Of a DNA stretch of 64,000 nucleotides, positions 1 to 64,000 are shown in pieces (position 1 is the first letter of the stretch; every line of letters starts with the position of its first letter). This DNA is from Branchiostoma floridae (taxonomy: Eukaryota; Chordata; Leptocardii; Amphioxiformes; Branchiostomatidae). The stretch covers positions 1,453,410 through 1,517,409 of the forward strand of contig NC_049985.1 in NCBI RefSeq assembly GCF_000003815.2, given 5' to 3'. The notes under the pieces are model-generated. The model saw only the letters and a program-made list of their open reading frames with translations, did not search any database and was not told the origin of the DNA. The translations under genes were made by a program, and so were the position numbers.

Positions 1-400
1 GAATACCGCTGTAGTAGAAAAGGATCGTTAGAAGAGATACAAAAACCTGAAGCTCCGCTGCATTACTTTGGAAACCCGCTAGGGGTTCTCCTAGCAAACT
101 CTATCCAATCAACAGCTTTTAGAGTTATGCACACACACAGACAAACGCACCTAAAGCATAACCTTCTTGTCGAAGGTCATGTGTAATGTGCTGTGCTGTG
201 CGCCAATACAATTTTTCGTGGTAGCTGAAGTGCGATGTTTTTTCAAACCAAATTTACCATACTTGTCATTATCAAGATTACTTTGGGGCATATCTTATAG
301 AATCACAGAAACACAGAATAGAAGGCAAACTCAATTGGTATGAACAATAGGTGTTTTTTTTCGACATGTAGAAACAAGGAAAAAGGAGACTAGAAATACC

Positions 401-427
401 TACCGAGTACATGACGTATCCGGAGTC
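401..427 (-). repeat. Diverged partial copy of the ENPP exon 4 end plus splice donor
   Basis: On the minus strand this matches the last ~27 bases of the exon at 604-751 (encoding DPGYVIYS), followed by a GTAGGT donor, with about five mismatches over ~32 bases. It lies ~200 bp inside the next intron. The right ENPP gene has no clear equivalent. It is too short and lacks an acceptor, so I do not call it an exon. The rest of 1-600 is intron with nothing else recognisable. Confidence 0.5.
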
Positions 428-603
428 CTAATACTAATAAAACTGTGAAAGAATTCACCACAACCTTCCTCAACTTTCCAGCATTTATGGACGAACGAGG
501 AGCTGATTACCCTTAAAATCACATAATTTGCAAATCATAGAAAATGTGTTTTTCGTTTTCCCATTCTTAAAAAAATCAAAAGAAGTCATCCAAGAGTACG
601 TAC

Positions 604-3600
604 CGAGTAGATGACGTACCCAGGGTCCGCCGTGGCCAGGATGTCCGTCATGCGGGGATGGTTGGCGTAGTGGAATCTGGTCGGGAAGTCCTCCTTGTAG
701 TAAACCGTCATGTTGGTGTGGCTGCCGGCCAGCGCGGCGTACACCTCCTCCCTTCAAGTCAAATCAAATCTCCGTCAATTTAACATCAAATCTTTTCCCA
801 GTCTTTGAAGCTTAAAAAAGGCAATCTACCATTTCTTGGCAAGTTAACGTTATAACGTTATAATTAATAGTTTCACTGTTTTAAATCTGTATCATAAGAG
901 AAGATTATTTATGTTTCCTTTAGTCTTGTAATCTGTATGTCCGTAAGTTTATCATTTGGTGTTTGTTCGAACCATTGATGGTTAATCCAAATAGGGCTAA
1001 AGGGCATCTTGATGAATCTTACTGCTACTGTCAGTCAGTCTATGCAATGTATGACATGTGACTAATCAGCCGCCACGCCACGTCGAGAGTTCGAGGCTTT
1101 TTTATTTTCCTTCCGCGAGAGAAAGTAGTCCGTTCTATGACTACGGCAGTCAACACCCCCTACAGGAAAGCTTATCGCAGGAGTACATAGCCTTTTATCT
1201 TACTAATTTCAAGTTATTTACAATATTTAGGACTCATTTGTTATGTCTACGGATTTTTGAACCGATAGTGTATCGTTTTCCCGTCAAAAATGCGGCCCGA
1301 AATCTCGTGATTTTCGTGTAATTTCCCCTCATATTTTTTACCTGTTGTAGATTTCAAACCAACAGGAATTTGGGACCACCAGAAAGAGCAAACATTGTAG
1401 TTTCTGTCGGTATAAGACTCATCATAGATTTTGAGGGCGTAATGCAAATGCCGCCAATCCGCGCGAAGCCATGTCATAATTTTGACTCTAGAATAGAACG
1501 CCCCAGATTTGGCTTTTCCAGTAATCATCGACTCTGGACAGGTCTTCGTCCCATAGATATCAAATCTTGACCGGAACCAAGCTAACAGTGGTCCCCCGTA
1601 TATAAATTCCAACTTTCAAGTTGATATGCCAATCCGAGATGATATAAATCTAACTTCAAAAGTTATAACTGACTGCCGTAGCGAACCGCGCGCCGTTTTG
1701 GGACAGTTCTACGTTCCATGACCCCCGGGTGTTGGGACCACTTGCAAGAAAGCTTGCTGCTTGAGGTTACAACTATCTATATTCATCATTTCATCGCATA
1801 TACAACTTTAAAGCTTCTCACTTCACTCCTTTGGATTTTTAGCAGATTTGTCTAGCTGTATCCATTTGATTTTATAACCTGAAATCAGTTGATTTTAGTG
1901 CAATTTCCAACGCTTTTTTTTACCTCGTGACAGATTTGAAAACAAACGGAAAATTTAGTGCACAGAATAGTCCGAATTCTATTCTTTCAGTAGGTATATG
2001 GCATGCTATCCATTTCGCGGTAGTAATGGGCTTTTTTCCCAATCGCGCGAGGGCACCTCATCAAAGGCATTCAAAAAAGAACGCTTCCTCCCTTGCGTCA
2101 ACGCCCGTTCTACGGAGCCCGCGCCAGACACGCACCGCCGTATTTGCGTCCTAATTGTCGTAAGACCAATTTAGCATTTGCTAATTCAGTCCGTCTCAAC
2201 ACTGTTTTATTCTATGTGCGTCTTCTGACAATACCGGAAATGTCCATCGGTACCGCAACTTGTGTTAAAAAGCCAGCTGTACTCGAATTAGCTACACCAA
2301 CAACTTGCAGTATTTGCGAGTAAAACAGTAAATAAGCTTACACATGGACCTTCAAACCTTTCCAAATTTCAAACCAACAGGATCTTCACATGACTTGTAG
2401 TCGAAGATTCGACAAATCTAATTCACTAGTCATTAAAGATAGAATCAAGGGCGTAATGCAAATGCCCTCAATGTGAAATTCGTCGAAATTTTTGCCCCGT
2501 AGGGCACCGCCATTTTGATAATTTTACTATGTAACAAATATGACCATGAAACTAACTTTAATTGCCGTAAAATCCCACAAAAACGGTTTATACAGAGAGC
2601 ACATGGTGTTCCCTTCTTGTTATAACGTAATCTTTGTAAAATGTCCGCCAAGTAGGTTTAAAAGAGCTGTTAAAGTCGGGTGAAATTTCATCCAACTGTC
2701 ACGCGACAAGCCTTTCCTTAGCAACGACGTTGCTAAGAACCGCGGAACACTTCGAACTGCAAATAAAAACGGTTCGATTCACTACGTGGCTTGGCGGCTG
2801 TAATGAACAATCCGCCCCCTATTCGATCATGGTTCTATTTCGAACACCTCCGCCAAAAATAGCCATTTCTGTCCCACTGGAGCAGTTTTTGGCGGAGGTG
2901 TTCGAAATAGAATATGGCGTTCTATCTGTTCGATATGGCGTTCGAGAGGATCGGTCCATTAAACCAACCTGCGGCCCGGGGCGGGCTGGATCAGGGCCAG
3001 CGGGCCGTAGTCCGCGATCAGCATCTGCAGAGACGAGGCGTTCACGTAGCGCAGGATCTCGATCGGGGCGGGGACGGCGTAGACTTGCTGCATACCGTGA
3101 TCGGCCACGAGGATTATGTTCAGGTCCGTCAGTCCTAGTTGTTTTACCTGTAACACATACAAACTATTGAGACCAAAAAAAAAAGATAAAGTTAAGGTTG
3201 CCCGTGCATCTGTAACTGATACGCAGGGTTGGCGCTCATCTCCATTTCTGTAGCCCTTGTGCCACACATTTGTGCAAGCCACTACGGAAGGGCGCTAGTC
3301 CACTGGTAGTGATGTGTCTTTAACTCCCATACTCTTCCTCTTTAGTGATGAGTGCAAAGCAGAGAAAGCAGCATGTACCAAGTCTTTGGTAACGTTATGA
3401 CTCGCGACCTATCGAATGCAAGGTGAGCACTATACTCACTAGGCCATTTTACTGGTCTAAAATAATAAATAAAAACTAATGGCACGTTAAATACGTTCAT
3501 ATTTATATATGGAATAGTTTGTCTAATAGGCGTTCAATTTCACGGCGGACAGTAAATTGTATATAAATCAGTTAATCTCGTTAGATGTAGAATGTACATT

Positions 3601-5084
3601 TGTAAATACCAACTGGAAAGATTATGTAGTTTGTTTTAAATGTCCATACGTTTTATGTATTTTGAACATTTTTTAGCTACCTGCAAATTTTGTATGTTAG
3701 TTAATGGCCTTAATAAAGTATTCAAGTACCTGTTCGAGTAAGTAGCCGATGACACCGTCTATTTCCTTCAACACACTTCGGGCGGCAGGGGATTCGGGCC
3801 CGTAGATATGTGACACGGCGTCCAGCTTGGCGATGTAAAAGGTCGTGAAGTCGACGTCATCGTCCGTAAACCAACCCAGCACGGTGTCCACTCCTTCCAA
3901 GAACCCGCCGTACGTTTCGTTCAGAGTAGACAGAGGTTGGTAGTAGTAGATGTCCGGCAGGATGCCCGGGATGGGAGTGAGCATGTAGGTTCCTGTGCGC
4001 TTCCCCTGTCGGCTGGCCGTGACGACAAGCGGTTCGACGCCGGGATCCAGAATCTGGGTAGAATTATCCACCTCTTCTGGAAGGAGGAATTGCCCGGTGG
4101 AATGGTCGAAGAATACGTTATGCAGAACTCCGTGAGTTTCCGGGTGACAGCCTGGAGAAACACACGTAGGACTCATTGATGACGTCATGCAATTGGGGTG
4201 CTGGTACAGTAGACACACGCTAATTGCATTGCAGTTAATGGCATAAGTCGGGTATTTGCATAGAATAAGCCCTTTCACAGATATGAGAACGTATCTCTGG
4301 CGACAGGACGTCTAGGTAATATGTCAAAGATAAAGACCCCGAAAAAATAAACAAAATCCCTGTCGCCGTATACGCGTTCTAATCTCTGTGAAAGGGCTTA
4401 TTTTTAAAAGCTAAACCATTTCCAATTCACTCCATTATACAGGCTTTTCATTTGACGTCATCTACGCCATGTTGGATTACAGCGTACGTCTGTAAAACAC
4501 ACGAGTAAGCTACTGCTTAATTCAATTACCCGCCAACATGGTCGTCTGAGGATTCAAATTATAATTAGTATGACGTCAATGAAAAGCCTGTATAAAACCT
4601 GATAATGGCATAAAAAGATGTCAGAGAACAAAGCATACTGACCTGGAAATACATGATAACATCACAGAAAAGGTTCACCAATTAATCATCACTTGTCACG
4701 AATGACCTCAATGAAAAGCCGCCTGCAGGCCGATCTGAGCTTTCATGAATAAACAAAGGTTCAAACAAACAAACAAACACAACCACAGCAGTGTTCGTGA
4801 ATTTCAATGCTATTTCAAAACTAGAACTCACCTGTCAAAATGGTGAAGATATTGGGCACTGTTAGCGTGACGTAGGCAGGTGTAACGTACGGCACGTTCA
4901 CCCCCTGTGCTGAGAAGGCGGCCAGGTGCGGCAAGTCCTCCAGCCGGTCCATGTCCCAGCGGAAACCGTCTAGAAGGACCAGCAGGAGCTTCCCGTCGCT
5001 GCTCTCCGGCTCGGGAACGGCCGATAACATAGAGATCATCAGGAACAGCGGAGGGAAGACTGCTGCTAGACGGGACGACCCCAT
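604..5084 (-). CDS. ENPP6/7-like ectonucleotide pyrophosphatase/phosphodiesterase, left copy (3' end off window)
   Basis: Exons on the minus strand: 5084-4832, 4151-3730, 3147-2969 and 751-604, with phases 1, 0, 2 and 0. The last exon must lie left of base 1. ATG at 5084 is chosen because it is followed by a hydrophobic signal peptide (GSSRLAAVFPPLFLMISM). Visible family motifs are the metal Asp in LLDGFRWD, the nucleophile Thr in LTVPN, TILTG then HPETHGV, DAVSHIYGPES and VADHGM, which match the two-zinc alkaline phosphatase-fold core of ENPPs. The exon at 751-604 has FHYANHPRM, which recalls ENPP6/7 (choline phospholipid or sphingomyelin phosphodiesterases). Substrate cannot be read from sequence. 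It is the paralogue of the gene at 7575-10032, in opposite orientation, and differs by an extra intron (3148-3729) and transposon-swollen introns. A MITE terminus starts about 20 bp upstream of the ATG. Confidence 0.85.
1067..2800. mobile_element. Non-autonomous TIR DNA transposon in ENPP intron
   Basis: The ends are inverted repeats: CAGCCGCCACGCCACG at 1067 and its near-complement ending GGCGGCTG at 2800 (about 18 of 21 bases match). Both sides are flanked by TAAT, a candidate target duplication. The intron bases outside it (about 752-1060) resemble the short 319-bp intron of the right ENPP gene at 8864-9182, while 1067-2800 has no counterpart there, which supports insertion after the duplication. 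Inside, a stretch near 1340-1460 resembles another near 2365-2480 (both have aaaccaacagga and gggcgtaatgcaaatgcc). No transposase reading frame is visible. Confidence 0.6.
2833..2912. repeat. Perfect 27-bp inverted repeat (hairpin) beside ENPP exon 3
   Basis: Arms 2833-2859 and 2886-2912 are perfect reverse complements around a 26-base spacer. It sits 57 bp downstream of the donor of the exon at 2969-3147, inside sequence absent from the right ENPP intron, so it is probably another small inverted-repeat insertion. Confidence 0.7.
3200..3455 (-). mobile_element. tRNA-derived SINE, copy 1
   Basis: Read on the minus strand it starts with a tRNA-like head (box A-like TGGCCTAGTGAG, then CCTTGCATTCGATAGGTCGCGAGT) and continues with a body (ACATGCTGCTTTCTCTGCTT, ACTACCAGTGGACTAG) shared with the element at 15951-16225. 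The two copies align along their full length on opposite strands. This copy lies inside the intron at 3148-3729 that is missing from the right ENPP gene. Confidence 0.75.
4268..4398. mobile_element. 131-bp MITE, TIR AGCCCTTTCACAG, TA-flanked (ENPP intron 1)
   Basis: The ends are AGCCCTTTCACAGA and its complement TCTGTGAAAGGGCT, each flanked by TA, as expected for a Tc1/mariner-type target. The interior carries the family's hallmark TCTAGGTAATATGTCAAAG. It is the same family as the cluster at 5105-6270. Confidence 0.75.
4435..4595. mobile_element. 161-bp MITE of a second family (ENPP intron 1)
   Basis: Inverted ends TTATACAGGCTTTTCATT at 4435 and AATGAAAAGCCTGTATAA ending 4595, each next to an inner TGACGTCA-like octamer. 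No open reading frame. The remaining intron up to 4831 shows only short AACA repeats. Confidence 0.7.
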
Positions 5085-5263
5085 GTTGACAAGTGCTTGC
5101 AATAAGCCCTCTCACAGAGGTCAGAACGCATGTGCGGCGACAGGAATTCTAGGTAATATGTCAAAGGGTAAGGCACACAAAAAGTAAACAACACCCGTCT
5201 GGACATTGTTAGGCAAATCGAACAATGGTCAAGACAAGGACTGTTTACTTTTTGTGTGCCTTA

Positions 5264-5504
5264 CGACTATCAGTTTCTTACTGTTCCTAAAAATTCCAAG
5301 CCAAACGACTATCAATTTCTTACCGTTCCCGAAAGTCCCAAGCCAGACGACTATCAAGCTCTTAAATTTCCTGAAAATTAAAAACCAATTGACTATCAGG
5401 CTATCCAATTTCATGAAAATTCAAAGCCAAACGACTATCAATGTCTTACAGTTCCTGAACGTTCCAGAACAAACAATCAGTTCCCTAAAATTTTCTGAAA
5501 AACT
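5264..5504 (+). pseudogene. Captured 3' fragment of the LRR-Ig receptor tail
   Basis: Read on the plus strand it encodes about two DYQxL repeat units, the same in-frame TAA as the parent gene, then further units past the stop. It differs from the parent by only a handful of substitutions and small indels. It has no start, signal peptide, LRR or Ig part. It ends at an assembly gap, so the downstream border is unknown. Confidence 0.8.
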
Positions 5505-5604
5505 NNNNNNNNNNNNNNNNNNNNNNNNNNNNNNNNNNNNNNNNNNNNNNNNNNNNNNNNNNNNNNNNNNNNNNNNNNNNNNNNNNNNNNNNNNNNNNNN
5601 NNNN
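5505..5604. other. Assembly gap (100 N)
   Basis: Run of exactly 100 N, so the true size is unknown. It falls in the 42-bp repeat copy, suggesting the repeats stopped assembly. Confidence 1.
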
Positions 5605-5741
5605 ATCCATGCATCGACCATGGATTTAATATGCATCACAAGGTACGACGTGTTTGGTTCTTTTTCGGTGACTTATAGCATTTGACACATTACCTAGAAT
5701 TCCTGTCGCCGCACTTGCGCCCTAACTGATGTGAGAAGGCT

Positions 5742-6270
5742 TATAAGCACCGTAGTCACCGTAAAAGAACAAAATCTGTCGGACATTGTTATGCAAATTG
5801 TAACAATGGTAAAGACAATGATTGTTTTCTTTTTCGAGGCCTTTATCTTTGACATATTACCTAGACTTAATTTTTATTTCCGTCGCCGCATTGTAAGCCC
5901 TTTAACTAGAGATCAGAATGTATGTGCGGCAACAGGAATTCTAGGTAATATGTCAGAGGTAATAACTGCTTAACCGTAAAAGGAAGCGAAACCCTTCGGA
6001 CATTGGTATGGAAATCATAACAATGGTAAAGACAATGACTGTTTTCTTTTTCGAGGCCTTTATCTTTGACATATTACCTAGACTTTCCGTCGCCGCATTA
6101 TAAGCCCTTTAACTAGAGATCAGAACGCATGTGCGGCGACAGGAATTCTAGGTAATATGTCAAATGTAATAAGTCACCGTAAAAGAACAAAATACGTCGT
6201 ACATTGTTATGCAAATTAAATCAATGGTCGATGCAAGGACAGAATTCCCGTCGCCCGCACACGCGTAGTG
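5742..6270. mobile_element. Tandem cluster of related MITE units
   Basis: Two to three further units of the 5105-5741 family follow head-to-tail. Each carries TTTGACATATTACCTAGA, TCCGTCGCCGCATT, TAAGCCCTTTAACTAGAGATC and TAGGTAATATGTCA, plus a shared interior (GACATTGTTATGCAAATT, AATGGTAAAGACAATGA). No reading frame is expected. Arrays of this kind can arise by repeated insertion at the element's own TA ends or by unequal exchange. Confidence 0.65.
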
Positions 6271-7574
6271 AAATTAGCGAGCGAGCTAATATTGAAATAA
6301 ATTTAGGTCTATGGTCTGATGGTCAGATTTCACTAAAATAAACGAAACTTTTTGCCGGATCAGACTTGCCGGATTCGCATGAAGTACAACTCAGAGTTCT
6401 TTGAACTCGTCGCTTGTCAGATCTATATGATAGGCAGTTCACGGAAGAGGCCACCAACAGGTTTTGGTCTGTCTGTCGTGTTTTCACTGGAATTTATTCC
6501 TCACGTGCATCGTCATATGTCACGTTCACCGTTAAGTGCCGTATGGACATAAATGGACACATGTAATGTTAATGATAACCTTATTTGAATCATTGATCAT
6601 TAACATTACATATGAATTGAGTATTATTATATACCCTGCTGTTAGGAACTTGATTAAATTAATTAAAAAAACTCACACGGGAAATATTTCACGAGTGGTG
6701 AGATCTTCCATCTCTTGTTGTTTGTATCCATTTAGATTTGTTTTGCGTTTATTCCTCCCTGTACTATTATATATGCCGTCCACTTTTGTGCTGAAGTGTT
6801 TTAAACTGGTTCAATAATTTTTTTTAAGTGAAAGTGCCGTCGGAAAAGTCCATTCTCAACTTTTTAACACTCAATTTTGGAAAGTTGTATGGCCCAAGGG
6901 TTATTGAAATGACACGGCCCTACGGCTTTAACTGCATGTAAAATGGTTAAGCTTATAATGTGGCTTGCGGGTTCAGTTAACGGGTGCGGATGGCTAACGC
7001 TGTGTGACACCTACCCATAATGCAATACATGTCCAAAATCCTTTCCTTGTCTTGGCTTTATCGATCAGGTTACTGTTTAGTCCGGACTCGATATACTTTC
7101 CTGTTGCTTTATCCCCAAAAGTGCATATTGGACACCTGTGCCGTGGTATTACAACGAAAGGACCTGGATTTTGGTACAGTGGTGCCTTGGTTGTATGCCC
7201 ATTGGACGTCATTAATACCTTTTGCATGTTCCATTTCAAAAAATGACTTTTGGGGGGATTTGTACCCTTTTTGATATAAAACTGTAACGTTAGGCATAGA
7301 TCCTCTGGTATGTCGCGAGTTTACTGTGTAGATCACTTGATACCGCCCTGTTCATTTATCCCATTCCTACCATTAATGCGTGTGTTTACTTACACCTGCA
7401 TAGGTTCCACGCAGGCTTACCCATGTATGCAATAGATTATCTATTTGGTGAGTGGTTAAACTGTTGAACGAATCTGATATCTTAATCCAGTGGTCTTTTC
7501 CCACCGTAACCACCAATTGAAACCATTTACAGTACAACAGCAGAGCCGCGCTCATAAGGTCCACATTCTTCATC
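6271..7574. other. Intergenic stretch upstream of the right ENPP gene
   Basis: AT-rich sequence with only short reading frames lacking family features. I see no inverted-repeat element, tRNA or exon. The promoter of the gene starting at 7575 must lie at the right end, but no TATA box is obvious. Confidence 0.5.
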
Positions 7575-7834
7575 ATGGCAACACCTCGTTTTGCTGCGCT
7601 TTGCCTCCCGTTGTTTTATATCACTATTCTGACGACCTCCGCCACGGAAGAAAGCGGTAAGCTCCTGGTGGTCTTTCTGGACGGATTCCGCTGGGACCTG
7701 GACCGGCTGGAAGACTTGCCGCACCTGGCCGCCTTCTCAGCACAGGGAGTGAACGTGCCGTACGTCACACCTGCTTACGTCACGTTGACAATGCCCAATC
7801 TCTTCACCATTTTGACAGGTGAGTTCTAGATTTA

Positions 7835-7873
<39 letters not shown>

Positions 7874-7965
7874 CTGTCTGTGTGTGTGTGTGTTTCTGTA
7901 TATGTGTGTGTATGTCTTAGTGTGTGCGTGTCTGTGTGTGTTTCTTTGTGCGTGTGTCTATGTGC

Positions 7966-8012
<47 letters not shown>

Positions 8013-8033
8013 CGCTTGTGTGTGTGTGTGTTT

Positions 8034-8076
<43 letters not shown>

Positions 8077-8096
8077 TGTGTGTGTGTGCGTGCGTT

Positions 8097-8147
<51 letters not shown>

Positions 8148-10032
8148 GTGTGTGTGTGTGACATCCCTAGTGCTGCCATATCTGGTAAATAGAGTGACCA
8201 TTACGGATTGCCCTTTTCATTTGCCTCCAAATATGACTAAAATTACAATCTTACTTACGTCCCCCCAGGACTCTACCCAGAAAGCCACGGTGTGCTGCAC
8301 AACTTACATTTCAACCGGTCCTCAGTGCAGGGCTCTTTTCTAGAAGATGCCGCAAAGTTAGCGGAGGCTGTCAGTCCCGGGGTGGTCCCGATCTGGGTGA
8401 CGGCCAGTCAACAGGGTCGGCGCACAGGGGTGTACAATGCAGATCCCGCCCCTGGCATGCTACCTGACGTCTACGTGCCTTTGATCAGTATCAACGAGAC
8501 ATACCATGAGATCGTTGCTGGCATGGACGCTGCGCTGGACTGGTTTTCGACGGGGAATGTTGACTTAACTGCTTTCTACATCGGCTTGCTGGATACAGTC
8601 TCGCACACACACGGACCCGAGTCCCCTGCCGCTCGAAAAGCACTTCAACAAATAGACACTGCTATCGGCTACCTGCTCCAACAGGTAAAACAACGAGGAC
8701 TGACGGACCTGAACATAATCCTCATGGCCGATCACGGTATGCGGCAAGTCTACGCCGTCCCCGAACCGATCGAGATCCTGCGCCACGTGAACGCTTCGTC
8801 TCTGCAGATGCTGATCGCAGACTTCGGGCCGCTGGCCCTGATCCAGCCCGCCCCGGGCCGGAGGTTGGTTTGTTTGTTTATCAAGTCCAATGACATACTC
8901 TGCATAGATTGACTGACAGTAACAGTAATATTTATTAAGATACCCTTTCGCCCTATTTGTACTAACCTTTAATGGTTCGAACAAATAGCCAATGCTGAAC
9001 TTACGGACATACAGATTACAAGATTAAAGGAAACGTACATAATCCTCTAATTTGATTAAGATAACAGTGAAACTATTAACTTGCGAAGAAACCGTAGATT
9101 GCCTTTTTTTAAGCATCAAAGGCTGGGAAAAGATTTGATGTTACATTGACAGAAATTTGATTTGATTTAATTTGATTTTGAGGGAGGAGGTGTACGCCGC
9201 GCTGGCCGGCAGCCACCCCAACATGACGGTTTACTACAAGGAGGACTTCCCGACCAGATTCCACTACGCCAACCATCCCCGCATGACGGACATCCTGGCC
9301 ATGGCGGACCCTGGATACGTCATCTACTCGGTACGTACTCTTGGATGACTTCTTCTGAATTTTTTTTCAAGTATGGGAAGACGAAAAAGACATTTTCTAT
9401 GATTTACAAATTCAGTGATATTAATGGTAATCAGCTCTTCCATAAATGCTGGAAAGTTGAGGAAGGTTGTGGTGAATTCTTTTAACAGTCATATTAGTAC
9501 TTTCGGACATTCTATGGGCCGTGTCTTTTGGGTGGTTGGTACTTATTGGGGCAGAGAGTACATGGTGTAGGTTAGGACCTCCTAGTGGCTTCTTTTAAGG
9601 CTACAGGGGCTGATTTTGCTTAAGCCTTTGAAAATGATCCAAGAAGGAGATGAGAATTGTTATGGTTTTTAACATTTCAAATAAACAACCCGTTTATATT
9701 GTTCACCCTGTACACAGCGCTACCCAGGAACGTACCGGGTTTACTCACATCGCGGAGACCACGGGTACGATAATCGCGACCCGGCCATGCGGGCACTGTT
9801 CCGGGCGTGGGGGCCGAACTTCCGGCGGGGCTACGCGCGACCCGACCCGTTCGACTCCGTCCACATCTACCCTCTCATGTGCGCGGTCCTCGGGGTGGAA
9901 CCTGCGCCGAATAACGGCTCCCTGGAGGTGGTCAAAGACATGCTAGTCGGAGTGAGTAGCGACGCTTTACAGAACATAGCTAAGGTCTACATCTTGCTCA
10001 TTGCTATGGTCTCCGTAACGATGCTCATCTGA
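7575..10032 (+). CDS. ENPP6/7-like ectonucleotide pyrophosphatase/phosphodiesterase, right copy (complete)
   Basis: Exons 7575-7818, 8269-8863, 9183-9330 and 9718-10032 join in frame to 433 residues, close to the usual 440-460 of ENPP6/7. Signal peptide 1-25. Metal and catalytic residues are all visible: D36 (FLDGFRWD), nucleophile T72 (LTMPN), D190 and H194 (DTVSHTHGPES), D236 and H237 (MADHGM) and H344 (GDHGYDN). The C-terminus ends in a hydrophobic stretch (VYILLIAMVSVTMLI) with no cytoplasmic tail, which suggests a GPI-anchor signal or membrane anchor, so the enzyme should act outside the cell. By family it hydrolyses phosphodiester or choline-phospholipid bonds; the substrate is not readable. 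Exon 2 equals exons 2+3 of the left copy with no intron between. The terminal exon end is tandemly repeated after the stop. Confidence 0.88.
7838..8160. repeat. (TG)n microsatellite in ENPP intron 1
   Basis: About 320 bp of TG dinucleotides with scattered interruptions, filling most of the first intron of the right ENPP gene. Open frames across it are artefacts. The left copy's intron 1 has no equivalent. Confidence 0.98.
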
Positions 10033-10250
10033 TGAGATGTTCATAGTCGGAACGAGTAGCCACGGTTTACATAACATAGATAAGGTCTACCCCTTGCTCA
10101 TCGCTATGGTTTCTGTAACGATGCTCATCTGATGAGATGTTCATAGTCGGAATGAGTAGCCACGGTTTGCAGAACATAGCTAAGGTCTACATCTTGCTGA
10201 TTATTTTAGTCTTCGTAACGACGCTCATCTGATGAAGACAGATTATAGTC
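9943..10250 (+). repeat. Three 100-bp tandem copies of the ENPP terminal coding end
   Basis: Units start with TAGTCGGAGTGAGTAGC-like sequence at about 9944, 10044 and 10144, with a remnant at about 10245. The first encodes the C-terminal hydrophobic tail and stop; later ones are past the TGA at 10030-10032. A 100-bp period is not a multiple of three, so copies lie in different frames, but each preserves ATGCTCATCTGATGA-like ends. Confidence 0.85.
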
Positions 10251-11567
10251 GAAGAGAGCCAGCAGATTCCAGAACAGGACTAAGACCATGTTGATCCGAT
10301 TATATGGAAAACATCCTTTGGGAATCCAAAAACTAATGCGAGCGCGCTAAAAGAAAAAAAATGTTTAAAAAAATATATTTTCCTTCAGACCATGTCGATT
10401 TGATAAAATTGATGACATCCTGTGTGAATCACAAAACTATTGCGAGCATGCTAAAAGGAAAATTATCCGTAAAAAAGTTCCTTCATCATGAAAGCTAAAT
10501 AGTCAGGTAGTTTGAATATTGGACTAGAAACAAAGACTATACCATACCGAACAAATAGATTCTTCATTTTTAATCTTTCATATCTCATATTTTAGTGGTA
10601 ACAGTTACATTTATTGGTTAAGGTATGTTTGAATATCTATTATATATTTTAGTAATAATTCGTAATGTTAGAAGACCCAGTAAGACCTTTCACTAGTCAG
10701 GTAGTTTGAATATTGGACTAGAAACAAAGAGTATACCATACCGAACAAATAGATTCTTCATTTTTAATCTTTCATATCTCATATTTTAGTGGTAACAGTT
10801 ACATTTATTGGTTAAGGTATGTTTGAATATCTATTATATATTTTAGTAATAATTCGTAATGTAAGAAGACCCAGTAAGACCTTTTACTAATGGAACTATT
10901 GCCAAACCTAACCAAAGTAAAAGAAGTCAGAAGCGGCTGTTAAATGTTTCTTACCATGACCTTACAAATAACATCAATTAAGATTATAACTTAGTGGCAC
11001 TTATGTGTTATTCCCTACTATATAAAACAATTGTAGTAAGTAAGCAGATAAATTAAGATGCATCACATGAAGAAAGACAAGTTGGTGTTCAATCAATTAC
11101 GAAAATTAAATGAAACCTACATGTACAATCCATAATAGTATAAACAATAATTGTCGAAAATATTGCAGTTTTGTGAGCAGTTGAATAAAGTGTATCCTAG
11201 TAGTAGTAACGGGCATAATGTGCTGTCATTGAGTTGCTGTTGATGTACAATTAATGTTGGAAAGAGATGATGACAATACACTTGTTTGACTGATAGTTCC
11301 CATCATTATATACATGTATATACATAGCTTAGTCTGCACACACTCGGCGTTCGGCTGGAGGACATGAAGAAAACAGGACAAAATATCAAGACCTAGACAA
11401 ACGCAAAAAAACACGTCAAAGACATCCTGAGCTGAACCTCTGCTTGGAGAGTAGTGAATTGCGTCTGGTCCCAAAATATATACCAATCAACAGACTTAAT
11501 GCGTCTGTTCAGCCCCAGACTAATTTCCCGTAAGGCATACCTTTCAGGGACAAACAGAATTAGTCTG
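10251..11567. other. Intergenic stretch between the ENPP and LRR-Ig 3' ends
   Basis: Contains a ~193-bp tandem duplication at 10501-10886 (units start at 10501 and 10694, nearly identical) and otherwise AT-rich unique sequence. AATAAA at 11184-11189 could serve the ENPP transcript. The two flanking genes converge here. No exon, tRNA or transposon end is evident. Confidence 0.6.
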
Positions 11568-11840
11568 TCACGTTGCTATGGAAACGGAAGATGCCATTTG
11601 GGTGGTGGGGGGTCCATTTTGGGTGCTCGGTTCAAGGATTTTGTTGTTGCTCTTTTTTGTATGCTTGAGATGCAGGAGATTTTTGGGAAATGTGAGTGCC
11701 TGATAGTTTTGTAGCTTGGAGTTTTCAGAAAATTTAGGGAACTGATTGTCTGTCTTGGAACGTTCAGGAACTGTAAGACATTGATAGTCGTTTGGCTTTG
11801 AATTTTCATGAAATTTGATAGCCTGATAGTCAATTGGTTT
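11568..11840 (-). other. In-frame coding-like extension past the receptor stop codon
   Basis: Beyond the TAA the same frame stays open for 90 codons to a TGA at 11568-11570. It contains three more tyrosine units (DYQAI, DYQCL, NYQAL) and one decayed unit, then a Lys/Ser/Thr-rich end. Neighbouring units read GAAAATTCAAAG where this one reads GAAAATTAAAAA, so the stop is a single C-to-A change in a serine codon. The copy in the MITE at 5264 has the same stop. This is either a shortened receptor or a readthrough tail. Confidence 0.7.
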
Positions 11841-14798
11841 TTAATTTTCAGGAAATTTAAGAGCCTGATAGTCGTCTGGCTTGGGACTTTCGGGAACGGT
11901 AAGAAATTGATAGTCGTTTGGCTTGGAATTTTTAGGAACAGTAAGAAACTGATAGTCGTTTGGCTTGGAAGTTTTGGGAAATTTAAGAGGCTGATAGTCG
12001 TCTGGCTTGGGACTTTCAGTAACTGCAAGAAATTGATAGTCGTTTGGCTTTGAACATTCAGGAAATTTAAGAGGCTGATAGTAGTCTGGCTTGGAACCTT
12101 CACGATCGGAAAGAAATTGATAGTCGTCTGGTTTCGAATGTTCAGGAAATTTGAGAGCCTGATAGTCGCCTGACTTAGGATTTTCAGGAAATTTAAGAGC
12201 TTGATAGTCGTTTGGCTTGGAATTTTCAGGAAATTTAAGAGCCTGATAGTCGTCTGGCTTGGAACCTTCACGATCGGAAATAAATTGATAGTCGTCTGGT
12301 TTCGAATGTTCATGAAATTTGAGAGCCTGATAGTCGCCTGACTTAGGATTTTCAGGAAATTTAAGAGCCTGATAGTCGTTTGGCTTGGGACTTTCAGGAA
12401 CAGTAAGAGATTGATAGTCGTTTGGCTTTGAATTTTTAGGAAATTTAAGAGGCTGGTAGTCGTCTGGCTTGGGACTTTCAGGATCGGAAAGAAATTGATA
12501 GTCGTTTGGTTTCGAATGTTCATTAAATTTGAGAGCCTGGTAGTCATCGGTTTTGTGCTCGGTGTCCGAAGGAAAGGTGACGTAGTCTATGTCTGCGGGG
12601 AGGGTGACGTAGTAATGGTCCGTCTTGAAATCGCCGGGAAAAGAACAGCATTCGTGTCCAGCAGCGTCGTTTTCGTCGCTCGCGTTGTCTGCCGATGCCT
12701 TTGTGATGTATGGGTTATTAGTTCTCCGTTTGTACGGGAAGCCAGGCTCGGATGTATCGTCGCCTCTAACTGTGATATAGCCTTCGGTGTCTTCTGTGCC
12801 AGCCTCTAATCCAGACGTGTCGTGACGATGCTTCTTCAGAACATGTTCTTTGGAATCGTGGCTGCTAGTGACCACATCATGGGTCTCTTGCGTGCGTTTC
12901 AAAAATTCCACTAACCGCCCTTCATTGTCGTAGTGCCCTACTCTACCGGGCACCGCAAACGCTACGCTGTCGCACAGTTCTTGCCTCCTAGACTTGCTTG
13001 CTCTTCCTTGATGACTTGGCCGTTTTTCATTGTCATACTCTCCCCCTCCGAGACCCTCTCCCCTTACCGTGACCCTGCACATTGAAGCTCTCAGTTCCTT
13101 CCGGGTTCTCGGCTTAGGAAGATTATCTGCTTCGACAGCATCGAATGTTTTCGGTGTTTTTCCAAGATCAGGTGTACATTCGCTACCACGCGTCTTATGA
13201 CGCCGACGCTTGTTACAGCTCCTCATGTCTTGATTTGAGAACTGGTCGTCAATTTCATAAGACACTTTCTCGGCACCGTCATTCTCATAAGGGTCTCGGA
13301 ACTGGTCGTCATTTTCGTAAGTTGCTCTCGCGCCATCTTCTTCATTCAAGGTTTCATCGTCATTTTCATATGGACGTGAGGAATGGTCAAGTCCATCAAT
13401 GTTACTGTCATCTCCTTGGTTCGAAACGTGTCGGACATCTTTGTCTTGACCTCTCCTACGGCGCGCGGGTTCCTCTTCGTTTCGCATTCTGATCTTTCTG
13501 ATGAGGGCGGCTAGAACCAAAACCACACCGACGCCAGATGCTGCTGCTATCCCTTCATAGAGGGCAACGTTACTTTTGAGATGCCCGGGCAAAGTTGTCG
13601 TCTCTGAGAACACGACCATGCTGCGAGGTGTTGTTTTGATGCTTTCCTGAGGCGTTGTCTTGTACTGGACTACATCGGGCAGCTGGATGTGCCCAAGATT
13701 TAGAATGGCTGATGCATTTGCACTTTTTGCATGGTTTCCTGTCACCATGCATGTGTAGGTACCATTTTGGGACGCTGTTAGGTTCAACACGGAGTAGCAG
13801 GTTGTTGTTTCCTCGAACACTCTCACATCGGACCCTATCCGCCTGCAGTGCAGCATTCTCTCGCTGGCGCGCTGTCTCGAGTATTCGGAGGTGGATGAGA
13901 GTTCGTTTCCGTTCGGAAGAAGCCATGAAAAGTGGAGCTTTTCCAGACAGTTCGCCTGGCAAGTGAGAAATCCTTTCCCCGGTATCCCCACAGCGTTCGT
14001 TCTCGTAACAGAGACCAATGGCGGTGGGCAGGTCAGTCTGTCCAACGGAAAACTACTGAGCCATTTACCCTTTCTATTCTCATCCGTACACATAACGTCC
14101 AAGCGCGACCGCCCCAGTCTCGTTATCCACTTCTTTATTTCTCGCAACCTGCAGTCACAAATTAACCGTCCTCCAAACATGTTCATGCCTTCGTTATGCT
14201 GGAATTTTACCAGGTCTCCCAGTGACAGTTGTTGTATGATATTATCCATAATAGTGAATTCTTGAAGGGACTTGAGGCGCCAAATGTCTGAAGGGATGCG
14301 TTGAAGGCAGTTAATGGAAAGGTCGAGGGTCTCTATTTTTTGTAGCTCAGAAAAGGTACCATTGTCGATCGATACTAAGTGGTTCAAAGCAAGATTCAGA
14401 TATTTGAGCTGACGAAGCCCTCGAAATGTTCCTACCTCGAGTTTCCGAATCTTGTTCATACTAAGATCGAGGTTTGTCAAATTAGGCACCGTATCGAAAC
14501 ACCCCACCTCTACTTCCACCACACTGCTGCTATGGATGGTTAGAACGCGGAGATTTGGGAGGCCGGGCAGCTTCCCTCTTCCGATGGTTTTGATGGTCTG
14601 AAACTTGATCACCAGGGACCGGAGCGCTTCGGGAAGCTCGGCGGGGATGTCGCTAAGGGCCCCGGACCGGGTGCAGGTGATCGCCGTGGGAGGATTGCCG
14701 AATCTCCGGCTGCAGCGGTCCAGGTCGGAACGCGAGGAGGAGCCCGCAAAACCAACAACGATAAGCAGCCCCAACAAAACAAGGCTAGGGATCGTCAT
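11841..14798 (-). CDS. Single-exon LRR-Ig transmembrane receptor with 17-unit DYQxL tail
   Basis: 985 residues from ATG 14798, chosen because the signal peptide (TIPSLVLLGLLIVVGF) starts there. Order: LRRNT cysteines C29-C42; about six leucine-rich repeats 55-200; LRRCT 205-257 (CDCRLREIKKW); one Ig domain ~265-367 (C280, NGTYTCMV C350); Thr/Pro stalk; membrane span ~412-433; cytoplasmic tail ~550 residues. The tail holds YEND at Y478, Y494 and Y504, YEID Y514, YDNE Y588 and Y623, YITV Y674, YVTL and YVTF near 730-740, then 17 units of 14 residues (core [DN]DYQ[AFPS]L) from Y753 to Y977. pYxN is the known GRB2-type SH2 site and YxxL an ITAM or endocytic type, so phosphotyrosine signalling is inferred. 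Amphioxus is known for expanded LRR-Ig families; ligand and name are unknown. Stop TAA at 11841. Confidence 0.9.
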   Translation of the reverse strand: MTIPSLVLLGLLIVVGFAGSSSRSDLDRCSRRFGNPPTAITCTRSGALSDIPAELPEALRSLVIKFQTIKTIGRGKLPGLPNLRVLTIHSSSVVEVEVGCFDTVPNLTNLDLSMNKIRKLEVGTFRGLRQLKYLNLALNHLVSIDNGTFSELQKIETLDLSINCLQRIPSDIWRLKSLQEFTIMDNIIQQLSLGDLVKFQHNEGMNMFGGRLICDCRLREIKKWITRLGRSRLDVMCTDENRKGKWLSSFPLDRLTCPPPLVSVTRTNAVGIPGKGFLTCQANCLEKLHFSWLLPNGNELSSTSEYSRQRASERMLHCRRIGSDVRVFEETTTCYSVLNLTASQNGTYTCMVTGNHAKSANASAILNLGHIQLPDVVQYKTTPQESIKTTPRSMVVFSETTTLPGHLKSNVALYEGIAAASGVGVVLVLAALIRKIRMRNEEEPARRRRGQDKDVRHVSNQGDDSNIDGLDHSSRPYENDDETLNEEDGARATYENDDQFRDPYENDGAEKVSYEIDDQFSNQDMRSCNKRRRHKTRGSECTPDLGKTPKTFDAVEADNLPKPRTRKELRASMCRVTVRGEGLGGGEYDNEKRPSHQGRASKSRRQELCDSVAFAVPGRVGHYDNEGRLVEFLKRTQETHDVVTSSHDSKEHVLKKHRHDTSGLEAGTEDTEGYITVRGDDTSEPGFPYKRRTNNPYITKASADNASDENDAAGHECCSFPGDFKTDHYYVTLPADIDYVTFPSDTEHKTDDYQALKFNEHSKPNDYQFLSDPESPKPDDYQPLKFPKNSKPNDYQSLTVPESPKPNDYQALKFPENPKSGDYQALKFHEHSKPDDYQFISDREGSKPDDYQALKFPENSKPNDYQALKFPENPKSGDYQALKFPEHSKPDDYQFLSDREGSKPDYYQPLKFPECSKPNDYQFLAVTESPKPDDYQPLKFPKTSKPNDYQFLTVPKNSKPNDYQFLTVPESPKPDDYQALKFPEN

Positions 14799-15950
14799 AT
14801 CGTGTGCCTTCCGTATCAAAACATCAACAGCGATTGCAAATACAATTCTTTAAAATTCCCACGAGCCACCCGCAGGTGTAAGGTTTAGAAAAGTACACAA
14901 GTGTAGAGTTTTGCGGTGATCTCGCTACTGGTCAGCCTGTCAATTTGCGAAATCTTCGGAAAAATGATTGATCTCGAACCAATAGAGCTCACTGAAGACC
15001 TATTCTTCCACTGTTCGTGACAGAGTAGACAGACGCTATGTAGCGTAGCTCTTTTCGATAAGGACAGTGCTAGTGGACCGTGCCTTGTTGTCCCGTTCTT
15101 AGGACAACGGCCCTTTCCAGTAACGTGAATGTCGTGTGAGCGACAAAGCCGGGATTCGCTCTCGCGCCTTTTTTGTGCGCTAACCTGGACGCTACTCGAA
15201 TACGTGATGCTTTACCTCGGCAATTTCTTGTCACCAACGCGGTCTTGATGCTGCTCTTGAGCCACCAAACCACCTTCAGTAGAAGAGTAAGACGTTGTGT
15301 AAAATTCTCTGAGCTGTGACTATAAATAAAATGTATGCAAACACCAAAAACGGCTGGTTTTCTTGGAAAAAATACAAAGTAAATTTCCTGTACACGACTG
15401 GCTGGTATTCTACAATGTCCAGTTGTGCCGAAGGCTATGTAGACCATTAGAAACATGCAATGAAAACAACAGCCGGACAAATGTCACTCTAAAGGTCGTG
15501 ACAAAATCACTTTGGGCAGAGCAAGTGGTGTACGTTTAGGCCTCGTAGCACAAAGTTGCAAATGGATCTTTATTTTAATTAATAGTAACTAACTACAGAT
15601 GGACACCAGGCTAATTCTAATGTGGGAATAAGCTGTAAGCCACCTACAGTAAAAACAAGTACAGACATTCAAAACATCTTATCGTTGACCATTTATGGCA
15701 AAATACTCAGATTTAACAACTCAGTATACAAATCATGATTGCTATCAAGGTATACCACAAAATATAAAATCAGATCATCATTCAACGATTATATATTGCA
15801 CATTGGGTAGCCTTCATCTTTGCAATTTGGCATGCAACAATTAATTTCATGTATGATATGGCTATCGTATCAGACATTCTTTTACATGGCCTTCACGTGA
15901 TGGATTTGCACTACATATTTCAGCATCTGTACCAATCAGCATCTGGTAGC
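14799..15950. other. Intergenic stretch between LRR-Ig gene and SINE
   Basis: Holds the receptor's presumed promoter next to 14799 and otherwise unremarkable sequence. No exon or inverted-repeat element recognised. Confidence 0.5.
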
Positions 15951-16225
15951 CAGTGCAATGGCCTAGTGGGTAGAGTGTTCGCCTTGCATTCGGAAGGTCG
16001 TGAGTTTGATCCCGGCCGAGTCATACCAAAGACTATAAAAATGGTACATGCTGCTTTCTCTGCTTAGCACTCAGCATTCGGGAAAGAGTATGGAAGTTGA
16101 ACACACACCACTACCAGTGGACTAGCCCCCTGCTGTAGTGATTGCGTTGTGTGTGGCCCAGGGCTAACGAAACAGAGATGGGCACTGCCCTATGCGCCAG
16201 AAATGGGCACTGCCCTTGGCGCGGG
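15951..16225 (+). mobile_element. tRNA-derived SINE, copy 2
   Basis: tRNA-like head at 15951-16024 with box A TGGCCTAGTGGG and box B-like GAGTTTGATCCC, then a body with ACATGCTGCTTTCTCTGCTT, CCACTACCAGTGGACTAGCC and two GGGCACTGCCC-containing motifs near the 3' end. It matches the minus-strand element at 3200-3455. It is not called a tRNA gene because the acceptor stem is not paired and the body is repetitive. Sequence 16226-16629 downstream shows nothing recognisable apart from the ALG8 3' flank. Confidence 0.75.
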
Positions 16226-16629
16226 AAGGGTTTAACTTTTAATTTCAGTATCTGACATTATCTGAAGAATTGTTATGAAAGGCCGATGTTTACTATCTTT
16301 CACTGTCAGGTGCTAATGGGTAACATTTTCATGTTCCATAGTTTATAATCTGGCCAATTTCTTTCTGTTTCTTATATGATTATGCCCAAAATTTGAGTTG
16401 TGCACCCTATTTCTGAGTGAGGCTGTGAACTTATTGATCACTCTTTGCATGTGCTCTGTCCTGCATTTTTGTTACTGCAGTTGTTTCAACTTACCTACAT
16501 GAAAAGAAAAATACCTACATGTATACGTAAATGCCTCCTTTATCCTTCTTTTGTGAAACTAAGTTCCTGCAAGCTTAGAATAAAAATGTTTACTGTATTA
16601 AGAGTGAAGGTCATGGATTAGAAATCACC

Positions 16630-19600
16630 CTAAGACTGTTTTAAATGCTGAACGCTTGTCAAAGTCGTGAAGTAAAATTTGAGCCAAGACCCCATAACCC
16701 CCAGGGCGCAGTAGACTGATGTGAGCATGAGTGGGAGGAACGGCAGGCGGGTGGTGAGACCTAGGGCGTGATGGCCCAGGCTACAGTACAGCTGGAGTAA
16801 TACCAGCCCAATGATGTACGCAGTCTCCACAGGAGACAGGAGCGGCAGGCAGTACGGACGTCTCTTACTGGAGCTGTGAACAGAGAGGGTTCAAATAGTA
16901 ATACAGTCACGTTGAATTAAAAAAGACACTAAGGCCACACCTATTTCATTTGTTGCTTCTCGGAGTTGCTTGTCCATTTTTTTCATTTTCTTAAAAAAAC
17001 AAATTAAACCCCAAGAAATCACAAACCTGTAAATTTTACCATTCAGAGCCACATACGCATAATTTCTGTCCTTTAGTTACAATTGGTTGCATTTTACACC
17101 ATAATGGAACAAGCTTTGAATACTATGGTAGCTTTAAAATTTGGATTTCAGGCAAATCGATGAATTCCCAGCATCTTTAAAGGGCCAAAATGGTTTCTTA
17201 GCTTAGATGTCCTCTTCGATTGAAAAGTTTTTGTTATGACACAGATATTTAAACAGTAGTATGGTCACACAGACTCACCCATGCAGACTGCCCAGGGCCA
17301 TGAAGGCAAAGAGTGAGAACATCAGCATCAGGCACACTTTACTGGGGGTCTCTGGGGGGAATACAGTATCCAGAGTTTGATTAAATATGACTACTTGTTA
17401 CTTGACATTCACAAAAAGCTATTGCTACTTGACATTCGAAGTACATAAACTATTGTATCTTTCTATGCTAAATATATTTACATATATTTATTTATTTCAT
17501 TTCTTCCTCAAACGTACATAGGCAGGGAAATACACACATGATATACCCTGAATTGCGTAGGTTTGTTACAAAGAAACTTATACGTACAAAATATCAACAT
17601 ACAAAGATACATAATATATTAACAAACACTAAGCATAGATCCGAACTCACAGGCTGATGGTAATGCTAGGAAATAGAGTCATTATAAAGTCTGACTGCAG
17701 TGTGGAGGAACGACTGTTTCAGTCTGTCAGTTCTTGCCTTGGGGAGAGTGAACGCGTTCTTGTTCCTCAGTTGCCTGCCAGTAACTGTGCGTCTTTGAGG
17801 AGGCACAAGATCGTGCAGTGGATGCTCGGGTCTTAACATATCCTTAAAGAGCTTTACTGCAGCAGCTTCTCTCCTTTCCTTTAAGGAAGGTAAGTTGGGA
17901 ACTGATCGCCTACCCCCGAGAGAAAGGATACGGAGGGCCCGTTTCTGTACACGTTCCAAACTGTCCGATTGTTCTTTGCTGCAGCCTACCAGCAGAACGT
18001 GACCGTATTCAAGAACGCTACGAATAAGTGACGGGTAAATCTGAACCAGGTCTGCCACGCACATCTCCTGTTTAGTCAGTAGTCTGAGATAGTGCAGCCT
18101 GCTCGATGCTTTTGAAACGAGGGATTGTACATGGTCGTGCCATGACAGCTTGCAGTCGAAGATGAACCCAAGGCCCTTTGCGACCCTTGAGAATGGTACA
18201 GGTACACCGCCGAGAGAGAGTGGCGGTAAAAGTGGAATATTTCTGCTGAAGCAGATCAACAGAGACTGACTTTTTTTGCCCTTTAGCAGCATGTCATTAC
18301 ACTCCGCCCAGGAATCAAGCTGTAGCGCTTCCTCTCTCATACTGTTATCCACGCGATCCTTCCCCAGGGAGATAGACCTGGACAAACCCACGTCGTCCGC
18401 GTAGCCGACATCAAGAGTGTCGCTGTAGACTACGTCTCGAGTACTCATAAACAGGAGGAAAAGGTATGGTGACAGTACACCTCCCTGAGGTACCCCCGAA
18501 GTGAGTACTCTCCACTCGCTGACTTTACCGTTAGCAACCACTCTCTGGGTACGGCCCTGCAGATAGTTCTGTATCCAGGCTACCATGCGTGGATTGGTCA
18601 CGACGTCGTTCACTCGTTGAAGGAGAATTGAATGGTTCACTCTATCAAATGCCTTGCTCATGTCTGCGAACAAAGCAAGGACTGCTGCGTGACGTCTTGA
18701 GTCTAAGGCTGACAGCCACGTGTGTACCATCCTTATGGCCGCTAAGACAGTGGAAGAACCCTTCAGGTAAGCGTACTGATTTCTAATGGCAGGTGTAATA
18801 GAGGGCAGTAGTCTTTTCAGAATACTTTGGCCGCTACGGGTAAGAGGGACACGGGCCTCATCTCACTGGCGTTAGCTGCACCATTAGATTTTGGCACAGG
18901 GACAACATTTGCTGCCTTCCATATGCTAGGAACAACCCCCTCCTCATACGAAGCGTTAAACAGGTGGGTGATGACTGGCGCCAAGTCGTCAGCGTAATGC
19001 TTGAGAGTCCATGTTGGGAGATCATCAGGGCCGCTTGCCTTGTGAGGGTTTAAGCCCTTAAGAAGAGTCTTCACCTCACCAATCGAACACAAGTCAACGC
19101 ACGGAGTCGGACACTGCAGGGGGAACAGGTGCAAAGACGTTTCAGGACACCACGCTGAGGAAAAGTACTGATTTAGAACCTCGGCCACCTCGTGGTCTGA
19201 CACGTCCTCAATGGTGGTACTATTAGATCTCTCTTGTGCTCTGCCAAGTTCACGGTTAACAGCGCCCCACTACTTACGTGGGTCTTCCTGTTTGAGGGTT
19301 TGTATGAAGTTTCTGTAGTGCCAGTTCTTGGCATGCCTGATGCTGGTTTGAACGTTGTTTCTGAGAGATTTCCACCGAGCAGATTTGCCATGCCGCTTGA
19401 ACTCCTCAGCCCTTTTCCTGATAGCGCGTTTGACGCCCTCGGTCATCCACTTCTTGTCACAGGCTCTTGACGCCGACACTTTTACAGGAAGATGCTGATT
19501 CACCAAGGTCATGGTCAAACTGTAGAAGGTCTTGACTTTCTCTTCGACCAGGGCTGCTTCATAAACAGGAGACCAGTCCGTCATGGCGAGGGCCAGACCG

Positions 19601-22600
19601 AGGTTCAACTTCGTTACTGTAGTTGCCACTCTTCGCATGACCTTGACTGGTTTACTTCTGGTCGGATGTTCTACACAAGGTGGCAAAAGAACAGAGGAGT
19701 GGTCGCTGGAACCGATGGGTGGAAGGGTACGGGGTGTACAGTAGTATTGAGCTAGTAAGTTAGTTAGAATCAAGTCTAATGTAGCCGAGCCCCGCGTGGC
19801 CTGAGTCACCACTTGCTTGAGGTGAGGATGCACTGTGATAAGCTTCTGAATTGGTAGATTGTTGAAGTCGCCACCCAGCAACAGTCCGGCATGTGGTTGT
19901 TTACGATATAAACAGTCACAGGAGGTGATGAGATGTTCAACCATCTTAGTAGCCCCCTCTTTGTTATTGTTGCATGGAGGATGATACACTATACCCACAA
20001 AAAGAATCGGAAAAGTTCTCGGCAGCCACTTTGGACGAGCCTGTAGCCACATAACCTCCACTCCGTCTATCTCGAGGTCGTACAGTCTTTTGACAGGTAT
20101 GTTTTCGGCGATGTAAAGAGCCACACCCCCAGCTTTACCATATAACCTATCCTTTCTGAACAGCCTAAAACCATCGATGGCTAAAACGTCATCAGGGATT
20201 TCAGGTACAGTCCATGTCTCAGTGATACATGCCAGTTGTGCAGAATGATAGGCCAGAGTAGGCCTCTAATTCACATTTCTTATTAACAAGTGATCGTACA
20301 TTAGACAGGAACAGGCATGGAAGAGTCCTAGAGTTCTGTTGTGTTGACCTGCCATGAGTGGCGGGGACTGTTGTTATCTTACAAAGTACTCTATTGTTTA
20401 CGACACATCTGCGACTTACATAGTCATTTGCATATACATCAAGTCTATTTGTAACAAATGGTTTAATTCTACAATGTTTCTGTTTCCTAGTCAGCCCACC
20501 GCGGTTCCCTCTTGTTCTTACATTTGAAATGTTTGCATAACACATGATTCAGATCTAGAAGGGTGGTATCTGCTTAGAAAGATCGTCAAACAAATCAACT
20601 ACAAATCATCTACAGCTGCCGCTGATCCGGCGCTAAACTAATTACAATGATGATAAGATGGATCTTTGTTACGTTTAACTTAAGCAGTAGAAGTGGATGA
20701 CAACATGTCTTTCACCTCTTCTTAAGTCTTGACAATCATGTTAACATGCAATTTCTACAAATGTTTACTAAGAAATATTGTTACATGCAGTTGAACAGCA
20801 ACATTGCACTTTTTTTTGCAATGAAATTTTTCATTACAAAAAATGACTGGGATTTCTGACCTGCCTGAGTGAAGAGGAGTGGGAATAGCGACAGGTGTCC
20901 GCAGGTGCTGAGCAAGAGGAACACCTGGCCGTCCTGACGACTTTCTACAGCCAGCAAACTACAGGGGAGGAAACATAGCACAACATTCAGTACCAGTAAA
21001 CATAGCACAACATTCAGTACTAAACATTCAGTACAACTGGAACACCTGGCCGTCCTGACGACTTTCTACTACCAGCAAACTACAGGGGAGGAAACATAGC
21101 ACAACATTCAGTACCAGTAAACATAGCACAACATTCAGTACAACTGTAACACCTGGCCGTCCTGACGACTTTCTACTGCCAGCAAACTACAGGGGAGGAA
21201 ACATAGCACAACATTCAGTACCAGTAAACATAGCACAACATTCAGTACTAAACATTCAGTACAACTGGAACACCTGGCCGTCCTGACGACTTTCTACTGC
21301 CAGCAAACTACAGGGGAGGAAACATAGCACAACATTCAGTACCAGTAAACATAGCACAACATTCAGTACAACTGTAACACCTGGCCGTCCTGACGACTTT
21401 CTACTGCCAGCAAACTACAGGAGAGGAAACATAGCACAACATTCAGTACCAGTAAACATAGCACAACATTCAGTACTAAACATTCAGTACAACTGGAACA
21501 CCTGGCCGTCCTGACGACTTTCTACTGCCAGCAAACTACAGGGGAGGAAACATAGCACAACATTCAGTACCAGTAAACATAGCACAACATTCAGTAAAAA
21601 TGGAACACCTGGCCATCCTGACGACTTTCTACTGCCAGCAAACTACAGGGAAGAAACATAGTTATTCTATGGAAGCCCATGTGATAATAATAGAGCCCCA
21701 TGTATTACTGGCAAATGCAGCAACTTTCGTGGTAGTTTAAACTTTAAGTTTTAATGTTCGCGGTTTTCACGGTGGCCACTTCACCGCGATCTTAATAGCA
21801 CCACAAACATTTTTCCATGGCAGTAAGAGACTACAGTGCATGGTGCTACTGCGAACTTAAAACCAACATGAAAAGTCCCTTTTCGAATTCCAGCTACCGT
21901 GAAATTAAATCCCCGCAAACTTAAATGCATTTACAGTTACCCAAGTAATCACCCTATCCAAAACACCCGTATCAAACATTATCGGGGCACAGGGATGACA
22001 CAAAAGAATATACCTGAGAGGAATGATGATGAGAATGATAGCCTTCTCGTGCACATGGTACCCAAACACCTGTATCAAACGTTATCGGTACCCAGGTGTG
22101 ATTGGAAAGGATATACCTGAGAGGAATGATTATGAGAATGATGGCCTTCTCGTGCACGTGGTACCCAAACACCTGTATCAAACATTATCAGTACCCAGGT
22201 ATGACAGGTAAGGATCTACCTGAGAGGAATGATGATGAGGATGATAGCTTTTTCGTGCACGTGGTACCCAAACAGGAAGGAGGCGAAGGCACAGAGGACG
22301 AGGCAACGCAGGAAGTCCCTCGGCGTGCACGGTCGTCTCCACAGGTGCACCAGGGCGGGCTGGGAGGGACAGGGAAAATGGTGTCAGATCTATTCATTTA
22401 TTCATTCAGTTCTACCACTTCTAGCACGTTACCGGAACGTACTGCGAATGCGCAAACACTGTTTTTTTTTTTTCACGATGCATTGAAATCCTTGCTTGTT
22501 GCACAGTATATTTTAGAGACATGGTTTCATGTAAAACGTACACGGAGTTTTACCCTTATATAAGCACGCACTTTCTTAAATGCGGACCTTTAGTAAACCG

Positions 22601-25600
22601 GGAGATTAGCATGTCTATACTTTTCGCGCAGGCGCAGTACGTTCCGGTGACGTGCTACCACTTCTTTGTGGATGGATTGACATAGCAGATGACTAAATAA
22701 TCTCCAAGATACCATAAGATAGTATCAAAAGGTGGCAGAGGAGCCAGTTTGGTACTATCTTATGCCATTGCAGGATCTGCTTGGAGATTAGTGACTTACA
22801 CCTTTGCAAGGTCAACCCGGAGACCAGACTGTAAGGTTTGATCCACTCACACCTTGAAGGACCCCTACTCTTTGCATATGGGTTACGTTGTAACTGTAAC
22901 ACGCTGCATCTCTGACTTCTCCCTAAGAAACATCTTCTTTCAACTTGTTATGTTACTTCAACTGAAAGAACATTAGCATGAAAGTTTATCTGTGTACATA
23001 TACACATATACACACAGACATACATGCACACACACACAGAAACAAACCCATGCAGACACACACACAGACATACACATACACACACACACACACACAGACA
23101 TACACACACACACACAGACACACACACACACACACAGACACACACATACACACACACACACACACACACGTAGACACACACACATGCACACACACACACA
23201 CACGTAGACACACACACATGCACACACACACACACACACACGCTTTGACCTCTGCCCCCTGACCTCACCATCATGGCTGCCAGTGTGAGTATGACTGTGA
23301 CCAGCGGAGAGATGGTGGGCAGTGCATTGTGGGTATACTCCTGTACCAGCCCTCCTGTCATGGTGGCCTGGGTGATGTCATCAGGGGACAGGAGCTTCGC
23401 ACGAACAGCTGTGGGGCAGAAAACAACAACGACAAGGTAATTAGAGATGGTAACAAGAAGTCTCCTTTGCAGACTTTGCTGATTTCGGAATTTCAACATA
23501 TGGCACAAGCCCCCTGCTGTAGTGATTGCACAAAAAGTGCACACAAAGAAACAGGTGCATGCGAGAGAAACAGGTGCGCAAGAGAGAAACAGGTGCGCAA
23601 GAGAGAAACAGGTGCGCTAGAGAAACAGGTGCACGAAAGAGGAGCAGGTGCATGAGAGAGAAACAGGTGCTCGAGAGAGAAACAGGTGCACGAGAGAGAA
23701 GCAGGTGCGTGAGAAACAGGTGCGCGAGAGAGAAGCAGGTGCGCGAGAGAGAAGTAGGTGCGCGTGAGAGAAACAGGTGCGCGAGAGAGAAACAGGTGCG
23801 CGTGAGAGAAACAGGTGCGCGAGAGAGAAACATGTGCGCGAGAGAGAAACAGGTGCATGAGAGAGAAACAGGTGTGCGAGAGAGAAACAGGTGCACGAGA
23901 GAGAAGCAGGTGCGCGAGAAACAGGTGCGCAAGAGAGAAACAGGTGCGAGAGAGAGAAACAGGTGCATGAGAGAGAAACAGGTGTGCGAGAGAGAAACAG
24001 GTGTGCGAGAGAGAAACAGGTGCATGAGAGAGAAGCAGGTGCGCGAGAGAGAAGCAGGTGCGCAAGAGAGAAGCAGGTGCGCAAGAGAAACAGGTGTGCC
24101 AGAGAGAAGCAGGTGCACGAGAGAAACAGGTGCGCAAGAGAGAAACAGGTGCGCAAGACAGAAGCAGGTGCGCGAGAGAGAAGCAGGTGTGCGAGAGAAA
24201 CAGGTGCGCAAGAGAGAAACAGGTGTACGAGAGAGAAACAGGAGCGAGAGAGAAACAGGTGCGCAAGAGAGAAACAGGTGCACAAAAGAGAAACAGGTGC
24301 GCACAAAATAAAAGGCGCGCGAGAGAAACATTCGCGCGAGAGAGAAACAGGTGCGCGAGAGAGAAACAGGTGCGCAAGAGAGAAACAGGTGCGCAAGACA
24401 GAAGCAGGTGCGCGAGAGAGAAGCAGGTGTGCGAGAGAAACAGGTGCGCAAGAGAGAAACAGGTGTACGAGAGAGAAACAGGAGCGAGAGAGAAACAGGT
24501 GCGCAAGAGAGAAACAGGTGCACAAAAGAGAAACAGGTGCGCACAAAATAAAAGGCGCGCGAGAGAAACATTCGCGCGAGAGAGAAACAGGTGCGCGAGA
24601 GAGAAACAGGTGCGCGAGAGAGAAACAGGTGCGAAATTATTGTGGCCAAAGAATAAAGCAACGACATTAAAAAGTAGTTTCAGTACCTACTGCAGTGGCG
24701 GCCTTGTCAGCGATGTTGTACAGAGCCCAGAAGTTGGGTGCCCAGTAGGCGTGTACCAACCCTCGCTTCACGGGGAACAGTCTGGATAGAACCTGGCCCA
24801 GCTGGCCCTGGGAAAACAAAAATAAACAAACAAACAAACAGCATATTATACGGTGTCCAGGTCTTTTGTGTACAGTAGGTGTGAACTAGCCCCCCTTTAA
24901 CATTCAAACAGTCGTGATAGAAGCTGATATAACTGGCCCAAGAAAAACATAAAGAAGAATGCAAAATATGCCCCATTCTCCCTTCAAGGACATAAAAACA
25001 TAATTTAAAACAGATACAGCACATAGTCAGTGATACATTTTTTGTAAGAGCGAAGGAAATCATGACAATGAACTTCTGAGCCAGAAAATGTTTTTACACA
25101 CTCAGTAACATACACACATATACGTCGTCTTACACGTCTTGTCCCTGTGAGATATAGTGCGCCAGTAGACGAGAGGGTGGAGAAGGAATTGCACACCCCT
25201 CCTTCACCATAAAAATTCATGTGCAGGTCAGGCAAACAGGTTGCCTAACTCACCGGCAAATGCCTGTCTGCCTGCTCATCTGTCGAAAAATCGACAGGAG
25301 AATCTATATACATGTACATATTGAAATACAAGCGTATCACACCATGGACCGTACCATTGCAATGAAGGGTCCAAAGGAGATGGCGAAGACCTCCAGTACG
25401 ACCACCCCCAGCCCAAACAGGTTCAGTAGAGATAGACTGGTCCACTGCACACGGCCGTCTGGGAACAAAGTTGGGAAAAATTCTTTTTGCTACTTTGTAT
25501 AATAAGTTATGTTTTCTTCCTTGTATAATAAAACTTTTTTGTACATTTCATTCCATCTATTTTGTAAACCTATGATTAATAATTAAATTGTACATGACAT

Positions 25601-28600
25601 TCATTATTACCTCGCAATTCCATCGTTGCTTAAAGGTAGATTTTGTATCTCTTTCTCTGCAGTTTGGACAATGTCTGTATCTTACATACCAACTTGTTGC
25701 GGAATGTGTCAACTTTCTGGTGGCCCCTTATATAATTTGTCACATTCACACAAGCATTAAGAATCCTGTCTATAGTGACCACCTGAGTGTCTACATAGAC
25801 AAACCTTCATTGGTCTGATGAGTATAAGTAACATATCTATATATTTCATTATTTTCACATGATATTATCACCCATTGTTTTGGACATACATTCATTAAAC
25901 TGATTCAGTTCATCTTTTTTTAAGGTGACCAAAATATAACATTAAATGACAAGTAAATTTTATTGTAGTAGTACTACATTCATGCTCCATTGGGGCTAAA
26001 TGCAGTAAGTTGTTTACAAATTAAAGGGATTGACAGGAAAACTATGCTATGCCTTACTTATATCTATATATTACATGCTTCTTAAGGTTGACCACCATGT
26101 TATAACAGATGTTTAGGAAATGTATATTGTTGTCTTGACCTCTATTTGACCTTGTGAAGCAGTGCGCCCTCAGCAGGTAGATGAAGTAGGCAGGTGCGAT
26201 GTACAGGTAGATGTGCTTAAAGTTTAGCAGCAAGGAGAACCAGAACGCTCCTTCCAGATGTCTTCTCTGGAAAACATACAAAAAATGTCCTCATGGGAGT
26301 CATGTGGCATACATACAATGTAATATCACAACATTATTGAAATTGGTATTTCATGTGTCTGCAAAACTTGAAAACAAGTTGTAAATTGGCACTAATACCC
26401 ACTCCTCACATTGTACATTTTTTATATGCTAATGTTTATATATTTATATTTTCTACATCATGTAGTACACGTTACTGTTCTGTCACCACATACATGTACA
26501 TGTGTATGCCTATAACACCTGGTCTCAACAACTACACAAGGATCTGAGGAAAAATGGTTGAAGAGAGTCTTAACTAATAATATTGATGCAACTGTTTTAA
26601 TGTGACTTTTAATGGTTGGCTGGCCAGGTTTGAATGTACATATGTAATGTATGTAATTTTGTGTGTTAAATGTTATATCTGAAAATATCAATGCCATTCA
26701 GGCTACATTTCCTGTATGTCTGCAAAATTGTATAGTACATTCTACTAGTCTGTCATGCTACCCATAACTTAACGATAATGCTTTATAAACCCCAGACAGT
26801 ATGACAACCGACCTGTAGAATCCTGGCGATGGATAACAACTTGAGTCCAGTCAGGAAACCGTTGTACTGGAAATGGATATCTGGAACATCTGTTAAGTGA
26901 TCATACCAGACAGCGTGCTGTTATCAAGTGTATGAATGATGACTACTTGACCAAATAGGAGTTACACCAGCAAAGTTTTGGATACGACTTGGGAAGTTAC
27001 ATGAGTAACTGCTATTTGGTCATCGATATATTTCCGACTGCAAAATCTGGCTGATCCAAGGGTAATTCATCATACTTTCTTACGATTGATTGATTAATTG
27101 ATTGATTGAACCCATGAAAAGATACGGTCCACGATGAGCAGTCCAAAGTTCCACAGCAGAAGTACTGCCAGTACAAACATGGGCTGGGACAGGAGCTGGG
27201 GGGAATTCTTCTTACCCATCACCTGCACACACTGGCAACACCTGGACACAAGAAGAGTGGAATCAAAATGCGGAAATAGCTATGCAATGAATTGGTTAAG
27301 GATGCTTTTAAAGAAGGCTTGTATAACTGAATCACAATCTCTGGAGAGTTGTGATCACTCCTTTTATACACCATATTTCTAATACTAAAAAGGGTGGGGT
27401 TGAAACATTTTGTTCTGTTACCAGCAATATGTTTGAGTCAAAAATCCTGCTTGGAGAGAGTTCAGAATTGTCGAATACCTAGGACATTGTTCATACCCTT
27501 CTACAGAAGCCTTTACCTGCAACCTGTACAGTTATCAATTTCTAAAAACTTAAGGTAACATGTGAGAATTTTGAACCCCGAAAATGTTGTGAACCAAGTG
27601 GCTTTACTAATACATGTATGTAACTGACAACGGTGCAAGAGATAACATAAACCTACAGAAACTTACTCGTACACTGCGTACACCAGCAGCAGATCAGAGA
27701 CGATGACGGACAGGCGCTGGAACAGGACGGTAGCGAAGCTGGCGTAGTTCAGGTTTGTGACCTTCAGCATGGCAGGGTCGAAGTACTTCGCTACATGAGA
27801 CAGGAGGAACTCGAACCAGGCGAACAGGGGAGGGTAGTCAAGGGTCCACTCCGAGGTGTCCTGGAGTAGGTAGAAAGTAGAACGTCATTGTTAAAATAAA
27901 GATACTCAAAGCAAAGGTAGATTGAGATTACAATTGAGTTGCAATCAATATTCAGCCTGGTATCCAGACATATAACAGCTCCAGACTCTTTACTAGTAAT
28001 TTCAATTGAAATTGCAACAAAATAATCCATTATATTGTAGAGTACCAGTTTCCATAGAATTTGTATGAACTGACAGATATTTAACGGACAGAGATAATGA
28101 ATTGCCTTCAAAAATTACCTGGAAGTATAACCTTCATAAAGGAACTGACAGATACTAAACATGGTTAGATATTTGCACACACAAAATCTGTTGTTTTCAT
28201 TTTCCTTAGCGTTTTTCCTTTATTTTCCCTTGTCTTACTTGTACCGGGCACTTGAGTTGTATCTAACCTATGCGCAATCTGCCATTATTCTCTGCAAAGA
28301 GGCTTAGGGCAGTACAGAAGAAGAAGATATAAGAACTGGAAGACAATAATGAAACGTAATGCTCCAGACCTCATAGTACCACTGTGACACAGGCTTGCTG
28401 TGGGTGATGGCCAACCAGTTCCTGTGGACCTCAAAGTCTGTCGAACGACTGCAGAAAAAAACAGGAACAAACTGCATTGCAGGTCAACTGGTATTGAATA
28501 AAAAATAAAGGTTGAGAAGTCCCATGTCCTTTTTGAGATTGTAGGGGGCGCAATGGGTAATGTTATCATATGTGTCTTGGGGCAATATGGTAATATACTA

Positions 28601-29475
28601 CTATTATTAGTACTAATAAGTATTATACTACTAACTAAAACTATTGGAAGGCAGAGCCCATCCCTCTTCTTCCACCACCTTTTTTATATACCTCCCCAGT
28701 CAGGATCTCAATATTTATACACCTGGGTGAACAAAGTGGTGCAATGCACCACTTTCTTCACCCAGGTGTATAATAGTGACACATGATTCTCAAAAACGTA
28801 TCAGAATTTAGTGGTATTACATTGTTTAATGACATTGTCACACCTTTGGTGCTATCATCAGACATGTGAAAGTGGCAGCATGTAGTTGTTCCATGATATA
28901 AGAATCATAATCACTTTCTAGTCTCTCAGTGACCAGACTCCGGATCGCTGGAAAATCGTAGAAATGGAACAAATAGAGAGGAATATAACCGGCCAGGGAA
29001 CAGCTCGGCTTACTCCTCTATTTGTTCCATTTTTACGATTTTCCAGCGATCCGGAGTCTGGTAGAGACTAATCATTTTCACTTTCAAAGCACTAAGTGTG
29101 CCCACTGAAAGTCTATTTGTGCTTGTCTATTTTGATTTGTATTACTGTCCCAATTCCTATGCAGTGCTAAAGGATGCTTAACATCACAATAAAATCACAA
29201 TAATACTGTTGTAAACCCACACCAGTTTGAGTTACTAGTATCCAAAAAGTGGGCAATATTTTCCAGCAGACGCCCCCTGCGGGTCAAAGTTCAATCATCA
29301 TTCATTCTCAGTTCAACACGTTTTTCTCGGAATACCGGCCTCTTAATGCTTACCTACGTTGTACAGAACCACATGTCTACATGACCAAGTTGTAATATAC
29401 TCACTAGCTGGGGATGAGAAGCAATTTGACGATAGTTACTGTCACAACAACGCAGAAAAACATGGGCGCCGCCAT
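16630..29475 (-). CDS. ALG8: Dolichyl-P-Glc: Glc1Man9GlcNAc2-PP-dolichol alpha-1,3-glucosyltransferase
   Basis: Thirteen minus-strand exons: 29475-29405, 28448-28370, 27860-27667, 27241-27126, 26880-26813, 26266-26140, 25458-25355, 24807-24687, 23408-23269, 22359-22220, 20958-20861, 17351-17279, 16873-16630. All are GT-AG and all phases join, giving 524 residues against 526 in human ALG8. The lumenal signature [16 protein letters not shown] follows the first membrane segment (catalytic region of ALG6/ALG8 enzymes). Later matches include [45 protein letters not shown] and [13 protein letters not shown]. The protein is a multi-span ER membrane enzyme that adds the second glucose to the lipid-linked oligosaccharide. 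Intron 11 contains a LINE; exons 10 and 11 have decoy tandem copies. It shares a short divergent promoter with APEH. Confidence 0.96.
17650..20560 (-). mobile_element. Decayed CR1/L2-type non-LTR retrotransposon (LINE) in ALG8 intron 11
   Basis: On the minus strand: an AP-endonuclease part (ITETW near 20220, [31 protein letters not shown]) at ~20350-19270, then a linker ([14 protein letters not shown]) and a reverse transcriptase ([27 protein letters not shown], catalytic GYADDVGL near 18400) ending at 17666. It is broken by a frameshift near 20255, an in-frame TAG at 19270-19272 and a frameshift near 18820, so it is dead. Family order EN-RT without RNase H fits CR1/L2-like elements. It is inserted in the same sense as ALG8. 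The 5' border near 20560 is approximate. Confidence 0.85.
20920..21655 (-). repeat. Seven copies of the ALG8 exon 11 acceptor and first ~40 bases, alternating 121/107-bp spacing
   Basis: The exon 11 start with its acceptor (plus-strand motif ACACCTGGCCGTCCTGACGA to CTACAGG) recurs from about 20920, 21041, 21148, 21269, 21376, 21497 and 21604. Spacings are 121, 107, 121, 107, 121, 107, meaning three 228-bp dimers. The first copy is the real exon; the six upstream ones have an intact acceptor and exon start but no full exon. Confidence 0.9.
21706..21938. mobile_element. MITE, ACTGTAAATGCA family (copy in ALG8 intron 10)
   Basis: Ends resemble ACTGTAAATGCAG and its complement, with an interior of GCGAACTTAAAACCACNGC and GAAATTAAATCC blocks. 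The same family occurs at 31374-31611, 33438-33615, 42380-42590 and 52820-53157. No coding capacity. Confidence 0.75.
22014..22268 (-). repeat. Three 103-bp tandem copies of the ALG8 exon 10 end and donor
   Basis: Copies begin (plus coordinates) at about 22014, 22117 and 22220. Each encodes [10 protein letters not shown] on the minus strand and ends in CTCAG followed by a GTATAT or GTAGAT donor. The copy at 22220 is joined to the full exon; the other two lie downstream in the intron and lack an acceptor of their own. Confidence 0.85.
22990..23242. repeat. (CA)n microsatellite in ALG8 intron 9
   Basis: About 250 bp of interrupted CA/CAGA repeats ending only ~25 bp from the donor of exon 9 (23269). 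Confidence 0.97.
23540..24635. repeat. ~19-bp minisatellite with a perfect 240-bp higher-order duplication (ALG8 intron 8)
   Basis: About 55-60 units of a GAGAGAAACAGGTGCGC-type motif. Bases 24121-24360 and 24361-24600 are identical. Because the unit lacks stops in any frame and 19 is not a multiple of 3, long open frames (to ~400 codons) appear on both strands; these are not genes. A scrap of SINE 3' sequence (CCCCCTGCTGTAGTGATTGC) sits at 23511-23530 beside the array. Confidence 0.95.
28715..28773. repeat. Near-perfect 29-bp-arm hairpin in ALG8 intron 1
   Basis: TTATACACCTGGGTGA at 28715 pairs with TCACCCAGGTGTATAA ending 28773, and the pairing continues inward to TGCA with one or two mismatches. 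Probably a tiny foldback insertion. Confidence 0.75.
28919..29070. mobile_element. Foldback MITE with ~48-bp arms in ALG8 intron 1
   Basis: Arms run from ACCAGACTCCGGATCGCTGG (28932) to its complement ending near 29062, with outer TAGTCTCT/AGAGACTA repeats. Arms are almost identical, so the insertion looks young. No open frame. Confidence 0.8.
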
Positions 29476-29590
29476 CTTGAACCGAACAGCCTAGTGGGAT
29501 AGCTGATGTCAAAGTTCGCAGTAGTTTCGCGCCACGCTACTGGCCTCCCTCCCCTTCTATAGCTCGCTCCGGAAAGTAGAAAAGCACAGG
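29476..29590. promoter_or_regulatory. Divergent ALG8/APEH promoter region with YY1-like site
   Basis: ALG8 starts at 29475 (-). A plus-strand 5' UTR exon for APEH can end at AAAGCACAG before GTGAGTC at 29589, so both genes would start within ~100 bp. On the minus strand CAAGATGGCGGCGCC spans the ALG8 start codon and matches the YY1 consensus often seen at housekeeping translation starts. No TATA box seen. A 17-bp hairpin (CCAAGGAGGTTAAAGAA) lies at 29793-29833 just inside the likely APEH first intron. Confidence 0.5.
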
Positions 29591-29927
29591 TGAGTCTTGC
29601 ATCTTGTAATGTCTTGGAGTTATCCTAGGTGAAGTGACGGTGAGAGGCTGACCCTTGCTGACCCCGAGTTGAGTTGAACCCTAGTTGACCCCCTGCTCCT
29701 GTTTGGAAAAAAAAAACAGCAGCTCATTCGTCTATTGCGGTTTCTTCAGTTCAATTCAGAGTTTCCAGGACACGTGTAAGGACATTGTCCTTCCAAGGAG
29801 GTTAAAGAAAGAGTGATTCTTTAACCTCCTTGGTCCTTCCGTACATCTGATGTAGAGTTTTGTCTTCTATATTTCTAGAGGTATTTCTTCATACTTGAAT
29901 CTGTCAAATTCTGATGTAATACTAATA

Positions 29928-30221
29928 ATGGACTGTTACCATTGTGGAGCAGCTTTTGTCAAAACTCCAAAGGGGTATAGCAGGAAAAGAATTAGTACAG
30001 TCACAAGTCCAAGTGGATACAAGTCTGTGTTCGGTACCACACCAAACCCAGACGCCTTCCTTTGCCTGGCATGTGTAAAACAGGTCAGGGCCAAGAAGGC
30101 ACATTACAAAGTTGGCAAATGGCCTAGGACTTTGTCACAGCAGCAGAACCCACCACAAGGCCCCAGAAACTTAAGAAAGAAGAGGATTCGGACAGGAAAA
30201 GGTGACCAGGCAGGTAATTAA
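29928..30221 (+). CDS. Small ORF with two CxxC pairs (hypothetical; possibly an alternative first exon)
   Basis: 97 codons from ATG 29928. The start MDCYHCG and a later LCLACV give a CxxC-x(~46)-CxxC pattern like a small zinc-binding fold, followed by a basic tail. An AGGCAG then GTAATT donor at 30209 could splice it onward. It lies in the presumed first intron of APEH and is not part of any APEH I know. I do not recognise the family; it may be a relic of a transposon-borne zinc-finger gene or chance. Confidence 0.3.
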   Translation: MDCYHCGAAFVKTPKGYSRKRISTVTSPSGYKSVFGTTPNPDAFLCLACVKQVRAKKAHYKVGKWPRTLSQQQNPPQGPRNLRKKRIRTGKGDQAGN

Positions 30222-30361
30222 GGGTGTTGGGGCATTGGTTACGTTGGTTAAGAATACATGCGACATACATACATTACAAATGTGGGCATATGTCTAAGTA
30301 TAATTTAATGGCACTAGCACTTCTCCTTTTTATTTCGTTCTACCGTACATCCCATCCAGAC

Positions 30362-33300
30362 ATGCAGACCTCCAGCAGTGCTACAGAAGCAGTACGGGTT
30401 TACAGGGACTTGGCACGGCGCCCCAGCGTGGCTCGCGCGTGGATCAACCCTGCTGCTAAGGATGTGGGAACAACGGACAGGAAACATGTCGAAGTCTGCT
30501 CGCTCTGGGCTCAGAGAGACATTGAGACTTCGAAGACCGCCAAGTTCATCAGGCAAGTTGTTGTTGTATTTCTATCAATGCCAAAGAGTTGACTTGTCTT
30601 CTTGCAGACTTGAATGTCAGTTGGGCTGGTTACCACTACCAACTCAGACCATGGCTATAATCTGGCTAAGTCGGACCAACACCTAGATGAAGACCTATCC
30701 TGAACCCTAACCCTATAAGTACACCCTACATACTAACCCTAAACTCAAAGTTTGGGTCACAGCACCAGCAATCACTGCCTGTGACCCACATGTATTGTAT
30801 TGTACTGTAAACAATCCGAATAGAGTCAAAGTCAAACACAATGCCTAGAGGTTTGGCCCTAACCTTAACAGTAACACAGCCTCTAGATGGAGTCCTGACC
30901 TTACCAGATACACCACACAGAATGGCACATGAGTTATGCCACACAAGTTACACCACACATAATGCCACATCAATGCATTTGCTTTTGTTCCTCAGGAGTC
31001 ACAAAATATCCATGACAGACAGGGGCGTGGCGAGTTCAGAGGTCAGCGGCGCTCCTGTAGACACCAGCACCTGCCAGCTGCAGCAGACGTCTCCCTCGGG
31101 AAAACTGTCGGCGGTCGTGCGTCTTCTCTCGGACAAGCAGTACCTGGAGATCTGGGACCACACCTGTAAGCTGAAGAACGTGGAGCTCCAAGCCTTGGAG
31201 AAGCACGGCAAGGTGTACGATGACGGGACCTTTGGGTGTTTCCAGTGGTCCCCATGTGAGAGGTACACTGCTTGATTTTAACTTCATGATCCAAAAATGA
31301 TTCATTCATTCATTCATCCTCGCCGCATATCAGACTTCGCTGAGGCGGGCTATCATTGTTCTCCAAGCCTTGATACTGTAAAGGATCTAAGTTTGCGGGG
31401 ATTTAATTCCATGGTAGCAGGAAAATTTACTAAAATTTTGTAAAAAGCAATGTTTGCTGTGGTTTTAAGTTCGCCATAGCGCACCATACACTGTTACAGT
31501 AGTCTCTTACTGTCATGGAAAAATGGTCTCAGTGGTTTTAAGTTTGCTGTAAATTTGCAACGCGAAAACTGCGAACATAAAACCACCGCAAAAATTTCTG
31601 CATTTACAGTATTGAGTATCACATATTTACCACATTGTCTGTGCTAAATGTTGGGATTAAGTGCTTTTTTGTTCAGTTTTTAATTGTGACATTTTAACCA
31701 ATGAAGTCATTGTTGAATCTTAAAAGGTACCTCCTGTACATCGCTGAGAAGAAGACACCTAAGATGGAGTCTTTCTTCAAGAGGAAAGACAAGGGGAAGG
31801 CGGAGTCTGGCGACGCCCCGGTCCAGGGGGAGGAGTTTGTGTATCAGGAGGACTGGGGAGAGGGTCTGGTGGCCAAACATCACCCTGTTCTCTGCATCTT
31901 CGACATAGAAGAGGAAACGACGCAGGTGTTGGAAAACGTTCCTGATGAGGTAATTGATTGGTTGCTTAATTGATTTATTAAGGTTTGATTGATTTACTAG
32001 TGCAAAGAATGCAATACATAAAGATTAAATCATTATGGCACAGTCTTTATTTAACATCCTATCTGAGGGACATCCCTCGTCAAAGCTATGTACTTATTTT
32101 CACCAGAATAAAGTGAGGAGTGCCTTTCCCAAGGATACACGATTGGTGATATGGCACTAGATTGGAACTCGGGACCTCTTGCATCTGAGCCCAACGCACT
32201 GCCAATTATGCCACGCGATCTCACAATTTCGCATACCACATCAGGTGTCGCCAGGCCAGGCAGTGTGGTGTCCTGACGGGAAAGGCGTTGTGTTCGTTGG
32301 TTGGTGGCACGTCCCCTTTCGACTGGGGATCATCTACTGCACCCTGTTCCATCTGGCCATTAATGTCTAACCTTCATCCACGTATACGTAATCTTATGTG
32401 TCCTATATTCCCTCAGGTGTCGCCAGGCCAGGCAGTGTGGTGTCCTGACGGGAAAGGCGTTGTGTTCGTTGGTTGGTGGCACGTCCCCTTCAGACTGGGG
32501 ATCATCTACTGCACTAACCGGAGGTCCGCCCTGTTCCATCTGGACCTGGACGGGCGGACGTGCAAGCAGCTGACAGGTGATGATGATGATGATGATGATG
32601 AATAGTTTATTTCGCAACAAAGAATCTCTCGCAACCCATAGGCTGAATTGCAGATTCCATTACAATAAAATGGTGTAGTAGTTTTTACTATCAATATGAT
32701 TGAAAAGCATTTTATCATTCGAAATGATAAATCCATGTATCATTAAGAAAATTACATAGACGCTAAACTTCTTGTTGACATTCAATTAGATCAAACCATA
32801 TGTCAAGTTTGTGAAACAACACTCCTAAAAAAATTAATCATTTAAAAGGCGCACAATGTAGGCCATATGGGAATTCTTTAGTCGATCTGTCCTACACTTA
32901 GGTGATGACCTGTCGGTGCGATGTCCGAGGTTCAGCCCCGACGGGAGCAGGCTGGTGTACCTGCAGAATCCGCCAGGGGGACCCCACAGCAGCTGCAGTC
33001 AGGTGGGGGGTTTTTGTCCCTCTCTTTGATACAAAAATGAAAATATACATCTAGTAGCCATCAACCAGGGCTCTAGCCAGCTCGAAATTTTTTTCCGTCA
33101 GCCAATTCTCTTTGTCGGGAAAACACTATTCCAGGAGTTAGAGAGACTGAACTGAGACCTTGAAAAACGAGTTTTTAATGAGATTATTGTATGCAAAAGG
33201 GCACCGACACACATTGTCAACAATCATAACAATAGCAAAACAAACAGCGTGTGGCCTTTACGGCCGTGGACGGCGTCCCCAAGCCGCCTGTAGCTTCCAC

Positions 33301-36300
33301 CTGAAGGATTGTCCATCAAGGTTGACGGATTGGTTTTAAAATTTTTCCGTCACAGGCAGCAAATTTCCGTCAATTGACGGAAAAACGGATGCTGGCTAGA
33401 GCCCTGCCACCAACATAAGTAGTTTTCAAGTAAATATTCTAAATGCCTCTAAGTTTGCGGTGATTTGACTTCATGATAAAGGAGAAAATGTAGTGTTGGT
33501 GATATCGCTAATGTCACATACTGTACATTAGTAGAAACACTGGTAATCTTAAGTTTCCTGTGAAGCAGTCAACTGCAAACATAAAACTGCTGCAAACACG
33601 CCAAGAGTTACAATAGAATTAAGATGCTCATATGGGTTTTACCACTTTCTACAGGTGGCCATGTACCTGTGGAAGGAGAGGACGGCAGTCAAGGTGACGG
33701 ACATCGTGCGACAGGTGTCAGGTGACAGTTTCACTGGGACACTTAGATTCCTCAATAAACAAACAAATAAACAAACAATTTCACACCTTCCCACAGGTGG
33801 CCATGTACCTGTGGAAGGAAAAGACTGCAGTTGAGGTGACGGACATCGTACGGCAGGTGTCGGGTGACATTTTCCCAGGTGTGTACACCTGGGACATGGA
33901 GATTCCTTAATAAACAAACAAATAAACAAACAGTTCCACACCTTTCACACAGGTGGCCATGTACCTGTGGAAGGAGAGGACTGCAGCGGTGGTGAAGGAC
34001 ATCGTTAGGCAGGTGTCTGGTGTGTACACCAGGGACACGGAGATTCCTTAATAAACAAACAAATAAACAAAGAGTTTTCCACATTCCCCCCAGGTGGCCA
34101 TGTACCTGTGGAAGGAAAAGACTGCAGTGGTGGTGACGGACATCGTACGGCAGGTGTCGGGTGACGGTTTCCCAGGCATGTACACCTGGGACACGGAGAT
34201 TCCTTAATAAACAAACAAACAAACAAACAGTTTCAAACATTCCCCACAGGTGGCCATGTACCTGTGGAAGGAGAGGACGGCAGTGGTGGTGACGGACATC
34301 GTGCGACAGGTGTCAGGTGACGGTTTCACTGGTGTGTACACCTGGGACACGAAGATTCCTTAATAAACAAACAAACAAACAAACAAACACACATTTCCCC
34401 CCAGGTGGCCATGTACCTGTGGAAGGAAAAGACCGCAGTCGAGGTGACGGACATCGTACGGCAGGTGTCGGGTGACGGTTTCCCTGGTGTGTACACCTGG
34501 GATATCGGGTTCCTGCAGTGCTGGGCAGCAGACAGCAGGAGGGTCGTGCTGCACACTAACTGGAGGAGCAGGATGGCGCTCATCATCATCAACACTGACA
34601 CTAATGAGGTTTGTTGGTTTGTTTATTGAGGATCACCATTAGTGATACATTTGTCATACTAATATAATCCTCCTGGAGTCCTTATACAAAACTACATGTA
34701 TGAAAATTACAACAACTAGAAAGGCCGACATTTGCTTGAGAGCAAATACAGCATATTTCAGCCATCTCCCTCATGCAACAATAGGCCTTGAGGTCGTTGA
34801 CCTCTTTGGCCATTCAAAAATGACCAAAAAACCCACAAATATATCATTTTAAAGTGGTCCATGCCAAAAAATATACATGGGTCATTTGAATAAATATCTA
34901 GAGCACCCCTTTACCAATTTACGGGTCATTAGGTTGTAAATCGAGGGAACAGGAGCCAAAAATGTCAAAATTTTGTCAAAAAATGGCCATAAAATCGCAA
35001 AATTAAGCATTTGTTGTACCGTATGGGAAAACTTTTATTGAATTTATGTGCACATAATTGAAGGGCACTTTTATACCAAATTTCAGATCATTTGGTTGTA
35101 AAACGAGGCTACAGGAGCCAAAAATGTCCTTTTTTGGTCAAAAAATGGCCAAAAATCGCAAAATTAAGTATTTTGTTGTACCGTATGGGAAAACTTTTAT
35201 TGAATTCATGTGCACATAATTTAAGTGCACTTTTATACCAAATTTCAGATCATTTGGTTGTAAAACGAGGCTACAGGAGCCAAAAATGTCATTTTTTGGT
35301 AAAAAAAATCGCAAAATGAAGCATTTTGTTGTACCGTATGGGAAAACTTTTATTGAATTTATGTGCACATAATTGAAGAGCACTTTTATACCAAATTTCA
35401 GATCATTTGGTTGTAAAACGAGGCTACAGGGGCCAAAAATGTCCTTTTTTGGTCAAAAAATGGCCAAAAATCGCAAAATTAAGCATTTTGTTGTACCGTA
35501 TGCCAAAACTGTTATTGAATCTAGGTGAGCATATGATCAAGGCACCTCTGTATCAAATTTCATGTCATTCGGCTGTAATACCAGGGTACAGGAGCCCGAA
35601 ATATACATAAAAATTGGCAATAACCTCAATAAAATCATTTTAAAGGCAGATATGAAAAAAATGAAAAAAACACCTGAGGGTATTGGCTTACTCTACCTTT
35701 GTGCCAAATTTCAAGTCAATCGGTTAAAAAATGGCGGAGTTGATTCGATTTGAAGATTTGACAGGAGAAAGAAAGAAAGAAAGAAACATTACGAATACAA
35801 TATATTTCACCATACCTATGGTATGGCTGAAATATAAAAAGTACATACATGTAGTATATGTAATAATTAAACCTAACAATAAGATTACTAAGTATGTAAG
35901 AGTAAATATAGCAAAAGTCAGATGTGTTACATGCGTATTTAACTCGTATTTAACGCAAGTTAAGTTAATAGCTATGTTTTTATATGCATGTATCTGATGT
36001 GTTGATTATGTACCAGTATGTGATGATTATGTAATATGTATACATGTAGCTCTTGTAATGTATGTCTGTGTTTTTACTTGAACTTTGAACTTTGTATACA
36101 TGTGTTTAGTCATTTGACCCCCGGAAGATTAGCCCTGATAGGGTTAAAAAGTATTGTAATAAACAGAATAAACAGGACTGAATGTATTGTGTACCACCAG
36201 GTGAAAAAGCTTTCGGCAGAAGGGGACGTCACAGCTGCCGCATGGAGACTTCTGGACATTCGCGACGACCTCATTCTCGCTGCCTGCAGTGCGCCAAACA

Positions 36301-37193
36301 CGAGCCAACACCTTCGCTGCGCCGTGCTACCACCTGCGGGCCAGGAACACCTCGTGAAGTGGGAGACTCTCGACGTCGAAGTCCCCACCCTCACCCCGCC
36401 TCTGGACCACAAGGTGATCACACTCACTCCTGCTGACGAGGGGATGGAATATGAGGCAATCCTGATGAGGAAGAGAGGGGTAGAGTCTCCGCCGATGATC
36501 GTGTGGCCGCATGGAGGACCGCACAGCGTGTTTTCGTCGGAGTTCCTCCCCTTTACAGTTGGGCTATGCCAGTTAGGATTTGCCGTTCTCCTAGTGAACT
36601 ACCGCGGGTCGCTCGGGTTCGGGCAGGACTTTGTGGAGAGCTTGCCGGGGAAGGTCGGCACTCAAGATGTCTCGGACGTACAACACGCTGTCGAGACGAT
36701 CGTGGGGACCGAGGGGGTTAACAAAAACCAGCTGTTCGTCTGTGGAGGGTCTCACGGGGGTTTCCTGGTCACCCATCTCATCGGGCAGTTTCCGGACACG
36801 TACAAGGCGTGCGTGGCGCGGAATCCGGTGATAAACATCGCGAGCATGTTCGGTATAACGGACATACCCGACTGGTGTTGTGTAGAAGCTGGGGTAGAAC
36901 CTGACTACCACAAGCCCCCCTCCCCGGAAGTCTACACCGCCATGCTGACCAAGTCTCCCATGTTTCACGCCAGCAAGATTAAGGCACCCACGATGATCAT
37001 GTTGGGAGAGGTAGACAGGAGAGTCCCCCACACCCAGGGGAAGGAGCTGTACCGGCTGCTGAAGACCCGGGGTGTGCCGGCCCGGCTGCTGGTCTATCCT
37101 GACAACAATCACCCCATCGCCAAGGTGGACGCTGAGGCAGATGCCTTCGTCAACATCTACAAGTGGTTCACAGAACACATGGCAACAGTGTGA
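30362..37193 (+). CDS. APEH: Acylamino-acid-releasing enzyme (acylpeptide hydrolase)
   Basis: Exons 30362-30552, 30996-31262, 31727-31949, 32417-32576, 32902-33002, 34405-34608 and 36201-37193 join in frame to 712 residues (human 732). The first intron starts with GC (AG then GCAAGT), a minor but valid donor. The N-terminal half is the beta-propeller ([54 protein letters not shown]). The last exon is the alpha/beta hydrolase: WPHGGPH oxyanion region, nucleophile S566 in GGSHGG, D654 in GEVDRRVP, H686 in NNHP. It is a cytosolic serine peptidase of the prolyl oligopeptidase family that removes N-acylated residues from short peptides. Exons 4, 6 and the 3' end have partial tandem copies. Confidence 0.96.
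31374..31611. mobile_element. MITE, ACTGTAAATGCA family (APEH intron 2)
   Basis: TACTGTAAAGGATC at the left and TTTCTGCATTTACAGTA at the right, with the family's GCGAAC/ACCACCGC interior in reverse orientation relative to the copy at 42380. Confidence 0.75.
32035..32225 (-). mobile_element. tRNA-derived SINE of a second type (APEH intron 3)
   Basis: On the minus strand the head reads GCGTGGCATAATTGGCAGTG ... AGAGGTCCCGAGTTCCAATC, which is tRNA-like with A and B boxes, followed by an unrelated body. It ends only ~20 bp from the decoy copy of exon 4. Confidence 0.65.
32245..32373 (+). pseudogene. Upstream partial duplicate of APEH exon 4
   Basis: Starts after a good acceptor (ACATCAG), and its first ~100 bases are nearly identical to exon 4 (32417). 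It then lacks ~16 bases that encode NRRSA and soon hits a stop. The 172-bp offset from the real exon includes the acceptor. Use of this copy would truncate the protein. Confidence 0.8.
33066..33406. mobile_element. hAT-like non-autonomous element (APEH intron 5)
   Basis: Terminal inverted repeat CAGGGCTCTAGCCAGC / GCTGGCTAGAGCCCTG, flanked by 8-bp CCATCAAC and CCACCAAC (one mismatch), the duplication length typical of hAT elements. The interior has repeated CCGTCAA motifs and no transposase. Confidence 0.75.
33438..33615. mobile_element. Diverged MITE, ACTGTAAATGCA family (APEH intron 5)
   Basis: Family interior blocks (AAGTTTGCGGTGATTTGAC, AAACTGCTGCAAACA) are present but the termini are degraded. 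Confidence 0.5.
33655..34404 (+). repeat. Five truncated tandem copies of APEH exon 6
   Basis: Copies start directly after acceptors at 33655, 33797, 33953, 34094 and 34250; the full exon follows at 34405. Each repeats GTGGCCATGTACCTGTGGAA and about 100 bases of exon, then changes to a shared tail (GGAGATTCCTTAATAAACAA) with (AAAC)n. Spacings are 142, 156, 141, 156 and 155 bp. All five hit a stop in the shared tail, so only the sixth gives a full protein. Confidence 0.93.
34860..35610. repeat. ~160-bp tandem repeat in APEH intron 6
   Basis: About four to five units with TTTCAGATCATTTGGTTGTA, AACGAGGCTACAGGAGCC, AAATCGCAAAATTAAGCA and GTACCGTATGGGAAAAC. A (GAAA)n stretch follows near 35767. 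The rest of the intron to 36200 shows no other feature. Confidence 0.9.
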
Positions 37194-37406
37194 TGGTGAC
37201 TGGGCAATTAGGAAAACTAGTAGCCTGGTATTCAGCCATATTATAGCTCCAAGTCTCTTAAGGAGCTGGATACCAGGCAGTAAAGCCAGAAGACTAGAGA
37301 ACAATTGAAAAACACAAACACACTCTTAGACCTTCATGAACATCTACAAGTGGTTTACAGAACACATGGCAACAGGGTAATGGTGACTGGGCAATTAGAG
37401 AAACCA
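37150..37406 (+). repeat. Duplicate of the APEH coding end and stop within the 3' UTR
   Basis: The last ~45 coding bases and the following 3' UTR (CATCTACAAGTGGTT to GACTGGGCAATTAG) at 37150-37219 recur at 37337-37406, an offset of 187 bp. A weaker echo (TCAAGTGGTTTAGAAAACAC) lies near 37682. Confidence 0.85.
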
Positions 37407-38212
37407 GAAGACTACAGAACAATTGTTATTGATTGAATTCAAGCAACCACAGAGGCCTCTGTCAAAATTATGTACTACTACTATGTATGTATTGTGTATG
37501 TATGTACAGGGAAGGCAGTACAACAGAAAATGACAATAACTGTTACAATAAGCAACCACATATTCAGATGGTTTACAGTCTACACTGTATATATACTGGT
37601 GACTGATGAAGGCAGGGCACCACGTAGAATATGATGTTTACAATATGATGTTTACAATATAAGGAACTACAAAGGGCTTTGTCAAGTGGTTTAGAAAACA
37701 CATGAAGGCTTTAAAGGTAACCATACAATGGTGGAAGGCAAAAGACTGCAGAAAATACCTCCTGTGATTATGACATGTACTCAGGAAAAAGTACCGAGGC
37801 AACAGCTGTGTCGATATGTACATGTATTTGATATATCTCTATACACATGTACTTGTGTTTGCTGGTATGCAATTATAAACGAAAGGGTTAGATGGTGCAG
37901 CAACTATCTGGAATTTCAATTTGTAACTTTGGAGGTGTAGTCTCATATTTTTGGTGGATATCATATTATCAAGGACATTCTATCGTCCTTGATATTATGT
38001 ATGACATGTTATATGATTGTAATTTCTATATCAAAGTCAAAGTCAAATATCACTATGTCAATTGACACTGTATCACAGCTACGTATATAATAGCAACATG
38101 TTTTGTTTACTTTCTGTCTTGTTTACTTTCTGTCTTTGAAATTGTAAAAAAAAAGAAAGACATTGTATCCATTCATGCTCACTATTGCATTGTGTCATGT
38201 CTGTATCAACTG

Positions 38213-38218
38213 AATAAA
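38213..38218 (+). terminator. Poly(A) signal AATAAA, probable APEH 3' end
   Basis: First AATAAA on the plus strand in a fitting place, ~1 kb past the APEH stop. Confidence 0.45.
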
Positions 38219-38239
38219 AAAGTTGAGGTTTCCATGCAA

Positions 38240-40440
38240 AGTCTCCTTTTTTAGGACAAAATAGAGAAGACAGGTAAAAAGATTTATAGGGTTTATTAAG
38301 ACATCAAAGTCCAGTAATTAGGTAAGTAATGTTATAGCAATAAATGATAATGTTATATGTTGTGTAAGTTATATGTCTAACTTTTATGTATAACGTTAAT
38401 TATTGCTCTGGAAAAGTAGCTGTTGCAGATATAAGCTGTCAACAACTAAAGGAGTTAATAAAACAATAAAGGTGTTTCCCAAGTCCATGTAGGACCTAGA
38501 CAATAGCAGTTCTTCAGGGCATACGGTGGACTATTAAGCCAGAACAAAGATAACCTCATCCAGAGGTGCAAGAACAACATTTAATAGTCTCCTGAGATTG
38601 AACTGACAAAAGTGACAAGGAAAGGCCATTAACGAATGGAATACACGAGCTAACAGTTGTAAAAAAAAGCAGAGACAAAATTGACACATTTATTACATAT
38701 CTTCAACTATGGATTGAATTTTTTTCTAAACTAGAGAACAATTTATGAAAGTGCGATTACCATTCACATGATGAGCACTCAAATGTACTGATTGATATCG
38801 GTGACGTGCAGTTCTGATGATAATCGCTAGATGACGCTGCGCCACGGTGCCCGTCAACTGTTTACATAATTTTTCTTCAATTCCATATCTTATTATTATG
38901 CAATATTTCTGCAATTAAAGTTGGAGGATTTGAATAATTGTGGCAGATGTTAAGGCTAGGCAAGACACTCAGAGATACTCATGCAGAACGATTTCCGAGT
39001 CTACCCGAAGGGGTGGAGTAAGTCAATGCCCCCTGGGTGGAGATCTGATAAGCCATGGAGGTGGATAAGCTCTACATTAACCTGACCCCTCTCCTGGGGC
39101 AGGCCATGTTTGGGCCAAGGTTTGGACAGCACATTTGTAAGTCAAAACTGGTTAAATGACAGAATCAAAGTGACAGAAAAGTGTGCAAAGAAGTTCAGAT
39201 AAAGAAGTCGACCAGTTCTAACGACAGTGCCCTCCAGTGATTTTTTTATATAGTATCTTTGCCTTCCCGTTCCTACATCATTTCATATTTGACTCGGCCT
39301 TTCCTATTTTTTGAGGAAGGTGAATAGTTACAGTTGTTTTAAAAGTAGGAAATCCTTCGATATATCTGTACTTTTTTACTTCAACTATGATAAGAAAATA
39401 CAATGAAGAAACATAAATTGCTGCCAGCTATTGCCCTGATACGGTAACCGTAATATTTCCATACTTCCACAAAACATCATCCACCTTTCTACATAGCCAA
39501 AATGGATCTGTCCACTGTAGGGAGAATACATTGTTTAATCAGTAAACAGTCCTTTCTTATCTCAAAAGTTTGTTAATTTGGCCCATATATGGAGCAAACT
39601 CATGTTCCAACAAATATTCAAGAATATTATTTTGTATTTAAGTGCATATTTGTGACCCTTTTCGTCTTTTTACTGCATCTTTTCAAGCCAAAGCAAGACA
39701 ACATGATACGTTTAAAAGACGCGCCATGTGTTTTCAATCGGCCAGGCTCCGGGCCGGCCCGGGAGCATGGGGACCCCCTGGGACATTGATTGACAGGGAT
39801 ATGATGACTTTTGCATCTCATCTGACTTCGGGAATCGTCGGAAACCAATAGTATTCCTTTTTTTGTAAGATTAATTCACGGCATACGTTCGTGTGACACC
39901 ATATTTGGAAGTGCCATATGCTGGGGGAGGGGTGTGTGCCTGGTTGTATGTATTGAGTTTATGGGCTGTACCATTCCTGGGGACCACACGACTCCCAGAT
40001 AATTTGTATGAAAAAAAAGCATATTTCGGTAATATCTTCGTCATATATGTGATTTGGTGAACAAATATTACTAACAACCTTAACCTTGTGTTCACATAAC
40101 TGCTAGTGACCATCATTTTGGCAGTATTTTGATGTGTTTTTAAATAACTTTAAGACAAACGGACGGCAGTCTTTGAAACCGGAAGTTGAGATTCGGCCGT
40201 AATTTTATTCAAACCTTTGACTATTTCCTTAAATATAACTTGATGGATGTTATGTACATATACTTTTGTAAGTTGTGTCCAAGTTTCGTTGTAGTAGGAT
40301 GAAAAATGCCTACGCTACAGGGTTGAAAAGATAGTAACCCCTACGTGCCCCCAGACCCACGCTGGGACACTCTGGGGGCACCTTAATCCGAAAACCACTC
40401 TGCAAAAAATTGTAATATGATAGTGCATGGAGGTCATAGT
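38240..40440. other. Intergenic stretch between APEH and HMMR
   Basis: No gene, RNA or transposon end that I can support. Only short reading frames without family features. A 34-codon frame at 39055 followed by GTAAGTC looks exon-like but has no partner. Confidence 0.5.
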
Positions 40441-40446
40441 TCAAAA

Positions 40447-40467
40447 GTCCCGCGCTGTGATTGGTCA
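40447..40467 (+). promoter_or_regulatory. E2F-like site plus inverted CCAAT box upstream of HMMR
   Basis: GTCCCGCGC followed by GATTGGTCA lies ~140 bp before the ATG. Such E2F and NF-Y pairs are known in promoters of G2/M genes, which fits HMMR's mitotic role. Inferred from motifs only. Confidence 0.4.
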
Positions 40468-40603
40468 GCTCGAAACGGCCGCCCTTTTACGAAGTTGTTT
40501 TGTGCTGCGATTTTCAGTTTCCGTCGTCTTTTTTCGCCAGCTGCTCCGTTTCTCTCTTAGTTTCTGTCACCGAAAGGTATATTGCAGCACAGAAAAGCCG
40601 AGA

Positions 40604-43600
40604 ATGTCCTTCTCTAAGGCGAAGATCAAGCGATATTACGACGATGCTGGTAAGAAAAATCATATTTATTTGTTACGCTATCACACTGACAAGAGCATGA
40701 AACCTTGGCCCAAAAATTGGGGGAGGGCGCGATATGTTTTGCAACGATTTTCTCTTATAATTTGAACGATTTGAACCTCAGTAATAGTGCTCTATTATAA
40801 TATGTCCTTCTTAAAACACACAGACACACATAGACCACTGATTATGTTTATTTGTTCGCTTCATTCCACACATGTATGTTTGGAAGGGTTCCGAATCTGT
40901 CATGGCGAAAATAAGTTTTATGAGGCAGCTAGCTGACAGTTTGTCTCTGAAACCAAGAACTGAAGGAGGTTCTTGCTGAAACATAACATATAACCACAGC
41001 TCTGAGCTAAAACCTGGGGTAAGCTGAAAGAATATTTGATAAAAGTTCCCCAAGATCACTATTTGGTATACAAAATAACAAATCTTTATCAATAATGGAA
41101 ACTTTTGTTGTTCAACTTGTTCAGTTGTTGTCCTTGATAATTTAACGTTTATTATTTCGCTACACATGGTCTCTTGGTGCTGTGTAGAAATTTTATGTAG
41201 CACAAAGTGGAGTTACCCAATGTGCTGTGTCTGGTCAGGTACAGTAATCAGGACTTAATTTGACATTTTGGGTATTTTGGCCTATACCTACATTTGTAAA
41301 TGATTTTCATCTTACAGTATGAAAACCCCTAATAATTGAATAATGTAGAGTTTGCAGACCCTCTAGTCTGTGTAACACAAACTCCGCTGTACAGGGCTGT
41401 AGCTGGCCCCTCCCCGCGGCGGATGTTTGGCGGGCTGCTATAGGGCTACAGACCCTCAAATTCATGAATATTATACCTGATGTGTTTCCCCAGGCTGTGC
41501 CCCACCACCAGGACACTACGAGGTGCAGCAGCCTGAGAACGCAGCTCACGGAGCGGTCATCACCAAATCTGAGCGCTTCAAGGTGCCAAAAGGTGAAGCA
41601 CAACATACATATATGCATATGTAATGTCATAGATCTGTCTTGCCATTTCAATGTGTCTTTGAGTGTGTGTTGCATTATGTATCTACTAGTACTACAGTAG
41701 TAGTAGTTTTTTTGGACTACTTTCATCAAAGCTAAAAGAATAGATGCAAATAGCATTAATGTCAATATTAATTATTATGTAAAATATACAGTACTGGGTT
41801 TCTAATGTATATAGATAATGCTGGTGGTGGTGATAAATTTGTACTTAGACCAGTACTACAGTACTAGTAGTTAATTGCAGAGATCCTGACTGCCTGAAAG
41901 TGTGAATAACATTTACTACAACTAGGCTAACTAGCTACTAGTAGTAGTACTGCACTGGAGGATGAACTGTGTCAGTGTAAAAGGAAGAAGATGAAAAGAT
42001 GACAATTATTGTTAGTACTACATGTGTAGTATTGATACTTGTGTATCAGACAGGAAACATGCAGGTGAGTAGATCAGATTTAAAAGTAACTAAAAGTTAA
42101 AACTATTTAACTATTTTCTGTCCCACTAGATCCCCCTCCTCCCCCCTCGTCTGGGAAGCCAAGCCGTACCAAGAGCAGCTCCACCAGTAACCTGAGCGCA
42201 TCTGGAGACGGACTGGCCAAGAAACTCTTCCCTGGAGGGACCCCTGGGGTGAGTATCATCATGTTGTGCCCTCTTTACACAGATCTGCTCACTTCTCTTA
42301 ACATAGTTAAATGGGACATAAAGTTGAAATTCCAACATTTGAAACACTAAGGAGAGCCACTACACTTGTTGAAAAGAGCACTGTAAATGCAGAAATGTTC
42401 GTGGTGTATTAATGTTTGCGGGTTTCGCGATGACCACTTCACCGCGAACTTAAAACCACTGCGAACATTTTTCTATTATGATATTAGACTGCAGTCTATG
42501 GTGTCACCGCGACTTTAAAACCACCACGAAAAGTCTTTTTTCCCGCTACCACGAAATTAAATCCACGCGAACTTAAATTCATTTACAGTATGTGATTGGA
42601 TCAAACTGTGCAGTCTTGTGAACTTAGAATGTTCTGCACTTGGAGCCCTTGAGGATTAGTTTAAGCTTATAACAATTTTTTTAAATCCACCTTAACACTA
42701 ACCAATTGGTAATTGGTATGATCAAACCACAAAACAAATGCAGTTATTCTGCATTTCTCTATCTGTTTCTGAGTTATGAATAAATGTATTTTCTTCTGCC
42801 TCGAGAACATTTCCTGGATACTATATTTGAATTTGAAGGATAACATTAACGTACTTCCTGTCCCACAGTCTGCAGCCAAAGGCAAGACACCAGACCAGGC
42901 CTCTTCTGAGCTAAAGAAAGAGAAGGATCGTCTGGAGCGAGAGGTAAGATGCTTTGACAAAACTGGAAACTTGTGCAATGGTTGAAACAATGCTGTAGTA
43001 CAGCAGTAATGCTTGTACATTGGAAGCATACATTTTGTATTTGTGCTGTTGTGGGGTGGAGAGGACACCACAAAAATGAAACAGCATCAGATATTTCACC
43101 AATAACAATGTGACACAACGTCCTGTATCATAGACATAATCAAAGTCACATGGCAGCAAATTAACGAGTAACTTGTTCCCTTTTAGCTGTGTTTGCTGCA
43201 GCAGCCTACAGAGCACGATGCGCAGCTGTCTGCAGCTAAAGAGGAGCTGCAGAAAACAGAGGGGAAGCTGAAGGCTGCGCTCGCCGAGAAAAAGCCTGAA
43301 TACTCACAATTACTTGTTTTCTTGCAGCTTCGTCGGTTGCTACAGCAGCGTACAGAGCACGATGCCCAACTGGCCGCAGCTAAAGAGGAGCTGCAGAAAA
43401 CGGAAGGGAAGCTGAAGGCTGCCCTCGCCGAGAAGAACACGCTCACGACCAACGTGGCACAGCTCGAGAGGCAGAGCAAGGAGCTGAACAAGACAAATGA
43501 TCTGCTCAAGACAAAGGTGAGGAAGGAGGTTTCAGATACAGTCAAACCTAGCCTGAGGGCCATCCTCCTAGCCTGGTATGCAGCCGTACTATAGCTGCTC

Positions 43601-46600
43601 CCAAGTCTCTTCTGTCCTCTGTCATATTTGCAGAGAGGACAGAAGAGACTCAAGAGCTATTAGGTTCAAGCCTTTTGCTTGCAAGTGACTTCGGAGGATG
43701 GTACTCAGGCTAAGTCAAAATTGCCCAAGAAGATCACTCAGTTGATCAAAAAAATCTGGTCTACTCTATGTAAACAGATGGTCACTATAGACAGGATTCT
43801 TAAAGTTTGTGTCAATGGGAAAAATTATCAAAGGCACCATCAAAAGGTGGTCACAGATACCAGGTGGTCGTTATATAATGGTTGTCACTTGTACAGGTTT
43901 GACTTTATTACTTTGAAAAGTCAAAGCTTTGCAGTGTTCTCATATGTTGTTTTACCTTAATATCACTTGTACAGGTTTCCAGTATGGAAGGCACCAGACA
44001 GAGACACGAGAGTGCTCACCAGGACCTGGCTGATACCAGGGCTAAACTACAGGCAAAGCAACAGGTACTTGTACATTATTTCTATGGGTGGATTTCAATT
44101 CAGGGTTTGTACATTTGGACCAGGGCAGGGCTCGAAGTTAACTATGTCCCGATGTCCCGAGACCACTAAAATTTAGGCCGGGACAACTGAAAAATCTTTT
44201 TGGGACACTTTTGGGACAATAGGAAAATAATCAACGAATCAACATCAGAATGTCCGATCTCCCCGCGGCAGGCTTTTAGCTAGCAATGCGTACAATGTAC
44301 GGCCTTCGCTAAAAAAATCGCAAAATGTACGCCCTGTTTTTTGGATATACGCCTTTGGTACGCCCTTATTTTCCCCCGGAAACTTCGCTCAAAGTTCAAA
44401 ATTTGCCGATTCCCGCACCGAGCCGCCATTTTGGGTGATTCTACCTCAAGTATCGCGCAATCTCGCACTCACTCACATCTCGCGAATCGCGAGAGTCGCA
44501 CCCCATTGGCCATTTCGGCGTGACGTAGCGCGCCCAGGCGCCATTATTGGTGGAATATCTGATATCCCCGCTGTTTTCGCGGGAAAAATCACGCAGGAAA
44601 AACTTTGATTTGTTTACGAAAACTCGTCGAATGCCTGAAGTCATGGTGATAAGTACATGTATAGGATTGTTTTGGAGGTTTTTTTTGCTTGTTTGTCGGT
44701 AGAATGTGGGAAAAACAACAGCTAATGTGACGATGACATACTGGGGAGGGGGGCGGTGTCGGCACTGAATTCGTAGAAAATGTTGAACTGAGGTCTCGAT
44801 TTTTTCACGGTAACTTGAGATATTACTTTTGTTGTAGTCTTTATTTTTAAAATATTGATAAATGGATGTTGTTTGTTGAGAAAATTTCGCTTAATTTGCC
44901 CTTGGAACACATCTTTTCTGTTATATATTTTCAATGAATTAAATGTTTGTACACATTTTTCTGTAACTGTGTAAAGTTAAAACGCTGATGTTACAGGCTA
45001 CAAGTAACTTTTCAGTGCATTTATTTTCAGCTATGTTCTTAACAGAGTAGATACACAAAAGAAATATAAGATGTACCTGGCAGTCCTGGCTACACTTTCT
45101 CCTCTGTTGGTTTGCAGATTTTCTTGTAGACTTCTTTAGCTTGCTGTTGTTATATATGTAACAGTCAAGTTTCACCTTTAGCAGTAAGGTTAATTTACTC
45201 TCCCTGATTGTATGTATTAACTCATGAAACATTATATTGTAAGGAATCAGTGTTATATTACTTGAAAATTACCTCATGTATTCTTTAAGCCATACCCACC
45301 TCAGGAATCAGTGTTATATTACTTGAAAATTACCTCATGTATTCTTTAAGCCATACCCACCTCAAATCAAGAACACATACCTCCCATTCTCAGGACAAAA
45401 GTAGTGTTGCAGCAAAGACAAAAATTTGGCTCAGCCACGCAGTGCGGAGAGTACAACACATTACAGATGTACACCCTAAAAGAATTCCTAGCTAAAAGCC
45501 TGCCCCGCGGTTGTCAGGCGTGCATACTCTGACTTACAGTTGTTGTAATACATAATTTCTGAAAATAGGGTTGGGACAGTCCATCCTCACTTCGGGACAG
45601 TTGAAATTTATTTTTGGGACAATGCGGGACAGTAGGGAAAAAAGTTAAGTTTGAGGCCTGCAGGGCTCGAAATGTTACCTTGACTGGACTATTGCTGAGT
45701 ATATACATGTACAGCTGCAGGTAAGTGCAGGTAAACTAAAATTAAAGTTCTGTACTAGTATGTATTTCTAATGTCTATACATGTAGTATGATGTACCTGC
45801 ACCTAACCTGCACTGGTGCGTGATAAAGACATCCAGGTGCTTTACTGTGACAATGCTGTCAGTATAGTAGCCCAAAATATAATGTACCTTTAAGTTACCA
45901 GTAATCCTTCTGAAACATCCCTGTACTTGTGTACATAAGACTAATTGACCAGTTGAACTCAATATGAGAGTTTGGAATTTTACAAGTACAGTATATAGTG
46001 CATTGAGGATTTATGCCCTTTGTAAAATAACCACCTGCACAGAAGTTGTCCAGCCAACAGATAGAGCGTGTGGCTCAGGTTACAAGCTCTAAGGTCTACC
46101 TGGGGAAGATATTCAGGGCTCGAAATACCACCTGCATATGCAGTTGCAGTTTGTGCAGGTAAAGTTGGAGTTGTGCAGATATTTCTGGTGTCTACCTGCA
46201 CCTAACCTGCACTGGTCCATGTACTGGGTTTTATACTGATAAATTTCCTATGATGTAGGTGTATGTGGAATGTTTTTAGCTGCGTTGACTATTTTTAGCT
46301 ACCTTTATAAAGTATAAAACAAAAATAGCAATGGTTCCTGAACAATTTTAGTATGATCCATATTTCCTAAATTCAGAGTGGTGCAGGTAAAATTTGTCTG
46401 GTGCAGGTATTTCAAATGTTACCTGCACCAGTGCAGGTATGCAAAAAAAAAGTATTTCGAGCCCTGATATTATTAATATATTATGTAAGTAAAATAACCA
46501 CCCCTGTTTCCTCAGGAGCTGTCCAGCCTACAGACAGAGTGTGAGGCACAGGTGCGGAGCCTACAGGCAGACCTGGATGCTGCCAGGACAAACATCGCTG

Positions 46601-49600
46601 CTCTGAAGGAGAGGAACGAGGCACTGGGTCAGTACTGCACTTTGTCTCTTTGAGAAGAAACTCTTGGAGGGACAAGACGTCCTCTCAGGTTGCCTAGTGA
46701 TGGAGTTGGTCTTCAATAAAAGAAATTGCAATGCAATAACAGAAAATAGATAAAGTTTCAAGCTGTTTCAACAAAGGTTATGCTGACTTTGTTCACAATT
46801 TTTCCTTCCAGCCAAAACCAACCAGGAGATCCAGGTGCTGAGTGAGCAGACAGAGAACGAGGTCTCCCAGCTGCAAAGTATGTATTTCTGTTGTAGAATA
46901 TACTCTTTGTTAGTCAGTCTAGTGATGGATTTTTCCTGTCGATTTTGACAGATGAGTAGGCAAACAGTCACTTGCCAATGTTTGACATTTTTTCTTTAAC
47001 CCTTTATTTCCTATCACGTTAGTGCTTACCGACCAGCTGAGATCTGAGAACAGGTCACTGGAGGAGGCCATGGCACAGGAGAAGGAGGAAAGTCAGGTTG
47101 GAGATGTTTTGCTTTACTTTGCAGTAGAAGCAAGTTAATTGCACAACGGATAACTGCACACTTCTGTTAATTGCACGGAATCCCAAAGTCCCGTAGTGAT
47201 GCGGTTGCACCATCCGGACTTTGTTGCACCATTCGGATAATTGTACGAAATGTGCTGGCAAATGGGGTGCAATTGAACAGCTTCTACTGTATAACTGAAA
47301 TTTGGAGTGAAAAGTACTGATGATTCATGTTTGAATTGTACAATTGGCAACTTCAAAATAGTTGTAATTGTATAATGTACCCATTTGGGGGGGGGGGGGG
47401 GGGCAGCCTTTCTTTCTGCACCAATGTCATCCATATTGTAGTCTAACTAATACAATGTACATGTTATATATTTGTGGTGATACGAATCATATCTCCTGAT
47501 ATCCAGACTCTGCAGAAGAAACTCCAGGAGGCCATACAGGAGTCGGAGAGAAGGGTTCAGCAGATATCCGACAGTCTGACAGAAAAATATCAGGTAAGAA
47601 ACATCTACATTCTAAAGTCTCTACAAGATTTAAGACTCAAAACCAAACCTGCAAAAAATATAAACTTGTGCTGCAAGGTAAAAAGATTCTGGTGTGGTAT
47701 TATGAATCACCAAGCTACTATTCGAGGGGTGTCCCAACATCCTAAGGATGAAATTACATTCTGAAAAAAAGAAATTAGACGCCTGTTTTGAAAGGGGACG
47801 CCTGAAATACATACACCTGTGTTCACCCCACAGACTGCCACAGAAATGGAGTATTTTGAGCCCTAAGATAACTGTAAATGCCATGCTACTTTAAACCTTT
47901 AACATAGGTTAAAAAGTTATATTTCTATTAAATTGTGCAACAAATAGTATTACATGTTCTGTACAGAATGCTGTAGAACGTCAGGAGAAGCTGNNNNNNN
48001 NNNNNNNNNNNNNNNNNNNNNNNNNNNNNNNNNNNNNNNNNNNNNNNNNNNNNNNNNNNNNNNNNNNNNNNNNNNNNNNNNNNNNNNNNNNNNGACAGCT
48101 GAGGACAACCTTAAGGAAACAGCAGAGACTCTGAGAACACTGGAGGAAGAAAAGTAAGAGACACATCTTCAACTAGTTTTAAGAAAACTTAGTCACTTAC
48201 AAACCTAAAAATGCTTGGTTCACATACATGTATATGATAAGACTTTCAAATGGTTAACTGGATATGTTGTAATGTGATGTTGTTTTGTATGTGTCAGAGA
48301 AAGATAGGAGAATTTCTACATTGCATTAAACCTTTTTACACAATACTATATTGTCCATCCTTCCTGTTGTGACCACCCTGTAAAACCTGGCTAAGAAAGG
48401 TACACATTATAAGCATGGTTGTCTGTGTATTTATTTTTTTACAGACAAACACTTGAGGACAAAGTCTCGTACATGGAGGCCTCGGCTCAAGTTGGTGGTG
48501 AGAAGGAACAGAGCTACCAGACCCACATCAGGTATGGCATAGTCTTAAAACCTCAAGCATCAGTCAACATGCTGTATACATAGTATTAACAAAAAATACT
48601 ATAAAACCAGTACCAGGATATGACCACCTCTACATGATAAGGACCTCCTGGACAATGGGACCACATTTTGGTGGTCTCTTGGATAGTTTTTTCCCATTGA
48701 CCCAAGCATAAACAATCCTAGTGTCTACCTGTCTTGTGAACATTTTCTATCAAGTTCATTTAGTGATCACTATAAACAAGCTTGCTTAATATATCTAAAA
48801 ATAACATTTTTTTTTAGTAATGGCAAGAAAGTTCATACCTAGATGAAGAGTATTCATTTAAAAATTCTACTTTGTTGGTAAAAGTCATTTTGGATAAAGT
48901 TCAAGTTAAACTAATTTTCAACCCAAAAAGTCTAATATTTCGTCTTTGAAGTTATAGTTTACCTCTGATCCGGAATGTAGAATGTTGATTGAAGAAATGT
49001 TTTTTGTTGTTACTGAAGTGAGCTGGAGGCTGCTGTTCAAGAGAAGACAGAGGCTGTGACAGCAGCAGAACAGCAGCTGTCACGGGCACAGGACAGCATC
49101 AAACAGCTGCAGGAACAGCTCAGCGAGTAAGTACAATATACAAATGTATAGGCTTTAATTCTGCTTCAGGGTAAAAGTTTGATAGAAAACATGAAGTATA
49201 AAAGAAAATTACACAAACATAATGTTAACTTGAAAGTTCATCTGTGTTGATAGAAGTCATTGTGGAAAAGTTGAAATGCAGTTTACAATGTCACGAAAAT
49301 TGGAATCAAATTTTCAACTGAACAGCTCCAGTCTTTCTTTGTCAACGAATGTCTACAGAAAAAAATGTTAGCTACCTTTGTATTGATGCATTGCAGGCGT
49401 CCACTTGCAAATTATGGTACTTTCACAAGGTTTTTAGACCAAACATATTGACTAGAATGAATGGACTTTATTTTTCAACAGTTGTACATTGAAAAATATA
49501 TGGAAACAATTACAAAGCAATCTATGCAAAACTTCTAGCCCATGTGAATTTTAAAAACTACATTTTATGACTACAGGAATATGGACCTTGATTGACTTAA

Positions 49601-52600
49601 TGTATGTTAAATGTTTCTGTCTGTTGAAATACTGTCTGCTGTGTAATCGATCATAACATTTGCAATGGATCCTGAGAGACTAAGAAATATTATACACATT
49701 ACCTTCTCAAAAAATATTTTCTGTGTGACATTTCTTGTTTTGATCTGCTTTCCCAGAAATGAAGAATTGATGACCAACAACATCAGGAACATCACAGAAA
49801 AGTACCAAACTCTGGAGACAGCCTTTGGTATGTTTACATTGTACTCCTGTAGTGGAATGAATGATTGTTTTGTCTTTGTATAATTCTGTGATTCTCCAAA
49901 TACGCAATGTGCAGAATTGTTATACATTCTCAGTGCTGCTGCTTTAGTCCCTGGCATTGAAAGGGTAGCAAAGCAGTCAAGAGCAAAGATCCTATTACAC
50001 CAGCCAACCATGACAACCAGACCATGGTGGGAGTTAGACTTGAGCACATCTAAATTAGGTTGGGATTTGATCAGCAAGGTAGCTTACTAGTCCGTAGAAG
50101 TTGTCTGTGCAAGCTGACTATAGATTTTGAAAAATCAAAATTATAATTCTTATTCAAAGTCATATTCTTATCAGAGTTTACTTCAGAAGCACACTGGGGC
50201 TACTTCCAACCCCACATCAACCTTGGACTGTGGAGTGATCAGGAGAAAATTTGTGGGGAAGTTATTATGCAGTATTATAAGGGTGTGAAGTCTGCCATCC
50301 CTAATTCCCTTGTGTGCGTTTCTGCAGCCACAGCAAATACCGAGCATGACCAGAGAGAGCAGCAGCTTCAGACGGAACTCCAGAACACGAGAGCAGCGCT
50401 GAGCTCACGGGAGGAGGAGTGTCACACACTACAGACTAACAACCTCAGTCTTATACAGCAGGTTAACACTGAGAAGGTACATGGACTGTTAACATGATTT
50501 ACATATGACTCATTACAAGTGGCATTTGCATATGATCCTTGCATGTTCAACCATTTTTTCTAGCTGGATATACTTGTATTGAATTGTGCTGAAAATGATT
50601 GATGGACTGTACAGCACTGTCAACATTGGCAAGCACCACTGACTGCATTTTATTATGTGATCTTATTATAAGTAAGGATTGAAATGCATGGGCTACATGG
50701 ATTGTAACTTGCAGAGTTCCATTTAGTGCTATGTCCTAGATACAACAGCCATGTTCTCATATTGAGTGAGCCACTGTGATAAAAGAGACAAGAACTTAAG
50801 TATGCAAGAAAAGTAGAATTGTTGACATGTTGTTGTGTGTTTGTTGTGACCAGGAGAGGAAAGACTCCGCTCGGCGTGATTTGTCAAAGCTCCGGGAAGA
50901 GTTCAAGAAAACAGACGAGGAGAAAGAGTCCAAACTGGACGAGTTAACAACGGAAATGGACACCTTACTGACAAAGGTATGTCTGTATGATTTTGAGGGA
51001 ACTTTTCCTTGTCCAACCAGGAACAAGGACAGGTTCAAAACCATGCTGATTGTCCAATCAGCAGCAAAGACAGGTTCAAAACTAGTCTGATTGTCCAATC
51101 AGCATCAAGGACAATTTCAAAACCAGACTGACTGTCCAATCAGCACCAAGAACAGGTTTAGGACCACACTGATTGTCCAATCAGCACCAAGGACAGATAC
51201 AAAACCAGGATTCCTGTCCAGTAATCAGCATCAAGGACAGGTACATTTCATTATCAACAGTACAATGACAATTGAAAATTTAGCACCACCTCAGACATAC
51301 ATGTACATAGATACATGTATACTCAGTTCATATTTACAACAAAAATTACAATTACTGTTGGTACCTTGGCAAAGTTTCATAGCTGTGGAAACAAAGAAAC
51401 AGAATTCACTGTCATAAATTCAAATATGATAATTATGTTAATATGTGTTACATGTATCAGTAGATTTCTACTGATCGCTGACTGAATGTATATTTTCCCC
51501 ACTAGGTCGAAGAGCTGAGGTCAGAGGTGGAGCAGTTGGAACGTACCATTCAGGAGCAGGGGGAGGAAAAGTCGTCTCTTCAAGAGCAGCTGGATAAGTA
51601 AGTTGTTCTGACAAAGTTTTTAAGTCAATAATCTTTCTGTATTGTGTATTCTCTTAAATATGTGATGACTTTTCGTGATTAGTATATAGATAAGAATGCT
51701 CCTTAATCGTCCCCCTTGCAAATCAAAGTGTCAACTATGAAAGGCCTTTTCAGCTGTTAATCAGATGTACTACTAAGTAATACATGCGGGTAGGTCTTGA
51801 AGAGACCTTAAAGGTATAGATCTTAGACCCCCTATTGTAGCAGAGCTTCATAGTTTGATATCTGTGAAACTGTGTTCATGATTTTCAGTTGTTGCATAGC
51901 TCATGTGGTTAGAAAGAATTGACAAACATTGCAAGTTTGGACCCTCTAGTCTATTTTCTATATCATACGGATGTCATTGATGAATAGAATAAGGTTATTG
52001 TTGTTGTTGTTGTTGTTGATATTTTCTTGTTGATGTTTTTGTTTTAAATTACAGGAAAAAGAAGAAGCTAGAAAACCTGCTTTGCCTGAACCAGGAGATG
52101 ATTGTTGTTGTTGTTTTTGTTGTTGCTTACAGGAAGAAAAAGAAACTAGAGAACCTGCTCCACCTGAATCAGGAGATGTCTGATTAGATGATTGTTGTTG
52201 TTGTTGTTGTTGACGTTTTTGTTTTTGTTGTTGTTTCCAGGAAGAAGAAGAAGCTAGAGAACCTGCTTCACCTGAATCAGGAGATGTCGGATAAGATGAA
52301 GGAACAGAACAAGACGACGCTGGACAAACTCAGCAGCATGGCGCAGGAGTTCGACAGGTGGGCACCTTACAGGAAAATTCTCTTCTTCTTCTTCTGTACT
52401 GCCTAACCTCTTTGCAGAGATTAATGGCAGATTGCTCTTGGGTTAGTTACAACACAAGTGCCCAGTACAACTACAAGTAGACAGGGGAAAAAAAGGAAAA
52501 ACATTACAGTCAGCTAGCATGCATAGTCCAGTAGTTAGGAGCCCTGCCTCTAGAACTAGAAGCCGTGAGTTCTATTGTGGCTCTGTTGCTCATAGTCATA

Positions 52601-55600
52601 CAACATTCACGTTACAAGAAAGGGTTGCTGTCTTTGGACAGGATGTTAAGCCACCATCCATTGTGCTTGGACACCAGCTAGCAGAATTTCCCTAGTACAA
52701 TGAACCTGTAAATACTGTACATAGCATCTGTCTTCTCTACCACGATCAGTGGAAGAGTAGCTCTTCAGTGAGCTAAACTGGATCGAGATCATTTTCTACC
52801 TTTTCACATATGCGTCCAGTACTGTAAATGCAGAAATATTTGCAGTAGTTTTATGTTTGCAGTTTTCACAAGGCAGTCTTACCGCGAACTTAAAACCACC
52901 GCAAACATTTTTCCATTACAGCATGTGACTGCAGTGCATGGCACTATCACAAACTTTAAACCACCGCACACACTCCACTTTCCCGCTGACGCGAAATTAA
53001 ATCCCAGCATTCATCATCATCCGGGCGTGCTGGTTGCACGGATGGACATTACTCTCCCCCTCCATCCTTCCCTATCCTCCATAGCCTTGGGCAGATCTTC
53101 AGCCGAGCAGCCAGAATCATCACAAATTTGATCCCAGCATTAACTAACAGCATTTACTGCATCCATAGACTCCTGTTCTGCAATTCTGCAAGTAGTTGAT
53201 AGGGGGCGCACTTATCACACCTGCTGTATCCCCAGGTACAAGGAGTCCTCCTTGAAGGAGCAGCAGGAGACGATGCAGCAGCTCAAGACGATCACCCAGG
53301 AGAAGGCTGTTGCTAGGCAACAGGTGAAGGAGCTGGAGAAGATGCTGAAGGAGAAGGAGGCGGAGTTCACCCGGGCTCGGGAGGAGTTCAGCAAGTAAGT
53401 CATCTCTTTCTCATTCATTCCTTCCCTCCATCAGTTCAGCAAGTAAGTCTTCTCTTTCCCATTCATTCCTTCCCTCCATCAGTTCAGCAAGTAAGTCGTC
53501 TCTTTCCCATTCATTCATTCCCTCCATCAGTTCAGCAGGTGGGTCGTCTCTTTCCCATTCATTGCTTCCCTCCATCAGTTCAGCAAGTGAGTCTTCTCTT
53601 TCCCATTCATTGCTTCCCTCTATCAGTTCAGCAAGTGGGTCTTCTCTTTCCCATTCATTCCTTCCCTCCATCAGTGCAGCAAGTGAGTCTTCTCTTTCCC
53701 ATTCATTCCTTCCCTCTATCAGTTCAGCAAGTAAGTCTTCTCTTTCCCATTCATTCCTTCCCTCCATCAGTTCAGCAAGTGAGTCTTCTCTTACCCATTC
53801 ATTCCTTCCCTCTATCAGTTCAGCAAGTAAGTCTTCTCTTTCCCACTCATTCCTTCCCTCTATCAGTTCAGCAAGTGAGTCGTCTCTTTCCCATTCATCC
53901 ATTCCCTTCATCAGTTCAGCAAGTAAGTCGTCTCTTTCCCATTCATTCCTTCCCTCCATCTGTTCAGCAAGTGAGTCTTCTCTTTCCCATTCATTGCTTC
54001 CCTCCATCTGTTCAGCAAGTGAGTCATCTCTTTCCCATTCATTCCTTCCCTCTATCAGTTCAGCAGGTGAGTCGTCTCTTTCCCATTCATTCCTTCCCTC
54101 TATCAGTTCAGCAAGTAAGTCTTCTCTTTCCCATTCATTCCTTCCCTCTATCAGTTCAGCAAGTGGGTCGTCTCTTTCCCATTCATTCATTCCCTCCATC
54201 AGTTCAGCAGGTGGGTCGTCTCTTTCCCATTCATTCCTTCCCTCTATCAGTTCAGCAAGTGGGTCATCTCAAGCACCTGCACTGTTTTTTTATGACCACT
54301 TCACTTGTCCAATTGTGCCGGGCATGTGAAAATGCTGATCACGCAAGCACATGTCAAACCCAAGATTTTTCCAGGAGGGAGATTTGATATACTTGTTACT
54401 TTTCACAGTCATGGCATCAAGCATTGGTCAACACAGAAAAATAGAGCCAATGATAAAAGGATTTCATTGCTGGAAGTGAAACTGAAAATGCAAAGAAAAA
54501 TGTCACTTACATTTTGAGCAGAAAATAAGCCTGTCAGAAATGAAACTACACCTTATGACATTGCCTTACTCATAGGAGTGGCTCTCTACCATAGTGTGAG
54601 AGGAAGTGAACACATGAAATGGGAATCAAAACCTTATTTCCATAGATAATAAAAGACAGAAATACAAGTAAATAAGACCAAAAAAAATATGTCATGGTGC
54701 CTTCAAACTCTTGCCTGTTTTGTTGCAGAAGGTTGATCGATGCTCACACAAGAACTGCCAATGTGGAGATGGAGTTACAGAGGTGAGGCTGTAACTGTAC
54801 TCCATTTCAAATTTATCTTCCTTTTGAAGAAAAGAACTTGAGGACATTTGGATCAGCATAACATTTCTTTTGTTATCTTTCTTGAATGAACCTGATTTTT
54901 TCTGTTTTTTCAATGTCCAAGGATAAAAGTAAAAACACCTAGATACTGCACAGTCTAGTGAGATTAGATGAAATTTAGGTACTGTACATGTTGTAAGTTG
55001 AAATACCAATGAAAACAGCAGCATAGAAACAATATTCTAAGTCATGATTTCTAGTATCCCAAGGAATTTGATCTTTGACTTCTGAATGTCATCCTTTCTC
55101 CTTGTAGACATAAGGAAGAGACCAGTGCTAAGATGTCCAACTTGCAAGAAGAATTGCAGAGGTACGTCAAAAGATAGCTTGGTGTCCCTTAGTAAGCTAT
55201 TATAATTACTGAGTCTCTTTCAGAGAGGACAAAATAAACTCTGTAGCTACAAGAGATTTTAATACTGGGCTTAATGTTCAAGATAAGTTTATTCTCTAGT
55301 ATCAGTTCATCATGCATATGGAATGAAATAAGATGGAATCATTTTGTAATTTATGACATCCATTGATATGCAAGACAATGTTTGAATCACAGTGAATGAA
55401 TAGTTTGGGTTTCTCTTCCAGGAAAGAAGAAGAACATCAGGAAGAAATGAGAGCTATTCAGGAGGAGGAAAGGTTGGTTTGTTTAGAGATAGATTTGAAC
55501 ACTTCACCACATATAGAGACCATAAGAGAACTTTGTTCGCATGTACCGGTAATTTTTGGTGGGAGGGGGTCGTCATCAGGTTGGTAGAATATAGGGGATA

Positions 55601-57958
55601 CAATTTACAAATTCTGCCACGTTTGGGATTGTGTACTGGCCACAAAATGGCACCTACATCAGCTACATATAGCGATGAGAAGCAGAACTCCAGTTAGAAG
55701 CTCTGACGAAGGTGTCTGAGAGACATCTAAACGTAAGCAAGAATATTTACTGGTTGTGTAAAAGGATTTTCCCATATCCAATATACAAAGTGTTCATCAT
55801 TCTCATCACTGTGTTGTTGTTTTTTTCAGAGCCTCGGCTGATCCTGAGGAACTGAGCAGACTTCAGGCAGAATCTGACAGGTACAAGTTCATTTATTTAT
55901 TTATTTCACAGACTTCAATCTTACATATACAAGAAATAGCTTGAAGCCTCCCAGAATTGAAGTCTAAAAATCACAAACATTTGACAAGTAGAAACAGTTG
56001 GAGGGCAAGCAAGAGATCTAAACATATGAATCGTTGAATACTCTTACAGCACAGTGAAAAAATTACCTTCTTAGACATACAGTCCTGGCCTTCGGCCTGC
56101 CGTGTTTCAGAATTTACACAAAATTACAGTTTTTTTAATAACAGTTGTGTTTTTTTTTGCTTACCACCGAAAAATAACATTAGGTTACTTCTTTCCTGCA
56201 GGTGGCAGACCCTCTACGAAGAGCTGCAAGCCAAAGTGGAGCCGTTCCAGGACCAGCTGGACGCCTTCGAGGCGGAGAAGAACGCCCTCTTGAGCCAGAC
56301 GACGGTAGCGCAGGGAGAGATGAAGCGGCTGGCTGACCAGTACGCCAACCTGCTGGGTCATCAGAACCAGAAACAGAAGATCCGCCACGTTCAGAAACTC
56401 CAGCAGGAGAATGTCAAACTGAAACAGGTACGATAATATGTGTGTGTGTCTGTCTGTCTGTCTGTCTGAATGTGTGTCTGTATGTTTGCGTGTCTGTGTG
56501 TGTGTACGCTAACCTGCTTGGCCATCAGAACCAGAAACAGAAGATCCGCCACGTGCAGAAACTTCAGAAAAATGTCAAACTGAAACAGGTGGGAGAGGAT
56601 TTGTGTGTGAGAGAGTATGTCTTGTCTGTCTGTGTGTGTGTGTGTGTGTGTGTGTCTGTGTGTGTTTATGCCAACCTGCTGGGTCATCAGAACCAGAAAC
56701 AGAAGATCCGCCACGTCCAGAAACTTCAGGAAAATGTCAAACTGAAACAGGTAGGAGAGGATGTCAACGTGTGTGTGTGTGTGTGTTTGGAGGGGGAATA
56801 TACTTAAGTGTAATGAATTTATGTTTGAATCTCCAAGGTCATCATGCACCAATGCATTTGAGTTACAACAGGGGGATGGGAAACTGAAGCAAATGGGGTA
56901 GGGAATATCCCTAGCAACCTTCGTAACCCCTGCTTTGCCTATTGTATTGAGTCAGTGAAGTCAAGCTTTCTTAGGCTTGGTGTTTCTGACTAAGGAGAAG
57001 AGATCTTCATAAAACTAAAAACATGGAACTGAGGATGACATACATGGAAATGAATTAAATGTATGTACAAACTAGAGAACAGTCAAAGTTGTCTATCTCT
57101 TGTTGTCCTGTCCCATTATTACAAGTTGAACAAACATAGAGCATTTCACATCTCTCTCAGGAAGTGACCAAGTTGCGTGAGGAGTCGACCAAACACAAGC
57201 GGCAGACCCAGAAACTGCAGGACAAGCTGAACAGACAGCAGGGCGTGCGCAGGTTCGACCCTTCTAAAGCCTTCAAACACAAGGAGAATGCAGACCCTGC
57301 AGCAGGTAGGGATTTTGTTATTATAGCTTTTTATTTTTATGGCATATAAAAGAAGAAATATCAATTCCTGAACAATTTTAGTATGATCCATACTTCCTAA
57401 ATTCAGAGTGGTGCAGGTAAAATTTGTCTGGTGCAGGTAATTTTCAATGTTACCTGCACCAGTGCCGGTATGCAAAAAAAAGGATATCGAGCCCTGCCAA
57501 TGGCTAATTTATTTTTTTATTTATTTGCATCAGGCCCTTGGCCCATAAACAAACACAGTACAAACAATTCAAACAAAAATTTACATGAAAAAAATGAGAT
57601 CTACATAGTGTCGCCATAATTGCAAGGGAACACAGACATGATGACATAAAAGGTAAAGATGTATGTTCTATAGACCTATCTGATGTTTCTACATACAATG
57701 TAGTATAACATTACAAGAGGGGTTTGACCTCTTTGGAGGCAGTGACAAATGAATAGTCCAATGTTTTTTGTGATAAGTGAGTTTGTGGTTTTAGTAAAAC
57801 TAAATGTAATGCATTGAATTTTCTAGATACATACTCCTTCTGGCAGTGTTTATGTATGTTGGTTGAATGAAATGTTGTGTATGTTTCTAAACTTTGATTA
57901 TGTATTTCTGTTATATTTTTTTCTTTCCCCAGATAACTCGATGATGTCCACGATGTAG
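40604..57958 (+). CDS. HMMR: Hyaluronan-mediated motility receptor (RHAMM), spindle coiled-coil protein
   Basis: Twenty-six exons: 40604-40649, 41494-41592, 42130-42248, 42869-42943, 43328-43516, 43975-44064, 46516-46627, 46812-46877, 47023-47096, 47507-47593, 47967-48153 (holds a 100-N gap), 48445-48531, 49019-49126, 49757-49827, 50328-50476, 50854-50976, 51506-51597, 52241-52357, 53236-53394, 54729-54782, 55108-55161, 55422-55472, 55830-55880, 56202-56427, 57161-57305, 57933-57958. About 885 residues plus the unknown gap (human ~725). The start MSFSKAKIKRYYDDAGCAPP and the end (WQTLYEELQAKVEPFQ, QLDAFEAEKNALL, LLGHQNQKQKIRHVQKL, FDPSKAF) are diagnostic for HMMR; between them lies nearly continuous coiled coil. 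The conserved C-terminal segment is known to target centrosomes and spindle poles. Exons 5, 7, 18, 19 and 24 have partial tandem copies. Confidence 0.95.
42380..42590. mobile_element. MITE, ACTGTAAATGCA family (HMMR intron 3)
   Basis: Ends CACTGTAAATGCAGAAA and TTCATTTACAGTA; interior has ACCGCGAACTTAAAACCACT and CGAAATTAAATCC. Best-preserved copy in the window. Confidence 0.8.
43187..43327 (+). CDS. HMMR: In-frame upstream duplicate of HMMR exon 5 (possible alternative exon extension)
   Basis: This 141-bp unit starts after its own acceptor (CCTTTTAG), repeats ~110 bases of exon 5 (QQPTEHDAQL, AAKEELQKTEGKLKAALAEK) and includes the acceptor of the real exon 5. It is exactly 47 codons with no stop and in the same phase. 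Splicing to 43187 would therefore add a 47-residue coiled-coil repeat, while splicing to 43328 gives the standard exon. Copies differ by few bases. Confidence 0.55.
43604..43651. repeat. Hairpin in HMMR intron 5
   Basis: AGTCTCTTCTGTCCTCT pairs perfectly with AGAGGACAGAAGAGACT. The preceding TAGCCTGGTATGCAGCC is echoed near 27954 and 37222, so this is probably a remnant of a dispersed inverted-repeat family. Confidence 0.6.
44126..45660. mobile_element. ~1.5-kb non-autonomous TIR element (HMMR intron 6)
   Basis: Ends CAGGGCTCGAAGTTAACT and the complement of CAGGCCTCAAACTTAACT. Inside both ends are repeated GGGACA motifs (GTCCCG, CGGGACAG). A 61-bp tandem duplication lies at 45242-45363. No transposase frame. 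It abuts another element start (CAGGGCTCGAAATG) at 45661. Confidence 0.65.
46028..46112 (+). pseudogene. Diverged upstream copy of the HMMR exon 7 start
   Basis: AAATAACCACC then GAAGTTGTCCAGCCAACAGA and GTGTGGCTCAGGTTACA align with the exon 7 acceptor region and first ~60 bases (46505-46580), with many changes. A hAT-like element inserted right after it. Confidence 0.6.
46114..46466. mobile_element. hAT-like element with TGCAGGT repeats (HMMR intron 6)
   Basis: Terminal repeats CAGGGCTCGAAATACC and GTATTTCGAGCCCTG. Interior is rich in GGTGCAGGTAA and its complement. Truncated relatives lie at 45661-45960 and 57365-57496. Confidence 0.7.
47122..47290. mobile_element. 169-bp MITE (HMMR intron 9)
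   Basis: Ends CAGTAGAAGCAAGTTAATTGCAC-like and the complement of CAGTAGAAGCTGTTCAATTGCAC-like sequence; interior has repeated TTGCACCATNCGGA. It sits 26 bp past the exon 9 donor. Confidence 0.7.
47994..48093. other. Assembly gap (100 N) inside HMMR exon 11
   Basis: Phase arithmetic shows the real gap is not exactly 100 bases: exon 11 must end in phase 2, while 187 bases gives phase 1. Confidence 1.
51010..51245 (+). repeat. ~45-bp tandem repeat with CCAAT motifs (HMMR intron 16)
   Basis: About five units of GATTGTCCAATCAGCA plus AAGGACAGGTTCAAAACC. It begins right after the exon 16 donor. Confidence 0.85.
52055..52187 (+). pseudogene. Two upstream partial copies of HMMR exon 18 with acceptors
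   Basis: Copies at 52055-52099 and 52133-52187 begin after ACAG acceptors and repeat the KKKKLENLLHLNQEM-coding start of exon 18 (52241), separated by (TTG)n tracts. Both hit a stop or lack a donor, so they are decoys. Confidence 0.85.
52513..52790 (+). mobile_element. tRNA-derived SINE of a third type (HMMR intron 18)
   Basis: tRNA-like head GCATAGTCCAGTAGTTAGGA ... GAAGCCGTGAGTTCTATTG followed by a body with GGACAGGATGTTAAGCC. It is immediately followed by a MITE at 52820. Confidence 0.65.
52820..53157. mobile_element. MITE, ACTGTAAATGCA family, with internal insertion (HMMR intron 18)
   Basis: Starts TACTGTAAATGCAGAAA and ends near CATTTACTGCA. The right half is split by ~120 bp of unrelated sequence flanked by duplicated ATCCCAGCATT. 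Confidence 0.6.
53388..54272. repeat. 48-bp minisatellite built on the HMMR exon 19 splice donor, ~18 copies
   Basis: Unit: TTCAGCAAGTAAGTCTTCTC plus TTTCCCATTCATTCCTTCCCTCCATCAG. The first unit is the true exon end and donor (GTTCAGCAA, GTAAGT). Later units carry GTAAGT, GTGAGT or GTGGGT in the same place. As 48 is divisible by 3 and some frames lack stops, 255-282-codon open frames appear on both strands; I do not consider them genes. Confidence 0.95.
56505..56750 (+). repeat. Two extra copies of the HMMR exon 24 end and donor between (TG)n tracts
   Basis: Copies at 56505-56588 and 56667-56750 (84 bp each) repeat YANLLGHQNQKQKIRHVQKL and NVKLKQ with the donor, in high identity to exon 24. 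Each has lost one codon relative to the exon. They are preceded by (TG)n, not an acceptor, so are unlikely to be spliced in. Confidence 0.9.
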
Positions 57959-58132
57959 TCATTCTGTAGTCAGAAGAAGGGAAACAAGACAGATGTGACC
58001 AAATAGTGTCCTGATGATTCTTTGTTTATATGTTAGCATTGCTACCTTCTTCACCAATACCTATACATGATCTCATTATGTAATACATTGTGTCTGTCTG
58101 TCTGCATGTGTGTGTGTGTCTGTCTGTCTGCA

Positions 58133-58169
<37 letters not shown>

Positions 58170-58327
58170 TTATATGGGAAAGAACAATCAATTTCACTAA
58201 TGTCATTTTGTATATTCCAAAGACTGGCATCATTTGATGTTTTTCAAAAGCCAATGAACTTGTTAACGTCATGTTAAACTGTGTTGTGAGCAAGATTGTA
58301 TGCTGTTGTTTGAAAGTAACATTGTGA

Positions 58328-58374
58328 AATAAATTTAGTTGACAATATGTTTAGGTAGACTATCATGAAATAAA
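58328..58374 (+). terminator. Two AATAAA signals, probable HMMR 3' end
   Basis: AATAAA at 58328-58333 and 58369-58374, about 370-410 bp past the stop. A (TG)n tract lies in the 3' UTR near 58139-58165. From 58380 to 59515 I see nothing but AT-rich intergenic sequence. Confidence 0.6.
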
Positions 58375-59515
58375 GTTTAGATTTGTTTTTAGAGGAAGGT
58401 GATTCCATTTTGATAGTAGTTATGTACATTCAGTTATTAACAGTTGTGTAAGAATAGATTAAGCAAAGCTTTCTCCTTTTTTCATAATACTATAAGCATC
58501 CTATCTATACACAGATATACCTATACAAACCCAGGCAAACATTGCATTTTGCAATGCCATACATTAGAGGTAAATGTCAAACCAATAGAACTTGCCTACA
58601 AGTACAACCATATTTGATATCTAGTGGCAAGCTTTGACGCAGTGCAAAAATTAAGAGTTTGTTGGTTAATGCATGTGTAAGTGACCTATGATATGTTGTG
58701 ACCTACAATATGTTGTATATGTATCCTTTTGTTTGTATGTTTGCCATGTGTAAGAGATATTGTATCATTCGTCTTTACTTCATTGCCCTTTTTTGTACAC
58801 TAGAACCTTCTTTAGGATGTACACATTGTTTTTAACTGTCCTTCGTGCTATCCCTGGTGCTGTATTCTCTGAGAAGTGATTCTAAGTAAACCAAGTGTTT
58901 TTACCTGTACAGTTTGTGTTGTCATTGTATGTATCGTATAGGGTTAAAGTTTGTATGCACACTAGTTTTATTTTGGCCAAATACAGCTAAAAGTATGAAA
59001 CTAAAAGTATGAAATGTTGAAATCACAGTGAATAGGTGAAGTTGAAGACAGCATTTGATTTTCTAGTGATAAAGAGTTTTAATTGCTTCAACATAGAGCA
59101 CGACTAAGTAAGGGCAGTTAACTAAGTTAGATTTCTTTTACATGGAATCAACGACATTCTGTATTGGACACACACACAGCAACGTTTTAGAGGTTCACAA
59201 AAAATACATTTAAGTATCTACCTAAACGTGTAGATATGTTTTGATGGGAGTTGTCGAAGGAACGGACAACCTGAAAGAGTGCACTTATTTTTCTGACCTC
59301 TCCCATGCTTTTTTGACCCATTCCGTTGGCCATTGTGTTCTTGTTTTTGCACGCAAAAATAAGCAATACGTTTTATCATGCGCCACAACTAGCCGTAACA
59401 CGCCAGTTCAAAAGCCAGGTATGTGGCTCTACTAAAGATAGAGCATGATTGGTAATGTTACGCAGCTTCTGTTTTGTTCTGTTGTTCATCCGCGTCAGCA
59501 TTTGTCAGATGAAAG

Positions 59516-62500
59516 ATGGCGCTCAGGTTTGTCGGCTGCTTGGTCATAGCTCTGCTTATTGGTAAGTTTCTTCTTTTTTTTAAATCTGACTGTGTGGAAA
59601 GGATGGTAGATGGAAATATAAGTAAGAAAAGTAAAGAAAGTTAATACGCTTCAACGTTGATTTCACGCAACCAGAGTAAACGGTTGATGTGTTTTTCAGA
59701 GCAGAGAGAAAAACTTTTTTATGAAAACTAGTAAGAATTATAGATCTAAGACGATACGGAAAGCAGGAAAAACTTTAAATCTACAAGAAAGTGGCGTCGT
59801 CTAGTAATCGCTCCAAGTGCGAAAATAGAATTGTTGCCATTTCAATAGTAAAGTTAAGTGCGGAAATGAAACGAAGTAATGTATCATCAGTCGAAGTAGT
59901 CCACTGCGTTCTGTTACAGCAATCTTGGAAGAGCATCAGTTTTTAAGACACAATGATAAGTTTTATGTACGTCTTGTACTTTTCGACTTTCCAAATAATT
60001 TACTGTGTTTTGAATGTTTGATCTCAGGACATATTAACGCATTGACGTGCTACACCTGTACGGGGACGCAGGTTAACGGGGTCTCTCTCTCCGGGTACGA
60101 CGACTGTCTGGCCGGCCCCTCATTCTCCTCACTCGGCAACGAAACATGCGAGGGGGACCAGATATGCCAGGTGAGAAAGTTGAAACTCTCTGAATTCTTT
60201 TAAATTTGTTTCCACTATCTGCTAAGCTATGAATTCAAATTTTTAGCACATTACATATACGCACATTTACATCTATGATGTGATTTTTCGACACAATAAG
60301 GAGATGAATAATCATATTTTTCCCTGTTTTATCTTTAATGAAAGTACGGTACAAATTTCAGTGCGGATATCCACGTGTAACCAGGGCCTTCCAGAAGGGT
60401 GTTAAGTTGAAACTAGAGTTGGTTTGGCAGGTTGCGACAGTTGTTAGTCATGTAGGTAACATTAAAGTCTTCATTCTTGGTTTCGCCGCCTATTTTTTAC
60501 GTCTTATTTCTGTTATTCGTGTGTCAAGTAATCGGCGTCCTTTTCGTCAAGGCACCTTGTGAAACAGGTGTAGAGGAAGTACAACATGGGCGCGGCGGCG
60601 TAAAAACTTGTCCATACCCTACCTCTGCTTCGAGCTTACATAACATTTAGTCACCAATCACCATAGCAGTCTGACACAACATGTCATAATGGATACCTTT
60701 CACACAAAGTGGAAACAAACGGCAGAACGGAGTGGTGACGCGTCACTGTACGCCACCAGTCAACCTGTCAAAGCAATGAAAACACCTGATTGTGTTCTGA
60801 CACGCTTTCTTGATAAAGTCAGCAAAACGGAACTGTAAAAAACGGCAATCTATCGTCGCTTGTCAAACATAAGAAAACATTATCGTTCTACTTTTTACCT
60901 ACCTAGTGGGCGGTTTTTGCTCCGTTTCTGGGTCAGTATATTGTCAATTAGTATTATTATAGTCGCACCCACAGGATAATGTGAAATGCCAAATCGGTGA
61001 CTCCCTAACTGTAACTTAAAAACACATTATTAATAATCCTTTCCTGCGGGAAGGTGACCGCACTCGGGATGGAGCAACGCGTAACGGCATTTTTAGTGCA
61101 ATACAGCTCGCCACTTAGTCTCCATAGCAGACTCTCTAGGGCCTTTTTTTGGCTCATAATACACTTTTGCTGGCCATTTCTTTTTGGACCGAGGCTTTGC
61201 TTGACTGGCCTCGCCATAAACTACATTGCTAGGAAACTCAGTCTAAGCCCTCCATACTTAACAAATTTGGCCCATACGATTCGTCTCTAGGCTCCACGCG
61301 TGCTACGGAGTCTAGATTCTAGCTTCGTGGAAAGATGTGNNNNNNNNNNNNNNNNNNNNNNNNNNNNNNNNNNNNNNNNNNNNNNNNNNNNNNNNNNNNN
61401 NNNNNNNNNNNNNNNNNNNNNNNNNNNNNNNNNNNNNNNAAAAGGCCATAGAGAGCCTGCTATGGAGGCTACTCGCCACTGCTCACCTATAGCATATTAC
61501 GCTGGTCACTCCCTCCTTTGCTCCGTCCCTACAAGTGGGTTTGCTTCTTTTGTGTACAGATCAAATTGACTTCAGTACCAGAGTTACAAACCTAGGATTG
61601 ATGTGTTCAAAAATTCGTATTTTCCCAGAACGTAGGGTGGAATATCTTATCACCACGCACAGTGGGGGCATCTTCTCTGGATAGCTTTAAAGAACGCTTG
61701 CAGATAGATGTGCAAAAGTTAGATGTGACGGGTCGTTCGGTGTAATATAACCAGCTGCTGCCGCGCCGCGTGTCTGCGCAGCTGGTGTGTTACGCCGAAC
61801 GGCGGTTATACCGGATATATAGATACAGATACAGATGTTTGACGCTTCAGGCTTCCGCCTACACCTTTCCCCTGTCTCTATCCAAAAGAGCGAACAAATA
61901 CTACCCCTCACAATCATTAATAGGATTGAACACTTTATGTCCAAAGAAATTTTAACAAAAGGCAATGACATTTTTTGCGTGAAGACATATGTGTCCTTTT
62001 GAGATACATCACCAATAGGAGTGCGTTTTGCTAGGGTTTAAAACAAATACAATGTAGTGGATCATCGTAATTCTTAAGACTGCACGGCAGTAATATGTGA
62101 ACTGTAAAATTTGTACTATCGTTCGCACGTTTTTGTATTCTGTTAAGGTGATTTGTTATTTTCACAGGTCACTAGTGAATAAAAAACATATAAAAAAGGA
62201 AATACAAAACGACGAATTAGACGGAAAAAAACACTTCATATTACAAACTAAAACTAAACTGTAATGATGAAATATTTTAGGCCCAAAATAACACCGCCGG
62301 TGTTAACATCACCTTCTAGTAACACTTTCTTGTTTTTTTCAGGCCAACCTGTTGAACCCCGGTCCCGTCGTCTTTCTAATGTTGAGAGGATGTGCAGCCG
62401 AAGACACATGTTCCACTAACCAAGCAACAGCAGGTATGTTGTTCTTGAATAGATATTAGAAAATCAAACTGTGCAGCTGCGTAGTGTCTCCCAGTACTGA

Positions 62501-64000
62501 ATCACACTCCTAGTAGAGGTTAGGCCTATGCTTGGTTTGGACGTCTTTTTGGTGTTTTTATGTGTTGTCTATTTTGTCAGGGAAACCTGACAAAATAGCT
62601 CGATAAACATGCATAAAAAGTCGGCAAAAGACCCTCTTCTTTGAGAATTATACTACATTGTATTTTGTAGAGTAGCATAATTGTTGTATACATTGCCATC
62701 TTGTATTACATAAAGTCAAATATTTCTTATTGATGCTCTTTTTAACGGATATTCAATGAAAGAAAGACCGCAATCTTTTGCAAAGAAAATTGAAAACTGT
62801 TAGAAGTTTTAGGTTTTTAGTTTAAAGTGGATAAGCACACAAACATTTCCGGTACGTTTATGTAGGTTAGACATCCCGGTAAATAATATTTAAAGACTTT
62901 TCAATCTCTACAACCTGATTAAAAACGGAGCTCGATATTTACTTCCGGCGTTTCGAGTGATCCTTAGAAGTTAGTAAATTTGACATGTTCAACCTTTTTT
63001 CAGTTATATGTACTTGTTTTGAATTATTCTGTCAGTTCATTCTAGTGACAGTGAAGAAGAGTTATGGATGTCATTCGAAACGTACTGAAGTAAATCTCCG
63101 GGTTTTTTTTCAATATCCAGTTCTAGCGATTGAATTGTCTATAAATATCGTTTGTGTACATTTCATTCCTACATACAGTTCCATTTTCGCGGTTGCTGTC
63201 CGTATGGCCCTTGTCAGAGTATTAGCGGTGACTCTTGCTGTGTTTGATACTTGCATGTGCAAACCAGGGTATCATTCACCATCGATCACCCTCGGAAAAT
63301 TCACACCCTAACGTTTATGCTTTATTCTACAGTCCAGTCGCAGTGCTGTAACGACACCCTGTGCAACAATGCCAGCTTCGTGCCGACCACGGTACCTCCC
63401 ACCACCACGGAGACCACTCTAGTGACAACCCCACCCCAACCTACCTTCCTGCCGACCGAACCAGGACCTACCGTAGACACTACGCTCGAACCGACAGGTA
63501 CAGATGACGTTGGTACTACATTCTTAGCCATGACAGAGCTGTTTACCATAGAAGCGACCGAACCTACTGACGCCACCGATATTGGTACAACACTTCTATC
63601 CATGACTGAATATGACACAACAATAGACCTACAAACCGATGTAGCCACCCCACAAGAAACCCTTATGATGACAGAGCTGTTTACCACAGAAGCGACCGAA
63701 CCTACAGACTCCACCGACATTGGCACAACACTCCTATCCATGACTGAATATGACACCACAATAGATGAACAAACCGATGGAACTACCCAATACGAAACCC
63801 TAGCGATGACCGAGTTCTCTACTATCATGATAGAATCAACCGAAACCACATCGAACACAGAAGAGTACACAGTCGAAGCGACCGAAACGACGCTCGTCAC
63901 AGAGGAACTGGACTTAATGACTACAGACACCGCAGAGCTAGGTCCCACTTTCTTAACCATAACTGAATATGACACCACCATAGAACAGCAAACCGACGGA
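59516..64000 (+). CDS. Ly6/uPAR-domain protein with Thr-rich mucin-like stalk (3' end off window)
   Basis: Exons 59516-59561, 60028-60170, 62343-62433 and 63333 to the window edge, phases 1, 0, 1. The ATG at 59516 lies in AAGATGGCG (YY1-like) and begins a signal peptide (ALRFVGCLVIALLIG). Exons 2-4 form one three-finger fold: LTCYTCTG, ten or more cysteines and the closing QCCNDTLCN hallmark. After that comes a long Thr/Glu-rich stalk with a ~46-residue repeat (MTELFT-EATEPTD, TDIGTTLLSMTEYDTTI) suited to dense O-glycosylation. Family members are secreted or GPI-anchored; the anchor would be beyond 64000. No vertebrate orthologue recognised. Intron 2 contains an assembly gap at 61340-61439. 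Confidence 0.85.
61340..61439. other. Assembly gap (100 N) in intron 2 of the Ly6-like gene
   Basis: Exactly 100 N; flanks (AGAGTCTAG-type, repeated GGCC/AGACTC words) hint at an unresolved repeat, but I cannot name it. Confidence 1.

Follow-up and report, generated by a model that had tools for sequence, protein, structure and literature searches.

A lancelet LRR-Ig receptor with a seventeen-unit tyrosine repeat in its cytoplasmic tail, a probable multivalent phosphotyrosine docking array

The window analyzed here is a stretch of 64,000 nucleotides from the Branchiostoma floridae genome. Its minus strand carries, at the positions given in a preliminary description of the locus (11841 to 14798), a single open frame coding for 985 amino acids plus a TAA stop, and this frame matches the host assembly at 100% (G000:C7:1465253-1468207). 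A hydrophobic signal peptide occupies residues 1 to 19 (14742 to 14798, minus strand; Kyte-Doolittle peak, 2.25). The second peak, 2.14 at residues 415 to 433, falls in the transmembrane helix predicted from hydropathy at residues 413 to 433 (13500 to 13562, minus strand), which is followed by RKIRMR; the next highest value is 1.06. Between them we infer the boundaries of an LRR domain that is capped by cysteines at both termini (residues 29 to 257; 14028 to 14714, minus strand) and of an Ig-like domain (residues ~259 to 368; 13695 to 14024, minus strand). Pfam LRR_8 matched with an E value of 1.1e-26, the best stretch being residues 81 to 141, and was found in all 23 aligned family members, in which the cap cysteines C29, C216, C237, and C257 are invariant and C214 is nearly so. 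The Ig_3 match of the window receptor is weak (E=0.0039; 18.1 bits versus a cutoff of 30, i.e., below the gathering score); however, 12 of the 23 aligned members matched Ig_3 at an E value of ≤0.01, the best at 2.4e-9, and C280, W292, and C350 are invariant in all 23. With the signal peptide, the LRRs, the Ig-like domain, and a single transmembrane helix all present, the earlier LRR-Ig call holds, and the gene is, by its predicted product, that of a type I LRR-Ig membrane receptor. A Pfam scan of the whole window receptor gave no match to a WSC family (E≤0.1), the domain to be expected of an orthologue of Branchiostoma belcheri BbLcLRR.

The tail comprises 551 residues with 30 tyrosines. Nearest to the membrane lies a module of YENDD, YENDD, YENDG, and YEIDD (residues 477 to 517; 13248 to 13370, minus strand), here referred to as class I, which is the same module that forms the YENDDQF arrays of paralogues. 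It is followed by two class II motifs, both YDNE, at residues 588 (13026 to 13037, minus strand) and 623 (12921 to 12932, minus strand), and by single class III-type motifs, YITV, YITK, YVTL, and YVTF (residues 674 to 742; 12573 to 12779, minus strand), which correspond in tail position to the Y[VIM]T[LF]P repeats found in paralogues. The three YEND (residues 477, 494, and 504), the YEID (residue 514), and the two YDNE motifs named in the preliminary description were all found, and the five YxN motifs among them (three YEND and two YDNE) bear out its putative GRB2-type sites. Its "other YxxV motifs" survive as YITV at residue 674; the remainder are YVTL, YVTF, and YITK and are not YxxV.

The final part of the tail consists of seventeen 42-bp units, the last of which is cut by the stop codon (residues 751 to 985; 11844 to 12548, minus strand; Tandem Repeats Finder and motif scan). 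The tandem array itself had been described correctly: 17 YQx[LI] motifs are present at residues 753 to 977, and the spacing is exactly 14 residues in 16 of 16 intervals. The description of all seventeen as [DN]DYQxL was too strict, however, since this form is found in only 13 units; units 6 and 10 have G at position -2, unit 12 has Y at -1, and unit 7 has I at +3. Tandem Repeats Finder reported periods of 42, 84, and 168 bp with scores of 453 to 865, and because of these scores the array is not a chance product. The units differ pairwise at 1 to 19 of 42 bases and can be told apart. Units 5 to 7 differ from units 9 to 11 at 1 of 42 bases each, and blocks of several units have evidently been duplicated within the array. 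A comparison of the array unit with the preceding DNA segment gave no homologous stretch, the best match being 20 of 42 bases at any offset and the DYVTF segment reaching 19, so that a derivation of the array from the YVTF motif can only be inferred.

At the DNA level the array continues beyond the TAA with about four decaying units (11678 to 11840, minus strand), of which unit 20 lacks the tyrosine and is one codon short. The stop thus already cuts about four units off the array, an observation that we counted against the docking function discussed below. An inverted copy of units 15 to 20, including the stop, is located on the plus strand at 5263 to 5501 (239 bp; 97.5% identical), just short of an assembly gap that starts at 5505. 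It is flanked by a left (5093 to 5230, plus strand) and a right (5616 to 5750, minus strand) terminal inverted repeat, suggestive of a MITE-like element around a captured piece of the array.

The window gene is, as judged from its paralogues, a member of a family and not a singleton, with the DYQxL array as its own feature. We analyzed 28 LRR-Ig loci, 22 of them with a tail of ≥150 amino acids; L044, which has the same modules, and the partial L048 were excluded from the family counts. Every one of the 22 loci contains 3 to 16 YxN motifs, often as YENDDQF arrays, and in 12 loci other than the window gene these are joined by at least two motifs of the Y[VIM]T[LF] type. Over these 22 tails, the YxN total is 210 versus a mean of 33 and a maximum of 50 in 300 shuffles, and the YxxPhi total is 92 versus a mean of 42 and a maximum of 59. 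A single chain has up to 16 YxN or 20 YxxPhi-type sites, and the window receptor is the most YxxL-rich member of the family in the genome. The number of class I units differs in six of the eight paralogue pairs compared and is the same in two (one pair has 5 versus 15 units at 80% ectodomain identity), in line with the earlier suggestion that repeat copy number is variable. Class III tyrosines have been lost in some paralogues, as in the three NLTHP copies of L013. A search of the assembly with the array (E≤10) did not find it in other genes, as far as the search saw: 4 of the 23 rows were the window locus and the inverted copy, and the other 19 had E values of 2e-7 or worse and ≤32% identity. 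Of seven of these 19 that were examined, four (L035, L036, L039, and L040) are tyrosine arrays that differ in kind from the DYQxL one, and three (L032, L037, and L038) are other repeats. Different tyrosine arrays are borne by other receptors of the same genome. The nearest paralogue, L002 (45 to 47% ectodomain identity), lacks the DYQxL array, and its class III-like relics sit past its stop in other frames. The restriction of the array to the window gene, as far as the search saw, its absence from L002, and the class III tyrosine losses were likewise counted against docking.

In class I units located by downstream sequence only, the tyrosine is kept in 166 of 184, and its codon has a pN/pS of 0.10, compared with 0.80 to 0.94 in the three codons before it. 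Where synonymous sites are very few, the column pS exceeds 1, and such values serve as ratios only. When the 18 genes that have ≥5 units are taken together, the ratio comes to 0.118 (bootstrap, 0.059 to 0.207), and pN is lower at the tyrosine in 16 of them. Columns +1 to +6 belonged to the unit-finding pattern and hence are no control, and codons +7 and +8 are themselves partly constrained (pN/pS, 0.50 and 0.35), which makes the preceding codons the laxest control. By these substitution patterns, the tyrosine codon of the class I units is under strong purifying selection.

The tail probably serves for multivalent phosphotyrosine docking, with a valence that shifts by repeat gain and loss. The long, presumably disordered tail would be phosphorylated on its tyrosines by a Src-family kinase upon ligand-driven clustering, and the YEND and YDNE sites would then recruit GRB2-type adaptors. 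In this regard, a YDND motif of BTLA binds GRB2 (PMC11641238). SH2 proteins would be drawn to the 17 DYQx[LI] units, above all those with tandem SH2 domains, because each neighboring pair fits YxxL/I-x10-YxxL/I. All 16 adjacent pairs, with a gap of 10 residues, conform to the relaxed ITAM consensus; the term "over-extended" in the earlier reading of the YxxL array does not apply, as the gap falls inside the YxxL/I(6-12)YxxL consensus printed for FcgammaRIIA (PMC6433993). Duplication of the 42-bp unit or of multi-unit blocks would raise or lower docking valence, and repeat number may set the signaling strength of each receptor. The sign of the signal is a presumed part of this proposal.

One sub-case fixes that sign: the units could be ITIM-like and inhibitory, recruiting SHIP1 and SHP phosphatases. 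In BbLcLRR, which is also a precedent for docking as such, Lck phosphorylates DDY539ATV, HDY655SEV, and HDY690DDP; this receptor associates with SHIP1 and less with SHP1/2, and its DDY539ATV shares the DDYxx[V/L] context of the units (PMC8211107). As a canonical ITIM, DYQxL was rejected: I, V, L, or S at position -2 is present in 0 of 17 units, the residue there being D, N, or G. The adjoining GRB2-type sites could equally yield activation, and we regard an inhibitory array as rather unlikely.

A slightly lower likelihood is assigned to the main rival of docking, in which the DYQx[LI] units are YxxPhi sorting signals, bound in the unphosphorylated state by the mu subunits of AP-2 or AP-1 and acting as a strong and graded internalization signal, for instance in the uptake of microbes, with the YxN part of the tail left to signal. 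All 17 units have the tyrosine, Q at +1, and L or I at +3, i.e., the bulky hydrophobic residue of YxxPhi, and the class III YVTL and YITF of paralogues also fit. However, a single YxxPhi is normally sufficient, the R at +2 that mu2 favors is present in none of the 17 units, and the array tyrosines are ~320 to 544 residues away from the membrane. Moreover, this explanation covers only part of the tail, because the more widespread YENDDQF and YDN[DE] motifs, usually with D or E at Y+3, are not YxxPhi. The AP-2 cargo peptide of TGN38, DYQRLN, does match DYQxL (PMC3655264). The preliminary description had not considered sorting; the architecture, the YxN motifs, and the YxxL array on which it based docking stand.

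The array could also be a neutral or near-neutral minisatellite in a tolerant disordered tail, its tyrosines kept through the recency of the copies, as the near identity of units 5 to 7 and 9 to 11 would suggest. Minor-base counts of 49, 31, and 33 by codon position indicate that overall constraint on the array is weak, conservation of the tyrosine alone is not significant (P=0.075), the one stop compares with 2.1 expected by chance (P=0.37, in a test without power), and no second gene with the array turned up within the reach of the search. On the other hand, Y or Q was altered by none of the ~32 inferred nonsynonymous changes (P=0.0045), and a wider D,Y,Q,L core, picked after seeing the data, takes only 2 of them (P=0.0014). 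This core has 5 synonymous and 2 nonsynonymous changes versus 10.5 and 30.5 elsewhere (Fisher P=0.026), with P values of 0.008 to 0.026 over the four core definitions tried. In addition, other family members have expanded their own tyrosine motifs, and selection on the class I tyrosine is clear. We judge neutrality improbable, marginally more so than sorting. It is very unlikely that unit number is an effect of assembly, through collapse or expansion of the repeats or through the merging of haplotypes: the B. floridae assembly was built from Sanger shotgun reads of a single diploid animal, whose divergent haplotypes were merged (PMC7269912), and the inverted copy ends just short of a gap, but the array is only ~0.7 kb with distinguishable units, and arrays occur in many unlinked paralogues, which leaves the exact number alone at risk.

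Docking thus remains our preferred explanation. As a more tentative extension, for which we claim less than even confidence, the family could represent an immune-type LRR and Ig receptor class of cephalochordates that encodes signaling strength in its count of tandem SH2-docking repeats, a count that changes over evolution as minisatellite units are gained and lost. The window gene would be its extreme, in effect a polymeric ITAM of 16 overlapping ITAM-spaced pairs on one chain, beside a GRB2 module. Within the family, preceding spacer codons drift and the tyrosine is kept. Paralogues, and probably individuals, would thus offer a natural valence series for relating site number to adaptor clustering and signal strength, and the arrays bear on immunoreceptor signaling in early chordates. 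Among the matches listed, the openly licensed literature contained no description of such tail arrays, and amphioxus immune-gene surveys could mention the genes.

Several known systems share parts of this layout. FcgammaRIIA has an Ig ectodomain and is known to use Syk, the ectodomains of BTLA and CD22 are Ig only, the sites of LAT and EGFR are not known to be tandem-repeat copies, and the TGN38 sorting signal is a single copy. BbLcLRR is, like the window receptor, an amphioxus LRR membrane protein with several tail tyrosines in a [DH]DYxx[V/P] context, which in BbLcLRR are phosphorylated by Lck, with recruitment of SH2 phosphatases; however, it has a WSC domain and no Ig in its reported domain list, and the cited text gives three mapped tail sites and mentions no tandem array (PMC8211107). 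FcgammaRIIA likewise has an ITAM within the ligand-binding chain and with wide spacing (YMTL-x12-YLTL), but the cited account describes one ITAM, compared with 16 overlapping ITAM-spaced pairs here, and no LRR (PMC6433993). As a further precedent for multisite docking, LAT and EGFR have disordered membrane-tethered tails with several phosphotyrosine sites that bind Grb2 and condense with it, at least 4 sites being given for LAT and 9 for EGFR, versus 30 tail tyrosines in the window receptor (PMC9181613). In BTLA and CD22, a single immunoreceptor tail bears GRB2-type sites as well as ITIM/ITSM-type ones, although each is described with one or few copies and without arrays, CD22 having six tail tyrosines (PMC11641238, PMC5302901). 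The YQRL signal of TGN38 shares the DYQxL core (PMC3655264). Tandem phosphotyrosine segments are also found as the EPIYA-C repeats of Helicobacter pylori CagA, which is a bacterial effector rather than a receptor and has mostly 1 to 3 copies and up to six (PMC4623810). LAT, EGFR, CD22, and FcgammaRIIA thus work with a handful of sites, whereas the lancelet family copies its putative docking motif as a DNA repeat.

The LRR-Ig receptor gene occupies exactly the coordinates assigned to it in the preliminary description, a minus-strand frame from window position 14798 to 11841 encoding 985 residues followed by TAA. The protein has two strong hydropathy peaks (residues 1 to 19 and 415 to 433). Pfam detects its LRRs (LRR_8, E = 1.1e-26), and its match to Ig_3 is weak, with E = 0.0039 and a score under the gathering threshold. 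In an alignment with 22 paralogues, LRR_8 was matched by all 23 sequences and Ig_3 by 12 of 23 at E ≤ 0.01 (best, 2.4e-9), and the cap cysteines C29, C216, C237, and C257 and the Ig-region residues C280, W292, and C350 were invariant, with C214 nearly so. The best solved-sequence matches are generic extracellular LRR proteins (IGFALS, LRRTM, LRIG1, LRRC15, and TLRs) and hence inform on fold, not function. The tail, 551 residues long, holds 30 of the 36 tyrosines.

A tblastn search of the assembly (513,431,437 bp, 431 contigs) with this protein gave at least 61 places at E ≤ 0.001 (46 of 1771 candidates scored), and a family set of 28 loci, window gene included, was analyzed. Tails are short or broken in the reading used at six of these loci (L009, L020, L024, L025, L027, and L028), and in L021, which has an assembly gap inside, the tail start was miscalled. 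L025 and L026 (contig C4) are close neighbors in both tree and position; the tail of L025 has no tyrosine and reads as frame-shifted, while that of L026 has ten. Every locus whose tail reaches 150 residues (22 in all) contains 3 to 16 YxN motifs. Together, these tails hold 210 YxN motifs, whereas shuffling yields 33 on average (at most 50 in 300 shuffles), and 92 YxxPhi motifs versus 42 expected (maximum 59). A common module order was identified: class I units, mostly [HQ]YENDDQF-like, often at 17-residue spacing and in up to 15 copies, are followed by class II, YDN[DE] (0 to 4 copies in the paralogue pairs counted), and then by class III, Y[VIM]T[LF]P-like, with 0 to 9 copies outside the window gene and at least two in 12 of the 21 other long-tail loci. 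In the window gene, class I and II motifs are few, and class III is prolonged by an array of DYQx[LI] units.

Several observations indicate selection on the family tyrosines. When class I units were selected only on sequence following the tyrosine (E at +1 through the +6 residue), Y was in register in 166 of 184, and its codon alternates between TAC and TAT in 17 of 18 genes, the residue being rarely altered. The pN/pS value at this position is 0.10, compared with 0.94, 0.80, and 0.85 in the three preceding codons and 0.50 and 0.35 in the two unselected codons just beyond the pattern. In the 18 genes that have five or more units, pN/pS at the tyrosine divided by that of the preceding spacer is 0.118 (bootstrap over genes, 0.059 to 0.207), with pN lower at the tyrosine in 16 of 18 genes. 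Similarly, class III units found by [IVMQL][TASK][LFI]P alone have Y in 61 of 72 cases. Counter to this reading, the tyrosine has been lost from three NLTHP units of L013, and stops truncate the arrays of L009, L002, and the window gene.

Class I copy number differs in six of the eight paralogue pairs compared: 5 versus 15 for L022/L023 (80% ectodomain identity), 8 versus 11 for L003/L012 (79%), 3 versus 9 for L005/L018 (75%), 8 versus 10 for L014/L019 (90%), 10 versus 11 for L013/L015 (95%), and 3 versus 4 for the window gene and L002 (47%). Counts are equal in L004/L006 (90%; 5 each) and L010/L018 (82%; 9 each). The window gene joins L002 in the tree (support, 98/97), a join that may be a false grouping of two long branches. 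Past the L002 stop, class III-like remnants (YITFPDTKN and DYVTFPNT) lie in other frames.

No DYQxL array was found among 23 search matches beyond the window gene and a 239-bp inverted copy of the array end, the other 19 matches being weak (seven of those examined). These weak matches and the class I search, in which four further short places were examined, revealed other array proteins, with domains judged by eye. Two Ig-TM proteins on contig C5 (L041 and L039) carry 10 to 11 NRVYDGEAVSSPEF repeats, each spanning 14 residues and differing in sequence from the window array, with Y in 8/10 and 10/11 units, respectively. The tails of two TM proteins, L036 (C15) and L040 (C4), repeat LPNTYWPWEIP..RRASLP at least 10 and at least 7 times, with Y in 10/10 and 7/7 units and proline-rich QRPLPALP motifs preceding the repeats. 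An Ig-TM receptor (L045; C7:21123900-21125100) has about ten INAYENDDEVAMSAD-type and two QPIYGNENE units, an open frame (L046; C10:3390000-3390800) has YENDEEH and repeated GHYENDEEHKYFQYDKNH-type units, and L047 (C5) has a SYENDDES array. Thus, a YEN-type core recurs on very different spacers, which may reflect convergence or exchange.

The seventeen YQx[LI] motifs of the window array are each 14 residues apart, the spacing given in the preliminary description. The gap is 10 in all 16 neighboring YxxL-type pairs; among the other 27 family loci, only L007 has such a pair, and only one. This spacing had been considered over-extended for an ITAM, a view that did not hold, since the cited account of FcgammaRIIA allows the two YxxL motifs of an ITAM to be separated by as many as 12 residues (PMC6433993).

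As judged from sequence, an LRR-Ig ectodomain with a repeated-tyrosine tail fits a type I receptor that is probably a phosphotyrosine docking array. The DYQx[LI] array could also be an internalization signal. When phosphorylated, a YxxPhi motif would release AP-2 and bind SH2, as in CTLA-4, and the two readings are therefore compatible. Internalization is suggested by the TGN38 cargo peptide described as crystallized with AP-2, DYQRLN (PMC3655264), but the YENDDQF motif of the family falls outside the YxxPhi pattern.

Tandem Repeats Finder gave periods of 42, 84, and 168 bp for the array, and units 5, 6, and 7 differ from units 9, 10, and 11, respectively, by one base of 42 each, which points to recent duplication of a multi-unit block. 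The TAA lies in the last coding unit where the other 16 have TCN or CCN, indicating a formerly longer array, and array DNA extends about four units beyond it, decaying, with one unit lacking the tyrosine and one codon. By parsimony on a neighbor-joining tree of the 17 units, codons D2, Y3, Q4, and L6 had 5 synonymous to 2 nonsynonymous changes versus 10.5 to 30.5 in other codons (Fisher P = 0.026; P = 0.008 to 0.012 for three alternative core definitions). With opportunity weighting, none of ~32 nonsynonymous changes fell on Y (P = 0.075) or on Y and Q (P = 0.0045), and two fell on D, Y, Q, and L (P = 0.0014). Because the core was chosen after inspection of the data and the unit tree is an approximation, this evidence by itself is suggestive of constraint. 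A neutral minisatellite may account for the youngest part of this one array.

The inverted copy (window 5263-5501, plus strand; 97.5%, stop included) is held within a MITE-like element at 5093-5750, which has terminal inverted repeats of ~135 to 138 bp and is interrupted by a 100-N gap; the copy has 1 synonymous difference before the stop and more differences plus two 1-bp indels after it. Two ENPP-like genes (type I phosphodiesterase/nucleotide pyrophosphatase) flank the element head to head at ~600-5080 (minus) and 7575-10030 (plus), with limits set by eye, Pfam matches in two exons, and a 92% match of the exon at 4817-4995 to 7655-7833. Elsewhere, a 48-bp array of 18.5 copies (53385-54270) is open on the minus strand as 16-residue units like EGRNEWEREDSLAELM, in a region with open frames of >250 codons on both strands, and 17666-20124 (minus), which matches a reverse transcriptase and, weakly, an endonuclease, is probably a non-LTR retroelement remnant.

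For the docking array, a kinase would probably phosphorylate the tail tyrosines, docking would follow, and repeat number would set valence, with a signal that may be activating or inhibitory; beyond selection on the family tyrosines, we infer every step of this model, drawing on BbLcLRR, BTLA, FcgammaRIIA, Grb2 condensation, and CagA. Multisite phosphotyrosine tails are already known; among the matches listed from open-licence papers, we found no tail in which 17 near-identical docking units are encoded by a tandem DNA array and whose family does likewise with other motif classes. In the cited accounts, the YDND motif of BTLA binds GRB2 (PMC11641238), multisite tails and Grb2 condense on membranes (PMC9181613), and more copies of the CagA phosphotyrosine segment steeply raise SH2 binding (PMC4623810). 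The nearest experimental case, as described in PMC8211107, is BbLcLRR of B. belcheri, an LRR membrane receptor on which Lck phosphorylates DDYATV, HDYSEV, and HDYDDP; it associates with SHIP1 and less with SHP1/2 and is inhibitory in Jurkat cells.
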